This document shows, piece by piece, positions 1 through 64,000 of a stretch of 64,000 nucleotides of DNA (its first letter is position 1; each line of letters opens with the position of its first letter). The stretch covers positions 264,845,073-264,909,072 of the forward strand of contig CM030362.1 of the NCBI GenBank assembly GCA_017893485.1, in the 5' to 3' direction. Under the pieces are notes generated by a model that was not told the origin of the DNA, searched no databases, and saw only the letters and a list, made by a program, of their open reading frames with translations. The stretch comes from Hemerocallis citrina. Its lineage: Eukaryota; Streptophyta; Magnoliopsida; Asparagales; Asphodelaceae. The position numbers and the translations under genes were made by a program.

Positions 1-82
1 TCGGCTCTCACAGTGCTGCTAGTGCTTGCCCCTGATCGAATCTTTCTCTTTTCTTAGGTAAAATCCTTTCCCCTCTCTTTTC

Positions 83-1160
83 ATGGCACCTAAAAGATCT
101 AAAAGATCTCATGAGGGTAGTTCTTCTTCTCAAGACTACACTCAATATCTCTTGAGTCCCGATCTCATTGATCGATGGTATTTTTTTTGTACCATTACAA
201 TCTTCCCTGGAAGATTTGTAAACTTTAATGACCTTGATCGTTTCAATCTCATTCCCCTATTCCAAAATAGTAGTCTTTATGATTTTCTATCTTTATCAAA
301 CCAACCCAATTACTATCCCTAACTCATCTATTTGTTTTACACAAATATGAGAGGTACAGAAACCAGATGGGGATGTTTTAATCTGTTCGTCTGTGAAGAA
401 TGTTAAAATGACACTCACACCGACTAGGATTAATCAGACATTGGGTATTGATGATGGGGGATTCCCTCTTGATGAAATTATTTTAGATGATGCTTCCATT
501 TTATCCAAAATTTTCTTACCTAATCATGGCCCTCCAATGACAAGCAAGAATATTAAACCAATTGCTAAGCTTGTAGGTAGAATATTAGCCTATAACATCC
601 TTCCCAAAAAGGGTAGTTATGACCAATATTCTATAGAATTACAAAAAGCTATCTATGCAATTTTTGGTAAAATTGCTGTTAATTGGGGTCAAGTCATCTT
701 TTCTAAACTTAATCAAGACCACAGTCACTTTCTACCTTTTGGAGGTCTTCTTACTAGAGTCTTTTTAGCTTTTGGTGTTGATCTCGATTCCGAGTCCAAT
801 ATTGTTACTCGTTATGAGTGTTTCGATCGTGCTAGTTTGGCGCGTATGAAACTTCTTGATGCTCCTACTAGATCACCCCCTAGGTCTCCTCCTCTTTCTC
901 AAGCTCCTTTAGGTTCTACTTCTAGACCTTCTACCTCTACTGATCCACTTCTTCAAGCCAATTATGATGATCCCCGTACTCTTTATGACTGTGTTTCCTA
1001 TCTATTGAAGCATTCAGCCACTGTCGATACTCAACTTCATAACTTAGACTCAAAACTAGACCACATTGATTCTAAGCTTGACTACCTCACTCATCTCTTC
1101 AACTCTCAATTTCATCCTCCTTCTCAAGATGACGATGAAGACTCCGATGAAGAAGATTGA
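83..1160 (+). pseudogene. Sirevirus extra (env-like) ORF, copy 1
   Basis: Accessory ORF lying between pol and the 3' LTR, the position of the so-called env-like gene of Sireviruses. It starts with a basic MAPKRSKRS stretch at 83, is stopped by TAA at 320-322, and resumes in another frame at 393-1160. The core holds FLPNHGPPMT, KGSYDQYS and FLPFGGLLTRVF blocks that resemble the 'putative plant transposon protein' domain family (recalled, not searched). A proline-rich stretch follows, then a heptad-like segment (about residues 200-235 of the 393-1160 frame) and a tail of almost only D and E. I see no signal peptide or membrane segment. A pyrimidine-rich tract ending in TTAG sits just upstream of the ATG (about 45-58), a possible splice acceptor. 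The homologous copy is at 15497-16539 on the minus strand. Identity as the Sirevirus extra ORF is good; its function is unknown. Confidence 0.75.
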
Positions 1161-1661
1161 AGACTTTTTCTTTTCTTTTCTATTATGTAATTTTCTTTCT
1201 TAATGTGCTTCTTTATGTATCAGACTTTATCTTAGTTTCCTTTTTAATGCAAAAGATTGTTATTTTCTGCCTTTTTGATGATAACAAAGGGGGAGAAATA
1301 TCTGTGTTATATCTGTGTGTTTATGTCTGTGTTTTATGTGTTGCTTATGTTTTGATATCCTCTCATTTGTTAACATTGTTCTATTTCTAGGTATTGAAAA
1401 ATCTCTGGTCAGTCGACTTCCCAAAGGGATACAGTCGACTGCTACTAGCTACTGCATCTGTACTTATTTTCTGCTTATGATTTTTCTAAGTATGATTTCT
1501 TGATCAGTCGCCTGCCATTTTTGATCAGTCGACTGATACATGTTACATGTTTTTAAGACAATGCATTTTGTGTTTTTAAAAGGGGGAGCATGTCTTAACT
1601 ATGCTTGTATATTATCTTTTATTATCAGCTATTGTGTTGTCATCATCAAAAAGGGGGAGAA
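1161..1661 (+). other. Sirevirus 3' spacer with three polypurine tracts
   Basis: Non-coding stretch between the extra ORF and the 3' LTR. It holds three AAAGGGGGAG tracts at about 1286-1298, 1578-1590 and 1648-1661; the last directly abuts the LTR and is the expected plus-strand primer site. Multiple upstream polypurine tracts are a known Sirevirus trait. The spacer also contains two paired GTCGAC palindromes (1410-1441 and 1505-1535). Confidence 0.8.
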
Positions 1662-2993
1662 TGTTGATTCTTGATTTTGATGATCACAACACAGTGCAAC
1701 ATGTGTCTATGTTATACAGCTAACATTTCAGGTTGTACTACAAAAGACTATTCTAGCTGAACAAATGAACAAGCTCAAAAGGATACAGATAAAGACTTCA
1801 CTCAGACAAGATCCAAGATTTCACTCAAGACAAGACTCAAGACTCAAGACTTTTAGCTCAATTATGCCAAATTATAGTGTCTTGTAAAAACAAATGTATT
1901 TTACTTTTTTGAGTCTTAGTCTGATGTAAAGCGTCTTAGTCTGATGTAAAGCCTTGTCACACACACACACTCAAAATTTCATAATGTGTCTCTTAAAAAC
2001 CCCCAAAAAGAGTCAAAACAGTTTGAAGAAATTTAACTTTTGAGTACCAGTCAACTTAAGCTTCTGCCAGTCGACTGATAGTACAAAACTGTTTAAATTT
2101 ATTCAAACTCTGATCAGTCGACTCATATGGCAATCCAGTCGACTGTTCGAGAGCTTTTGACCGTTTTTTGTTTTTCAAAATCGAATTTTTTCAAACTCAA
2201 AAGCTTAGATCCGTTGGTTGACAGTTGAGTAACTGTCTCCCAACGTTCAGGAGATCAAACTCTTTAAGTAGAGTTCAGATCTCACTGAAAAGATCTACAG
2301 AACTCTTTTTGAAAATCCGAGCAACTTTGTGAGAAAAATTCTAAGTAATTTTTTGAGAAATAAAGCTTTCAAGATCATACTCTCTGGTTCTCTACACTCA
2401 GTCCAGTATAGCAACGAATTCGCTCTGGACTGAGTATAGAAGTCGACCTATTCTTTTAGCCACGTGCATCAACACATACACCAATAAGGCTATAGGTTGA
2501 CTGTAAAGTATTCTTTGTTCTCTTGCTCTCGGTTGGAGAGTGTTTTTGACTCTAGGTTGTAGAGTCGGTTTTGTTTCACTCTTGGTAGTAGAGTGGGTCG
2601 GCTTTCTCTGGTTGAGAGAAAGGACTACGGGTTAGACAAGGTTGTTGTCGTAACGCCGTAGGGTATTCTTGTAATCTTTTTCAAGAATAGTGGAAATCTC
2701 AAGTGGGTTGTTTGGGGACTGGATGTAGGTCGGGAGGACCGAACCAGGATATATCTTGTGTACTCTGTGATTGATTATCTTGTGTTTGCATTCACTCTTG
2801 TTTATTTTAGTTCTGCAAAAAGTTTCTGGACAGTCGACTCCTTGTATCATCAGTCGACTGGTCAGTGCCGTTTGTAGTTGTAATTTCATTATGCCTTCAG
2901 TCGTCTGTCTTATTCATCAGTCGACTGCACAGAGTTATTGTTTTTAATTTATTTTGGTCATATCAGTCGACTGGTTCATAACCAAGTCGACTG
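1410..2993 (+). repeat. Paired CAGTCGACTG palindromes, Sirevirus 1
   Basis: Seven pairs of the 10-bp palindrome or a 1-2 base variant: starts 1410/1432, 1505/1526, 2048/2068, 2115/2136, 2831/2851, 2898/2918 and 2964/2984. Start-to-start distance is always 20-22 bp, while the 10-12 bp spacers have unrelated sequence. Two pairs lie in the 3' spacer and five in the LTR. In each pair the second unit is the better match. This looks like a regulatory protein-binding module; the function is inferred. Confidence 0.8.
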
Positions 2994-3081
2994 TACCGAG
3001 AAAAATTTTCGCAGTTTTTATTAAACACTATTCACCCCCCCCCCCCTCTAGTGTTTGTTGTCTTGCCTACAGGATCCAACA
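1662..3081 (+). repeat. 3' LTR of Sirevirus 1
   Basis: Begins TGTTGATTCTTG right after a polypurine tract and ends with GGATCCAACA, giving TG...CA ends over 1,420 bp. The reverse complement of the same LTR recurs at 13675-15121. A run of 12 C lies near the end (3035-3046); its length differs in the other copies. The internal part and 5' LTR lie left of the window, so the target duplication (expected to begin CTTCC at 3082) cannot be confirmed. Five paired GTCGAC palindromes lie inside. Confidence 0.85.
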
Positions 3082-4576
3082 CTTCCGAACACGGGCCTCG
3101 CCTAAGTCACAATCATTCCCCTGGATTTGACTAAGTTAATCCCTCGAATTCATGGACCTTACTGGCATACCCCTAATCCACACATGCAGATTTACTAGGT
3201 GTATCCTCACTCCCATATATAGATACCATCATTTGAATATTCAACTTTGTCTTTCGACAACAACATAGTAGTACTGCAAAAAACGTATAAATTTTAGTTC
3301 TTATCAGAAAATGGGTTTCTTAGTTTCATATGAAGCCTGAATGAGTCTACTACAACATTTTAGTAAACAACATCTCAATTTTACCACAATTGTTTTGCCT
3401 AAATCTATATGCAAAACAGTAGGTTCAGGTTTCTAGAAAACTGCAGCTCTTGCTACTTATAAAAATCACTGAAAATCCCAAAATTCATAGAAATTTAATT
3501 ACTTAGAAGAATTTACTTAAAATTCTTAGTTTTGAGTTTCCTCAAAATACTGCATATAAGAGTTTAAAATGGTCAGAAATCAGAAGGTGTACAAATTTCT
3601 AGAACTAAGACAAAACTCCTAAGTCCGGATTTGCTTAAAATACTAAACGACATCCAAACCTCATTAAATTTTTTGAACCTATTACATACATATACTAGAT
3701 ACATACATAAAAATTCCAGCTTCAAACTCCATCTAGTTAAAAAGAAATAATTTTCGAAATAAGTCCAAAATTCAAGATAGAAATTGTAAAATGTTTCCAA
3801 GTTAACCTTAAAGTAAATTCACACAATTAATTGAAAACCATTTACACATGATTATTCCATTAGCACAATACTATCATGCTACTAAGTTATTATAACGATA
3901 ACAAATCACAAGCTCAAGAAAGAAAAGAACACCCACATTTAATCGCTTTCGAATTCAATTGCTTCTGAGCTCCAACAAAGCGTATCAACACCAAACTCGA
4001 TAAACTTAACCTTATGACCACAACAAAACATACACTATTACTATCTTCTCTTATGCTAATAATCTACAACTCATGAAATAGAATAGAGTTTCTAAGTTTA
4101 CTTTATGAAAACTTCAATTTCAAAGATCTTGTTTCTCATCTCTTAAAGGCAAGGCTTATGTAGATATTTATAACCCTAATTATGCACTATTCCATCAAAC
4201 TCATTAATCCACCTCCCCTAACTTTAGATTATAATTTAATTCCACATCCCCTAAACCTCCCCTATGTCACTAACCAGCAAGATCCATGCATGATTAAAAA
4301 ATGGATAATTTCATTAAGGCCTTTTTTTCATGATTCTCATTCACTCATTTCCTAGAAGTCCCTAGTCACCAACTCAATTGCTCTTTAGTCATCAAGTTCA
4401 CAAAATAGTAGATTAAATATGCATATGGGGTCATTCCCAAATATTTATTTTCTATAAACTAACATCTAAAAATAATCAGAATATTACATAAGACATTATA
4501 CGCAATTGTACGAAATATACGTGCATAACATGTGTGGACGTAAAATTGTCATAACTCACTTTTGTGGGGTGTTACA
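3082..4576 (-). repeat. LTR remnant, minus strand, cut by Sirevirus 1
   Basis: AT-rich, no credible ORF. Its right edge reads GTGGGGTGTTACA, the reverse complement of a TGTAACACCCCAC LTR start, and directly abuts Tat RNase H sequence at 4577. On the minus strand a TATA-like TTATAAATA lies at about 4166-4176, some 400 bp from the LTR start, as in an LTR promoter. The Sirevirus 3' LTR interrupts it at 3081/3082, so the remainder lies left of the window. The 75-aa ORF at 3573-3800 is low-complexity and not believed. Confidence 0.6.
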
Positions 4577-5135
4577 ATCAAGGCACAAGCCATAGACGAA
4601 TTCATTGTTGAAAGAACTATCCCCCATTCCCCAAAGAAGACGAGGACCCTCCAACCTAGAGTGTAAACATAGATGGTTCCTCTTGCTTCGAAGGGAGCGG
4701 GGTCGATGTAATCTTGCTCAGGCCAGATGAGTTTGTCCTCCAGTACTCACTCCATCTAATCTTCCAGGCCTCCAACAATTAGGCCGAGTATTATGCGCTA
4801 ATCGCAGGCTTCCTCTTATCTCAAAAGGGGGTCGAAAGGTCAAAATGTTTAGTGTCTTACAACTGGTCGTGAACCAAATCCATGGAGACTATGAGGTCAG
4901 AGATGACCGCATGGTCAAGTACTTGGCTTGTGTGAAGAAACTCCTTGCTACGCTCAAAGAGGAAGAAGTTTTTTGCATCCCCCATGAACAAAACGGGCAA
5001 GCATATGCCCTCTCTAAACTAGCTTCATCTTCCTTCGATGGACTTGACCACACAGTGCTCATCGAAGTGCTACTCAAGCCAAGTTTCAAAGAGGAAGCAT
5101 TAAAGCTAATGTGCATCACTCATCACATTACCTAA
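4577..5135 (+). pseudogene. Tat RNase H domain remnant
   Basis: The C-terminal part is open at 4845-5135: LVVNQIHGDYEVRDDRM..., then a YLACVKKLLATL helix and YALSKLASSSFDGLD, typical of the RNase H used by Tat gypsy elements. Upstream (4577-4844) recognisable pieces (MVPLASKGAGS, an EYYALIAG-like stretch) are spread over different frames with stops. No function remains. A minus-strand copy of the same domain lies at 59738-60315. Confidence 0.7.
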
Positions 5136-6762
5136 AATTATTTGGATGAAATCCTTGGTCAACTTTGACAATGAAATCCTCGCACCAGATCCCAAAGAAG
5201 GAAGAAAGATCAAAGTATGAGCAAAAAGATATGCACTTTTCTGACGAGTCCTGTACAAGCGCTCCAACACTCTCATAGATGGCAGGCCTTACCTACGATG
5301 CCTCTCCCCCGAGGAGGCTACATATGCACTAAGAGAAGTACACAAAGGAATCGGTGGTAGTCACATGGGTATGAGGTCCCTTGCGAGGAAGATTCTTAAT
5401 CACGGGTACTATTGGCCCTCACTCCTCGACGATGCCCAGGCACACTTCCGCTAATGCTTCTCTTGTCAAAATATTTGTAACACCCCAAATGTGTAAGTAT
5501 ACAGGAGAAATATTAAAAGATATTACAGTGGGCCTATAAGGAATTCTATGGGCTATATGGATTAAGTGGATTAATAAAAGAGGCCTATAGAGTGAGTATG
5601 GGGCTCATGACATAATAGGCATTAAATGAAGAAATGAAAGAAACAGAAAAGACAAGTGGTGTGCTGTGCATGGTGACGTGCTTGTGCTTGGTGGGTTTAG
5701 TCCCACATCAGAGATGTGAGTGAGGGAAAGAAAGTATAAATATAATTTGCCTATGATCAATGGTTACCTAATAGTTCAGACACCTTTTGTGAGGCTATCC
5801 TGTGGTGGGTAGTGGATTAGGATTTATTTGTGTGAGTACGAACTGGGTACGAGGCATTACAAGATTTCTCCTATGAAGCGGGTGCCCCAAGCCAACCTTG
5901 GCTCCATGTAGGGAATGGAATTGCTCGGACCGTTTCCTCTTGGGACTGGACAAAGGAACTTCCTAGTGGTGGCTATCGGTTATTTTATAAAGTGGATTGA
6001 AGCAAAATTGCGAGCCTCCATCTCCGAACAAAAGATTCAGTAATTCTTTTGGAAAAACATTGTTTGCAAGTTCGGAATCCCCCAAATCCTTGTCACCGAC
6101 AACGGGACATAATTTGCCGCCAAAGGATTCTGCAAATTCTATGCCGACCTAGGGGTCGTACAATGATTCTCTTCTAACTCACATCCCCAGTCCAACGACC
6201 AAGCTGAAAATGCAAATAAAATAGATCCTTGATGGCCTCAGCAAGAAGCTCGACGAAGCTCTCAAAGTGTTATAGGTAGAAGAACTCTCTAGTGTGCTCT
6301 GGTCCCACCGGACCACGAAGAGAACACCAACTAAAGAATCCCCGTTCAATCTCACCTTCGGCTTCGAGGCACTGATCCCCCTATAGGTCAGACTACCTTC
6401 TTCTCGCCTTCTCTCCTTCAATGAAGAACAGAACTCAAATGACCTTCGAAACAACCTTGACATCAATGAAGAAGTTCGTGAGAAGTTTGTCCTCCAAAGA
6501 AGCATCTATCAGTAGAGAACGGAGAAGTTCTACAATAAGAAGGCCCACCCAGTAAACCTCAAAGAGGGGGACCTTGTCCTCCAAAAAATCGAGATCTTTG
6601 GCCTACGCAAGAAAGGTATGTTCACTCCAAACTGGGAAGGACCATACAAGGTCTCTAAAGTCGTCCATCCAGGAGCTTACCTTACTTGAAGACCTGGTGG
6701 GGAAGAAGATACCAAGGACTTGGAAAGTTGAGCATCTGATGAAGTTCCACGAGGGTGCTTAA
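5136..6762 (+). pseudogene. Tat integrase remnant, interrupted by a solo LTR
   Basis: The zinc-binding part is readable at about 5280-5470 (EVHKGIGGSHMG, NHGYYWPSLLDDA, CFSCQ). A 386-bp LTR then interrupts, and the core resumes at 5867 with LLGPFP, FLVVAIGYFIKWIEAK, ILVTDNGT and HPQSNDQAEN, the Tat DDE region. The C-terminal part ends with NWEGPYKV, HPGAY and IPRTWKVEHLMKFHEGA before a TAA at 6760-6762. Many stops and frameshifts (for example at 5453, 5923 and 6041) show a dead gene. Confidence 0.75.
5476..5861 (+). mobile_element. 386-bp solo LTR in Tat integrase
   Basis: Starts TGTAACACCCC and ends GAGGCATTACA. It is flanked by ATATT (5471-5475) and AGATT (5862-5866), a 5-bp duplication with one mismatch, and it splits the integrase between CFSCQNI and the following core. 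TATAAATA lies at 5735-5742 behind a CCCACATC block, consistent with a small LTR promoter. No 5S-like sequence was seen, so it is not Cassandra-like. It could also be one LTR of a TRIM. Confidence 0.75.
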
Positions 6763-8211
6763 CACCCTCCACTAGCATTAGGTTTTCAATTCGCAACAAG
6801 GCTGACATCTATAATGGCTAGAATGTGTAATAGGTGCTTGCCATCAAGGTACCCACTTACATTGATCTTTCAATACATTCAGCATTTCCTTCTTAAATTC
6901 TTGTACTACTCTCCGGATCTAGGTAATAAGTTAGGTGCTCAACTCCTCTGATCTACACCAACAACTCATTAACTTGAGGCATTGAGTTAGGTTCTTAGAT
7001 CCTCCTCCAAGCTATGCCGGCAACTCATTTGCTCGAGGCAATGAGTTTGGTACTTAGCACCTCTTTCGAGTTATAAAAACAACTTATTAACTCAAGGCAA
7101 TGAGTTTGGTGCTCAGCTCGCCGTTCGAGCTCCTCCAACAACCCATTGACTCCACAAAATGAGTTCGGTGCTCAGCTCGCCGCTCGAACTCCTCCAACAA
7201 TGCATTGACTATATAAAATGAGTTCAGTGCACCACTGATTTGCTCGAGCTCCTCCAACAAGTCGTTGACTCCAACAATGAGTGTGGTGTTCTGCTCGTTG
7301 CCCCGAGCTCTTCCAACAACCCATTCACTCCATACAGTGAGTTCGATGCTCCACCCATCGCTCAAGCTCCTCCAACAACTCATTGATCCCATACAATGAG
7401 TCTGGTGCATAGCTCTTCTTAAGGGCTACACAAGCAACTCATTAATCTTCCTGATGCAAACAATGAGTTTTGTGCTTAGCTCCTCTCCCAAGCTAGACCA
7501 ATAACCCACAACTCAATAGCAAGTTCAAAGTCCAGCTCTTTCCTAGAGTTGCTCCCAAAACCTGCTAATTAAACAACAAGTTCGGAGTTCAGCATTTTCT
7601 TAGAGTTGCTCCCAAGATCCTAGTTGCTCCCAAACTCGCTAGGATCAAATAACAAGTTTCGAGTCCAACATGTGGTTCAATGTCGCTTTAGGAACTTGCA
7701 AACAAGAAAGTGTGGAGCAGGGCTCGCCATTCAGAATTGCTCCTACAACTCATTAACCCTTTAAATAATAAATTTGGAGTCCAACATGTGGCTTTCCGCC
7801 GCTATAGCAACTTGCAGGCAAGCAGGTGAGAAGAAGGGCTCTTCATTCAGAATTGCTCCAGGAACTCGTTAATCCTTTAAGAAAAAGTTTGGAGTCCAAC
7901 ACGTTGCTCGATGCCACTTTAGCAACTTAAAAACAAGTAAGTGCAGGGCAGAGCCCGCCATTCGGAGTTGCTCTTGCAACTCGTTGAACTCTATTAAAAA
8001 CCAATTTGGAGTTCATAATCGCTAGTTAACATTGCTCCTACAACCTACAAATATTTGAGTTCGGAGCTCGAATTGCCGCTCGAACTACTCCTGAAACTCG
8101 TTATCATCTTCCGGGCAAGTTCAAAGTTCAGCTAGAGTAGCTCCCACTACTCGCTAACTCCAAAGGCAAATTCGGAGTCCAGGTAGAGTTGCTCCCACCA
8201 CTCGCTAACTC
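6763..8211 (+). repeat. Tandem repeats in Tat 3' spacer
   Basis: From about 6900 to 7440 a 60-bp unit recurs (CAACTCATTGACTC, AATGAGTTCGGTGCTCAGCTC, CGAACTCCTC), clearest at 7134-7400. From about 7440 to 8206 it grades into longer, more degenerate units built on AGTTGCTCCC, AACTCGCTAA and TTCGGAGTCCA. The 107-aa minus ORF at 7087-7410 (repeated SMGCWRS-type peptides) is a by-product of the repeat. LTR-1 is inserted at 8211/8212. Confidence 0.75.
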
Positions 8212-8806
8212 TGTAATACCCCACAAAATAGCATGTAGCTATTTTTACGTAGTAATCCGTGCATAGTCAAGAATTACACATGATTACAAATTTTTATAAT
8301 AATTATCATTTTTAATTGAGAAATTTCAGATACATGAGCTATTCTGAACCCGATAAGATAAACTCGAGATATCTTCTCAATTAAACTATGGATTTGTTCT
8401 GATTGTTTTAACAAGACAATCTTCGGGAAAAAATAATTTTTATAAGCAATTATATATATTGTTCATTTTTGACTAAGTTGAGACTTGAATTGAATTGATG
8501 CAAATAACCATGCATATTTTAGCAGTAGGGTTAAGGGTTGCTATTTTGACCTAGGGTTCCTTGCCCTAACCTAAGGTTTGGAACCTTAGCATCATGGTGA
8601 TCATGGCTTGGATCTTGATGAGATCCAATGGTGGAAACATTAAGCCATGTGTTGACTTTTTGAAGGAATGAGAACTATATGGAAAGTTCTAGTTGTGTGT
8701 GTTGGCTCTTCATCCAACCTTCCAATCTCTTCACCTATCCACCCTCCATCTCCACCCTGCACCTCATCACACTACCCACCCCCACCTATCTCCAATTCCG
8801 GCCACA

Positions 8807-8812
8807 TATAAA
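8807..8812 (+). promoter_or_regulatory. Putative TATA box of solo LTR-1
   Basis: TATAAA about 595 bp inside the LTR, followed by a pyrimidine-rich stretch (8850-8890) and a (GA)n tract. Position and context fit an LTR promoter; activity is not shown. Confidence 0.4.
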
Positions 8813-8905
8813 CCCCCCTCCTCTCATCTCATTCCATTTTTCCAAACTCCTACTCCATTTCGTTCTCTTTTTCCTTCTTCTTCTTCTTGCATAGTTTCAA
8901 AAAAA

Positions 8906-8932
8906 GAGAGACAGAGAGAGAGAGAGAGAGAG
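8906..8932. repeat. (GA)n microsatellite
   Basis: A near-perfect GA dinucleotide run in the putative leader region of solo LTR-1. The small ORFs across it (8679-8977 plus and 8850-9062 minus) are low-complexity and not accepted as genes. Confidence 0.9.
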
Positions 8933-11900
8933 CTTTTTTGTAATAGAAGAAGTTGTAGTAGAGAAGGAGAAGAGTAGTAGGAGATAGCCAAGCTTCTACA
9001 AGATCAAGTGAGCAAAGGAGGAGACGAAGCAGGCAAGCAAAGCTAGTAGGATTCTCTTGCAAACCAAGATGTGGGTGATTCTCTAAAACTCTAAAAACTT
9101 AGTTTTTTTTGTGTGTATGTGAAGTAGCATGTGGTAGTGGTTAAGAAAAACTTGATTACCACTTATGAGAAATTGGCATGCTAAGAAAAAATATAAGTTT
9201 GTATGGTAGAAATTTCATGGCTCCTTTGTTACAGAACATGTTTGTGATGTGTAGCTTAAGAATTTCTAGCTCACAAACGGCTTAGAATTTTGGACTAAAA
9301 TTTTTAGGACTTGTTATTTAATGAATCTAGAGGTCACATGAATTTTCTCATAATATTTGGAGTCCATTTAGTCGCCCAAACACTCACTCAGTTTTCGGAC
9401 AGAAACAGCTGAAAAAGCTACTTTCTTGTGAAAATTTGTTATGTCTTTCAAAAATCATAACTCCGTATTGGTAAAGTATTTTAAACTGAAAATTTTTCTG
9501 GATACTATTGTATGTGTCTAAAACCATATTCTCAAATTTCACATTTTTCTGAGACTTTTTTATGGCTAAAAAAATTTCTAAGTTACAACTGGTCTGGAAG
9601 TTAGAAGCTGAACTGTCTGTTTTGAGACTGAAGTTCATCTGTTCATAACAACTTGTGTGTACATGATATTGCAATAAAATTTTTGCAGTATCTTTTAGTA
9701 TGATTCTACATCATGATTCTCAAATTTTAGATTTTTTAGATTTCATTTGATGAAGTTTCAAAAATAAATTGTGTATAGTGGTAAAGACCCTGCTTCAAAA
9801 ACATAAGAATTTTTGTGCTATGTTTGAAGGGTCATAACTCTCTGTGTAATATGAATCTAGATGTAATTTTTGGAATGGAATGGTATACGTTTAGTTTCAG
9901 AATCTCAAATTTCATAAGCTTTGGACATAGGATTGATTTGTTATTGAATTTTATCTAGACTGTGTTCAGTCTCTAGCTCAGATTGCATAGTCTGTGAATA
10001 TGTATAATTCTGGAATTATGTATTAAGAAGTTGAAAGAATGATCAACTAGAGATTTGTAGTGGAGAGTCATAGCTTTCCAAAACATCCAGAATCATGAAA
10101 TTCCAGTTTGTGTAGCGGAAGTTATGATTTTCCTAAGATTGGGGTAGACCCAGTCTTAGTCGAGGCCCTTGTTGTTAAATCAATTTTTTCCTTGTATGTG
10201 CACCTGTTCGAAATTGGAGTTTTTGAGGACCTTAATGGGTGAATCTGAGGATTTGTTCAACTAGGAAATTGTCGTAGACACTCCTACCTTTCCATAAAAC
10301 CTAGATTTGTGTCATTCCAATGAGAGAGTAGGTTTTTATGCCATCGACAAGGTGCAGCCAGTGTACGAGGAGTACAAGGGATGATGATTGAGAGACTTTT
10401 TAGAGTAATTAGATGGATGAATCTAATGCAGTGGTCAACTGGAAAGTTGTAGCCCATACTCTTTAGTTTTCCAGAATGGGTAATATCAAGAAATTCCAAA
10501 TTTTATATTGGAAGTTATGAATGTTACAAGTTCAGCAACCTATTGTCTTGATCGACTTCAAGCATATGTTAATTCAGGGAACAGAGTTCTACAAGGAATT
10601 TGAGGGAATTATCAACTAGGGGATTGCAGTAGAGTTTCCTACCCTTCTAAAGAACCTAATTTTGTTAGATTCTGATGAGAGTATCTTGAGTCGCAACAAC
10701 TTCTTATGATTGGAAGATTGACAAGGAATTCTCTGCACACCGTAGTGTGGTGATTGTGAGCTATTGAGTTTTAAGAGTTTTCAAGCACTTCATTTGGAAC
10801 TTAGACAAGTTTCATGTGCTTAGTACTCATGGTGGACACATGAGAGAGTTGAGAGTATTGCTATGGTCGATTCATGACTGGTGTCTTGATGTCTGGGTCT
10901 GTCAATGCTCGGGTATTGGTGTTTTGTGTATGTTTACCTTCATTCACAATTTTGTATGCATCTTTTGGGCGCCGATGGACTACTCATTGAGAGTCATAGG
11001 CTGGGGATATGTTCGAAGACCTGTGAAGGTATTGGAAATCGATGAATGTTGGTTCACCATGATTAATTGCTTTTTGACAAGATCAGTCAGGCTCAACATT
11101 GTTTGTTATGACACCGTGCATGATTTGTGTCTTGCCCCGCTTACCAAAAGAGAATACGGAATACGGATACGTGACTAAGTCCAGCGAATAATTTTCATCA
11201 TCCATAAGCTGTCAGGATCTTTACAATATTTCACAGGAATAATCAGAATAGGAAGCAAGAGAATTCAAACACACATGCATATATGAATCAATATACCAAC
11301 AAGAATTTACTTGAAACAAAATTTAATGATCTCAAATAAACCAGATCTGAACAAGTCAATAATTCTGGGTCACATTTCCCAATACAAAAATAATCTAAGT
11401 AACAGATACATTTATTCAAATAAGTAAGAGGAAATAACAATAATAATAGCCAGAACTCCAGGAACTAGAATCTCAGATCACCTACTATATCGGGCAACTG
11501 ATCACCATAATCTGCAATTTAACAAATTGCATGAAGAGGAAAAAGAAAACAAAATGCTCGTCAATGCAAGTTACGGGCCGCTTGTAGTGCAGGCACAAGT
11601 ACAGGAAAAAGGATAAACAACATTGAGTAACAGCGGAAACAACATAGTATGGAATAGGGATGGCAACAAAATAGAACAACTAGCATGAATCATGAACAGA
11701 ATCAAGTAATATAATGTGCTAACAGGGTACGGGTAACATGTAACAGATGTCAAGTATCATGCAAGTAGGCAAACAGGTAACAGGTGTCAAGTAGGTGTCA
11801 AGTAGCATGTACAGGTAATCATGTAACAAGTAATCATGTAATAGGTAATTATGTCATGTCGAGTCTTGTATTTATTACTATTTAGGTAGCACTTCATGCG

Positions 11901-13674
11901 TCCCATGTTTTTACCACATGGTTGCCACTTACATGCAAATTTCGTTTACGCCTAGTGGTGGGTTTCTATAGTGCCGTGTACTCAGACATCATGTAGCAGG
12001 TATCAGGAACAGGTTCATGAATCAGACAGGAAAATGAATCAACCGATTCATGCATCAACAGGTAACAGGTACATGAATCAACTGATTCATGCATCAACAG
12101 GTATCAGGTATACGAACCAACAGGTCCATGCATCAAAGCATAAGGTACAACAGGTTCACGAATCCACAAATTCATGAATTAGACATAAAGTGGAACAGGT
12201 TCATGTATCAACATGAATCAAATATAAAAATGGGAAACACGGGCCCCCTTCTGAGTACACATACCTACATTGTCCACCACTATGGTCTTTCCCTTATCCA
12301 CAGCTTGATTATTTGTTATTATTATCAAACAGGCATATATGTGCACAAAAAAGAGCAAGAATAACATGGCATGAACAAGTAACAGGTTTAGGTTGGAAGA
12401 TAAACATACACAGGTGATGGACAACTCATAAAAGATTAGGACAACGAAAATTCTAGTTCAAGATAACAAGACAGTACTGCAGCAAATCTGGGATTCCCAT
12501 TGCCACAAACATGCAAACCTGGATCCATCAGAAAATCTGGAAAATAGACCCTCGACTAAATCCAGCAAATATATATAAGCTATATGTTATTTCACAAAAA
12601 CAGGACTCAAAACAGATTTGTATCCAAAAAACATGTTCAGCCAGGAATCAGAAGTTTGTATTCATAAACAGGAAAACAGCATAAAAACATATTGATTAAA
12701 TCCAAGAAAAATCTGGAGTATTCCCTAATATATTTAGTAACAGAAAATAAAGTTTCATAATTTTCCAACATAGATAGAATAGTCAAGTAAAATCAGAAAG
12801 CAGCAAGATACAGTAGTTTTGTAAATCAGAAATCATATACACAGCAGTACCAAAACAGTAATAGATTACAAAATATAAATCAGAATCTAGATCCGTCAAA
12901 AGGGTGATAAAATAAATACAGTAGGCTAAAATTCTTATTCACAAAGTTTTTATAAACAACAAATAGAATCAGGTCGAAATTTTGTTTATTTACTGAACAA
13001 TATAAAAATTCTGCATGTATAGTAGTTGTTTGCAAGTATAGAATAGTTCATAAAAGTCATCAATTAAATCCACAAAAATTAGGGATTAATTCCAATCAAG
13101 TCTATTTGTAACCAGCAAAATATTGGATCAAAATATTATCTTTATCATCAGTAGAAAAATAATTAACCATATAGAATTCATATAAAACAGAATCTGGAAT
13201 CTTTAAACACATCTGTAGTAAAATAGCCATAACTTGAAACTCACAAATCGAAACTGAGATCCGTCAAAAAATCTGGAAAGTAGACAGAATTATCTATAAT
13301 TCATATTCACAAATAATTTTCATTTACTGACCTTAATAGGGTCTAAAATACTGAACAAAAACAGGGTAACAACAAATACAGAAATATTCTTCATGCATAA
13401 AATCAACTAGATCATATGTAACACATCCAAATACTAACAAAGTGTGAATTATGGTATACTAGATGTCCAAGCAACATGGTATAGGGCGTTTAATAAGTCT
13501 ACAACAGGTTGTACTACTACTAGCACATCAAGCATACAAGGTCATACGGCAAGTCATGAATCACGAACAACATGCATGCATACATCAAGAAGTGATTATC
13601 TCTAAGTTATTTCATGTCGTGTGTGTAATGAGACAACTACGGGCATGTCAACACAATAGAGACAAGATATAACA

Positions 13675-15121
13675 TGTTGGATCCTGTAGGCAAGGCAAGA
13701 AACACAAGAGGCGGGGGGGGGGGGGGGGGGGCGGTGAATAGTGTTTTAAAAATTAATTGCGGAATTAAAAATTATCTTCTGTTCAGTCGACTGTAAAAGG
13801 AAGTTCAGTCGACTGAGACGTCAGAGTAGAAGAGTATTTTGATACTGGTCTGATAAGTCGACTTAATACAGAAAGGCAGTCGACTTGCCAGAAGAGTTTC
13901 TGAGAAGATTGTAATACCAATCTGATCAGTCGACTTAAGATGGGAATACAGTCGACTTACCAGAACGGTTTTGAGAGAACTGAAATGCAAGTAATAAAAT
14001 GTTCAAGCAATACAACCACAGAGTACACATGATGTATCCTGGTTCGGTCCTCCCGACTTACATCCAGTCCCCAAGCAACCCACTTGAGATTTTCCACTAT
14101 TCTTGAAAAATGTACAAGAATACCCTACAGTGTTAGACAACAACCTTGTCCAACCCGTAGTCCTCTCTCACCACTAGAGAGAGCAACCCACTCTTCCACC
14201 AAGAGTGAAAACCTGACTCTACACCGTAGAGCCCTACTCTCCAACCAAGAGGAAAAGAAAACAATAAAATTGTTTACAATCAACCTATAGCCTTGTTGTG
14301 AATGTGATTTTGTACGTGGCTATTTGGTCGACTTCTGGATTCAGTCCAAAATGAATTCAATGTTATGCTGGACTGAAAACAGAGAACCAAGACTTAAGAA
14401 TTAGAGTGCTTGAGTTGGAAAGCTTTTTCTCTTTTGACAGTAAGAACACTTAAAAAAAATCTCAAAAGCTTGGAGACCTTCCATGGTGATTCTAAGCCTC
14501 TATTTATAGAGTAGAATCCCTAGAAGTTGAAAAATAGTTTATTACAACTGTTTACAAAAGGAATTTTTTTTTTGAAATCAAAAAATCATGTTTTGAAATC
14601 AGTAATCTGTCAAAACGGCTTGAACAGTCGACTGGGTTGCTATTATAAATCGACTGGCCAGAGTTTGAAGAAGCTCAGATAGTTTTGTACAGGTACAGTC
14701 GACTGGTCCTTAATGGCAGTCGACTGGTACTCAACAGCTGACCTAGTTCAAATTGTTTTGACCTTTATTTTTGAAAACCACACAGTTATAAAATTATTTG
14801 TGAGTGTATGTGTGTGACAAGGATTTTATATCAATCTAAGACTCAACAAAAGAATATTACATTTGTTTTTACAAGACACAACATATAAGACATTGAAGCT
14901 TTGGTCTTGACTTGAGTTTTTAGTCTTGATAGAAGCTTTAGCCATTGTCTTTGTATGAAGCTTTGCTTGATCATTCTTCAGCTTTAGAACAACTTGCTAG
15001 ATCAATTTACTTTGAGGCCTTTGTGTATCATACATGATAAAGTTTGATACAACCTGCAATATATGAGAGGTAGCACAACAACTTTGCATTGTGTTGTAAT
15101 CATCAAAATCAAGAATCAACA
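13675..15121 (-). repeat. 3' LTR of Sirevirus 2
   Basis: 1,447 bp with TG...CA ends, reverse complement of the LTR at 1662-3081. The plus strand begins TGTTGGATCC and ends AATCAACA. A run of 19 G (13713-13731) sits where copy 1 has 12 C on its own coding strand. The flanks of gag-proximal LTR sequence at 21739-22102 match its first part. Contains five paired GTCGAC palindromes. Confidence 0.9.
13784..14726 (-). repeat. Paired CAGTCGACTG palindromes, Sirevirus 2 LTR
   Basis: Five pairs: starts 13784/13806, 13855/13877, 13927/13949, 14625/14647 and 14696/14717, all 21-22 bp apart. The truncated 5' LTR keeps copies of the first set (21833/21855 and 21976/21998 are clear). The flanking sequence differs from pair to pair, so these are not simple tandem copies. 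Confidence 0.8.
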
Positions 15122-15496
15122 TTCTCCCCCTTTTTGTTGATGACAACACAATAGCTTAAAATAATGGAAATAAATATTACAAATGCTCACATGCTCCCCT
15201 ATCAAATGTACAACATGCATAGATGTGAAAACATGCACAAAGATATACACAAAGATATGCATCACAAAACATGCACAAAATAACACAAAGATAGATTATA
15301 GCTATATTTTCTCCCCCTTTGTCATCAACAAAAAATGGAGGAAAAAAGTAAACCACAAAAAGTACATAGCAAAATGACAAACAAAGAAAAATTTATACAT
15401 AGAAAGGGAATATTCTTAGTTCAAACTATTACATAACTAATAGAAAATGAAACAATAAGTAGGAAATACATAGAAAAAATATAAAACAGTAGCACA
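15122..15496 (-). other. Sirevirus 2 3' spacer with polypurine tracts
   Basis: On the minus strand AAAAAGGGGGAGAA (15122-15135) abuts the 3' LTR and is the likely primer tract. A second intact tract is at 15307-15320 and a degenerate one (AGGGGAGC) at about 15190-15199. Same three-tract layout as copy 1. Otherwise AT-rich and non-coding. Confidence 0.8.
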
Positions 15497-16539
15497 TCAA
15501 TCTTCATCATCTTCATCTTGGCCACCATGAGAGGGAGGAGGAAACTGAGAGGTGAACAGGTGGATAAGATGAGAAATATTTGCTTCATGAGCATCTTGAC
15601 GATTCATGAGAGCATCTTGTCGATCCATAATATAATTAACAGAAGTGTAAAGACTTCTTGGAACATCAAAATCACCACGAGGACAAGATGAACTAGAAGC
15701 AGAAGACCGACGAGCTGAAGTGGCTAAGGGGATAGGAGGTACATTCCTAGTAGGAGACCTAGGTGGAGGATTTAGCAACTTCATACGTGCTAAACTAGCA
15801 CGATCAAATGAGTCAAAGTGTTTTACAACATCTGTCTCAGATTCAAGATCAACATCATGAGCATAGAAGACGTGAGTGAGTAAAGCACCAAAGGGAAGAA
15901 ATGAAGTATGAGCCTTAGCAAGACGTTTAAAGATGACGAGACCCCAATTTATTTTAATATTGCCAAATATTGCATAAACAGATTGTTGCAACTCAAGTGA
16001 ATATTGATCATAACTCCCGATTTTGGGAATAATGTTATATGAAAATATGCGTGCAACTAGCGTAGCAATAGGAGTGATAGATCGATTGGTCATAGAAGGA
16101 CCATGATTTGGCAAATAAATTTTAGAAAAAATGGAGTCATCATGCATATCAACATCTCCTAAGTCACACCCTTCATCAGACAGATTTAAAATAAGACTTA
16201 GTCTAGCAGGGGAGATTCTCATACGTTTATCTTTAACAGACGGAAAAATAAAAATCTCATTACCATCCTCCGAAGTAGTAATCTTCATATTTGTATAAAA
16301 CAAATATATTAGGTGAGGATAGTAAGAGAGTTGATTGACAAAAGACAATAGATCTCAAACAATGGGGCTAGAGGGAACCTATCTAAATCTGAAAAATTCA
16401 CAAATCAATCCGGAAAAATGATAATGGAACAAATAATGTACCATTTATCAATGAGATTCAGTTTTCATAAATATTGAAGATAGTCTCTAGATCCTTGTCC
16501 TTCTTCTACATTAGATGAACGGGATCTTTTGGGGGCCAT
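15497..16539 (-). pseudogene. Sirevirus extra (env-like) ORF, copy 2
   Basis: Homologue of 83-1160. An ATG with the same basic start (MAPKRSR) lies at 16539; two stops and a frameshift break the first 60 or so codons. The rest is one open frame of 283 codons (16348-15497). It shares FLP/YLPNHGP, GSYDQYS, INWG, FLPFGALLTHVF and FDRASLARMKLL with copy 1, then a P/S-rich linker, a short coiled-coil-like segment and a DEDDED tail. Roughly two thirds of core residues agree by eye although DNA has diverged. No hydrophobic membrane segment. A pyrimidine tract ending TTTTTTAG lies just before the ATG, as in copy 1. Function unknown. Confidence 0.75.
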
Positions 16540-17109
16540 AACAAAAAATAGATCCTAAAAAATCAAGAGAGGGAAAGAGTTCTAAGAAGATATACCGACA
16601 AGGATGTAGCAAAGAGAAGTAAAGAACTTCAAGAGATCTTATGAGAATCACTGGAAATTGAAAGAGAACTTCAATTTGGGGTTTCAAAATCCTTGAAATC
16701 GCCAAGCAGCAGTAGCCGACTTGAGAGCTAGGTAGAGAGAGAGTTAGGGTAAAAGTGAAAGAAATGAGAGTAAAGAGTTAGGGGTTTTACTTTGAATGGA
16801 CGACTAAGATGTAAGTTAGGGAATTTCAAAGGCTCAGATCGGTCAAAGGGTAGCAGTATAGTGAAAAGAATCGCCTCAAAAGATGTGTCAATTTTCGAAT
16901 TTGAAGAATATTGATGCGCGACAGTCGACTGGTCTTAGAGGGAAGTCGACTTAGTCGAGAGCAAAATAAACAAGCGAACATAGCACTAATACAACTAGTC
17001 AGTCGACTGGGTACTCTGTACAGTCGACTGTCTAGAACATAAAACTCAAACAAAAACTTAGAAAAATAAAGATACTTGGTAGTCGACTGAAAAATACTTG
17101 TAAGTCGAC
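16540..17109 (-). other. Spacer between Sirevirus 2 pol and extra ORF
   Basis: No credible gene. On the coding strand it contains three paired palindromes immediately after the pol stop (starts 16922/16943, 17000/17021 and 17080/17102). The stretch 16540-16700 is leader-like, ending in the acceptor-like tract before the extra ORF. Confidence 0.6.
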
Positions 17110-18120
17110 TTACCAGAGAAAAATTTTAAAAACATCATGAAAACTACAAATCCCTAGTTCTGTCCTTAAGGTGATAAATGTGTCTTCCTTAAGGGATTTG
17201 GTAAAGATGACAGCTACCTGTTTATCAGTAGAAATAAAGTCTAAAGAAATGTCTCTCTTTAAAACATGATCACGTAAACAATGATGTCGAATATCAATAT
17301 GTTTCATACGTGAGTGTTGAACCGGATTTTTAGATAATTTAATGGCACTGGTATTATCACACATTATTGAAGGTTTTTCAAATGAAATACTATAGTCTAA
17401 TAGGGTTTGTTTCATCCACAAAATTTGGGCACAAGCCAAACTTGCAGTGATATATTCAGCTTCTGTAGTAGATAGGAATACCGAATTTTGCTTCTTACTG
17501 CACCAAGAGACTAGTGAATGTCCCAAAAAGTGACATGTCCCACTAGTGCTCTTGCGGTCAGTTTTACTACCGGCAAAATCCGCATCACTATATGACAAAA
17601 GTTGAAAGTTATCGGTACGTGGATAAAATAGACCATATTCAGACGTCCCTTTAAGGTATCTTAAAATACGTTTCACAGCTTTTAAGTGAGACTCTTTAAA
17701 ATTTGACTGATATCTAGCACACAAACATACACTAAATATAATGTCCGGTCTACCAGCAGTTATATATAAGAGTGAGCCAATCATACCTCGATAGAGTTTC
17801 TGATCGACACTCTTACCTAATTCATTTTTGTCAAGGGTAGTGGTAGTAGCCATAGGTGTGGTCTTACTACTCGTGCTATCCATGTTAAACCGTTTGAGTA
17901 ATTCCTTAGCATATTTTCCTTGATTAATAAATATGCTATTATGTGACTGCTTAATTTGTAGTCCAAGAAAATAATTGAGTTCACCCATGTGACTCATTTT
18001 TCATGGTGTTAGCAAACTCTTGATATAGATTACTATTAGTAAAACCAAAAATTATGTCATCTACATATATTTGTATGATCAAGATATCTGTCTCTATTTT
18101 CCTAATAAACAAGGTAGTGT
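17110..18120 (-). pseudogene. Sirevirus 2 RT end and RNase H
   Basis: Carries the RT catalytic YVDDIIFG at about 18030-18075, then GELNYFLGLQI, YRGMIGSLLYITAGRPDI, SDADFAGSKTDRKST, STTEAEY, CDNTSAI and HIDIRHHCLRD, the copia RNase H set. A TGA/frame break just before 17997 separates YVDD from the 295-codon open frame that ends at 17110. Upstream, one base is missing at the junction near 18121, shifting the frame from the main RT. RNase H acidic residues are present. Confidence 0.85.
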
Positions 18121-19428
18121 CTACTTACCTATTTCAAAACCCATTTCTAAAAGAAAAGTCTTCAATCGATCATACCAAGCACGTGGTGCTTGTTTAAGAC
18201 CGTATAAAGCCTTTTTCAATTTAAAAACGTGGTTTGGAAATTGTTCATGTTCGAAACCTGGTGGTTGTTTAACATAAACATCTTCCTTTATAAAACCATT
18301 AAGGAATGCACTTTTAACATTCATTTGAAAGAGTGTAAAATTTATAAAATATGCAAAAGATAATAAGATACGGATTGATTCTAATCTAGCAACAGGAGCA
18401 TATGTTTCATCAAAATCTATGCATTCTTCTTGATTATACCCTTGAGCAACTAGTCTAGCTTTGTTCCTAACAACTTGTCCTGATTCATCTAACTTATTCT
18501 TGAATACCCATTTCGTACCAATTATAGTATGATCAGGAGGTCGTGGAACTAAATCCCATAAATCATTTCTTATGAATTGGTTTAACTCATCTTGCATGAC
18601 ATTCATCCAAAATTCACTCTCACACGCATCTTGTATATTCTTCGACTCAAAATCGGACAAGAAAGCTGTGTGAGATATCATGTTAACATGTGATCTTGTC
18701 TGAATACCATGTGAAATGTCACCAATTATTAAGTCATGTGGATGATCTCTAACTTCAACAAAAGACTTTGGTAAAGTTGGAGACATCACAATAGGATCAG
18801 TTGACTTGACCAATTCATCAGTCGACTGATTTATAGCAGTTGACTTGACTTCCTTATCGGTTGACTTGACTTTCTTATCGGTCGACTTATCAGCAAGGCT
18901 AGTTTTCTTTAAAGATGTAATTACTTTATTTAAAGGTGATGAATCAGTTTCATCATCTTCAGTTAAAGTCGATGAAGACAGAGATTCATCAAATGCAACA
19001 TGCATGGATTCTTCAATAGTCATTGTTGACTTGTTGAAGATTCTATTTGCCTTACTCTTATATGAGTATCCTACAAAGATACCCTCATTAGATCTAGGAT
19101 CAAACTTATCTAAATTATTCTTAGTGTTCAGAATAAAACACTTACATCCAAATATTTTAAAGTAAGAGAGCTTAAAAATTCTATCAAAAAATAGCTCATA
19201 ACATATTTTCTTTAACTTAGGCCTAATCAAAATTTTATTTAAAACATAACAAGCTGTAGCAACGGCTTCAGCCCAAATATACTTAGGTAAATTGCTTTCA
19301 ACAAGCATGGTACGTGCACATTCTTGCAAAGTCCTATTCTTCCTTTCAACCACTCCATTTTGTGGTGAAGCTCTAGGAAATGCAAACGAATGAGTTATAC
19401 CATTCTTGTTGCAATATTCTGCAAACAT
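18121..19428 (-). pseudogene. Sirevirus 2 integrase C-terminus and RT
   Basis: Open for 435 codons. Integrase catalytic Glu is in [17 protein letters not shown], followed by FGCKCF and GIFVGYS. A low-complexity linker (about residues 190-225) is a 7-residue STDxxVK repeat created by 21-bp phased palindromes. RT follows: [69 protein letters not shown]. The motif A Asp is replaced by Asn ([10 protein letters not shown]), which should abolish catalysis. A one-base loss after FEIGK ends the frame. Confidence 0.85.
18798..18888 (-). repeat. 21-bp phased palindromes inside pol linker
   Basis: Palindrome-like units start at 18798, 18819, 18837, 18858 and 18879, 21 bp apart except for one 18-bp step. 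On the coding strand they are read as K-S-T-D, giving a 7-codon peptide repeat between integrase and RT. Some carry TTGAC for TCGAC, a C-to-T change at the CpG. Confidence 0.75.
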
Positions 19429-20262
19429 TTCATTTTCAAATTCTCCACCAAGATCACTTCTAATAGTGACTTTGGTTAGAGACTTTTAATTTTGATTTCG
19501 TTTACAAAAATTAGCAAATTCTTCAAAAGCATCATTCTTATGTTTTAAAAAGAAAATCCAAGTGAATCGTTAAAAATCGTCTATTAAAACAAATACATAC
19601 CTACTTTTATTTAAAGAAGCCACTCTAGTAGGGCCAAATAAATCCATGTGTATTAATTTGAGCGACCTACTAGTAGAGATTACTTCTTTTGTTTTAAAAG
19701 TAGATTTAATTTGTTTACTTAGTTGACATGCATCACATAACTTATCGTTTTTAAAGGATAGTCTTGGCAGCCCTTTAACTAGATTGTACTTAGATAATTT
19801 AGAGAGATTTTTCATATTCACATGACCAAAACATCTATGCCATAGCCAAGAATTATTATTAGAAGCTACTAAGCAAAAATCATTCGAAAATTCATATGCT
19901 TTTAAACACAATTCATAAATGTTATTTTTTCTAAATCCTTGAAAAATTATATTTTGCATAGTAGAATCATAAATTAAACATGCATCTTTTTCAAACTTGA
20001 TTTTATAATCCTTATCACATAGTTGACTAATACTTAACAGGTTATGCTTAAGTTCACTAACTAATAAGACATCTTCTATAGAGGGGTTAGTGTGCTTACT
20101 GACCATACCAATTCTTATGACATTTCCTTTGTTGTTGTCACCAAATGTCACTGTTCCTCCATCAATGTCTTGTATGGAAGATAGGAGGTTGGCATGACCA
20201 GTCATGTGCTTTGAGCATCCGCTGTCAAGTATCCAACAATCTCTCTTAGGTACCTATAAAAT
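19429..20262 (-). pseudogene. Sirevirus 2 protease end and integrase N-terminus
   Basis: Protease active site WILDSGCSKHMTG lies at about 20206-20245, with a stop codon just upstream. The frame continues through LLSISQLCD, then the integrase zinc-binding set (LWHRCFGH...CDACQLSK) and the first catalytic Asp (MDLFGP). TAA at about 19570 (after VLIDDF) and a second stop near 19483 break the core; the second Asp follows in [10 protein letters not shown]. Processing and integration roles are known for the family; this copy cannot make a full product. Confidence 0.85.
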
Positions 20263-20444
20263 ATTCAATGTGAATATGGTACCCTTTTCATTGGGTCCAA
20301 AATAGATTAGTTTGTGGGAAATAAAACCCATGAAGAGTTTGATTTTCCACCATAAGCAGAAATATAACTAGCAGAATTACATACAGTAAGCATATATGAA
20401 TTAATATAAGCAATTCTATCTTTCGAACTCAGGTTGACTGGAAC
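20263..20444 (-). other. Degenerate protease-proximal segment
   Basis: Between the gag linker and the protease active site. Short reading fragments only, with stops; presumed N-terminal protease sequence. Confidence 0.4.
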
Positions 20445-20795
20445 TCATACATATTTACTCTGTCCAGTCGACTTTACAGCACCTTTCAGTCGACTTTTAC
20501 TGTTATTCAGTCGACTGGGAGGTAGTATAGGTCGACTTATCTGAGGTATTTGTCTCGTTGAATGAGACTCAGTACCTCTGGACAGGCGACTGATATGTAG
20601 ATTTAGTCGACTGGTCTGAACTGTAGATTTGCCTTTTTCATAAAAAGTTATAGTTTTAGGTTTTTCAAAAAACTCATAAAGTTTATTTTTAACACTAGAA
20701 ATAGATACAAATTTGTTTACACTAGTGTTCTTAGAAGAATGAGATTTTTCAAGGGACTTTTTAAAACCAAGACCAAACTTCTGATTATATTGCAT
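20445..20795 (-). pseudogene. Sirevirus 2 gag C-terminal linker with palindromes
   Basis: Open 116-codon frame rich in S, R and K. The palindromes at 20465, 20487, 20508, 20529 and the pair 20583/20604 are read here as S-R-L or S-R-P, a different frame from the pol linker. Four of them are in near-perfect 21-22 bp phase. Linked to gag (20998-21711) through a stop-containing stretch at 20796-20997. No conserved protein domain recognised. Confidence 0.65.
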
Positions 20796-20997
20796 TTGAT
20801 TTTGAAGAACATCATTTAAATTATCTTTTCCTTTATTAAATTTAGATACGTTCTAGGATATCTCTTCATAATTTTTCTTTAGAGACTCAAGATCCATATC
20901 TAAACTAGAAAGACGAGAATTTAAGGATTTTACTTCTTTATCATGGTTAAGATTCTCTTGAGAAAGTATTTAATGAACTTTCTCTAAGTTCTTAACT

Positions 20998-21711
20998 CTA
21001 ATTTTTTTCTTTTTTAAGTTCTTGAAAAATCTCGTTGAACGCATCAAGTAAATCATTAGAATCATAGTCATTACTTACTTGATTTTGAAAAGCCATAAAA
21101 CACATGTTTGCAACCTCGTTTGTCTCATCAATTTCTTCTTCCGACGAAGAATCGCTATCATCCCAAGTTGGTTGGTATGCCTTTTTGTTCTTCACGAACT
21201 TGTTCTTTGTGTACTTGTCCTTCTTGAAGTTGGACGCCTTTCCAAGTGCCACAAGTGAATTGGTAATGTCCGTGAACCTTGTAATCATCTCAGACACATT
21301 TTCATTCTCCTTCATGCGGAACATTTCAAACCTGTGAACAAGGACAGATATTTTAGATACTTTTACTTTATTTGTTCCTTCATGAGTTACCTCGAGTGTG
21401 TGCCAAATTTGATGTGCAGTTGTTGCATTGGACACACGGTTGAACTCCTCCTTTGTAAGGGCACAAAACAGTGCATTCATCGCCTTTGCATTGTTCATTG
21501 TTTGGTTCTTCATTTCATCGTTCCATTGTGCATATAGAATAGTAGGAGAGGTGTACTCGGTCTCTGTCATGTTCCATATTTCATAGTTGATGGACTGAAG
21601 GTAGATCTTCATTCTACACTTCCAATAGTTGTAATTGGTTCCATCGAAGAGGGGTGGCTTTTGTGTAGATTGGCCTTCATGGTATTGATTTGCATTAGAA
21701 GTAGTTGCCAT
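20998..21711 (-). pseudogene. Sirevirus 2 gag, internally deleted
   Basis: Likely start is the ATG at 21711 (MATTSNANQYHEG); the open frame runs back into the primer site to 21762. Typical Sirevirus gag blocks: LFDGTNYNYWK, MKIYLQSI, NALFCALTKEEFNRVS, TAHQIWHTLEVTHEGT and ITRFTDITNSLVALGK. Then it jumps to KASNFKKDK and YQPTWDDSDSSSEEE. The RNA-binding CCHC knuckle and the helical block normally between are absent, so roughly a hundred codons appear deleted in frame. Confidence 0.8.
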
Positions 21712-21723
21712 TGCACTCAACCA

Positions 21724-21737
21724 GGCTCTGATACCAA
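21724..21737 (-). promoter_or_regulatory. Primer-binding site, tRNA-Met type
   Basis: On the minus strand TTGGTATCAGAGCC directly follows the 5' LTR end (one base gap), matching the 3' end of initiator tRNA-Met, the usual primer for copia elements. Confidence 0.9.
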
Positions 21738-21738
21738 G

Positions 21739-22102
21739 TGTTGGATCCTGTAGGCAAGGCAAGAAACACTAGAAGGGGGGTGAATAGTGTTTTATAAAAA
21801 ATTAATTGCAAAATTAAAAATTATCTTCTGTTCAGTCGACTGTAAAAGGAAGTTCGGTCGACTGAGGCATCAGAGTAGAAGAGTATTTTGATACTAGTCT
21901 GATAAGTCGAATTAATACAGAAAGGCAATCGACTTGCAAGAAGAGTTTCTGAGAAGATTGTAGTACCATTCTGATCAGTCGACTTAAGATGGGAATACAG
22001 TCGACTTACCAGAACGGTTTTGAGAGAATTGAAATGCAAATAATAAAAGGTTCAAGAGATACAACCACAGAAATTCCAACCACAAAGTACACACGATATA
22101 TC
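21739..22102 (-). repeat. 5' LTR of Sirevirus 2, truncated
   Basis: Matches the first part of 13675-15121 from TGTTGGATCC up to GATATATC at about 22102. Beyond that the sequence belongs to LTR-2 (AGATCTAATC...), so about 1.1 kb of LTR and some LTR-2 sequence were deleted together. Its homopolymer is only 6 G (21775-21780). Confidence 0.85.
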
Positions 22103-23593
22103 AAGATCTAATCAAATGGACAGCCAGATCAAGGCCGATGATGATGGAGATCATGATGATCTGATGGTGAAGATGATGATGATCAAGAGGTGATCGGATG
22201 GCCAGGATTTGGCTTGATCATCCAAACAGAGCCAGGGTAAGGGAAGTGCTCTGCGATGGCGGCGAGCGGCTGTCGACGGAGGCGGAGCTCAGGGCGGTGC
22301 ACGGGAGGTGCAGCGCGAGGCAGGCGGCGTGGGTGCTCTGTTGACGAGGATGGTAGCTGAGAAGGATGGCGACGAGGTTGAGTTTCAGGTGGCAGTGGTG
22401 ATAGTCGAAGGTGGAAGAGGAGGCAGGGTCAAGGTGAGGATAGGATGTCGACGGCAAACGGGTGGAGGATGATGGAAGTGGCAGACGAGGAGTTGGGGTC
22501 GACTGCTCTGTTTTAAGGGAGAAACAGAGGATGGTCGGTGAGGTAGGGTGACGGGGACGAGGATGGTTGCGGATGTGCAGGGAGGCCAGGTGAGGATGAC
22601 CTCGGAGGCAGAGCGGGATGAAACTCGGCAGAGTAGTAATGGGTTTCGGCAATGGCGACGCTTCCATGGGGGAGATGATGGGTGCTGCGAGGGGCTCGAG
22701 GAGCGTCACGCCCCGCTTTCCAAAAAGAGAATACGGAATACGAATACGTGACTAAGCCCAGTGAATGATTTTCATCATCCATAAGCTGTCAGGATCTTTA
22801 CACCATTTCACTGGAATAATCAGAGTAGGAAGCAAGAGAAGTCAACCACGCATGCATATATGAATCAATATACCAACAGGAATTTACTTGAAACAAAATG
22901 TAATAATCTCAAATAAACCAGATCTGAACAAATCAAAAATTCTGGGTCACATTGCCCAATACAAAATGATCAAGTAACCAAGTACAATTATTCAAGAATA
23001 GCAGGAAAATAAATAAAGCAAGAACTCCAGCATCTAGAATCTCATATCACCCACTTCATCTGGCAGCTGATCTCCAAAATTTGCAATTTAGCAAAATTGC
23101 AGGAAGAGGAAAAAAAAACTCCCGTCAATGCAAGTTACGGGCCGCTTGTAGTGTGGGCACAAGTACAGAAAGGGTAAATAACATAGGATGGAATAGGCAT
23201 GATAACAAAATTAGAACAACTAGCATGGCAAGATGAACAAGTGCAAGTCGCATGTATCAAGTGTCAAGTGAACAATTATCATGTAAACAAGTAACAAGTA
23301 TCAAGTGTCAAGTATCAAGTATCAAGTACAAGTAACAAGTAGTAAGTGTCAAGCATCAAGTACAAGTGGTAAGTAACAAGTGTCAAGTACGAGTATCGTG
23401 TTGTTTCAAGTCTTGTATTATATCTATCTAGGTAGCACTTCATGCATCCTAAACTTTTACCACATGGTTGCTACTTACATACAAATTTCGTTTAGGCCTA
23501 GTGGTGGGTTTCTATAGGGCCGTATACTCAAGCGTCATGTAACAAGCACGAACACGTAATCGTGAACTCGTAGCAGCAAGTAGTCGTAACAAG

Positions 23594-23860
23594 TATGAAT
23601 CATGTAGTCATAAAACGTGGTGGCATACAGTAATAACAAGCATGAATCATGTAATTATGAGACATGGCGGCATATAGTAATAACAAGCATGAATCATGTA
23701 ATCATGAGACATGACGGCATATAGTAATAACAAGCATAAATCATGTAATCATGAGACATGGCGGTATATAGTAATAATATGCATGAATCATGTAATCATG
23801 AGACATGACGGCATATAGTAATAACAAGCATGATTCATGTAATCATGAGACATGGCAACA
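23594..23860. repeat. 47-bp tandem repeat in LTR-3
   Basis: About five units of 47 bp containing CATGAATCATGTAATCATGA and GACATGACGGCATATAG. LTR-2 has no such array at the matching place (about 12000), only AACAGGTTCATGAATCA-type repeats, so the array expanded after the copies separated. A preceding (CAAGT)-rich stretch runs 23240-23400. Confidence 0.8.
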
Positions 23861-26560
23861 AGTAATGGGAAACACGGGCCCCCTTCTGAGTACACATACC
23901 TATATTGTCCACTACTAAGGTCTTTTCCTTAACCTCAGCTTGGTTATTTGTTATTATTATTAAACAGACATGTACGTGTACAAAATATGGCAAGAATAAC
24001 ATGGTATGATCAAGTAACAAGTTCAGGTTGAAAGATAAATATGTACAGGTGATTGACAACACATAACAGAGTAGGGCAATGAAAATTCTAGTTCAGGACA
24101 ACAAGACAGTACTGCACTAAATCTGGGATTCCTGTTGCCACAAACATGCAAACCTGGATCCGTTAGAGAATCTGAAAAATAGACTCCCGGAAGAATTCAG
24201 CAAATATATACAAGTTATATGGTATTTCACAAAATAAGTCTCAAAATAGGTTTGTATCTAGAAAACATGTTCAGCTAGAAATCAGAAGTTTGTATTCATA
24301 GACAGAAAAGTGACATCAAAACTTAATAATTAAATCCACGAAAAATTTGGAATATTCCCTAGTATGTTTAGTAACAGAAAATAATGTTTTATAATTTTTC
24401 AACATAAATAGAATAGTCAAGTAAAATTAGAAAGCAACAAGATACGACAGTTTTGTAAATCTGGAATCACAAATACTACAGTTTAAAATAGCAATATCTC
24501 ACAAAATATAAATCGAAATCCAGATCCGTCAAAAGGGTGATAAAATAGGTACAATAGTATAAAATTCATATTCACAAAGTTTTTATAGAAAGCAAATAGA
24601 TACAGGTCGAAATTTGGTTTCTTTAAAGAACAGCATTAAAATTCTGCAAGTATAGTAGTTGTTTGAAAGTATAGAATAGTTTATAAAAGTCATCAATTAA
24701 ATCCATAAAAGTTAGGGGTTAACCCTAATCAGGTCTAGATGAAATCAACAAAATATTGGATCAAAATATTATCTTTAACATCAGTAGAAAAATAAATAGT
24801 CATATCGAATTCATATAAAACTGGATTTGGAATTTTAAACACAACTGTAGTAAAATAGTCATAACTCGCAACTCATAAATCGAAACTGAGATCTGTCAGA
24901 AAATCTGGAAAGTAGATAGAATTCTCTATAATTCATGTTCACAAAATATTTTCATATACTGACCTTAATAGGGTCTAAATTACTGAACAAAAACGGGGAA
25001 TTGACAAAACAGAAAATATCCTTCATGCACAAAATCAACTAATTCATGTGAAACTCATCCAAAATATAACCAAACATGAAATATGGTGTACTAGATGTCC
25101 AAGCAATATGGTATAGGGTATTTCACAAGTCCACAACGAGTATACTACAACTAACACAACCAAGCACACAGTATCATACGAACAACATGCATGCATACAA
25201 GAAGAAGTGGTCATCCCTAGTTTATTTCATGTCATGTGTGTAATGAGCCAACTACGGGCGGGTAAACACAATAGAGACAACATACAACAAGGGGGTCCAC
25301 ACAAGAATTGTCTTTTGAACACAACTACACTACAGGCGGTATTTAGTACATGTATTACACAAAGAAAAGAATAAAAGTTACTTGCCTGATAAACGATGAT
25401 GAAAACAAAGCAAAAGCAAGAATAACGGGAACGGATTCCCGGGCACGAAATCAATACCAACAAACGGATCATGAACCAATCACGAACACACGATCACAAT
25501 CGCAATCACGAACACAAAGCACAGATCTCGATGATCAAGAGGATCGAACGGCTAGATCCAAGAGATCAAGAGATCAACGGCTGAGATCACGAATGGGGAT
25601 GAAGATGATGATGCTCGCGATCGAACGACCAAGATACAAAGGATCAAGAAGATGATCAAGAGGAGATCGGACGGCTCTAGATCCACCATGATCAAGAACC
25701 ACTTGATCAAGCAGCAACCCATGGTGCTTCGGCCCTCGGCGGCACAACCAAGGGAGTCGACTGCACAGGCGGGAGAGGGAGAGAAGAACGGGGTGCACCG
25801 CAAGGAGGAGACGACAGTGCACGGGGGCTATGCTCACGACAGGAGGGGGCAGGGGCGGACAAAGCGTCGGGGCTTGGGTGCAAGGACTTTGCTGGCGATG
25901 GTAGCACAGGGGGCGAGAAATGAGCGGGAGGCCGGTGCAGACACTGAGGTGCTGTTGTCGACGTCGAGGGTGGAAGTCGAGGTGGCACCGCACAGGGATG
26001 GGGTCTGGCGCTATCTGCGGTGGCGCGTCGTCGAGAGGAGGGACGCTGGCTGGCTGGCTGGCTGTCGACACCGAGACGGGCAGACAGGGCAGAGGATGAG
26101 ACGACGAAGAGGAGATGGGGGCGAGGCTAGAGCAGAGAGAGATCGGGATGGTGGGTTAGGAGGGAGGCTAGGGTTTTCTTGGGTAAATAGAGGATGAATA
26201 GGGTTTTTGGGAGTTGGCGGCTAGGGGTTTGCACAGGGGGTAGAGTTAACAGGGGGTAGATATATAGGAGTATGTTATGGTTTAGAAGTGGTATAGGGTA
26301 GAGAGTAAACGGGTATGGGTAGCGGGTGAAGGTAAGAGTTAATATAGGTTATTGGGTTTAAAATCTATAGGGGTTTAAAATCCAATAGGAAAAATAAATA
26401 GGATTTATAAAAACAAATTTCACAATTTCTCATAGGCTGCAAAACATTATTTCACAGGGTTTAATAAAATTAATTTGAAAAGTACAATTAGATTAATATT
26501 TAACTTTTCACAAACAATTAGGATAGTCACATACAAATAATATACTTGATTTGTACTTCA

Positions 26561-26561
26561 A

Positions 26562-26611
<50 letters not shown>

Positions 26612-26623
26612 CAACAATAATAA
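26561..26623. repeat. (AAT)n microsatellite
   Basis: About 47 bases of AAT repeat followed by a few AAC units, inside LTR-3 and absent from LTR-2. Confidence 0.9.
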
Positions 26624-28648
26624 GATTTGTATTATAATATAAGAATCATTTGAAAATAACAATAAATACAACTAATGAAAAGAACGGATTTTAATAGGAG
26701 ATACAAAATATTTTTGAAATAAAATGAATTTAAGAAAATGAAAAATTTTATAAAGAATCCAAACCCAGATAATACACAGAAAAGAAAATACTCCCAAAAT
26801 ACAGAAAACGGAAAATAGGGGTTACAAGGAGGAAGACGATGACGAGGGTGGTTGGCGTCGGGGAGAGCACAGCGCAGCGCTGTGGAGGCGCATCGGGGGC
26901 TGGGGTCGCTGGGCGGCGCTGCAGGAGTTGGAAGGGGATCGTCAGAGGGTGGAGGGAGAGGATAGCGAGAGAGGAGATGAAACAGTATAGGGGGGTTGGT
27001 GGCTAGGGGTTTATACAGTAGAGGGGGGTAGGTTAGGGTTAGATATATAGGGGTTAAGAGGGTAATGGGTATTATTGGGTATAGAAAGATCCAATAAGAA
27101 GAATAGGGTATTATTAGAATCCAATTGGGTAGATGGATAATCCAATAAAAGATAATAGGGCATCTAATTAGACAAAAATCAAATGACCATGAACAAAAAT
27201 TTAATTGGAGCAAAACAAATTAAATTGGAGATAATAAATTGGGACAGAAAAATTAAATCAAATCAAGGAAATGTCCAAGGCCACAAAATAGGGTCAAAGT
27301 CAAAGCAGATAGATTGATAATAAGAACGGAGATCAAATACATGGTTCAACAGAAACAAAAGAGTACAAAATGAATAAATACTCAGAAAAAGAAAAATACA
27401 TCCAAAATATGGAAAACAGAAAACAGGGGTTACAAATTGAGTGATAACGTGTTTTCAGTAAACTGCATTTTATTAGGTTTTCTTTACTGTTCGCTTAAAG
27501 ACCAAGTTGGTGTTAGGGGCGATTCCCTATAATCTGACTCATTCTAAGAGTCAGCACTAGGCGGTGATAACCAGGGTTGTCTCTTCCTGTCATTAGGGAT
27601 ACGTGCTGCTGTGCATATCTCGCACTGTTGATTTGTGAAGTACCGTGGTAAGAACGGGAGCTTCTGTCGGATAGGGAGCTTAGTCCTTCGAGGCCGTCAT
27701 ATTCTTATGTTGAGTGGACACGAATGGACCATAGGGCGGCTGTCCCATGGATCTTCGGCACCATAGATACGTGGTAGTGTATCTATAAGATTGTTACGAC
27801 ATTTGGTGCGATCCAGACCGATTTGGGCCACTAGTGGTAAACGCCACTGTGTTTAGCAGTGATAACTACCAGATTCACCAGCCACGATTGTATCTATCAG
27901 GAACAGGTTGAGTACAATAGAAGAATATGTTGCATGGCGAGGGTTCAAAACCCTGAAACTTGAGAAAACAGCTTGATATGGAACATATGTAGTATGGGAT
28001 GCATGTGTATCCAGAGTCTTGCTGACATTAGACTAAGTGCATCGGTTGTCTATGCATTGTGTACTATGCATTAGACTTCAGATCATGGTATACACTGACA
28101 CGAGGAAATTAGGATGCACTTTTCTGTTTTCATTAAAGGTTGATTGTGACTGCTAGTTGGAGATCGCTATTTTCTTATCTGCATTGCGTTAGTAGAATTA
28201 TTGACGTGCCCACTCAATTAGGTGCTGAAAAACAAAATCAGGAACGCTAGCGTCCAAATGGAGGAGCGGTGTACTTACCTACCATTCGAGCAGGTGCAGA
28301 ATTATCAGAGTCGCGCAAGAGAAGGCTCAAGCCGAGGGGCAAGTTCCAGGAAAGCAGATCGACCACTCAGCAGAGATTTAACAGTGACCAATCGATTGCC
28401 AATCTGGAAGACAGCTGATAGCTTCACAAGAGGAGTCTCATTATTTATAATGAGTTGTAATAAGCTAATGTAAATTTTATTCCTTGTTCAAGGACAAGAT
28501 AATGTGTATAACTAATGATGTAATAACTCTGATGGCAATAAAGTTTTTAATTTTTTGTGTTATTTACTGTGTTGAGATACATTTGAAGGCAAAGATTCTG
28601 GTTATGTCACGGATGTCCGATAACAGGGATCCGAGGCGTTACAAACTC

Positions 28649-28892
28649 TAAAGACAAGCTCAGAGTTTAGCTCCTCCTTAGTGGTACTTGCTTTCACATA
28701 TGAGCAAGTGCAAATTTCAAAACAGCAATAACAAATACAGATCATTCAACATTCGACACCCACAAAAATTTGTAAGCGAAAGAAGTCATTCATCAGAACT
28801 TGCAAATACATAGCGGTGGCTAGTTCACAGTTTGGCAATTATAAAATCAATAGAAAACAAAGGAGAAACACTACGAAGAGGAATTAAGGCTC
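28649..28892 (+). other. Tat spacer right of LTR-1, non-coding
   Basis: Resumes the Tat degenerate repeat at once (AAGCTCAGAGTTTAGCTCC), then AT-richer sequence up to the end of the antisense ORF. No gene seen. Confidence 0.6.
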
Positions 28893-29340
28893 TACATCAG
28901 TAGACGGAACCGAGAGAGTGGTATTCTCACTCACTCCTTTCCGCTCCTTTTTGCCAGCAGATTCCTCTGGGGTTTCCTCATCCGCCTTTTTCTCCTCGTC
29001 GGAATCCTCCCCCAATAACCTAGCCCCGGATCGGAGCTCTAAGCAATACCCCATTCAGTCAAAGTTAGGGACACTCCCCACCATGTCTACGATGGCCTTA
29101 GCATGAGATTGCTCCTTCACGCTGTTTAGGTGGGCTTCCAATGTCACCTTTGTCTCCATCTCAGGCCACTGCAGCGTCCTTGTCCTTCTCTGCCCTCTCC
29201 AATTCCACGTTAAGACGAGTGATCTCATCAAGATAAGTCGGATCCCAACTCTTCACCACCACATGCTCCTTGGAAATGCTCTTCTCGGTCGCCTCTGAGC
29301 GGCCTTCTTCCATAGTGAGATCGAAGCTAGACTTATCTAG
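28893..29340 (-). pseudogene. Tat antisense ORF remnant, coiled coil
   Basis: On the minus strand, opposite to the Tat pol, readable in two frames: DPTYLDEITRLNVELERAEK (about 29255-29196), then after a one-base shift AHLNSVKEQSHAKAIVD, one TGA (about 29062), and a tail rich in D, E and K ending with a TAA near 28892. Tat elements are known to carry an antisense ORF downstream of pol with a gypsy-type transposon domain and coiled coil; this looks like its C-terminal part. The plus-strand ORF at 28918-29106 is a shadow. Confidence 0.5.
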
Positions 29341-29645
29341 AGCTACTCCCTAAACTCGCCTTCCAAATGACTCTTCCCCAGAGCTTAGCGATGATCTTCT
29401 TCTTGATTGCCTCCCGAGTGGCCTTCTTCTTCCCCAGCAAGTTCAGAGCTCGACTGATTTCTAGAGTTGCTCTCTAAACTCGTCTTCCAAACAGATCTTC
29501 CATAGAGCCTGGCGATGCTCTTCTTCTCAGTCGCCTCCTGAGCAACCTTGTTTTTCCAGGAAAGTTTGGAGCTTTACTCATACCTAGAGTAGCTCTCTAA
29601 ACTAGCATTCCGAATGGCTCTTCCATTAAACCTAAGTGATCTCAC
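29270..29645. repeat. Three ~124-bp tandem repeats
   Basis: Units begin at about 29278, 29397 and 29519, each with CTTCTTCT...GCCTCC.GAG, AGAGTTGCTCTCTAAACTCG, CTTCCAAA and GCTCTTCC.  They continue the Tat 3' region; the AGAG-TTGCTC core recalls the repeat at 7440-8206. Confidence 0.7.
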
Positions 29646-29655
29646 TATAAATGGC

Positions 29656-30201
29656 ACGGCAAACCCCTTCATATTTTTTGGCCCATTCCCTGACATTTTT
29701 AAATGCTGGGATTAATGCCCTCAGCGCTTCAAAAATTGCAACTACAAGTATTGGGTTTGCCCCTGCCAGGGTAGATTACGGGCTACCCCGGCACTTGATA
29801 GCGCCGGGATATAGATAAGGATTCCCCGGTGTTTCAAAGAGCCAGGATAGATACTTTCCCAGGTGCTTTTTAAACACCGTGGTAGTTTTTATTTTTTGCC
29901 ATTTTATCTATCCCGACGTTTTAAAATGCTGGGGATTGGGTTTTTTTATTATTAAATGTTTCTTTTTTTGGCAATTCTCTATCCCGGCATTTGAAAATGC
30001 CGGGACAGATATTTTTCAATATTTTTTTCCCAGGTTTTTTGCTATTTGAATATACGAAAAACAAATATAATATCTAAACGTACAAAAAACCTGTATACAA
30101 TTCATAATAATGCTGAATATGATATATTTCATAAGCAATTCACAAAAGTCATAAGATTTCGAAATTCAAAATAACATTAATTTTATCAACATACATACGA
30201 A
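29656..30201. mobile_element. CACTA-like subterminal repeat region
   Basis: From about 29690 to 30010 short inverted motifs such as CCGGCATTTGAAAATGCCGG, CCCGGCACTTGATAGCGCC and GACGTTTTAAAATGC recur, resembling CACTA subterminal repeats. CAACTACAAG at 29735 may be a mutated CACTACAAG end. A related motif set follows the CACTACAAAAG end at 49443. The part 30036-30201 is AT-rich without features. No transposase seen. Confidence 0.45.
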
Positions 30202-30206
30202 CTTTG

Positions 30207-30958
30207 TGTTAGACCCAGAATTTCATAAAACAGAAATGCTAACAATAATTGTGAAGAGTTACAATTACAACAAATAAAATACGAAAACAAACCATACAAT
30301 ACAGAGTCCAGATTTGAATATCTCTGTCCTTAAAGCAATTTTCGCCCCATAGTGTGACGGTGTTTGACGAAATGCCTCTCAGGATACAACTGTATTACCT
30401 TTTTCCTGAAAAGCACACCCTAACTTCAGAGACCTAATTGAACTTGAGTTGTGCTGTATTCTCAGTATTGACTCAGAGAAGAAGAAGAAGAAGAAGGGCC
30501 AGGGCCAAGCTAGGCCAGGCTAGGCTAGACCGAACCAAACCAAACCAAACCAAACCAAACCAAGCTGAGCGGAGCCGGAGCCGGAGCCGGGGTCGGGCCG
30601 GGCCGCACACGTGTGCGTGTGTGTTTGTTATTTTGGCTAAGTCCTCTCTCCACTACACGTTAGTGGTAACCCCGGGCCACGCCCTTTAGTCTATTTTTTT
30701 AGTATATACACTAGAAAAAACTTTCCCCATTTTCGATATGGGACTATCCATTTTCTCCCAATATCCAAGTTAGTACATTTCGAGTACCCCACTTTGGACC
30801 AATATTTTTCATTCATACGGAATTCGTTTTTGGCACATGAGTACATCACGGAATAGTACTCGACGAGAGGAACATGATCCAATCAATTTCCGGCGCCGCC
30901 GGTGGCCGGAGACCACTGGAATCCAGCCCGAAAAATCTACGAAAAATGTTTTCCAACA
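30207..30958 (-). repeat. 3' LTR of Tork-like element
   Basis: High edge fixed by TTTTCCAACA at 30958 next to the polypurine tract. Low edge is tentative: TGTTAGA at 30207 preceded by CTTTG. Only 30617-30958 is clearly shared with the other LTR; the rest differs, including (AAG)n at 30477-30498 and (AACCA)n at 30534-30563. The 83-aa plus ORF at 30438-30689 is microsatellite-derived. Confidence 0.5.
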
Positions 30959-30970
30959 ATCCCCCACATG
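30959..30970 (-). promoter_or_regulatory. Polypurine tract of Tork-like element
   Basis: Minus-strand ATGTGGGGGATT directly before the TGTTGG LTR start, the usual plus-strand primer layout. Confidence 0.6.
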
Positions 30971-31599
30971 AATGAAAATGACCAGAAATCCAGACACGAC
31001 AGAAAAACACATGACAGAAAAAGACTCTTAGAATACAGTTGAAAAATCACTGCATCAGGAACGGTAGTAATTTTTCAACTTTGAATCACCCTTAGTGAGT
31101 AGCCATCGGATTCACTTGACCAGGTAGTGAACATGATGTCTTGAACTACTCAGGGCTTTGATGTGAACCTAGATAATAACTATCACACAGTTTCGTCTCC
31201 TCACAGAACTAAGTTCTCTTGTTGTATTCATTTTGGCCTTGAACAACCCTGGTTAATCGTGAGTGAACTTGGAGAATGTAGCCTCTCTCCATTCTCCTAG
31301 AAACGGCCCCATTTCACACTAACAAGGTGATTGTCCATAAAGAGTATCCTGTCATACCCCACTTCTATTTCAAAGCTATGGGAATCATTAAAAGCCGAGC
31401 TTATCCTAACTTTTTGCAGGCAGCACTGTTTTATCATCCTAAGAGTGGGTATGAGATTTTAATCTCTTAGTGCTCCCGTTGATTCAACAAGATTTAGTTG
31501 TTCCCCTTGAACCTAGATCTTGGGATTTCTAATTCCTAGGTAGGGTTTCCATCAAGTATCCTCTTTCGTTATAGGCTTTAAACTCATTCCTCTTGATGA
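30971..31599 (-). other. 3' untranslated spacer of Tork-like element
   Basis: Between the RNase H stop (31600) and the polypurine tract. No ORF, repeat or RNA gene recognised. Confidence 0.5.
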
Positions 31600-33928
31600 T
31601 CACACAACTTGCTCTCGCGACAAACCTTTAGTAAATGGATCCGCTAGGTTGTCGGCTAATTTTATATACTCTATAGAGATTACTCCATTTGAGAGCAGTT
31701 GTCTAATAGTTTTGTGTTGCCTTCTGATATGACGGGACTTACCATTATACATACAACTCAGTGCCCGTGCTATAGCCGATTGGCTATGTGTACACATAAA
31801 GCGGGCACTGGTTTTTCCCATATAGGAATATTCTCTAAAAAGTTTTAAAGCCATTCTGCTTCCTCTACCGCTTTGTCTAAAGAAATAAACTCAGATTCCA
31901 TGGTGGATCTGGCCAATAACAATTGTTTAGAGGATTTCCATAACACAGCTGCACCACCAAGTGTGAAGACATACCCACTTGTGGATTTTGAGTTCCTGGA
32001 GTCCGATATCCAGTTGGCATCACTGTATCTTTCTAGTGCTGCTAGATATCTGGTGTAATGTAGCGCATAACTCTGAGTATGTCGCAAGTAGTTCACTACT
32101 GTAGTTATTCCTTTCCAGTGACTTCGTCCTGGATTACTTGTGTAGCGGCTCAGTACATTTACTGAATGTGCTAGGTCCGGTCTTGTACAATTTGTTAAGT
32201 ACATCAGACTACCGACTACACGTGTATATTCCAGTTGTGATATGCTATCACCCATGTTTTTTAACAATTGAAGACTAGGATCCACAGGACTTTTAGCAGT
32301 TCCATTCGAGTAATTCTTGAACCTTTCAAGTACTTTCTCAGTATAATGAGCTTGAGACAAAGTAATTCCCTCAGACGTCCTGGAAACTTTGATTCCAAGT
32401 ATGACGTCTGCAAATCCCAAATCTTTCATATCAAACTTGCCACTAAGCATGCTCTTAGTTTGTTTGATAATGTCATTACTGCTTCAAATAATGAGCATGT
32501 CATCTACATACAGACACACCAGAATGTATCTATTTGGAGTATCTTTGATGTAGATACACTTATCACATTTATTTATTTTGAAACCATTTGACATCATAAC
32601 ATTATCAAATTTTGCATGCCACTGCTTTGGAGCTTGTTTCAGTCCGTATAGGGATTTTACATGCCTGCACACCTTGTTTTCCTGTCTAGGAACTACGTAA
32701 CCCTCAGGTTGTTTCATGTATATTTCTTCTTCTAAGTTTCCATTTAGAAATGCAGTTTTAACATCCATTTGATGTATTTCCAGGTTACGTAGAGCTGTAA
32801 TAGCTATCAACATTCTTATGGAAGTTATTCTTGTAACTGGGAAATATGTATCAAAGAAGTCTAGGCCTTCCTTTTGCCTAAATCCTTGTACCACAAGTCT
32901 CGTCTTATGCTTCTCTATTGAACCATCTGGTTTTAATTTTTATTTGAAAATCCATTTGCATCCTAGAGCTTTATATCCAGAAGGTAAATCGACTAACTCC
33001 CATGTATGATTTTGTATAATGGAGTCTATTTCACTTTTGATTGCTTCCTTCCACATTGGAGAATCAGGCATAGACATGGCTTCCTTGAAAGTTCTGGGCT
33101 CATTCTCTAACAGAAAGGCCGTTACAAAGTCAGGACCAAATGATTTTAATGTTCTAGCCCGTTTACTTCGTCTAGGCTCATCATTATCATGTTCTGGTTC
33201 ATCAACCAAAGTGCTTTCATTCCCTTGTTCAAGTGTACGTTTGGGATACGTAGTATCCTTGCACGGAAACACGTGTTCAAAGAAGGAACCATTCCTTGAT
33301 TCCATTATTGTATTCACATGGATATCCGGTATATCTGATTTTTATACCAAGAACCGATATACACTACTGTTGTGTGCATAGCCTATGAATATGCAATCAA
33401 ACGTCTTAGGTCCTATGGTGACTGGTTTTGGATTAGGTACTGCCACTTTTGCTAGGCACCCCCACACTTTGAGGTATTTATACGAAGGTACGTTACCTTT
33501 CCACAGTTTGTATGGTGTCTTGCGAGTTTTCTTGTGAGGTATTTTATTAAGAATATAGTTGGTAGTCAGCAACGCTTCCCCCCACATGTTTTGGGGTAAG
33601 CCAGAATTCAACAACAAGGCATTCATCATCTCCTTTATAGTTCGGTTCTTGTGCTCGACAGTACTGTTTGATTCGGGTGAGTAAGGAGCAGTTGTCTGAT
33701 GATCAATTCCATGTTCAAAGCAGAACATATTAAATGGTGCATCATATTCTCCTCCTCTATCACTCCTAACAATTTTAATCGGTTTGCCAAGTTGATTCTC
33801 AACCTCAAGCTTATATTCTTTGAATTTATCCAAAGCTTCATTTTTGCTATGTAACAAGTATACATAACAGAATTTTATGCAGTAGTCTATGAATGTCACA
33901 AAGTAAGTTTTGCCACCTCTGGTAGACA
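31600..33928 (-). pseudogene. Tork-like pol: integrase core, RT, RNase H
   Basis: One frame from 33929 down to 31845, with stops near 33342, 32940 and 32484, then a frameshift into the last 84 codons (31854-31600). Integrase: VTFIDYC, VRSDRGGEYD (second Asp), SPESNSTVEHKNRT (Glu). RT: QMDVKTAFLNG with its Asp intact, YGLKQAPKQWH and YVDDMLII. RNase [55 protein letters not shown]. The catalytic residues survive better than in Sirevirus 2 although the gene is broken. Confidence 0.85.
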
Positions 33929-36914
33929 TGTAGTACCCCGTATTTTTAAATATAATTTTAAAGATTTATAAATGAAATTAAAATGATTTTTTTGGAGATT
34001 TAATAAATATTTTCATAAGATTTACCTTTTTTACACGTGCAAATATTTTCTTGGAAAGTTCAAAAGGCAAAATTATTTTGTGGAAAATCATTATTTATTA
34101 TTCGAGATTATTTATAATTTTTCTAGATTTTTCTGATATTTATTAGACCTATTTGCAAATATTACGAAAAAGAATGATCTTTTTGCAAAATTGTCATTTT
34201 GAAGGATGAAAGTGCAAAACTATTTTCTAGACTTTTCAAACAGTGCCGGCTGGAAAATAAGGTTTTTATTTTGTTTTTAAAACTCAATTTAATTGGTTTT
34301 ATCAAGTTTCCAAGTATAGGGATCTATTTATGTAAAGTTATACTTTAAAAGGGTTATTTTGCAAATGTGTTCAAAAACCCTAATTCTCCTATTCCGGCCT
34401 ATTTAAAAGAGTGAAGTGCAGTCATCTTTCGCTGCACAACACAAAGGTTTTATTATTTCTTGGAGATTTAAGGAGGTGATCTTGGATTTCGCAAAAAAAG
34501 GCTTTCCTTATTAGATTTCTTCATTTGAGGTGAGTATCTTGTTTTGTTTTCTTTTTGTTTTGTGTATGTCGTATGCGAGTGATATAATTTGTTTTGTTTT
34601 ATTCTTGTAATGTTTTATGTGGTATTTCATCTACTAGAAAGCATGTTAGGGTTTGATTATGAATATGTACATGATGGATTGGATGGATTGATAAATTAAA
34701 AATTGATCTTTTATGAACCCTAATTATCTATGGATAGATTTGCATGTGGACGATGTGAGTTCTTATTATCATTGAGTTTGGATGAGCACATCTTGATTAT
34801 AGAAATGTTAGATTTGTTCATGTTCATGAGTTAATAATGGTGATTGAGTTTGAGGAAATTTTGAGAAGGACTAATGAATTAGGAGATCATGTCTCGAGAA
34901 TCAGATTTGAGATAAATTGGATTGAGTTTGATGAATACAACTAAATTGGGGATCTTTTGAGGTTTTGGTATTGATATAGTTTGGATCTGAATATGAAGCT
35001 ATTTCGATGAACAATTAATTTGTAAGAAAACTCTATTTTTGTTTATTTGCACAATTCATGTTTGATTGAAAGAAATTAACAACTCGCTATTTTTTATAAA
35101 TTCAAGTAGTTTTAATTTAGTTCTTATGGACGATTATATATCCTATAAGTTGTATTTGAACAAATAAGAAATATGCTTTCGATAGAAATCGTTTTCATAA
35201 AGTAAAACTAGGTATCGGTTGAAATATACACAACCAAAATCTGCAGTCTGCAGGTCGACAATCGACCAGTGTGACTTTCCAGTCGAACATCGTTGCCTGG
35301 CTGCTGTAATTTTCTTGAAGCTTTTAAATTATCACGCGGAACAGTCGACTGATTCATCTTTACACTCGACTGAGTCTGCTCCATTTTTAATGTCACCCTG
35401 AGAATTGGATTTTTTCTCTGGGACAGTCGACCTATGACCTTTTACAGTCGACTGCTATATTTACTATTATTTTCTTAAAGATTATTGGATTTATCGCTCT
35501 GGACAGTCGACCTATGACCTTTTAGAGTCGACTTATAATACTTAGAATTATTTTCTCAAAGCTATTGGATTTTCTCTCTGGACAGTCGACCGATGGGTTT
35601 TGTAGTCGACTGATACTGATATATCTATATATATTTTAATGTTCTTTTAAATGATTTATCCTCTAAATGTTTTTAATCTATAACTTACTATTCTATATTT
35701 TATCTTCTACTGAACATATGTTTTCAAGTGAGTTAAATGAGCAATTTATGTTGGAAGTTTTGTTTGGATATTTGGGTGTGAGTCTCTAGAGGGTGTGTGT
35801 GACCCTAGTATACCGGCAGTTGAGATATTTATGTTTGGGCCTGTTGAGGCATTTTAATTGACCAGTTATTGAGTTAAGTCCGGTAGGGTATGCCAACTCT
35901 AGGAGATTTGTAAAGTAATCAAATAACATAATTGATAAGGACATGCACTAGTGGTGATATGATGAACGAGAACATGGGTTATGGATCTCAGTATGGCTCA
36001 TGGTGTGAGATAATCCCCCGAATTATTCCGGTGTAAGTGAAATAGTCTCCGGAATTACCTGTGGTGTGGGATTGATCTCCAGAATTATCGGGGTTGAGGC
36101 GACGCACATGTGGTATTCGTGTGATTAGGTGCCATTGCTTGCAGTGTGGAGTATTCTCGAATACTCCCAGGTGTGAGTGAAATAGTCTCCGGAATTATCT
36201 GTGGATAGAGATTGACGTCCGGAATTATCGGGATATGAGCTAATACTCACAGTTTATCTTTATCTCGTAGTAGTCATCGTGTTAGGATTAGTTGCATAGC
36301 GGGGGATTTAAACCCTACAATGTGGAGACGTTAAGGGCTTGCACCTATGTAGAGTGGGATGCATAGTCTCCGACAAGTACACATTAGAGAGTCAGCATAT
36401 AGAATTGTGTTTTCTTGAGTTGGTTTCATACATGTGTTTTTCTTGTTTTCTACACTTGACACTTAGTCTAGTTTCACTTGATGTTTTCGTGTTTCCTTGC
36501 TATGTCAAATTTTACGTTTTCTTGTTTATTTCATGTCGTTTATGATTCTATGCTTTACTGATGTTGTTTATTTTTATGTCACTCACACCATTATGGCTGA
36601 CCCCTTTAGTTTTGGGGGTTAGGATTATCTCTAGCCTCATATTTTACAGGTGATTACTTGTAAATTGTGATTTGGATGCATGAGTTAAAGTGGTGTAATG
36701 GGTTATGTAATTTGTAAAAGAAATTGTTGTAAGGAAAGAAAATTTGTAATTCAAGGTGTATTGTATTCCGTTGTGCTATGTAAAGATTAATGTAATGAAA
36801 GTTGAAATTTTTTTTTATTGGTAGTTGGCTGTGGTTAATATTACATTTGAAGTGGATGCTGGGAATTGTGCCACGTATTTCTAAGATATCATATTAAAAA
36901 TTTGGGGCGCTACA
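33929..36914 (+). repeat. 5' LTR of Tekay element
   Basis: TGTAGTACCCCG to GGGGCGCTACA. TATTTAAAAG at about 34401-34410 is a TATA candidate, followed by GAAGTGCAG and a leader. It contains five paired GTCGAC palindromes (35259-35612), a CCGGAATTA repeat block (about 36013-36232) and a GGGGGATTTAAACCCT block near 36300. No coding domain. Confidence 0.9.
35259..35612 (+). repeat. Paired CAGTCGACTG palindromes, Tekay 5' LTR
   Basis: Pairs start at 35259/35280, 35342/35363, 35424/35445, 35504/35525 and 35583/35603: spacing 20-21 bp, as in the Sireviruses. Each pair lies in a loose 60-80 bp unit (GGATTTTTTCTCTGG before the first member, ATACTTAGAATTATTTTCT after the second). LTR2 shows less eroded versions. 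Confidence 0.85.
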
Positions 36915-37120
36915 GAGATTGGTATGAGAGCATGCTTCAATTGTAATAATAAACATGGTATAAAAATAACCTAGGTGTGGACACTAGAGCGTGAGTACCT
37001 AGGTGTGGACATTAGAGAGTGAGTATCACATAGAACTGAAACATGCTGTTTTGGGGTATTGATGTGAATATGAATTGTATTGTGATGCTCTAACTCTTCC
37101 CTCATTTTGCAGTATTCAGA
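36915..37120 (+). promoter_or_regulatory. Tekay primer site and leader
   Basis: TGGTATGAGAGC (36920-36931) follows the LTR and matches an initiator tRNA-Met primer site with one mismatch. The leader has a 28-bp direct duplication (ACCTAGGTGTGGACA...) at 36969-36996 and 36997-37024. Gag begins at 37121. Confidence 0.8.
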
Positions 37121-38177
37121 ATGGTTGGACCCAGAACTAGAAATGGTAACAATGGTGATGGGGTTGGAAGTTCCCAAGGAACAGGAGTTGATCTCGAGGC
37201 CGAATTTGCCAGGGTGTATCAGACTTTGAATGCACTGATGGTAGCTAATTTAGCGCAAAATCAGAACCAGAATCAGAATCATAGGGCTGGACCAGGGTTT
37301 GTTAATGCTGATCCTATCAAGCAGATTGAGTCCTTTAAGAGGATGAGGCCGCTCTTGTTTGAGGGGAAGTCTGATCCAAATGAGGCTGATGATTGGATTA
37401 GACGGATGGAGACAATCTTCGAGGTCTCAAAAACTTCGGCAGCTAACAAGGTGAAGTTGGCCACTATGCAGTTGGAAAATGATGCTGGTGTTTGGTGGCA
37501 AACGGTAAAGAGGACTTTGGGGGACCAGCAAATGACTTGGGAGGCTTTTCTAGAAGAATTCAGAGATCGTTTCTTTCCCCTGGATATTTAGGAGAAGAAG
37601 GCGACAGAGTTCTTGAATCTACAGCAAGGCAGCATGACCGTGTGAGAGTATGAGACTAAGTTCGCTCAGCTGTCAAGGTATGCACCGGAGCTGATAGTTG
37701 ATGAGGCGAAGAAGGCCAAGAAGTTTGAGCAGGGCTTGAGGCCAAACTTGAGGTCGAGAATGATTCCTTTGGGCACAAGGAGGTTCGATAAGCTGGTCAG
37801 GAGAGCAGCTATGACAGAGAAAGACCTGGATCAGTTCCAGAAGAAGCAAGAGACCTGGAACAGGAACAAAATGCCAGCATCAGGTCAGAGTGGGAAGGGA
37901 TTCCCAGCGAAGCAAGTTAAGTTCAGTGGTCCAGTGCAGAAGGCACCTGCAACACAGGAAGTGACTTGTTACTACTGCAAGGAGGCAGGTCATTACAGGT
38001 CATCGTGTCCTATGTTAACGAAGCAGACTTGTTTCCAGTGTGGGCAGGCAGGACATTCTAAGCCTCATTGTCTGCAGTTGAGGAAGGATGGTCCAGGCGG
38101 AGGTAAATTCCAGAGGCAATGGCGAGTGTTCGCATTAACTGAGGAGGATGCAAGTAACTCGGAAGATGTGATCCAGG
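37121..38177 (+). pseudogene. Tekay gag
   Basis: ATG at 37121, one frame with two premature stops: TAG 37589-37591 (after FFPLDI) and TGA 37643-37645 (after GSMTV). Capsid-like blocks: GKSDPNEADDWIRRME, WWQTVKRT, TWEAFLEEFRDRFFP, FAQLSRYAPEL, KFEQGLRPNLR. Two intact CCHC knuckles follow: CYYCKEAGHYRSSC and CFQCGQAGHSKPHC. Translation without splicing would end at TAA 38183-38185, but the frame probably enters an intron at 38178. Binds and packages element RNA in the family. Confidence 0.85.
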
Positions 38178-38275
38178 GTATGTAAGATTTTTGATTTTAT
38201 TTTTTTAATCAATGTAATAAGTAAAACTTTTATTTGAGAATAATTGGAGATTGAGTATCATTCTTCATGTAACAG
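38178..38275 (+). other. Putative 98-bp intron between gag and protease
   Basis: Begins GTATGTAAG, ends TTCTTCATGTAACAG, is very AT-rich and holds stops in all frames, unlike the coding sequence on either side. Removing it joins gag (CAG G) to GA ATT GTC so that reading passes from gag into the protease region in register, apart from one missing A in the run at about 38304-38308. Length suits a minimal plant intron. Splicing is inferred, not shown. Confidence 0.65.
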
Positions 38276-41200
38276 GAATTGTCTTGGTTAATGGAATTAA
38301 GGCAAAATTTTATTTGATACTGGTTCTTCGCATACTTTTGTGTTGCCCAATTTTGCAAAGGTCTTAGGTGTGGAGCCTAAGTTGTTCCCAGGCAAGGTTT
38401 TGTCGGTGGCAACGCCGTCAGGTGAAGAATTGACTGCTGATCGATATTACGAAGGCTGTGATATCGAGATTGGCGGGAAATTGTTCGGCATTGATCTGAT
38501 TGAGCTGCAAGTCTTAGGAGTAGATGTGATCGTGGGCATTGATTGGATGGCAATATATGAGGCCATAATTGAATGCAAGCAGAAAGAGGTGTTAGTGAAA
38601 GCACCAGGTGGTCCCGTAGTGACTTTCCGAGGGAAGAAGAAGGTTCCGAAGGTGGCTGCAATGGTATCCAAGATGGCGATTCCAGATGAAGTCAAAGGCA
38701 TTCCAGTTGTCAGACATTTTTCTAAGGTGTTCTTGGAAGATTTGCCAGGATTATCACTGCAGAGAGATGTGGAGTTTTGCATCAATGTTCAGCCGGGGAG
38801 TGCTCCGATTTCTAAGGCTCCGTACAGGATGGCACCTGTAGAGCAAGACGAAGTGAAGAAGCAGATTGAGGAGTTGTTGAGCAAAGAGCTTGTTAGGCCT
38901 AGTTCCTCACCGTTGGGTGCGCCAGTGTTGTTACTCAAGAAGAAGGATGGGTTAATGAGGATGTGCATTGACTACCAGGAGTTGAATAGGGTAACTATTC
39001 AAAACAAGTATCCACTTTTGCGGATTGATGATTTGTTCGACAGGCTTTAGGGAGCAGCTATGTTTTCGAAGATTGATTTGAGATCAGGGTATCATCAGGT
39101 TCAAGTCAAGGAGGAAGATGTGAGTAAGACAGCTTTAAGGACTCGTCATGGGCTCTATGAGTTTTTGGTAATGCCATTCGGGTTGACGAATGCGCCAGCC
39201 ATGTTCATGGATATGATGAACTGGATTTTGAGGCCATTTATTGACTCCTTCGTAGTGGTCTTCATCGACGATATTTTAGTGTATTCGAAGTCGGAGGAGG
39301 AGCATTCTATGCACTTGATAGCGGTATTACAGAAATTGCAGGAGCATAGCTTGTATGCCAAGTTGTCGAAGTGTGTGTTTTGGAAGTTTCAGGTAGCTTT
39401 CCTTGGTCATATCCTTTCTAAGGAGGGAGTGGCCACTGATCCTCAAAAGGTGGAAGCAGTAAAGGATTGGCCTGGGCCAACGTCTGTGAAGGAAGTCAGG
39501 AGTTTCTTGGATTTGGCTGGTTACTACAAGAGATTCATCCAAGGTTATTCTCAAATTGTAGTTTCTTTGACAGGCTTGACCCGGAAGAATGTGGCATTTT
39601 CATGGACTGATAAGTATGAGGCAATTTTTCCTGAGTTAAAGGAGATGTTGACTACTGCACCTATCTTAGCTTTGCCACAAGCTGGGAAGGACTATGATAT
39701 CTTCAGTGATGCATCTCTTAGAGGTTTGGGTTGTGTCTTGATGCAAGAAGGCAAGGTTATTGCTTATGGTTCGAGGCAATTGCGTCCGCATGAGAAGAAT
39801 TATCCGACGCATGATTTGGAGCCAGCAGCTATTATCTTTACCTTGAAGTAGTGGAGGCATTATGTTTATGGTGAGAAGGTCAACATGTACACTAACCACA
39901 AGAGCCTGAAGCACATTTATCAACAGAAGGATCAACAGAAGCACATTTATCGGCAGAGAAGATGGTTGGAAGTATTGGAAGACATTCCTCCTGAGATCAA
40001 GTATCATCCGGGCAAGGCGAATGTGGTAGCTGATGGACTTAGCAGGAAGAGTAGTTTATCAAGTTTGATCACTACTCGAAGAGAGCTGGCAGCAGAGATT
40101 GATCAAGCAGGTATCGAGGTGGTGCTGTAGGGTTTGGGGGCGTCTTTGGCTCAGATGAGGCTGCAGCCTTCCTTGAGAGAGAGGATTGTGGAAGGTTAGA
40201 GATCAAATTCAGAGATTCAGAAGATGTTGCAACAAGTTTCAGAAGGCAAGCTATCAGAGTTTCGTGTCCAAGATAGAATTCTATGGATGGGTGAGAGGTT
40301 GTGTGTTCCGGATAATGCGGATTTGAGAGAGAGTATCTTGCAGGAAGCACACAATACCTTATTGTCAGTACATCCTCGAGGCATAAAGATGTACAAGGAC
40401 ATCAAACAGTACTTTTGGTGGTCTGGTATGAAGAGGGATGTGGCAGATTTCATAGCAAGGTGTCTGACTTGTCAGCAGATCAAAGTAGAAAATCAGAGAC
40501 CTAGAGGTTTGTTACAGCCGTTGCCCATTCCGGAGTGGAAATGGGAGAATATCAGTATGGATTTCATCACGGGTTTGCCGGGGAGTTCGAAGGGCAATGA
40601 CTCGATTTGGGTTATTGTGGACCGTTTGACTAAGTCGGCTCACTTTCTGGCCATGAAGATTACTTGGTCGTTGGAGAAATTGGCTGAGTTGTACATTGGT
40701 GAGATTGTGAGGCTTTATGGAGTTCCTGTGTCGATTGTTTCCGACAGGGATGCAAGGTTCACTTCAAGGTTTTAGAAGAGCCTACAAGCAGCTTTGGGCA
40801 CCAGAACCGACTCCAGTACCGCTTTTCATCCACAGACTGATGGTCAGACTGAGAGGGTGAATCGAGTGCCCGAAGATAAGCTGAGGGCTTGTGTTATGGA
40901 TTTTGGTGGTGGCTGAGAGAGATACTTGGCATTGGTTGAGTTTCCTTATAACAACAGTTACCATGCGAGTATCGGGATGGCGCCGTATGAGGCTTTGTAC
41001 GGGCAGAGGTGCAGGACACCTGTTTGTTGGTACGAGGTTGGCGAGAGGCAGATGTTTGGTCCTAAGATCGTGCAGCAGACGTCAGAGCAGATCGAGCTAA
41101 TTCGCAAGAGGTTGGTTAAGGCTCAGAGTCGGCAAAAGAGTTACGCTGATACTCGACGAAGGGACTTGGAGTTTGAGGTTGGGGATGTAGTTTTCCTTAT

Positions 41201-41597
41201 GGTGTCTCCGACCAAAGGAGTGATCAGGTTTGGTAAGGGAGGCAAGTTGGCGCCAAGGTATATTGGGCCATACACGATCATGGAGCGGGTTGGTAGGACT
41301 GCATATAGGTTAGAGCTTCACGAGGAGTTGGCACGGGTGCATAATGTGTTCCATGTGTCATTGTTGAGGAAATATGTGCCAGATCAGAATCAACAGTTGG
41401 TAGAGGTTCCTGAAGGTCTACAGGTGAACTTGAGTTACAAGGAACAGCCTGCGAAGGTCGTCAACCGAAGGGAGAAAGTTCTTAGGCGTAAAGTGATACC
41501 TATGGTCAATGTGCTGTAGAGGAATCAGCAGTTCGAGGAGGCTACTTGGGAGCCAGAGGATCGCATGCAGAAGGATTTTCCTAAGCTTTTTGTATGA
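38276..41597 (+). pseudogene. Tekay pol: protease, RT, RNase H, integrase, chromodomain-like end
   Basis: Single frame from 38313 to the TGA at 41595-41597, broken only by stops at 39048, 39849, 40128, 40197, 40773, about 40914 and 41517. Protease [40 protein letters not shown] and FIDDILVYS; RNase [11 protein letters not shown] and YHPGKANVVADGLSRK with a small HIYQQKD/HIYRQR duplication; integrase zinc set (VHPRGIKMY...CLTCQQIK), [31 protein letters not shown]; then GPKIVQQ and a terminal EEATWEPEDRM typical of chromovirus integrase tails. One-base deletion near 38305. Nonfunctional but catalytic residues are retained. Confidence 0.9.
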
Positions 41598-41798
41598 TTG
41601 TATCTTATTTGTGTAATGGTATTTCTTTGGATGATTGTACTATTGGATTGAGTTGTAATTCTTTTGTTTGATTATGTCCTTCTATGTGAATGTTTTGAAT
41701 TATGGTTCATTCATGAAATTTCAATTTCTTTGTTTATTCTTGTTTTGGACCCCATTAGCAATAGTTCTGAGGACAGAACTCTTCTAAGGAGGGAGTGA
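41598..41798 (+). promoter_or_regulatory. Tekay 3' spacer and polypurine tract
   Basis: Short T-rich 3' untranslated stretch; AAGGAGGGAGTGA at 41786-41798 abuts the LTR start and is the expected polypurine primer. Confidence 0.8.
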
Positions 41799-44786
41799 TG
41801 TAGTACCCCGTATTTTTAAATATAATTTTAAAGATTTATAAATGAATTAAAATGATTTTTTTGGAGATTTAATAAATATTTTCATAAGATTTACCCTTTT
41901 TACACGTGCAAATATTTTCTTGGAAAGTTCAAAAGGCAAAATTATTTTGTGGAAAATCATTATTTATTATTTGAGATTATTTATAATTTTTCTAGATTTT
42001 TCTGATATTTATTAGACCTATTTGCAAATATTACGAAAAAGAAGGATCTTTTTGCAAAATCGTCATTTTAAAGGATGAAAGTGCAAAACTATTTTCTAGA
42101 GTTTTTAAACAGTGCCGGCTGGAAAATAAGGTGTTTATTTTGTTTTTAAACCTCAATTTAATTGGTTTTATCAAGTTTCCAAGTATAGGGATCTATTTAT
42201 GTAAAGTTATACTTTAAAAGGGTTATTTTGCAAATGTGTTCAAAAATCCTAATTCTCCTATTCTGGCCTATTTAAAAGAGAGAAGTGCAGCCGTCTTTCG
42301 CTGCATAACACAAAGGTTTTATTATTTCTTAGAGATTTAAGGAGGTGATCTTGGATTTCGCAAAAGAAAGGCTTTCCTTATTAGATTTCTTCATTTGAGG
42401 TGAGTGACTTGTTTTCTTTTCTTTTTGTTTTGTGTATGTCGTATGCGAGTGATATAATTTGTGTTTTTTTTATTCTTGTAATGTTGTATATGGTATTTCA
42501 TCTACTAGAAAGCATGTTAGGGTTTGATTATGAATATGTACATGATGGATTGGATAGATTGATGAATTAAAAATTGATCTTTTATGAACCCTAATTATCT
42601 ATGGATAGATTTGCATGTGGACGATGTGAGTTCTTATTATCATTGAGTTTGGTTGAGCACTTCTTGATTATAGAAATGTTAGATTTGTTCATGTTCATGA
42701 GTTAATAATGGTGACTGAGTTTGAGGAAATTTTGAGAAGGACTAATGAATTAGGAGATCATGTCTCGAGAAATGGATTTGAGATAAATTGGATTGAGTTT
42801 GATGAATACAACTAAATTGGGGATCTTTTTGAGGTCTTGGTATTGATATGGTTTAGATCTGAATATGAAGCTATTTCGATGAACAATTAATTTTTAAGAA
42901 AACTCTATTTTTGTTTATATGCACAATTCATGTTTGATTGAAAGAAATTTACAAATCGCCATTTTTTATAAATTCAAGTAGTTTTGATTTAGTTCTTATG
43001 GACGATTATATATCCTACAAGTTGTATTTGATCAAATAAGAAATATGCTTTTGATAGAAATCATTTTCATAAAGTAAAACTAGGTATCGGTTCAAATATG
43101 CACAACCAAAATTTGCAGACTACAGGTCGACAGTCGACCGGTGTGACTTTCCAGTCGACCGTCGCTGCCTGGCTGCTGTAATTTTCTTGAAGCTTTTAAA
43201 TTATCACGCGGAACAGTCGACTGACTCATCTTTACAGTCGACTGAGTCTGCTCCGTTTTTAATCACCCTGAGAATTGGATTTTTTCTCTGGACAGTCGAC
43301 CTACAACCTTTTACAGTCAACTGCTATACTTAGAATTATTTTCTTAAAGATTATTGGATTTATCGCTCTGGACAGTCGACCTATGACCTTTTAGAGTCGA
43401 CTTATAATACTTAGAATTATTTTCTCAAAGCTATTGGATTTACTCTCTGGACAGTCGACCAATGGCTTTTGTAATCGACTGATACTGATATATCTATACA
43501 TATTTTAATATTATTTTAAATGATTTATCCTCTAAATGTTTTTAATCTATAACTTACTATTCTATATTTTATCTTCTACTGAACATATATTTTCCGATGA
43601 GTTAACTGAGCAATTTATGTTGGAAGTTTTGTTTGGATATTTGGGTGTGACTCTCTAGAGGGTGTGTGTGACCCTAGTATACCGGCAGTTGAGATATTTA
43701 TGTTTAGGCCTGTTGAGGCATTTTAGTTGATCAGTTGTTGAGTTAAGTCTGGTAGGGTACGCCAACTCTAGGAGATTCGTAAAGTAATCAAATAACCTAA
43801 ATAATAAGGACAGGCACTAGTGGTGATATGATGAACGAGAACATGGGTTATGGACCTCAGTATGGCTCGTGGTGTGAGATAATCCCCGGAATTATCCAGG
43901 TGTGAGTGAAATAGCTTCCGGAATTACCTGTGGTGTAGGATTGATCTCCGGAATTATTGGGGTCGAGACGACGCACATGTGTTATTCGTGTGATGAGGTG
44001 CCATCACTTGCGGTGTGGGGTATTCTCGAAGACTCCCAGGTGTGAGTGAAATAGTCTCCGGAATTATCTGTGGATAGAGATTGACCTCCGAAATTATCGG
44101 AGCATGGGCTAATACTCACAGTTTATCTTTATCTCGTAGTAGTCATCGTGTTAGGATTAGTTGCATAGTGGGGGATTTAAACCCTACAATGTAGAGACGT
44201 TAAGGACTTGCACCGGACCTATGTAGAGTGGGATGAATAGACTCCGACCAGTACGCATTAGAGAGTCAGTATATAGAATTGTGTTTTCTTAACTTGGTTT
44301 CGTGCATGTGTTTTTCCTGTTTTCTACACTTGACACTTAGTCTAGTTTCACTTGATGTTTTCGTGTTTCCTTGTTATGTCATATTTTACGTATTCTTGTT
44401 TATTTCATGTCGTTTATGATTCTATGCTTTACTTATGTTGTTTATTTTTATGTCACTCACACCATTATGGCTGACCCCTTTAGTTTTGGGGGTTAGAGTT
44501 ATCTCTAGCCTCATATTTTACAGGTGATTACTTGTAGCTTGGAATTTGGGTGCATGAGTTAAAGTGGTGTAATGGGTTATATAATTTGTAAAAGAAATTG
44601 TTGTAAGGAAAGAAAATTTGTAATTCAAGGTGTATTGTATTCTGCTGTGCTATGTAAAGATTAATGTAATGAAAGTTGATTTTTTTTTATTGGTAGTTGG
44701 TTGTGGTTAATATTACATTTGAAGTTGATGTTGGGAATTGTACCACGTATTTCTAAGATATCATATTCGAAATTCGAGGTTCTACA
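41799..44786 (+). repeat. 3' LTR of Tekay element
   Basis: TGTAGTACCCCG to GAGGTTCTACA; same order of elements as the 5' LTR. Paired palindromes start at 43131/43152, 43214/43235, 43293/43314, 43373/43394 and 43452/43472. The CCGGAATTA units start at about 43886, 43918, 43948 and 44058, spaced near 30-32 bp within groups. The terminal bases differ from the 5' LTR end (GGGGCGCTACA), so either end has mutated. Confidence 0.9.
43131..43481 (+). repeat. Paired CAGTCGACTG palindromes, Tekay 3' LTR
   Basis: Five pairs with 20-21 bp spacing. The first is CAGTCGACCG twice, the second perfect CAGTCGACTG twice. Positions match those of 35259-35612 one for one. Confidence 0.85.
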
Positions 44787-45635
44787 CTACACGTATTTTA
44801 AATCACACAGATCCGTATGAATTAGACCTAGAGTTTCTGTATTTCTTTCTACAGAACGTGGCGAAGTTTTAGTGAGTTTGGTCTCCGTGCAAACTTCACA
44901 TTTTTCGGAGTTGTCTACCTTAAATTTTGGTAGCAAATTCATGTTAATTAATCTATGCATAGAATTGACATTAACATGGCCTAGTCTTTCATGCCAAACA
45001 GAAGAAGACTCAGCAACATAGGCACTAGGAGATATTTCATTAACTTTGGGAACAACAGGAACAATAGTTTTAGGGATGACTGTCATTACATTAAACTTGA
45101 ACAGTCCATCCTTTACATATCTTTTACCCAAGTACACCCCATTTTTAGACAATACAAAATTATCAAAAGCAAGAACAACCTTAAATCCATTCTTGCTTAG
45201 CAAAGAACCTGATACCAAGTTCTTTCTAATATCTGGAACATGCAACACATTTGTGAGTGTTAGTTCCTTGCCTGAAGTTATTTTCAGTACTATCCTTCCT
45301 GTTCCTGCAATTTTGGAGGTGGAAGAATTACCCATGAACAGTTCATCTTTGTTGCACTTCTGGTATGAAGTGAACATCTCCTTGTTCGAGCAGATGTGCT
45401 TGGTGGCCCCAGTGTCGTACCACCACTCTCGAAGATTGCTCCCTACAAGATTCACCTCTGATACAACAGCACAGAGGTCCAGGTCAGAGAGACCGGTGAA
45501 CAAGTTCTCAGCTATGTGTGTATGGGATCTGTCAGTCCCTTTTGTCTGTCCAGTTCTAGCATGGTTGTTGTCCTTGCTGCGGACATTCAGAAATTCTGTG
45601 GCCCAGCTTACCACACTTGTGACATTTTTTAGCAA
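44787..45635 (-). pseudogene. Tork-like protease and integrase N-terminus
   Basis: 282 open codons. Protease active site WWYDTGATKHICS, then LTLTNVLHVPDIRKNLVSGSLL. Integrase zinc-binding set HERLGHVNVNS...CEVCTETK and the first catalytic Asp in IHTDLCDLK, where the frame ends against the Tekay LTR. The rest of integrase continues at 33928. Confidence 0.85.
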
Positions 45636-46455
45636 ACCTCTTTGCTGCTAGTTTTTTGTTGGAGGTCTGGGGCAAGAACTTTCTCCTTTTCCCTTTCTGT
45701 TCATGCTCCACCATGTTTGCCTTTTCTATGGACTGATTTCCATAGGACCTGTCAGCCTTGCAATTCTCCTCTTCGATACGCAACCTGACAATGAGGTCTT
45801 CAAGTGACATCTCTTTTCGCTTGTGCTTGAGGTAGTTCTTGAAGTCTTTCCATCCAGGTGCAAGCTTCTCGATGAACGCTACAACCTGGAATGGTTCGCA
45901 CAGCGTTATGTTCTCTGCAGCGATTCCATGCATTATCACCTGCAGATCCTGGATTTGACTCACAACTATTTTGGAGTCAACCATCTTGTAATCCAGAAAT
46001 TTGCCGACTACAAACTTCTTGGACCCGGCATCTTCTGTTTTGTACTTCTTCTCCAAGGACCCCCACAGGAATTTGGACGTCTTGAAGACACAGTAGACGT
46101 TGGACAGAGGGTCTACTAAGCCATTCAGGATGTAGTTCCTGCAGAGGTAGTCACCTTGAGTCCATGCATCAACCGCAGCAACAGAGTGTGCATCCATTTG
46201 TGCCAGCATAAGGGCTGATTCAGTGAGAAACCTTTCCAGTTTCAAGGTGGTCAGCTAGAACTGCATCTTCCCTTACCACTTCTTGAATCCAGTTCTGTTG
46301 AACTTCTCTGGTTTTTCTCCCACAGTAATATATGTGGGCAGAACGACCGAATGTGCCGCAACCGATTGTGCAGTCACATTTTGGGTCACTGGTGTTTCGG
46401 CACTGATAAGCCCACTGACACCTTTGATCTGTGTGTTTTCCATGTTCTGAAACAA
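45590..46455 (-). pseudogene. Tork-like gag
   Basis: Start near 46455 or the next ATG (MENTQIKG, 46443). Stops at about 46273 and 46255 split a short N-terminal piece from 46245-45556. Blocks: AVDAWTQGDYLCRNYILNGL, KTSKFLWGSLEKKYKTED, FVVGKFLDYKMVDSK, WKDFKNYLKHKRKEMSLEDL and one CCHC knuckle CHKCGKLGHRISEC. A frameshift near 45600 leads into the protease frame. TTTTAATTGTTTCAG just before the ATG resembles a splice acceptor. Confidence 0.8.
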
Positions 46456-46522
46456 TTAAAATATAACTGTTAGTTGTTTTTCCGAAATGATAACAAACTT
46501 GTAAAGAATTTTCACAAAGAAC

Positions 46523-47164
46523 TGTTAGAATTGAGGACTTTTAGGAGAAGTGGAGCAACTGATAGAAGGCTCCATTACTCTGTAACAGCAAAGTAATGGT
46601 CCACTACTCTGTAACAGCAGAGTGGTGGTTTAAAACCATAACTGATGAGCCATTACTCTCTGTAACAGCAGAGTGGTGGTTCAAAGTCATAACTGATGAG
46701 CCATTACTCTGCTGTTACAGAGTAATGGTACCAGTTACTAAAGTTGAAAGGCCCCATCAGTATACTGGGGGAAAATGGCCCAGCCAAGCCAAGCCAAGTC
46801 GGGCAGGGCTGGGCCAGGCGTGTATGTGTTTGTTATTTTGGCTAAGTCCTCTCTCCACTACACATTAGTGGTAACCCCCGGGCCACACCCTTTAGTCTAT
46901 TTTTTTTAGTATATATACTAGAAAAAACTTTTCCCATTTCGGATATGGGACTATCCATTTTCTCCCAATATCCAAGTTAGTACATTTCGAGTACCCAACT
47001 TTGGACCAACATTTCTCATTCATACAGAATTCGTTTTTGGCACATGAGTACATCACAGAATAGTACTCGACAAGAGGAACATGATCCAATCAATTTCCGG
47101 CGCCGCCGGTGGCCGGAGCCCACCGAAATTCAGCCCGGAAAATCTGCAAAAACGTTTTCCAACA
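46523..47164 (-). repeat. 5' LTR of Tork-like element
   Basis: High edge TTTTCCAACA at 47164; low edge tentatively TGTTAGA at 46523. The half 46822-47164 matches 30617-30958 closely. The inner half is unlike the other LTR and holds four hairpin units (46572-46728). No canonical tRNA-Met primer site is visible inside, which weakens the inner boundary. Confidence 0.5.
46572..46728. repeat. Four hairpin units in Tork-like 5' LTR
   Basis: Inverted repeats at 46572-46599, 46601-46628, 46650-46679 and 46701-46728. The last has a perfect 11-bp stem (CCATTACTCTG / CAGAGTAATGG) with a 6-base loop. Units two and three are separated by direct repeats of CATAACTGATGAG. The homologous LTR lacks them. Confidence 0.7.
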
Positions 47165-47467
47165 GTTTGTTCCATTGTTCTTTAGTCTCATCTAAATAAA
47201 CACAAGTTTAATTTACAAAATTTAAAAGAGTTCAACAAAAGAGTTCAAGTCTTAAACAAAAAAACTAACACTCCCGCCCACAGTGTATGTCTAGCCATGT
47301 CGTCGTCGATTGAATTACGTTCGCCTTCTCCCTCTTGATAGACCTGGATCCTATAGGAAATAAGGCCAAAAAAATTCTGAAATTAGTCAACATATGGAGG
47401 GTGAAAGAAAACAAACCAAAAGCTAAGATACAAAACAATATAGAACTGCATCCTAACCTACCAAATA
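47165..47467. other. Unassigned DNA
   Basis: Right flank of the Tork-like element. AT-rich; no gene, repeat or RNA recognised. The 62-aa ORF at 47335-47523 runs into the Helitron and is not accepted. Confidence 0.4.
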
Positions 47468-47713
47468 TCTCTACTACTATAATGGGAGAAGGCCTTAGTG
47501 TATTTTGTCCTCAAACCAAATAATTACCAAACTGAACCACTTTCGAAATTATTCACCAAACTAGTCCACTTTCGAAAATATTTACCGAACTGGTCCATAA
47601 CAATTTTTTCTTTTTACCTTTTCATTATCCCTTCAATTTTTTTCACGTGCACAGCACGTGAATAGAATATAAAAAAAAATTGTTCGAACGTGCATTGCAC
47701 GTGTATTTACTAG
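47468..47713 (+). mobile_element. Small non-autonomous Helitron, 246 bp
   Basis: 5' end TCTCTACTACTATAATGG preceded by A; 3' end CTAG followed by T (47710-47714), the Helitron A|T target rule. Two hairpins precede the end: CACGTGC-ACA-GCACGTG at about 47644-47660 and CGTGCATTGCACG at 47689-47701, the latter 8 bases from CTAG. No coding capacity, so mobilised in trans if at all. Confidence 0.8.
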
Positions 47714-48301
47714 TTTCAGTTAATGCTCAAGGTCCTGACTCAATGAGTTAATGTTCCTAAAAATGACATACCATTACTATTTACTTTCACAAAATGAAGC
47801 CACCTATAGTAAGTTAGTCGATAAGGGATTAATATGACACCAAACTCAAACCCACCAATCATACAAATGAAAGCATCATTTCTTACTGCAAATTTTTGTA
47901 GACTGTCTGTCAAACAGTTCATAAAAACAGATTTTTGTAGACTGTCTATTACATAGTTAATATTTGTGCATTAGGCTGATCTGCACTCAATTTTGAGCTT
48001 ATTGCTCATTTGAGAGATGGATATGGATATATATTGCTGAATTATATGAAACATCCAAATAATATTCTAACAACCCAATACATGGGATATGAAATATATA
48101 GTGACTGTAAGGTTTTTTTGGTTCCTAAATTATGTAACCTCATTTACTTTGGAAGAGTCGCATGAGAGATCTGTAATTGGCTAAAGTATGTTTAGTTTTC
48201 AAATTTTAGGGTTGTATTTATCAAATTAATATCCTTTCCTGAACATATGCATTTGTTTTTGCCTCGCGAAATACTGATACCATAACTTGTCTCACCAGAT
48301 C
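47714..48301. other. Unassigned AT-rich DNA, possible intron
   Basis: No element or gene recognised. It ends with a pyrimidine-poor but usable acceptor-like CTCACCAG before the exon-like ORF at 48302. Confidence 0.3.
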
Positions 48302-48442
48302 AGTATATGCTACAGCAAAGAAGCAGATGAATGGTTTGACAGATTGTATAGCAAACTCACCCAGCTCATCTCCCGAATAATTCCCGAATCTGATCTTCTT
48401 CCACCTCCTCCCACTTTAGACTTGGATTTTGAGCATAACTGA
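48302..48442 (+). CDS. Possible terminal exon of an unrecognised host gene
   Basis: After CTTGTCTCACCAG the frame stays open for 46 codons to TGA at about 48440, with balanced amino-acid use (SKEADEWFDRLYSKLTQLI, then a proline run and DLDFEHN). Composition is unlike the surrounding AT-rich DNA, and a T-rich 3'-UTR-like stretch follows. I do not recognise the protein. It may be a fragment captured or left behind rather than part of a live gene. Confidence 0.3.
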   Translation, partial: SICYSKEADEWFDRLYSKLTQLISRIIPESDLLPPPPTLDLDFEHN

Positions 48443-48799
48443 GGTAGATTTGGAGCTGAGCAGAGGTTCTAATTATTATTACTATATCATGCATGTTTTG
48501 GGTTCTTGGTAATAAAAATACTTGCGAGTTACCTTTATTTTTACCTACAGGTTGATAAATTGTCGCGATGATCTACAAATTACTGTCTTCTATTTTGCGT
48601 GTGTATTTTGTTGCTTTGTCGAAGTATACTTGTAGTAGCTATTTGGTATGACCTTGTTCATTGTATATATGTGAGATATATATATATATATGAAGACTTT
48701 GTTTTGTTTCATTGTATGTCGTCTTTTTTCACAGTTAAGGTTGTGATTTTGTGTGGATTGATGTAATATATACGGACTGATGAGAACAAGGGTCAACAA
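48443..48799. other. Unassigned DNA with (TA)n
   Basis: 3'-UTR-like T-rich sequence with a short (TA)n run near 48678-48691. No gene seen. Confidence 0.4.
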
Positions 48800-49260
48800 T
48801 CTACAGGAAATGTTCCAAAAACCAATTAATTGGCCTCCTACAAATGGTGACTAGAAAGACACATTGATTCACAATTGATTTGATAGTATTGTGGCTGAAC
48901 TGATCCTCAAGAAACGTGTAGGTCGCTTTGATCCTACAACCAAGGACATGCTCATATGAATACCTGATAGGTTTGGTAGATTCACAACTAAGTTAGTGTA
49001 CGTCTGCCTAATATACAGAGAATATGATAATGATCAGGGTATATTCTATATGAGGTTGCAGGCACAAAAAATGTCATGCCTCGCGTCCACTTCATTTGAA
49101 GGTGTCCTGATAATACTCTCATGATCAATGCAGTTAGAAAAAGAAATCTGCATAATATATCTCCCTTGTGCCATGAACATAATGATACCTCATACCACCT
49201 TTTCTTACTTTGTAAATCTAATTTTGCAATCAAAAGAACTCCAAAATGAGTATCTACAAT
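48800..49260 (+). pseudogene. Possible LINE zinc-binding domain scrap
   Basis: Pieces in several frames recall the C-terminal zf-RVT domain of plant LINEs: RVGRFDPTTKDMLI, PDRFGRFTTKLVY, then LCHEHNDTSYHLFLLC. Stops and shifts throughout. Weak, and independent of the LINE at 50321-58335. Confidence 0.35.
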
Positions 49261-49442
49261 ACAAAAACTGTGATCATATGCTTACATAACAAATACAAGT
49301 TGAATTCTTTTTTTTCAAACAAACAACAAAAAAATTCAGATTCTTTTCAGAATAGAATCACAGAACTAATTGCAAAATAATACGACATCATGTGAAAGAT
49401 TTAAACTAATATGAATTGTGCCGTTTTTTAAATAAGCACTTT

Positions 49443-50307
49443 GCACTACAAAAGAATAGGGGAAATCCGGCGAAACGAACCCGACGTTTTGGTAGTTTCG
49501 CCGGGGTATCTCCGGCATTTATCAAGCGCCAGCGGACGCTTAGGCTACCACGGCGTTTCAAAACGCCGGTCCTCGTATAAATAATCAAAAATTCCCAACC
49601 CTAAATCACAATTCCCCAATTCAATCTCTCTTTCCCTCTCTCCTGCCCACTCCCGGCTGCCGAATCCCATCACCGTTCGCACCCCCATCGCCTTCCCTAT
49701 CGTCGCCTTCCACATCGTCGTCCCTCACTCTATTTCCAAACCCCCAGCCCCAAATCCATTTCCCTCCTCCCTCTCTCTATCTCGCGCGCCCCCGCCCATT
49801 GCCGCTTGTCGCTCCCCTATCTCTCTCCTTTGCCGCTCGCAAAAAGGTATCATTTTTAACCCTAATTTCAATTTCTATTTCGGGCAGCAATAATGGGAAT
49901 TGATTGTTGAATCCAGTCTCTAATTTCCCTCAAATTGCCCTAGTTCGATTTCAATTTCAGTAGCAATAATTTTCTTCATTCTGATTTTTTAAAACTTTCA
50001 GTAGCAATAATTTCATTAGCAATACTCTGCCTTTTCTTTAATTTAACTTGTAAACCCTGCCTCACCTGATTAGAACTTGAATTAGCCTATGCTTAATTTG
50101 AATATTATTAGACTTGTGATATTTGCCTTTAGTGCCTTTGATGATCTCTGTATGTGGTCGCCGTCTTCTACAACTTATACTTATTGATTCTTTTGTTATA
50201 TTTCTCCTTCGTGGTACTCCAAAGAAACAACATGCACAATTCTCGAATTTCCGACAGTCTATGCGATTTTGCATTAAGGAGGCTGCTGATTTAATTAGAA
50301 GTACGTG
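49443..50307 (+). mobile_element. CACTA-like left end with leader and exon-like ORF
   Basis: CACTACAAAAGAATAGGGG at 49443 looks like a CACTA terminal repeat, followed by subterminal motifs (TCCGGCATTTATCAAGCGCC, ACGGCGTTTCAAAACGCCGG). At 49560-49850 comes a TATAAATA, a C/T-rich leader-like stretch and AAAAAGGTATCATT, a possible donor site. An ORF at 50123-50308 (ends IKEAADLIRST) finishes at GTACGTG, another possible donor. No transposase domain and no right end found. Confidence 0.45.
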
Positions 50308-50333
50308 ACTGTCATTTTTGTTTTTTTTTTTTT

Positions 50334-51386
50334 GATGAATTGGATAGGATCTTACGACCCCAGCCATCACACAAAAATATTATTAATGAAAATAAAAGTT
50401 AAATTTTACAAGCAGTAAAAAGGAGCAACACATCCACAACTAGCATAATGAGATCGGAACAAAAAAACGACAACAAATAGCTGGATTACAAACTAGCTAG
50501 GGATCGGATACACCACGCAGCCAGGAAAACTGGACCACGGAGCTACGCACGACACGAACGCACCCCAATGAAATGAGGAACAATGCAGGTTGAGAGAACA
50601 TCGCCGCAAAACAAGTTGAGAAACCTCACGCGAGCCGCCTGCCTGGAAGCAAACGAGCACCCCCAAAGACTCGAAGAACTGTCCACCACAGCTAAAGGAG
50701 CTCTGTTTGTGAGACTCCTTGTGAAAGAGGCAACCAGCAAAAAATGAATAGAACAACCAGACCTAAACAGAGGATGGAATGATCCACCAACTGCAAGAGT
50801 GCTCTAAATAGAGATCAGAGCAAACTGAGAACCACAACCGCAGCAAAGTAAACAAATATCAACAATATATCAGCAAAGCAACAAAAGCGCTCAAATTAAA
50901 GACCAAAGCAAACTGAGGACCGCAATCGCAGCAAAGCAACAACATATCCACAAACACTCCAGATAAGCATGAACATAAAAGCAAGAGGCCAATCAGTAAT
51001 CGCATCACCATCAAAACACGGCACAGATGGGATAAAGGAGAAAAGAGAAACATAGTCCCCCAGAAATACAGAATGTTATAGTAACAAACTAGAGAAGAAC
51101 ATCATAGGTGTAGTACTGTGGTGAAGAGCTCCAAAACATAGCAAAGAAGGCAAAGAAGCTAATGCCTCAATCCGCAGGCAAGAAGCCAGGTAGCGGCCAA
51201 AAAGCGCTATCAAAATCGTTCAACCAAAAGCAAGCAAAAAGCCATAGCATCCCAAAGAAAGAGTATCAGACCCACATATCCACAAAACAGAACAGCCAAG
51301 TAAATCCCCTAGGGGATCTTCGGTCCTGCAATCAAGAGGGGGATAAAAGAGGAAAAAGATGAGCACATAAACAATATAGCATATTA
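50334..51386 (-). other. LINE 3' UTR
   Basis: Follows the ORF2 stop on the minus strand and ends in poly(A). Repeats with TTTGGTCTTTAATTTGAG-like and GCTGCGATTGCGG blocks are present; no believable ORF (87- and 65-aa frames at 50493-50756 overlap each other). Confidence 0.6.
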
Positions 51387-54300
51387 TCATAAAGCATGAA
51401 GGGAGCGGAGACAGTGAAAAGCATCACATAATCTTTGTTTAGCTAAAGAACCGGAATCTTCGGGTTGCGACCCCAAAATCCATAAGTTGAACAAAAATAA
51501 AAAATCATCAATCAAGGCGCAAGTAGGCGAATTGCGATGCTGGAACACTCTGGTGTTCCTCTCCTTCCAAATAATCCAAATGATGATATGGACCGACAAA
51601 ATCCAAGCACTTCGGAGCGAGACGCTCGAAGGTTTAGTGGACCAGATAGAGTCTAACGTTGAGGGAATAGGGCCAGTATTCCATGCAGGAGAGCAGATCT
51701 TCCATAAAGGGATGATAACGGGACATTGGATAAAAAGATGATTAACATCTTCTGAGTGTGCCTCTCAAAACGAGCAGAGCTGTCCCCAGGCTAAATTTCT
51801 TTTGTTAAGAACTGCCACTGTGAGTAACTTGTTATTAAAAGCAAGCCAAGAGGTGATTTTCACTTTAAGAGGGGCACAAGAGTCCCAGAAAAAAGTAGCG
51901 ATCGGGGATTTAACTCCCCTAGAGTTTAGGAAGCAATAAAAAGATTTAACTGAGAAGGTTCCCAAAGAAGACCATCGCCAAGCAATGCCCTCAGAAGACC
52001 TCCACGAGTAGCTGTTGAGGGAAGAAATGAGATTATCAAATTCCTCTGTTAAGGGTGGAGGAAGATTAACTGTGAACGGAATAAACCAATGGAGATCATT
52101 GCCGACCGAGGTAAAAGAGTCAGCCACAGAAGCTGTCGGGGAGGCAGCTAACTGAAATAGCGAAGGGAACGCAGTGGCTAGCATGGAATTGCTGAACCAT
52201 AGGTCGGTCCAAAATTTAGCTCTAGAGCCGTCATGGCAAGTATGATAGATGCCGCAATGAAAAGCGGGAGATGCCTTCCAAACACCTTTCCAAAAAGGAG
52301 AAGCTTGGTAATAAGCGACCTCGGGAAATTCCCACTAATTAGAAGAGGTGGATCGATGACACTTGATGCTCTTAATCCAAGGTAAATGATCAAAATTATG
52401 GAATTTCCACAACCATTTCCCTAACAGGGCTATGTTATGAAGACGAAGATCCAAAACACCTAGACCCCCTTCCTCTTTGGAGGTACAGATTAGTTTCCAC
52501 TGGCACAGGTGGGATCCAGGTTTAAAGGAGGAAGAACCCGTCCAAAAAAAATTGTTCCTGATTTGGTCAATCCTTTTGATCACCCAGGAAGGCAAATAGT
52601 AGAAAGACATAAGATAAAGAGGCATAGCCGAAACCACAGAGTTGATAAGGATCAGTCTGCCACCTCTAGACAGTTGTTTACCCAACCAGACGTTGAGCCT
52701 GGCTTCCACTTTATCAATGAGGGGGAACCAGTCAGGTTTATGTAGTTTTCCCCAGCGAAGGGGAATGCCTAAATAAGTTATCGGAAAGGAAGCGATGGGG
52801 CAATTAAAAAATTGGGAGACCTCCACCTGGCGATTGGGGGCTCCGCCCAGCCAGAGTACGGAGGATTTTTGAAAATTAATAGATAAACCCGATGCCATTT
52901 CAAAGCAGTAAAAGAGCAGTTTAAGATTACGAAGAGAGTGGACGTTGGGTTTGATGAAAATGATTGTGTTGTCTGCATATTGAAGGTTCAGCACTCCCTC
53001 AAAGAGGGGAGAACTACCTAGACCCTCGATCATATGCACATTCCAAGCCTTCCGAAGAAGCTTGCTAAAGACGTCAGCAACAAGAGAAAAAAGAAGCAAA
53101 GAAAGGGGATCCCCCTGACGGAGGCCACATCTGATTTTAAACTTGTGACCCTCCAAACCGTTGATGATAATGGATGAAGTACCAGAAAAAAGGCTAGATT
53201 TAATCCAAGCGATCCATTTGGGACCGAAGCCCCTATTAATGAGAATATCCAGAAGGAAATCCCAGTTCACATTATCGTAGGCCTTTTGAAAATCAAGCTT
53301 GAGAATGATGCCTTCCGAGTGAGTCCTATGACAATGAGAAATGATTTCCTGGGCTGAAGCAACACTATCAAGAATGAAACTGTCTTTTATAAAACCCGAC
53401 TGAGCTGAGTCAATCATTGGTGAGATGATCGAGCTCAATCTAGAAGAAAGGACTTTCATGATGATTTTAAAAGAAGTGTTGATTAGACTGATCGGTCTAA
53501 AATCAGTAACCAAGTGAGCCCCCGCTAACTTGGGGATGAGAACGATATGTGCATAATTGATACGGTCAAAGGAGAAGTGACCCTGATGAAGGTCTTGAAA
53601 CATTTTGAGAAGGTCTGCTTTAAGCAGATCATAAAATTTTTGAAAGAAGAAGGCTGGAAAACCGTCGGGTCCAGGAGCAGAGTCGCTTTTTAACGCGAAG
53701 ACTGCCGATTTAATTTCATCTAAAGAGAATGGAGCCTCAAGCAATGAAAGATCATAGGGTTGGAAACCATAGAGATGGGACCAATCGAGCTGAACCACCC
53801 GATGTTTCTGCATTCCGATAAGGTTTTTATAGAAAGAAAGGAATTCCTGATGAATAGCCTCATCGGACGTAAGTTCCATCCCCTGAACAGAGATCGAGGA
53901 TATACGATTGGATCGTTGCCTATGGGAGGCAAAGTTATGAAAGAAAGCGGTATTAGCGTCACCCTCCTTCATCCAATTGACTCGAGCTCTTTGAGCCCAT
54001 TTAATGTGGTCTAGATGGAGAATGTCCGCATAATCTTGCTTGCAAGATCGTCGTTCCGACTGGAACGATTCAGACAAGGGACCTAATTCCTCCATCTTAT
54101 CAATGGACTCAATGGAATGCAAAAGAAAATTTTTGAGGAAGTTGGTGTTGAACTGTCTCTCGGCACGCCAGATCTTGCACCCGTATTTTATGGCGTGGAG
54201 TTTGAGGAGAATGTTGCCCAGACCGGATGAACTGGTGATAGAGGCGAGACATTCCGACACCAAGTTAACGAAGAGCTGGTCTTGTAACCAAAATTTTTCA

Positions 54301-55031
54301 AAGCAGAATTTGTGGTGATACCTGACTTGGAAATTGGAATGCAGCGCAATCGGGACGTGATCAGAAGAAGGATTAGGGAGAGCCTGGACAAAAGACTGAT
54401 GGAAACGCGCTACCCAACTCTGAGAAACCAGGAAACGATCGAGTTTGGCAAGCGTTGGAGGATCTCGTTGGTTGGACCAGGTAAAGGACCTACCGGAAAT
54501 AGGAAAATCCGATAGTTGCAGTATCCGAATACAATCATTGAAGAGACAAGATTGTGTGTTAGAGGAGACTGGGTTCGATCTTTTGGAGACAAAACGAGTG
54601 ACATTAAAGTCTCCACAAAAAAAGCAGAGGGTGCTGGAGAGTTGCTGCAACGATCGAAATTCGTTCCAGAATAAAGGACGTCTTTCAGAGGAAGAAGGAC
54701 CATACACTGAAACCACAGTCAGTGGGCAATTAATAAACGTCCAATAGAGATGGACAATGAGGAAGAAGTTAAGACGTTGGACAGCTATAAGCGAGAAGAG
54801 GGCTTCCTTGAAACCGAAAAGAATCCCTCCCCTTGAGCCAACCACGTCCAAAGAAATCCATTTGGAGATAGTGGAACCTCCTAAGGAACGAAGGGTCGCA
54901 AGGGAGGGAGATTCTAATTTGGTTTCCTGAATGGAAATCAAGTCGCAATGGGAAGAGGAAATTAAGTCAAAAATCGCCATTTGCTTAGAAGGGCAATTCA
55001 AACCTCGGATATTCCAGGAGACACTAATCAT
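51387..55031 (-). pseudogene. LINE ORF2: endonuclease and reverse transcriptase
   Basis: Best start is ATG 55031, inside the ORF1 stop context (ATGATTAG); the frame is open from 55109. One frame to 51387 with two stops, TAG at 52335-52337 and TGA at about 51765. AP endonuclease: SWNIRGLNC, QETKLES, GDFNV, SDHVPIAL. RT: FRPISLINTSFKI, KLDFQKAYDNVNW, GLRQGDPLS, but the catalytic box reads YADN, not YADD. C-terminal zinc-binding region: FSVKSFYCFL, WDSCAPLKVKITSWLAF, CSF...HLFIQC. No RNase H domain. The Asp-to-Asn change and stops make it inactive. Confidence 0.9.
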
Positions 55032-57420
55032 AAACACAACGGTGCTCCGAGACTCTAGTACGTTCTTTCTTCCTAAGGGTGAGAAAACAGGGCGAATCAG
55101 AGGGGTCAATCATAAATCCCATGTTTTGGGCAGAATCAGCAATATCCAGATTGGATAGTGAATCAAAAATGGGAGAGAAAATTGATCCTAACTGATTATA
55201 ATCTATTAACGGTAATCGTGGTGACGCCGGATTCAGCCGGTCACACTGGGGATCATCTGGTTGAGCAGAGGAACAGAAATGAGAGGAGGGTTGTATATTT
55301 TTAGCTTTAAGCCACGCGTTTGATCGGATATATCGTAGTGGCGATCTAGAGGATTGTGCATTAAGCAAGGGTGGAAGATCCTTCTCCCGACAGTGAGAAG
55401 AGAGAATGGGCGAAGCACCCGAGAGAGAAAGAATAGGGAAAATAGATCGGCCTTAATCGATCCCGATGAAGCAGAGGATATGCGATTATAGGGCTTCAAA
55501 AGATGGGGAAGAGAGGGATCCATTATATATCGGATCTTATCTGTGAGAAATGGAGAAATCCATCCACGGAAAGTAAAACCGAATGGAGTCGCCTTAACAT
55601 TGGACAAATTACGATGAAATGCAGTACCAGCTAAACGCAAGAAGCCCAAATGAACAAGTTTAAAGAAACAAAATGCCACTAAATAAGAATCAAGGGAAGA
55701 AAACTGAATCACAATAAAATTGTGTACCTGTTTGATCTGACCAAGAGCCATTTCCGCCTCCTCTTCCAATAAAAGGGGATCTTGCTCGATCCATCCCGAC
55801 TCTTTGAGAGAGGACGACGTCTTGAGACTGGAAGGAGAGAAAGCTAGATCCAATTTCTTCGGAGTGGAAAAATGCGCCAGTTGCTGGAATTGCTCCCAGT
55901 CCGATGCGAAGTTCGGGTTAACTTCCCAGGCAGGCCAGTTAGAAGTAGACTTCTTATCCTTAACAGAGGGGGAAGGAGATTCAAGCGAAACGGCAGGATT
56001 GATCAAAGAAGTCTGCGAGCTTTTTGGTGGAGGAAGAGGAGCAGATTTGTTAACACTAGAAGCCCATTTCGCAGCAAGCCTCTCAGGGTTAATCCAAACC
56101 AGGTTTGGGGCTTTCGAAGGGGAGATCTTCGGAATTGACGGAGATGCAGTGGGCCTGCTGAGAGTCTTGCTGCGAGTTGCCCCCAAACCTCCCACCTTCG
56201 CCTTCGAGTCCTTAGATTTGGTAGAGGAAGATCCTCCGGGGTGAAAATGAGTGGAAATGTCAGATCCAAAGGACTGCGAGGGAGGGAGCTTACTAACTGA
56301 GTTAGAGTCATGGTAATGCACCGAAACGGTGAAAGAAGAGAAACCATCCGTAAGGCAGAAAGCCTCAATACGAGCTGGAGGAGAGGGGCATCGAAAAAGA
56401 GCTTCAATCTGCAAACTACCAGATGCCAGTCTTGCCTTTGAAATGATGTTAACAATATCACCAACACATCTATCCATAGCTCCGACTGGGCGAAGAGAGT
56501 CACAAAATGGAGGAAGACCTACTAGGGAAACTTTGGTGTCAGAGCTACCAAGACATAGAGAAGGAGAAGGAATTCGAACCCACTGTCGAACAGAGAGAGA
56601 TGCTGCCAATGTTGAGGGATTGATTCGCAATAAGCTCCTCCAAGATCTTAGGAGAGGGACAATGAATGACCATGTCACCGTTAGAGCAGTTGTAAAGTAC
56701 CCAATCCCAATCGCTGATGTTACAGTAGTTACTAAGAAAGGAATTGAGAGTGAAGAAGGGCACTGAACCTCCAGAGAAAGAGACGGCTCCATAGGTACCA
56801 AAATATAGCAAACGGTTCGTTAACTCAGCTTTAGGGAGAAAAACCTGAGTGATAGCCTGTTTAGAGGGACGATCTGGCTGAGTCGACTGCAGCGGGGGGG
56901 AAGGGGGGTTGAGAGTAATACGGCTCTCAGAGGGGGGAGTGGGAAGCAGCGGCTTGTTGGAAGAAGAAGCAATCTATTTCAGAGGCTTAGGAGGTTTGGA
57001 ATTCGGCAGTTGTTTGCGGAGAGACTGAAGATCCACAACATTAAGGATTTGATCAGAGATAGACGTACCCATGGGAATCACCAAAATCTTTTGAAGCGCA
57101 TAACATTGGTGCTTGGCGTGGCCAGATTTGTTGCAGAAAAAGCATTTCATCTTGTTAGGACAAAAGGCCTTGATATGGCCACTCTGATAACAATAGAAGA
57201 AGATAGGAGGGTGTTTACTGGATAGAGAAGATAATTTGGGGGAAAGAGGAGAAGAAGAGGGGCGGGAAGAGGGAGGTAAAGAGCCATAGTGAAGCTTCCC
57301 GCATATAGGCCTAAACTGGGCCTGGGTACCAGGCCCATAGACATTAGAGCGGGGAATAACTAAATTTTTTAAATTTTTTTTTACTTTTCTTTTAACTACT
57401 TCCACCCACGAAGAGTCCAT
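55024..57420 (-). pseudogene. LINE ORF1 (nucleic-acid-binding Gag-like)
   Basis: ATG at 57420 (MDSSWVEVVKRKVKK). A first zinc knuckle has lost its leading Cys (FFYCYQSGHIKAFC) and a second is intact (CFFCNKSGHAKHQC), at about 57200-57090. TAG near 56974, then a DUF4283-like region (LLYFGTYGAVSF, FLSNYCNISDWDW, 56811-56600). Two compensating frameshifts put 56600-55300 in another frame; the original frame resumes at 55368 and stops at 55024-55026. The stop overlaps the ORF2 start. Confidence 0.75.
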
Positions 57421-58335
57421 GGGCCACTGCAGAGACGGCCCACAAAGAGAAACTCAGAGGGAGAGGGAGAATGGAGAAGAGGCCCTGGGAAAACCAGGGA
57501 GAAGAGAAGCAGAATCGTCGATTGCGATCGACGGAGGACAGGGCAAATACGCACCCCGCCGAGTGCTACGAGAACCCACTGAGAGGGGAGAGCTCTCCAG
57601 AAGAGGAGATAGAACTGGTGAGGTCAGAAATAGGGAATAGCCGTGGCAGCAGCAAGGACTGCGCACACACGATTCCACAAAAGAGGAGAAGGGGATCGCT
57701 CAAATCCGACTTAAAGTCGGAGAAACGAAGACAGTACAACGGCAGGAAGACACTCCCTCGGCTAAGAGGAGGGCACCAAAAGCGCAAAAACCCCAAAATA
57801 GCAGCTCAGAAAAATCCACACGAGACGAGTTAGGAAGAGACTTACAGTGCTATGGCAACCAAAACACCTTTGCGTATACCCACCGAAGAAGAGCACAGAT
57901 ACTCGAAGCAGGCAAGGGCACACCGACCAACAGAAAGGCAAGAGGAGCAGGCAAAACGAAGGAAGCTGGAGTGACTCCGCTGGCTCCAACGAGCAAATCC
58001 AGGGTGCTGATCCAGATCCAGGCCCCACGAGCTGACGAATCCCAAAGACGATCGGCTAAAACTGAAGAGGCTCAAGAACAAACGTCCACACTCCGACACC
58101 AAACGCTCCGATGGAAATAGGGGAAAGGCTCAACAAAGTAGATGGGTTTGTAGAGGGAAACGAGGAGAGCGAGATTAAAAAAAGGAAGAGGGACAAAAGA
58201 TGAGTAAATCTTATGGATCTGAGAGGAGAAGAAGATCGGAAAGAATGGAATAGAAAATCGCCGTTAGTTAATTTCAATTTCTTGTGTAAGGTCATGCAAA
58301 GTTAGGTAGGAAAAAAATAATGCTATTGCCCACCA
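57421..58335 (-). other. LINE 5' UTR
   Basis: About 915 bp between the 5' end of the LINE and ORF1. GC-richer than the flanks, with several overlapping short frames on both strands and none convincing. Confidence 0.5.
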
Positions 58336-58348
58336 ACTGTCGTTTTTG

Positions 58349-58489
58349 TTTCACTTTGCTTTTTTTTTGTAACTATGTGCACGTGCCATTATAGCCACTT
58401 AAGCACTTTGTTTAATTACATTTCATAATTAGCTATATTTGACTGAGCTCCACTGTCATTGAATGTTTTTTTTATCATCCATAGGACTA
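58349..58489 (+). other. Right flank of LINE, possible intron end
   Basis: T-rich with TTTTTTTTATCATCCATAG at about 58465-58483, a good acceptor shape. With GTACGTG at about 50301 it would frame an intron that received the LINE. Tat sequence starts at about 58490. Confidence 0.35.
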
Positions 58490-60825
58490 CATGGGCGACC
58501 ACTTGGGAGATCTTGTATGGCCCCTCCCAGTTGGGAGCGAGCTTTCCCTTCCTTCGCGGGTCAGAGATTCCGAGTTTGCACAACACTAGATCCCCCTCAT
58601 TTAGGCTAGTGGGGCGAACTTTATAGTTGTAGAACTTCTCGACCTTTTGTTAGTAAATGTTCCTCCGTATGGCTGATCTTTCCCGCACCTCTTCAACGAT
58701 GTCGAGATTGGCTCGAAGATTGTTGGAATTTTGTTTTTCATTGAAGGAAAGAAGACGAAGAGATGGTAATCCAACTTCCAAGGGGATGAGTGCTTGTGAG
58801 CCATAGATTGAATAGCGATTCTCCTGTTAGGGTTCGCTTTGTGGTTCTGTAGGACCATAATACACTTGGCAATTCATCAACCCATAGTCATGTTGCGGCT
58901 TCTCCTAGTCTCTTTTTGAGGCCATCTAGAATCTATAAATTTACATTTTCAACTTGGTCGTTGATTTGGGGATGTGAGCTAGAGGAGAAGCATTGAGTGG
59001 TCCCCAATCTGTACAGAACTGGCGAAAGCTTTTCCCGGTGAACCGTGTGCCGTTTTCTGGGACTAATATGCAGGGAATCTCAAATTTGCAGACAATATTC
59101 TTCCAAAAGAATTGTGAAATTCTTTGCTCGGTGATAATTGCTAGTGACTCTGCCTCGACCCACTTTGTGAAGTAGTCGATGGCTACTACTAGGAAAGTTC
59201 TCTAGCCGACTGCTGGAAGAAATGGTTCAAGCAGGTCTATTCCCCACTTGGCAAAGGGGATAGGACTTGACATAGAACCGAGGATTGCTTGGGGTCCTCA
59301 CTTAATGGTTGAATGCTTCTGACATAGGTCACATTAGCAAACATATTCTTGTGCATCGCTGAGTAGCATGGGCCAATAATACCCACGGTTGATTATCTTT
59401 CATGCGAGGGACCGTGCTCCTTGATGACAATAGCCTATTCCTTCATGTTGTTCTTTAATGACATGTTGTGATTCGTCAGGAGTGATGCATCTTAAGTAGG
59501 GTTTGTCGTCAACTAGAGTGTATGATCATTTGTATAGGATTCCTTCTACGATAGTGAACCTTCCAGCCCTTGTACGAATTTTCCTTATTTCTTTGCAATC
59601 TTCAGGAGGATTGCCTTTTCGAGGACATCGATCAAGGGTTTCATCCAACATAGTTCGAACATTTGGGTTGTCAAGAGCTCTAACTCTTCCTCCTCCTCCT
59701 CGATGCTTGGCTTAAGAAGAACCTCAATGAGGACCGTTCAGTCAAGCCCATCAAGAGATGAGGAAGCTAGCTTGGAGAGGGCACCAACTTGCCCATTATT
59801 CTCACGGGGAATGCAAGTGACGTTGGCTTCTTTGAAAGTCGTCAGGCATTTCTTCACTTGTGATAGGTACTTGGCCATACGGCCGTCTTTGGAACTATAA
59901 TCACCTTGGACCTGATTGAAAACTAATTGGGAGTCGCTAAACATCTCGATTCTTTGTGTGCCTGCTTCACGTGCTAACCGGAGAACTAGCGATCATTGCT
60001 TCATATTCGGCGTCATTATTGGAGGTGGAGAAGTTGAGGCGCAATGAGTATTGGAGAGTGAATTTATCAGGTCCAAGCAGGATGATCTCGGTTTTGCATC
60101 CTTTTTCGGGCAAAGGACCCATCTACATATATTTTCAAAACCAAGGAGGGTTCGTCTTCCTCTATAGAGTCAAGAATAGTGGTTTCCACGATGCATTCGG
60201 CCACGGCCTGGGCCGTGATGACCGTTCTTGGGTGGTAGCTAATGTCATGTTGACTCGGTTCGATGGACCACTTCATTAGTCTTCCGGAGCTTTCGTGTTT
60301 GAGGAGCACTTGCATGAGTGGCTAGTCGGTGAGGACACATAGGGAATGTGCTAGGAAATAGGGGCGGAGTTTGCAAGCAGCTGTGACCAACGCATAAGCC
60401 ATCTTTTCCATCTTAGAGTAATGGAGTTCTGCGTCATTAAATACCTTGCTCACATAGTAGATCGGTTTTTGAACCTGTCTTCTTCTCTAACCAGGATGGG
60501 GTGAGAATTTGGTCTGAGGTGGCTAGACAGAGGTAAAGCATTTCACCTGGCTCGGGCTTGCTTAGGAGTGGAGGATTGATGAGGTATGCTTTGAGTTGTT
60601 CGAAGGCAATTTTTTGTTCCCCCCCCTCGAAACTTTTCGCTCCCTGTAGAACTTTGGAAAATGGCAGACATTTCTCTCTAGAGTTAGAGAGGAATCGGCT
60701 GATGACGGCCACGGTGCCGGTGAGTTTTTGCACTTCCTTGACCGTGGTTAGGGTAGACATGTTGCGAATTGCATGGATCTTCTCTGGATTGGCTTCGATT
60801 CCCTTTTTCCTAACCATGAGGGAAG
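58490..60825 (-). pseudogene. Second Tat-lineage gypsy pol fragment
   Basis: On the minus strand: RT end GIEANPEKIHAIRNM, LTGTVAVISRFLSNS, LINPPLLSKPEPGE (60817-60437); RNase H YVDGS (about 60140) and LVFNQVQGDYSSKDGRM, ALSKLASSSLDGLD (59944-59738); integrase FLVVAIDYFTKWVEAE (about 59155-59210), ENGTRFTG (about 59050) and NWEGPYK near 58530. Frames shift often. It is related to the Tat copy at 4577-6762 and has no visible LTRs; both ends are abrupt. Confidence 0.8.
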
Positions 60826-61102
60826 CTACAATATATTGCAGGGCAGAAATTATGACACTTGATTGGGAATGCAGATATGATCATTTGTTGCCCATTGACA
60901 AAGCTGATGGTGGGATTAAGGCTTGGAATGTTGATCCTTTTCTTGTAGCTGCTCTTGTTGTAGTTAGTTCCCAATTCCATGGGCCAACAATTCTTGATTT
61001 GAAGGTAGACGAACTGCTACTAGGGATGGGGAAGAGACATTCTGTTTCAATAGTAGCTCATTCAATTTTAGTCATGGATGCTACTGTCATCAAGGGTTGC
61101 TA
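60826..61102 (+). CDS. Exon-like ORF, identity unknown
   Basis: Follows ATATATTGCAG (possible acceptor) and stays open for about 88 codons to TAA at 61101, with mixed composition: LDWECRYDHLLPIDKADGG, WNVDPFLVAALVVVSSQFH, LDLKVDELLLGMGKRHS. Beyond the stop another frame (about 61100-61290) also looks coding (ELEATWESF, YYRFPFFRSVRDAPREGKD), suggesting one shift. I cannot name a family. It could be part of the gene disrupted by the LINE and Tat fragments, or a captured piece. Confidence 0.35.
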
Positions 61103-62149
61103 ATTCAATGTGAGAATGGTAGTGAGTTGGAAGCGACGTGGGAGAGCTTTTGAGATATTTACTATAGGTTTCCTTTCTTTCGGAGCGTTAGGGATGCTCC
61201 TCGTGAAGGGAAGGATTGTTCCAAGCTCTCTAGTGCTTGTAACAGACGTCGTTGGCAGCTCTTGAAGAAGTTTAGTCTCTGTTTGCGAAGGTGAAGAATA
61301 AAGATTCTTGTTGCATATCAGACCCTGAGTATTGCATTTCAGGCCTATGTAAATATTTATCTTCTAGAGGGTTAACTGCAAAAGTACTTGTAATCTTTCT
61401 TTTGCATCCCTGTATTAGATGAACAGGTTGAGCTCGTGGCTTAGCTGTAAGAGTGAGGTTGGTTGAAGGTGGGGCCCATTGTAACTACCTTCATCTTCTT
61501 AGTCTAGCACATGCACCTTATGTAATAAACAGGTATTAATACTTCGACTTGTAACAGAACAGGGCATGAATAGAATTTGAGACTTTTGTCCAGTGTTCAT
61601 CTTCTTCTTCCTTCTTCCATCTTGATCCCAAACCCAGGGTTTGCAGATTTGATGGCGAGAAGATGGCCCGCAGCATCCAACCATGCCGTAGGAGACCGAG
61701 TTGGAAATAAAAATCTCATCTTTGTAATCTAGAGTTTATTATTGTATCAAGATATGATCTTTGTACCAGTTTGATTAAGAAAGGGTTTAGGTGGAATTCT
61801 AAGGCATGATTTGTTTGTTTTGATTATGAATACGATGATGGTACGAGAGCAATTTTAGTTTTTATCGAAATTTCATCAAAAGAAGCGGTGGCCAAAAATC
61901 AGAAAATCCAGAAGATTGAAGCAAATGACACCCTTGGCATAGAAAATGATGACCTTCTTGATGAGGATCTTGAGGAACAAAAGAACACAAACTTGACATT
62001 TGTAGATTTTTTTTGGGTATTATCAATAGCTCAGTTTTGTTTGCACTACTTGACATTGAGATATTATGGCTTATGTTGGTATTTTTGGAACTATGTTTTT
62101 TAGCACTTATGATATAGGAACTATTGCCGCTGAAATTGGTATGGGGGCA
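61103..62149. other. Unassigned DNA
   Basis: 61300-61550 is 3'-UTR-like. A CTTCTTCTTCCTTCTTCC tract sits near 61600. A K/E/D-rich frame at 61888-62103 is open but weakly supported. No element ends recognised. Confidence 0.3.
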
Positions 62150-63124
62150 AACAGATAGATTTGTGGATTCTTGGAATGTTGAATAGTCAGACCTGAACAC
62201 CTCTCATCGGAGTTTGACCGTGATCTCCCGCCGTTGACCTACAAAAAGTGCAAAACACTGGGGTTGATTCCGGCGACGCACCCTCCGACGCTCTAGTCAA
62301 TAATCAGGAAGATTATGAAAGAGCTTTGATTGGAAAAAGATTGATTACCTGGTAACAGTGGGGGATGGGGGGTATTTATAACCACCTTAGGAACCAGTTT
62401 TAGGATAAGATCAAATCCCTACTTCCCAGTGAATGGATAGAAGGAATCAGGGCCGTTGATTAAGGACAATCATAAACCCTAATTCCATCCAGCTGAATTG
62501 GGTTTCTTGCGGGTTGGAACCCACACCAAGTTTAGACGGATCCGTTAGTGGGTTATTGGGCTTTTGGAAAAAAGACCCAGTACCCATTTCAGACCCGTTT
62601 GTAGGTAAAATTACCATTTTACCCTCGAGCTTTAAGATTCATGCCCATTTTGGACGATTCCGATTTAACCCTATTTTTAGCCATATCACGAGCCCCTCAC
62701 TCCCGAAGACTGAGTTATATCAGCCTTTGAGGAGTAGTTTTACTGTTTTAATGGCTTGCGGAGTTATATCGGAGTCCAAATAAGGGGTGCCGAATCTATA
62801 TACGAGGTATTATGACGATTTTCGGAGTTGGTTGCGCGCTCAAGGTTGTTCTTGAGTTCCCCTGGACCCTGGTGATTTTTCTTGATTTTTAATTATTTTT
62901 CGGATCATTTATCCAAATTTTGCGGAGTGGTGATTTATTGTTCGGGGGTTTTAATTAATTATTCTAAGCAATAATTATTTACCCCGAGGCTCAAAAATAT
63001 TTTCCCAAATTTATAATTATTTTTTAGAATTTTTAAGTAATTTTCCCGAATTTGTAATCGTTTTTTGCAATTTTTAAATAAATAATCCAATTTCAATAAT
63101 AAAAATTAATTTTTAATACCATTT
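62150..63124. other. Unassigned, LTR-like sequence
   Basis: GGGGTATTTATAACC at about 62375-62389 is a TATA-like site; GGCGACGCACCC, CCCGTTTGTAGG and a T/A-rich tail (62880-63120) recall LTR leaders, but no TG...CA ends or duplication were found. The 89-aa frame at 62514-62783 has no recognisable domain. Confidence 0.3.
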
Positions 63125-64000
63125 ATGATGTGGCGCAATCTGGGCCCTTCATCAGCCATCGGCACGAATATCGAAGCGATCGGGCTCTCTGAGTAGCTCG
63201 GCGGCACTTTTCTTCGTTTGTGAAGGTCGGTGCCTCGGTAGCTCGCCAAGGTTCCTCGGTAGCTCGGTAGTTTGGTGCCTCACGAGCTGCCGAGCTACGT
63301 GGCTGAATCTTGAGCATCCATCATGGCACGAATCACGAGGTTAGAGGTTCAGATCATGAGAAAACGCTATCTTGTCGTTTTGTGGGCGTGGCGTGACCTG
63401 AGCCGCTCATCATCTTTCGGCGTGAATTTTGAGACAATCTGACGGATGGAGTTGCTCGGTGGCATTTTTTTTCAAATATAGAGGTCGGTACCTCGGTAGC
63501 TCGGCAGCTCGACCATTGCTCCTTGGTAGCTCGGCGGCTCGGCCATAGCTCCCCGGTAGCTCGGCAGAGTGCCTCGGTGGCTCGGCTCGTTACGAGCCGT
63601 TGAACCACGTGGCTGAATCTGGAGCGTTCATCATGACGCGAATCACGAGGTAGGAGGCTCAGATCACGAAAAAAAGTTATCTTGTCATTTTGTGGGCGTG
63701 TTTGTATCTGAGCCGCTCATCAATTTTTGGCACGAATTTTGGGACAATCGGACGTCCCACAGAGCTCGACAGCATTTTTCTCCAAATGTGGAGGTCGGTG
63801 CCTCGGTGGCTCGGTTCGTTATGAGCCGTTGAGCCACATGGCTGAATCTGGAGCGTTCATCATGGCACGAATCACGAGGTAGGAGGCTCGGATCATGAGA
63901 AAATGTTATCTTGTCGTTTTGTGGGCGTGTCTGAATCTGAGCCGCTCATCAATTTTTTGCATGAATTTTGGGACAATCAGACGTCCCACAGAGCTCGACA
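63125..64000. repeat. GC-rich tandem repeat array, runs off window
   Basis: Units marked by CACGAATCACGAGGT (63326, 63638, 63868) and TTTTGTGGGCGTG. Distances are about 312 and 230 bp; the difference comes from extra short CTCGGTAGCTCGG subrepeats in the second unit. Conserved parts include GAGCCGCTCATCA and CACGTGGCTGAATCT. Minus ORFs here (63123-63317, 63354-63608) are repeat by-products. Confidence 0.8.

What the first reader, a model, noticed from the sequence alone, without database searches (positions are those of the whole stretch)
35259..43481. The same paired palindrome in the LTRs of an unrelated Tekay gypsy element
Five pairs per LTR, 20-21 bp apart, with the same CAGTCGAC(T/C) core, in a Ty3-gypsy element that shares no other sequence with the copia elements. 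Convergent use or exchange of one cis module between superfamilies suggests a common host or element-encoded binding factor.
Basis: partly seen in the sequence, partly recalled or inferred. Interest (0 to 1): 0.9.

Follow-up and report, generated by a model that had tools for sequence, protein, structure and literature searches.

The report
Shared paired DNA switch in retrotransposons
Three unrelated groups of jumping genes in one large plant genome carry the same paired 10-letter palindrome, kept by selection and in two groups found even inside protein-coding parts, which points to a DNA-binding protein that all of them use.

Summary
The Tekay-like gypsy element (window 33928-44774) has five palindrome pairs per LTR, 20-21 bp apart; the first 5' pair is degraded. 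This is far from chance: CAGTCGACTG-N0-30-CAGTCGACTG has 78,481 matches in this 3.78 Gb genome against 1 for the backwards control; 73 of 78 listed are spaced 20 or 21 bp.

Pairs occur in three lineages: copia, Tekay-like, and a second, Athila-like gypsy group. With palindromes masked these share almost nothing. GTCGAC cores are kept better than other CpG hexamers. In copia and Athila-like elements pairs also lie in open frames between protein domains, read in three frames, partly as in-frame inserts missing from relatives. Selection is therefore on nucleic acid; the spacing suggests paired protein dimers.

Candidate factor: the copia-encoded PF20167 protein (dN/dS 0.18-0.28). A PF20167 lineage 21-22% identical carries another palindrome, CGGTCGACCG, paired at similar spacing (9,989 against 2) and seldom mixed with the first. 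Binding and function are untested; a host factor remains possible.

The parts
33928..36902 (+). 5' LTR of the Tekay-like Ty3-gypsy element
   Evidence: 94.7% identical to 41798-44774
41798..44774 (+). 3' LTR of the same element
35259..35289 (.). 5' LTR pair 1, degraded (3+3 mismatches), spacing 21
35342..35372 (.). 5' LTR pair 2, spacing 21
35424..35454 (.). 5' LTR pair 3, spacing 21
35504..35534 (.). 5' LTR pair 4, spacing 21
35583..35612 (.). 5' LTR pair 5, spacing 20
43131..43161 (.). 3' LTR pair 1, spacing 21
43214..43244 (.). 3' LTR pair 2, both palindromes exact, spacing 21
43293..43323 (.). 3' LTR pair 3, spacing 21
43373..43403 (.). 3' LTR pair 4, spacing 21
43452..43481 (.). 3' LTR pair 5, spacing 20
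37094..41516 (+). gag-pol region of the element: protease (RVP_2), reverse transcriptase, RNase H, integrase C-terminal SH3_Tf2-1; a TAG stop lies before a chromodomain-like tail; no palindrome within two mismatches inside
1410..2993 (.). palindrome clusters of copia copy A
351..1157 (+). PF20167 extra ORF of copia copy A, 269 aa open
   Evidence: 41.3 bits, curated cut-off 45; 87% identical to L034
13784..14726 (.). palindrome clusters at the 3' side of copia copy B
15500..16354 (-). PF20167 extra ORF of copia copy B, 285 aa open, candidate binding factor
   Evidence: 43.2 bits, cut-off 45; dN/dS 0.24-0.28 against the three other copies
16922..17111 (.). palindrome cluster between the end of the copia pol ORF and the PF20167 ORF
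18798..18888 (-). palindromes inside the copia integrase-RT linker, read as KSTD/QSTD (one exact, the others with 2 mismatches)
20465..20613 (-). palindromes inside the copia gag-protease linker, four read as SRL and one as KST
21833..22007 (.). palindrome cluster upstream of copia gag

Best explanation
The module is a composite DNA-binding site. Each 10-bp palindrome would hold one symmetrical protein dimer, and two palindromes about two helical turns apart (20-22 bp) would bind two dimers on one face of the helix. Selection for this site has kept and multiplied it in three LTR-retrotransposon lineages (copia, Tekay-like, Athila-like), in LTRs and, in copia and Athila-like elements, also in-frame between protein domains. 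The most likely binder is the PF20167 ('Transposase_32') protein encoded by the copia elements beside these clusters. It would act in trans on any element that carries the site, as an activator or an anti-silencing factor comparable to VANC of Arabidopsis VANDAL transposons; the Tekay element of the finding would be a user that does not encode it. Shown: the pairs, spacing, lineages, conservation, coding insertions, a conserved PF20167 ORF, a second palindrome in a diverged PF20167 lineage. Inferred: protein binding (about 0.85), that PF20167 is the binder (about 0.4), anti-silencing rather than plain activation (about even).
For: Count and geometry: 78,481 matches against 1, 73 of 78 listed at 20-21 bp; in the sequence held, 78 nearest-neighbour distances fell at 19-22 and none at 11-18 or 23-27 (one at 18 came later in L034). 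Conservation: GTCGAC kept 48/66, 130/154 and 158/193 in Tekay-like, Athila-like and copia alignments against 42/424, 272/686 and 126/384 for other NNCGNN hexamers; same direction without loci from my motif searches. Nucleic acid rather than protein is selected: pairs in ORFs are read as QST/KST, SRL or VD; L026 and L031 inserts keep the pair while little else aligns, and L032 and L006 lack both inserts. PF20167: dN/dS 0.18-0.28 in six comparisons of four copies, palindrome clusters on both sides of it in L034. L035-L037 held few CAGTCGACTG; asking whether their diverged PF20167 goes with another motif, I found CGGTCGACCG, 20 of the 22 copies in held sequence. That palindrome pairs at 20-22 bp in 42 of 50 listed places (9,989 against 2); mixed pairs total 3,758 against 55,998 under free mixing, 17 of 100 listed at 19-22 bp. 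Of 16 palindromes with the GTCGAC core only CA (106), CG (22) and AA (13) flanks are frequent; the other 13 total 1.
Against: No binding, expression or methylation data. PF20167 was not found in the Tekay-like or Athila-like sequence held, much of it partial. The match of motif to PF20167 lineage rests on two lineages (L035-L037 are related to each other), and I framed the question after seeing that CAGTCGACTG was sparse there. Rarity of mixed pairs may only reflect that the two palindromes live in different families. The two specificities are not clean: L035 and L036 each hold one exact CAGTCGACTG, and half-and-half palindromes such as CAGTCGACCG occur, the window Tekay included; of 101 held pairs 79 are A/A, 4 G/G, 17 involve a half-and-half palindrome, 1 is other, none is A/G. 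Both structure predictions failed (pLDDT 36), so no DNA-binding fold is shown. L011 has two CGGTCGACCG with no PF20167 match in its 10 kb. L024 and L006 have no pairs, so the site is not essential. Four of the six dS values exceed 1.
Confidence: 0.45

Rival explanations
1. The pairs are sites of a host transcription factor (for example a stress or germline factor), acquired independently by several LTR lineages as enhancers, in the way heat-shock elements were acquired by Brassicaceae COPIA families.
For: Recurrent gain of host-factor sites in LTRs is documented (PMC5059998, abstract read). The Tekay-like element has the pairs and no PF20167 match was found in the Tekay loci held. A host factor explains sharing across superfamilies directly.
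Against: Pairs inside pol and gag linkers and clusters beside the PF20167 ORF are not expected of a simple LTR enhancer. The second palindrome in the diverged PF20167 lineage needs a second host factor of related specificity and similar pair spacing.
Confidence: 0.35
2. The pairs act in RNA: palindromes serve genomic RNA dimerisation or packaging, or each pair folds as a hairpin with a 10-11 nt loop.
For: Palindromes are self-complementary, and many lie in coding parts that are transcribed. The selection shown by the three frames is on nucleic acid, DNA or RNA.
Against: Spacing is nearly fixed at 20-22 bp, which an RNA loop does not require. End changes rarely compensate across the two palindromes: of 106 end pairs in 53 non-redundant pairs, 46 changed on one side and 3 on both, 2 of these complementary; within a palindrome 4 changed on both, all complementary, and 44 on one. 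The numbers are small, so this is a weak test.
Confidence: 0.06
3. The pairs are binding sites of a host silencing factor that tracks these elements; the elements carry them passively.
For: They lie in repeats that a host would silence.
Against: Elements gain from losing such sites, yet the core is kept far better than its surroundings and pairs appear as in-frame inserts present in some relatives and absent in others.
Confidence: 0.07
4. The pair is a small mobile or recombinogenic repeat that spreads by itself, like palindromic elements inserted in bacterial genes (recalled).
For: In-frame inserts with pairs and a run of four palindromes exactly 21 bp apart in L021.
Against: Spacers and flanks differ widely among pairs, and the inserts of L026 and L031 align at the palindromes and little else, so there is no conserved body to copy.
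Confidence: 0.05

Closest known systems
VANC anti-silencing proteins and their motifs in Arabidopsis VANDAL transposons (PMC5735166, passages read; PMC10398659, abstract and outline read)
   Same: Dense short motifs, often in tandem repeats, specific to TE families; related proteins with changed motifs; one motif (VANC6) also in AT9TSD1, which is not related to VANDAL.
   Different: Here LTR retrotransposons of three lineages; a paired palindrome with nearly fixed spacing; motifs also inside coding sequence; no protein shown to bind and no methylation data.
Heat-responsive elements gained repeatedly in Brassicaceae COPIA LTRs (PMC5059998, abstract and outline read)
   Same: The same kind of site gained in several LTR families.
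   Different: Those are heat shock factor sites within LTRs of COPIA families; here copia and two gypsy lineages, coding sequence as well, factor unknown.
PF20167 additional ORF (Transposase_32) of a sunflower Athila, with a predicted nuclear signal (PMC11728184, passages read)
   Same: The same Pfam family as an extra ORF of a plant LTR element.
   Different: Here downstream of pol in copia elements, or after a gag-like ORF in a second copia-related lineage (L036), with palindrome clusters beside it; the passages read give no target motif.
DOWN motif of the MAIN/MAIL1/PP7L pathway (PMC9899485, PMC7156037, passages read)
   Same: A motif tied to TE-derived plant mobile domain proteins.
   Different: It is written CATGCAGTTT for the MORC1 promoter; it is not this palindrome.

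Membership tests
Tekay-type chromovirus (the element of the finding) | Ty3-gypsy pol with protease, RT and RNase H | tested here: met
   RVP_2, RVT_1, RT_RNaseH_2 and RT_RNaseH hits
Tekay-type chromovirus (the element of the finding) | type II chromodomain at the integrase C-terminus | tested here: inconclusive
   SH3_Tf2-1 found; a chromodomain-like tail follows a TAG stop; recognised from recall, no Pfam Chromo hit
Tekay-type chromovirus (the element of the finding) | RT places it in the Tekay clade of a reference tree | not tested
Athila (third lineage, L026 and relatives) | Ty3-gypsy gag-pol, distinct from Tekay, without chromodomain | tested here: inconclusive
   Retrotrans_gag, RVT_1, RNase H, Integrase_H2C2 and rve hits; RT 38% identical to the window element. 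No chromodomain hit, but Pfam missed the one in the Tekay element too, and the L026 ORF ends within the integrase
Athila (third lineage, L026 and relatives) | RT in the Athila clade; Athila-type primer site | not tested
   the TTTTTGGCGCCG stretch after the LTR recalls Athila primer sites; recall only, so called Athila-like
VANC-type anti-silencing system | TE-specific dense short motif, often tandem | tested here: met
VANC-type anti-silencing system | element-encoded protein that binds the motif | not testable with these tools
   PF20167 is a candidate by position and conservation only
VANC-type anti-silencing system | loss of DNA methylation on targets | not testable with these tools
   no methylation data
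VANC-type anti-silencing system | motif changes with the protein lineage | tested here: inconclusive
   two PF20167 lineages, two palindromes; only two lineages sampled
PF20167 (Transposase_32) | Pfam gathering score of 45 bits | tested here: met
   L034 64.4 and L036 72.5 bits; window copies 41.3 and 43.2, below the cut-off; the 150 genome matches scored, of 4,620 first-look candidates, are listed as over it

The most novel reading that the evidence does not exclude
A retrotransposon-encoded trans-acting DNA-binding protein (PF20167) recognises a paired palindrome that unrelated LTR lineages have adopted, in two of them even within coding sequence, so that one element's factor serves several superfamilies as a public good. 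At least two versions with largely separate specificities coexist (CAGTCGACTG and CGGTCGACCG), in which like pairs with like.
Probability: 0.35. Interest if true: 0.92.

Novelty: new variant of a known kind. Interest (0 to 1): 0.82.

Why it matters
From general knowledge, plant LTR retrotransposons are usually explained by host factors acting on their LTRs. A cis site shared by three lineages, found in coding sequence too and tied to an element-encoded protein, would be a cross-family regulatory system. It gives a concrete role to test for PF20167 proteins, whose family of extra ORFs is said to have unknown functions in the paper consulted (PMC11728184, passages), and makes it testable how element families exploit or defend such a factor.

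Tried and rejected
DOWN motif of MAIN/MAIL1: checked because those proteins are TE-derived; its sequence differs. Local copia fragment inside Tekay: rejected by masked BLAST; before masking, copia 17023-17123 matched the Tekay array at 71%, E 4e-11, and that region gives no hit once masked. RNA hairpin: little sign of compensation, a weak test. Protein-level selection: rejected by three reading frames. Structure of the PF20167 ORF: two predictions, both about pLDDT 36, so no fold search was made. Homologues of the window PF20167 ORF in the protein collection: 911 candidates, none at E 0.001; whether that collection holds plants is unknown to me. Genome-wide count of single CAGTCGACTG and of a CTGTCGACAG control pair: not completed, machine busy; replaced in part by counts in held sequence. 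Literature: searches listed no paper that I recognised as describing this motif in plants; I saw listings and opened few papers, and only open-licence PMC papers are held. PMC9016345 is not held.

Caveats: L001-L004 and L025-L033 were chosen because they hold or lie between exact pairs, which favours conservation. Comparisons are not independent. The stretches taken at fixed steps come from three contigs only. Pattern counts are of exact matches, and a listing shows only the first places of one contig.

Full report
Observation. The finding lies in a Ty3-gypsy element whose LTRs are window 33928-36902 and 41798-44774, 94.7% identical. Its internal ORFs match protease RVP_2, RVT_1, RNase H and SH3_Tf2-1; a chromodomain-like tail follows a TAG stop (recognised from recall). 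Each LTR has five palindrome pairs, spaced 21,21,21,21,20 bp, with successive pairs 79-83 bp apart; the first pair of the 5' LTR is degraded to 3+3 mismatches. CAGTCGACY has 70 matches in the window, both strands counted, against 0.46 expected; exact CAGTCGACTG lies at 22 sites.

Genome-wide. The window lies in a genome of 3,775,421,867 bases in 701 contigs; it is plant-like by its elements, and I could not name the species. CAGTCGACTG-N11-CAGTCGACTG has 24,525 matches (control read backwards: 0), and with a gap of 0-30 bp 78,481 (control 1). Of 78 listed places 51 are spaced 20, 22 are spaced 21, and 5 otherwise. In 20 stretches of 10 kb taken at fixed steps on three contigs, CAGTCGACTG occurs 18 times in 4 of 20 stretches (control 0), and with up to one mismatch 49 times in 7 of 20 (control 3). 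It is the commonest palindromic 10-mer there after the two TA repeats; palindromes of the same composition average 0.13.

Which elements carry it. The 18 exact copies lie in three lineages: 1 in a Tekay-like LTR (L022), 5 in copia (L018), 12 in a second gypsy lineage (L015, L021). That second lineage has Retrotrans_gag, RT, RNase H and integrase, its RT is 38% identical to the window element, and its primer site recalls Athila; I call it Athila-like. Five further elements, chosen because the same pair recurs 7.6-9 kb apart in the listing, were Tekay-like (L029, L030, L033) or Athila-like (L031, L032) by the 4 kb fetched between the pairs. Not all relatives carry it: L024 (Tekay-like, RT 75.6% identical) and L006 (Athila-like) have no pair even with three mismatches per palindrome in the 10 kb held. 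Among the stretches with LINE, other copia or other gypsy matches, L005, L007, L008, L010, L012, L017 and L020 have no copy within one mismatch, L014 has one and L011 two, none exact.

Sharing without shared sequence. With palindromes masked, six copia regions against the Tekay LTR leave hits of 37 and 26 bp (E 8e-4, 0.003); the Tekay LTR and copia A against L026 leave none, and copia B against L026 leaves one of 62 bp (E 0.005). Spacers and flanks differ widely among 49 non-redundant pairs; only a weak outward TC(T/G)G remains. This fits independent gain or very old presence better than recent exchange.

Selection. In alignments, GTCGAC is kept in 48/66 (Tekay-like), 130/154 (Athila-like) and 158/193 (copia) comparisons, other NNCGNN hexamers in 42/424, 272/686 and 126/384. 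Without loci from my motif searches, the window copies included: 6/9 against 14/70, 10/13 against 14/41, 92/114 against 106/220. By column, palindromes are 0.906 identical against 0.701 within 40 columns and 0.812 further off in Athila-like LTRs, and 0.841 against 0.680 and 0.646 in Tekay LTRs. Comparisons are not independent, and the Tekay one is small.

Inside coding sequence. In Athila-like L026 pairs sit in open frame near the gag start, in the protease-RT linker and in the RNase H-integrase linker; in copia, palindromes sit in the gag-protease and integrase-RT linkers. The same 10-mer is read as QST/KST, SRL or VD. In the protease-RT linker L026, L031 and L021 have palindrome-bearing inserts that L032, L006 and L025 lack; in the RNase H-integrase linker L026 and L031 have one that L032 and L006 lack (other loci not compared there). 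L026, L031 and L032 have open frames through both linkers. The inserts of L026 and L031 align at the palindromes and little else. I cannot tell gain from loss. Selection is therefore on nucleic acid. The nearly fixed spacing of about two helical turns favours DNA bound by protein; end changes show little compensation across the pair, a weak test against RNA pairing.

Candidate factor. The copia elements encode an extra ORF of PF20167 downstream of pol. It is an open frame of 370 codons in L034, and four copies show purifying selection (dN/dS 0.18-0.28 in six comparisons, four with dS above 1). It has a basic stretch near its start and an acidic end, and palindrome clusters lie on both sides of it. 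The genome search scored 150 of 4,620 first-look candidates, all listed as over the Pfam cut-off. PF20167 occurs also in a sunflower Athila extra ORF with a predicted nuclear signal (PMC11728184, passages). Four PF20167 loci were fetched. L034 is of the first copia family. L035-L037, 21-22% identical to it in this protein, held few CAGTCGACTG; I then asked whether they have another motif. GGTCGACC is their most enriched 8-mer, and they hold 20 of the 22 CGGTCGACCG in the 349,124 bases held; the other two are in L011. L035 and L036 also hold one exact CAGTCGACTG each. L036 has a gag-like ORF before PF20167 with no pol between them.

Second palindrome. CGGTCGACCG pairs have 9,989 matches (control 2), 42 of 50 listed at 20-22 bp. 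Mixed pairs total 3,758 (control 0), against 55,998 if the two mixed freely, and 17 of 100 listed are at 19-22 bp. Among the 16 palindromes with a GTCGAC core the held sequence has CA 106, CG 22, AA 13, AT 1 and twelve with none. Half-and-half palindromes exist, the window Tekay included: of 101 held pairs at 19-22 bp 79 are A/A, 4 G/G, 17 involve a half-and-half palindrome, 1 is other and none is A/G. So pair geometry is similar while one base per half-site changes, and like mostly pairs with like. Family structure alone could also make mixed pairs rare.

Reading. I take the pair as a composite site for a dimeric protein (about 0.85). PF20167 is my first candidate (about 0.4), a host factor the main rival (0.35). 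Function is open: VANC-like anti-silencing is suggested by distribution over the element body and by motif change with protein lineage (compare PMC5735166, passages), but there are no methylation, expression or binding data here.

Noticed in passing
window 11129-13674 and 22705-25289: A direct repeat of about 2.6 kb, 78.7% identical, flanks the copia B region; its relation to the copia LTRs is unclear.
   Followed up: partly
window 52335-56819: Minus-strand ORFs of 924 and 528 aa; the first matches Exo_endo_phos and RVT_1, so a LINE; the second has no Pfam hit.
   Followed up: no
L027: Two Tekay-like LTRs only about 570 bp apart, with an internal array of about 152-bp repeats.
   Followed up: no
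L036 984-3778: Gag-like ORF (24% identical to a copia gag over 188 positions) followed by a PF20167 ORF with no pol between: possibly a non-autonomous copia relative.
   Followed up: partly
L005: TTTGCAAA occurs 7 times, three pairs at 21 bp, in a stretch with another gypsy RT; it could be a simple repeat or another paired site.
   Followed up: no
window 6960-8012: Tandem arrays with 59- and 116-bp units outside the elements studied.
   Followed up: no
L011 7645-7798: Two CGGTCGACCG and one CAGTCGACCG, two of these 21 bp apart, in a stretch with only a distant copia match and no PF20167 match.
   Followed up: no
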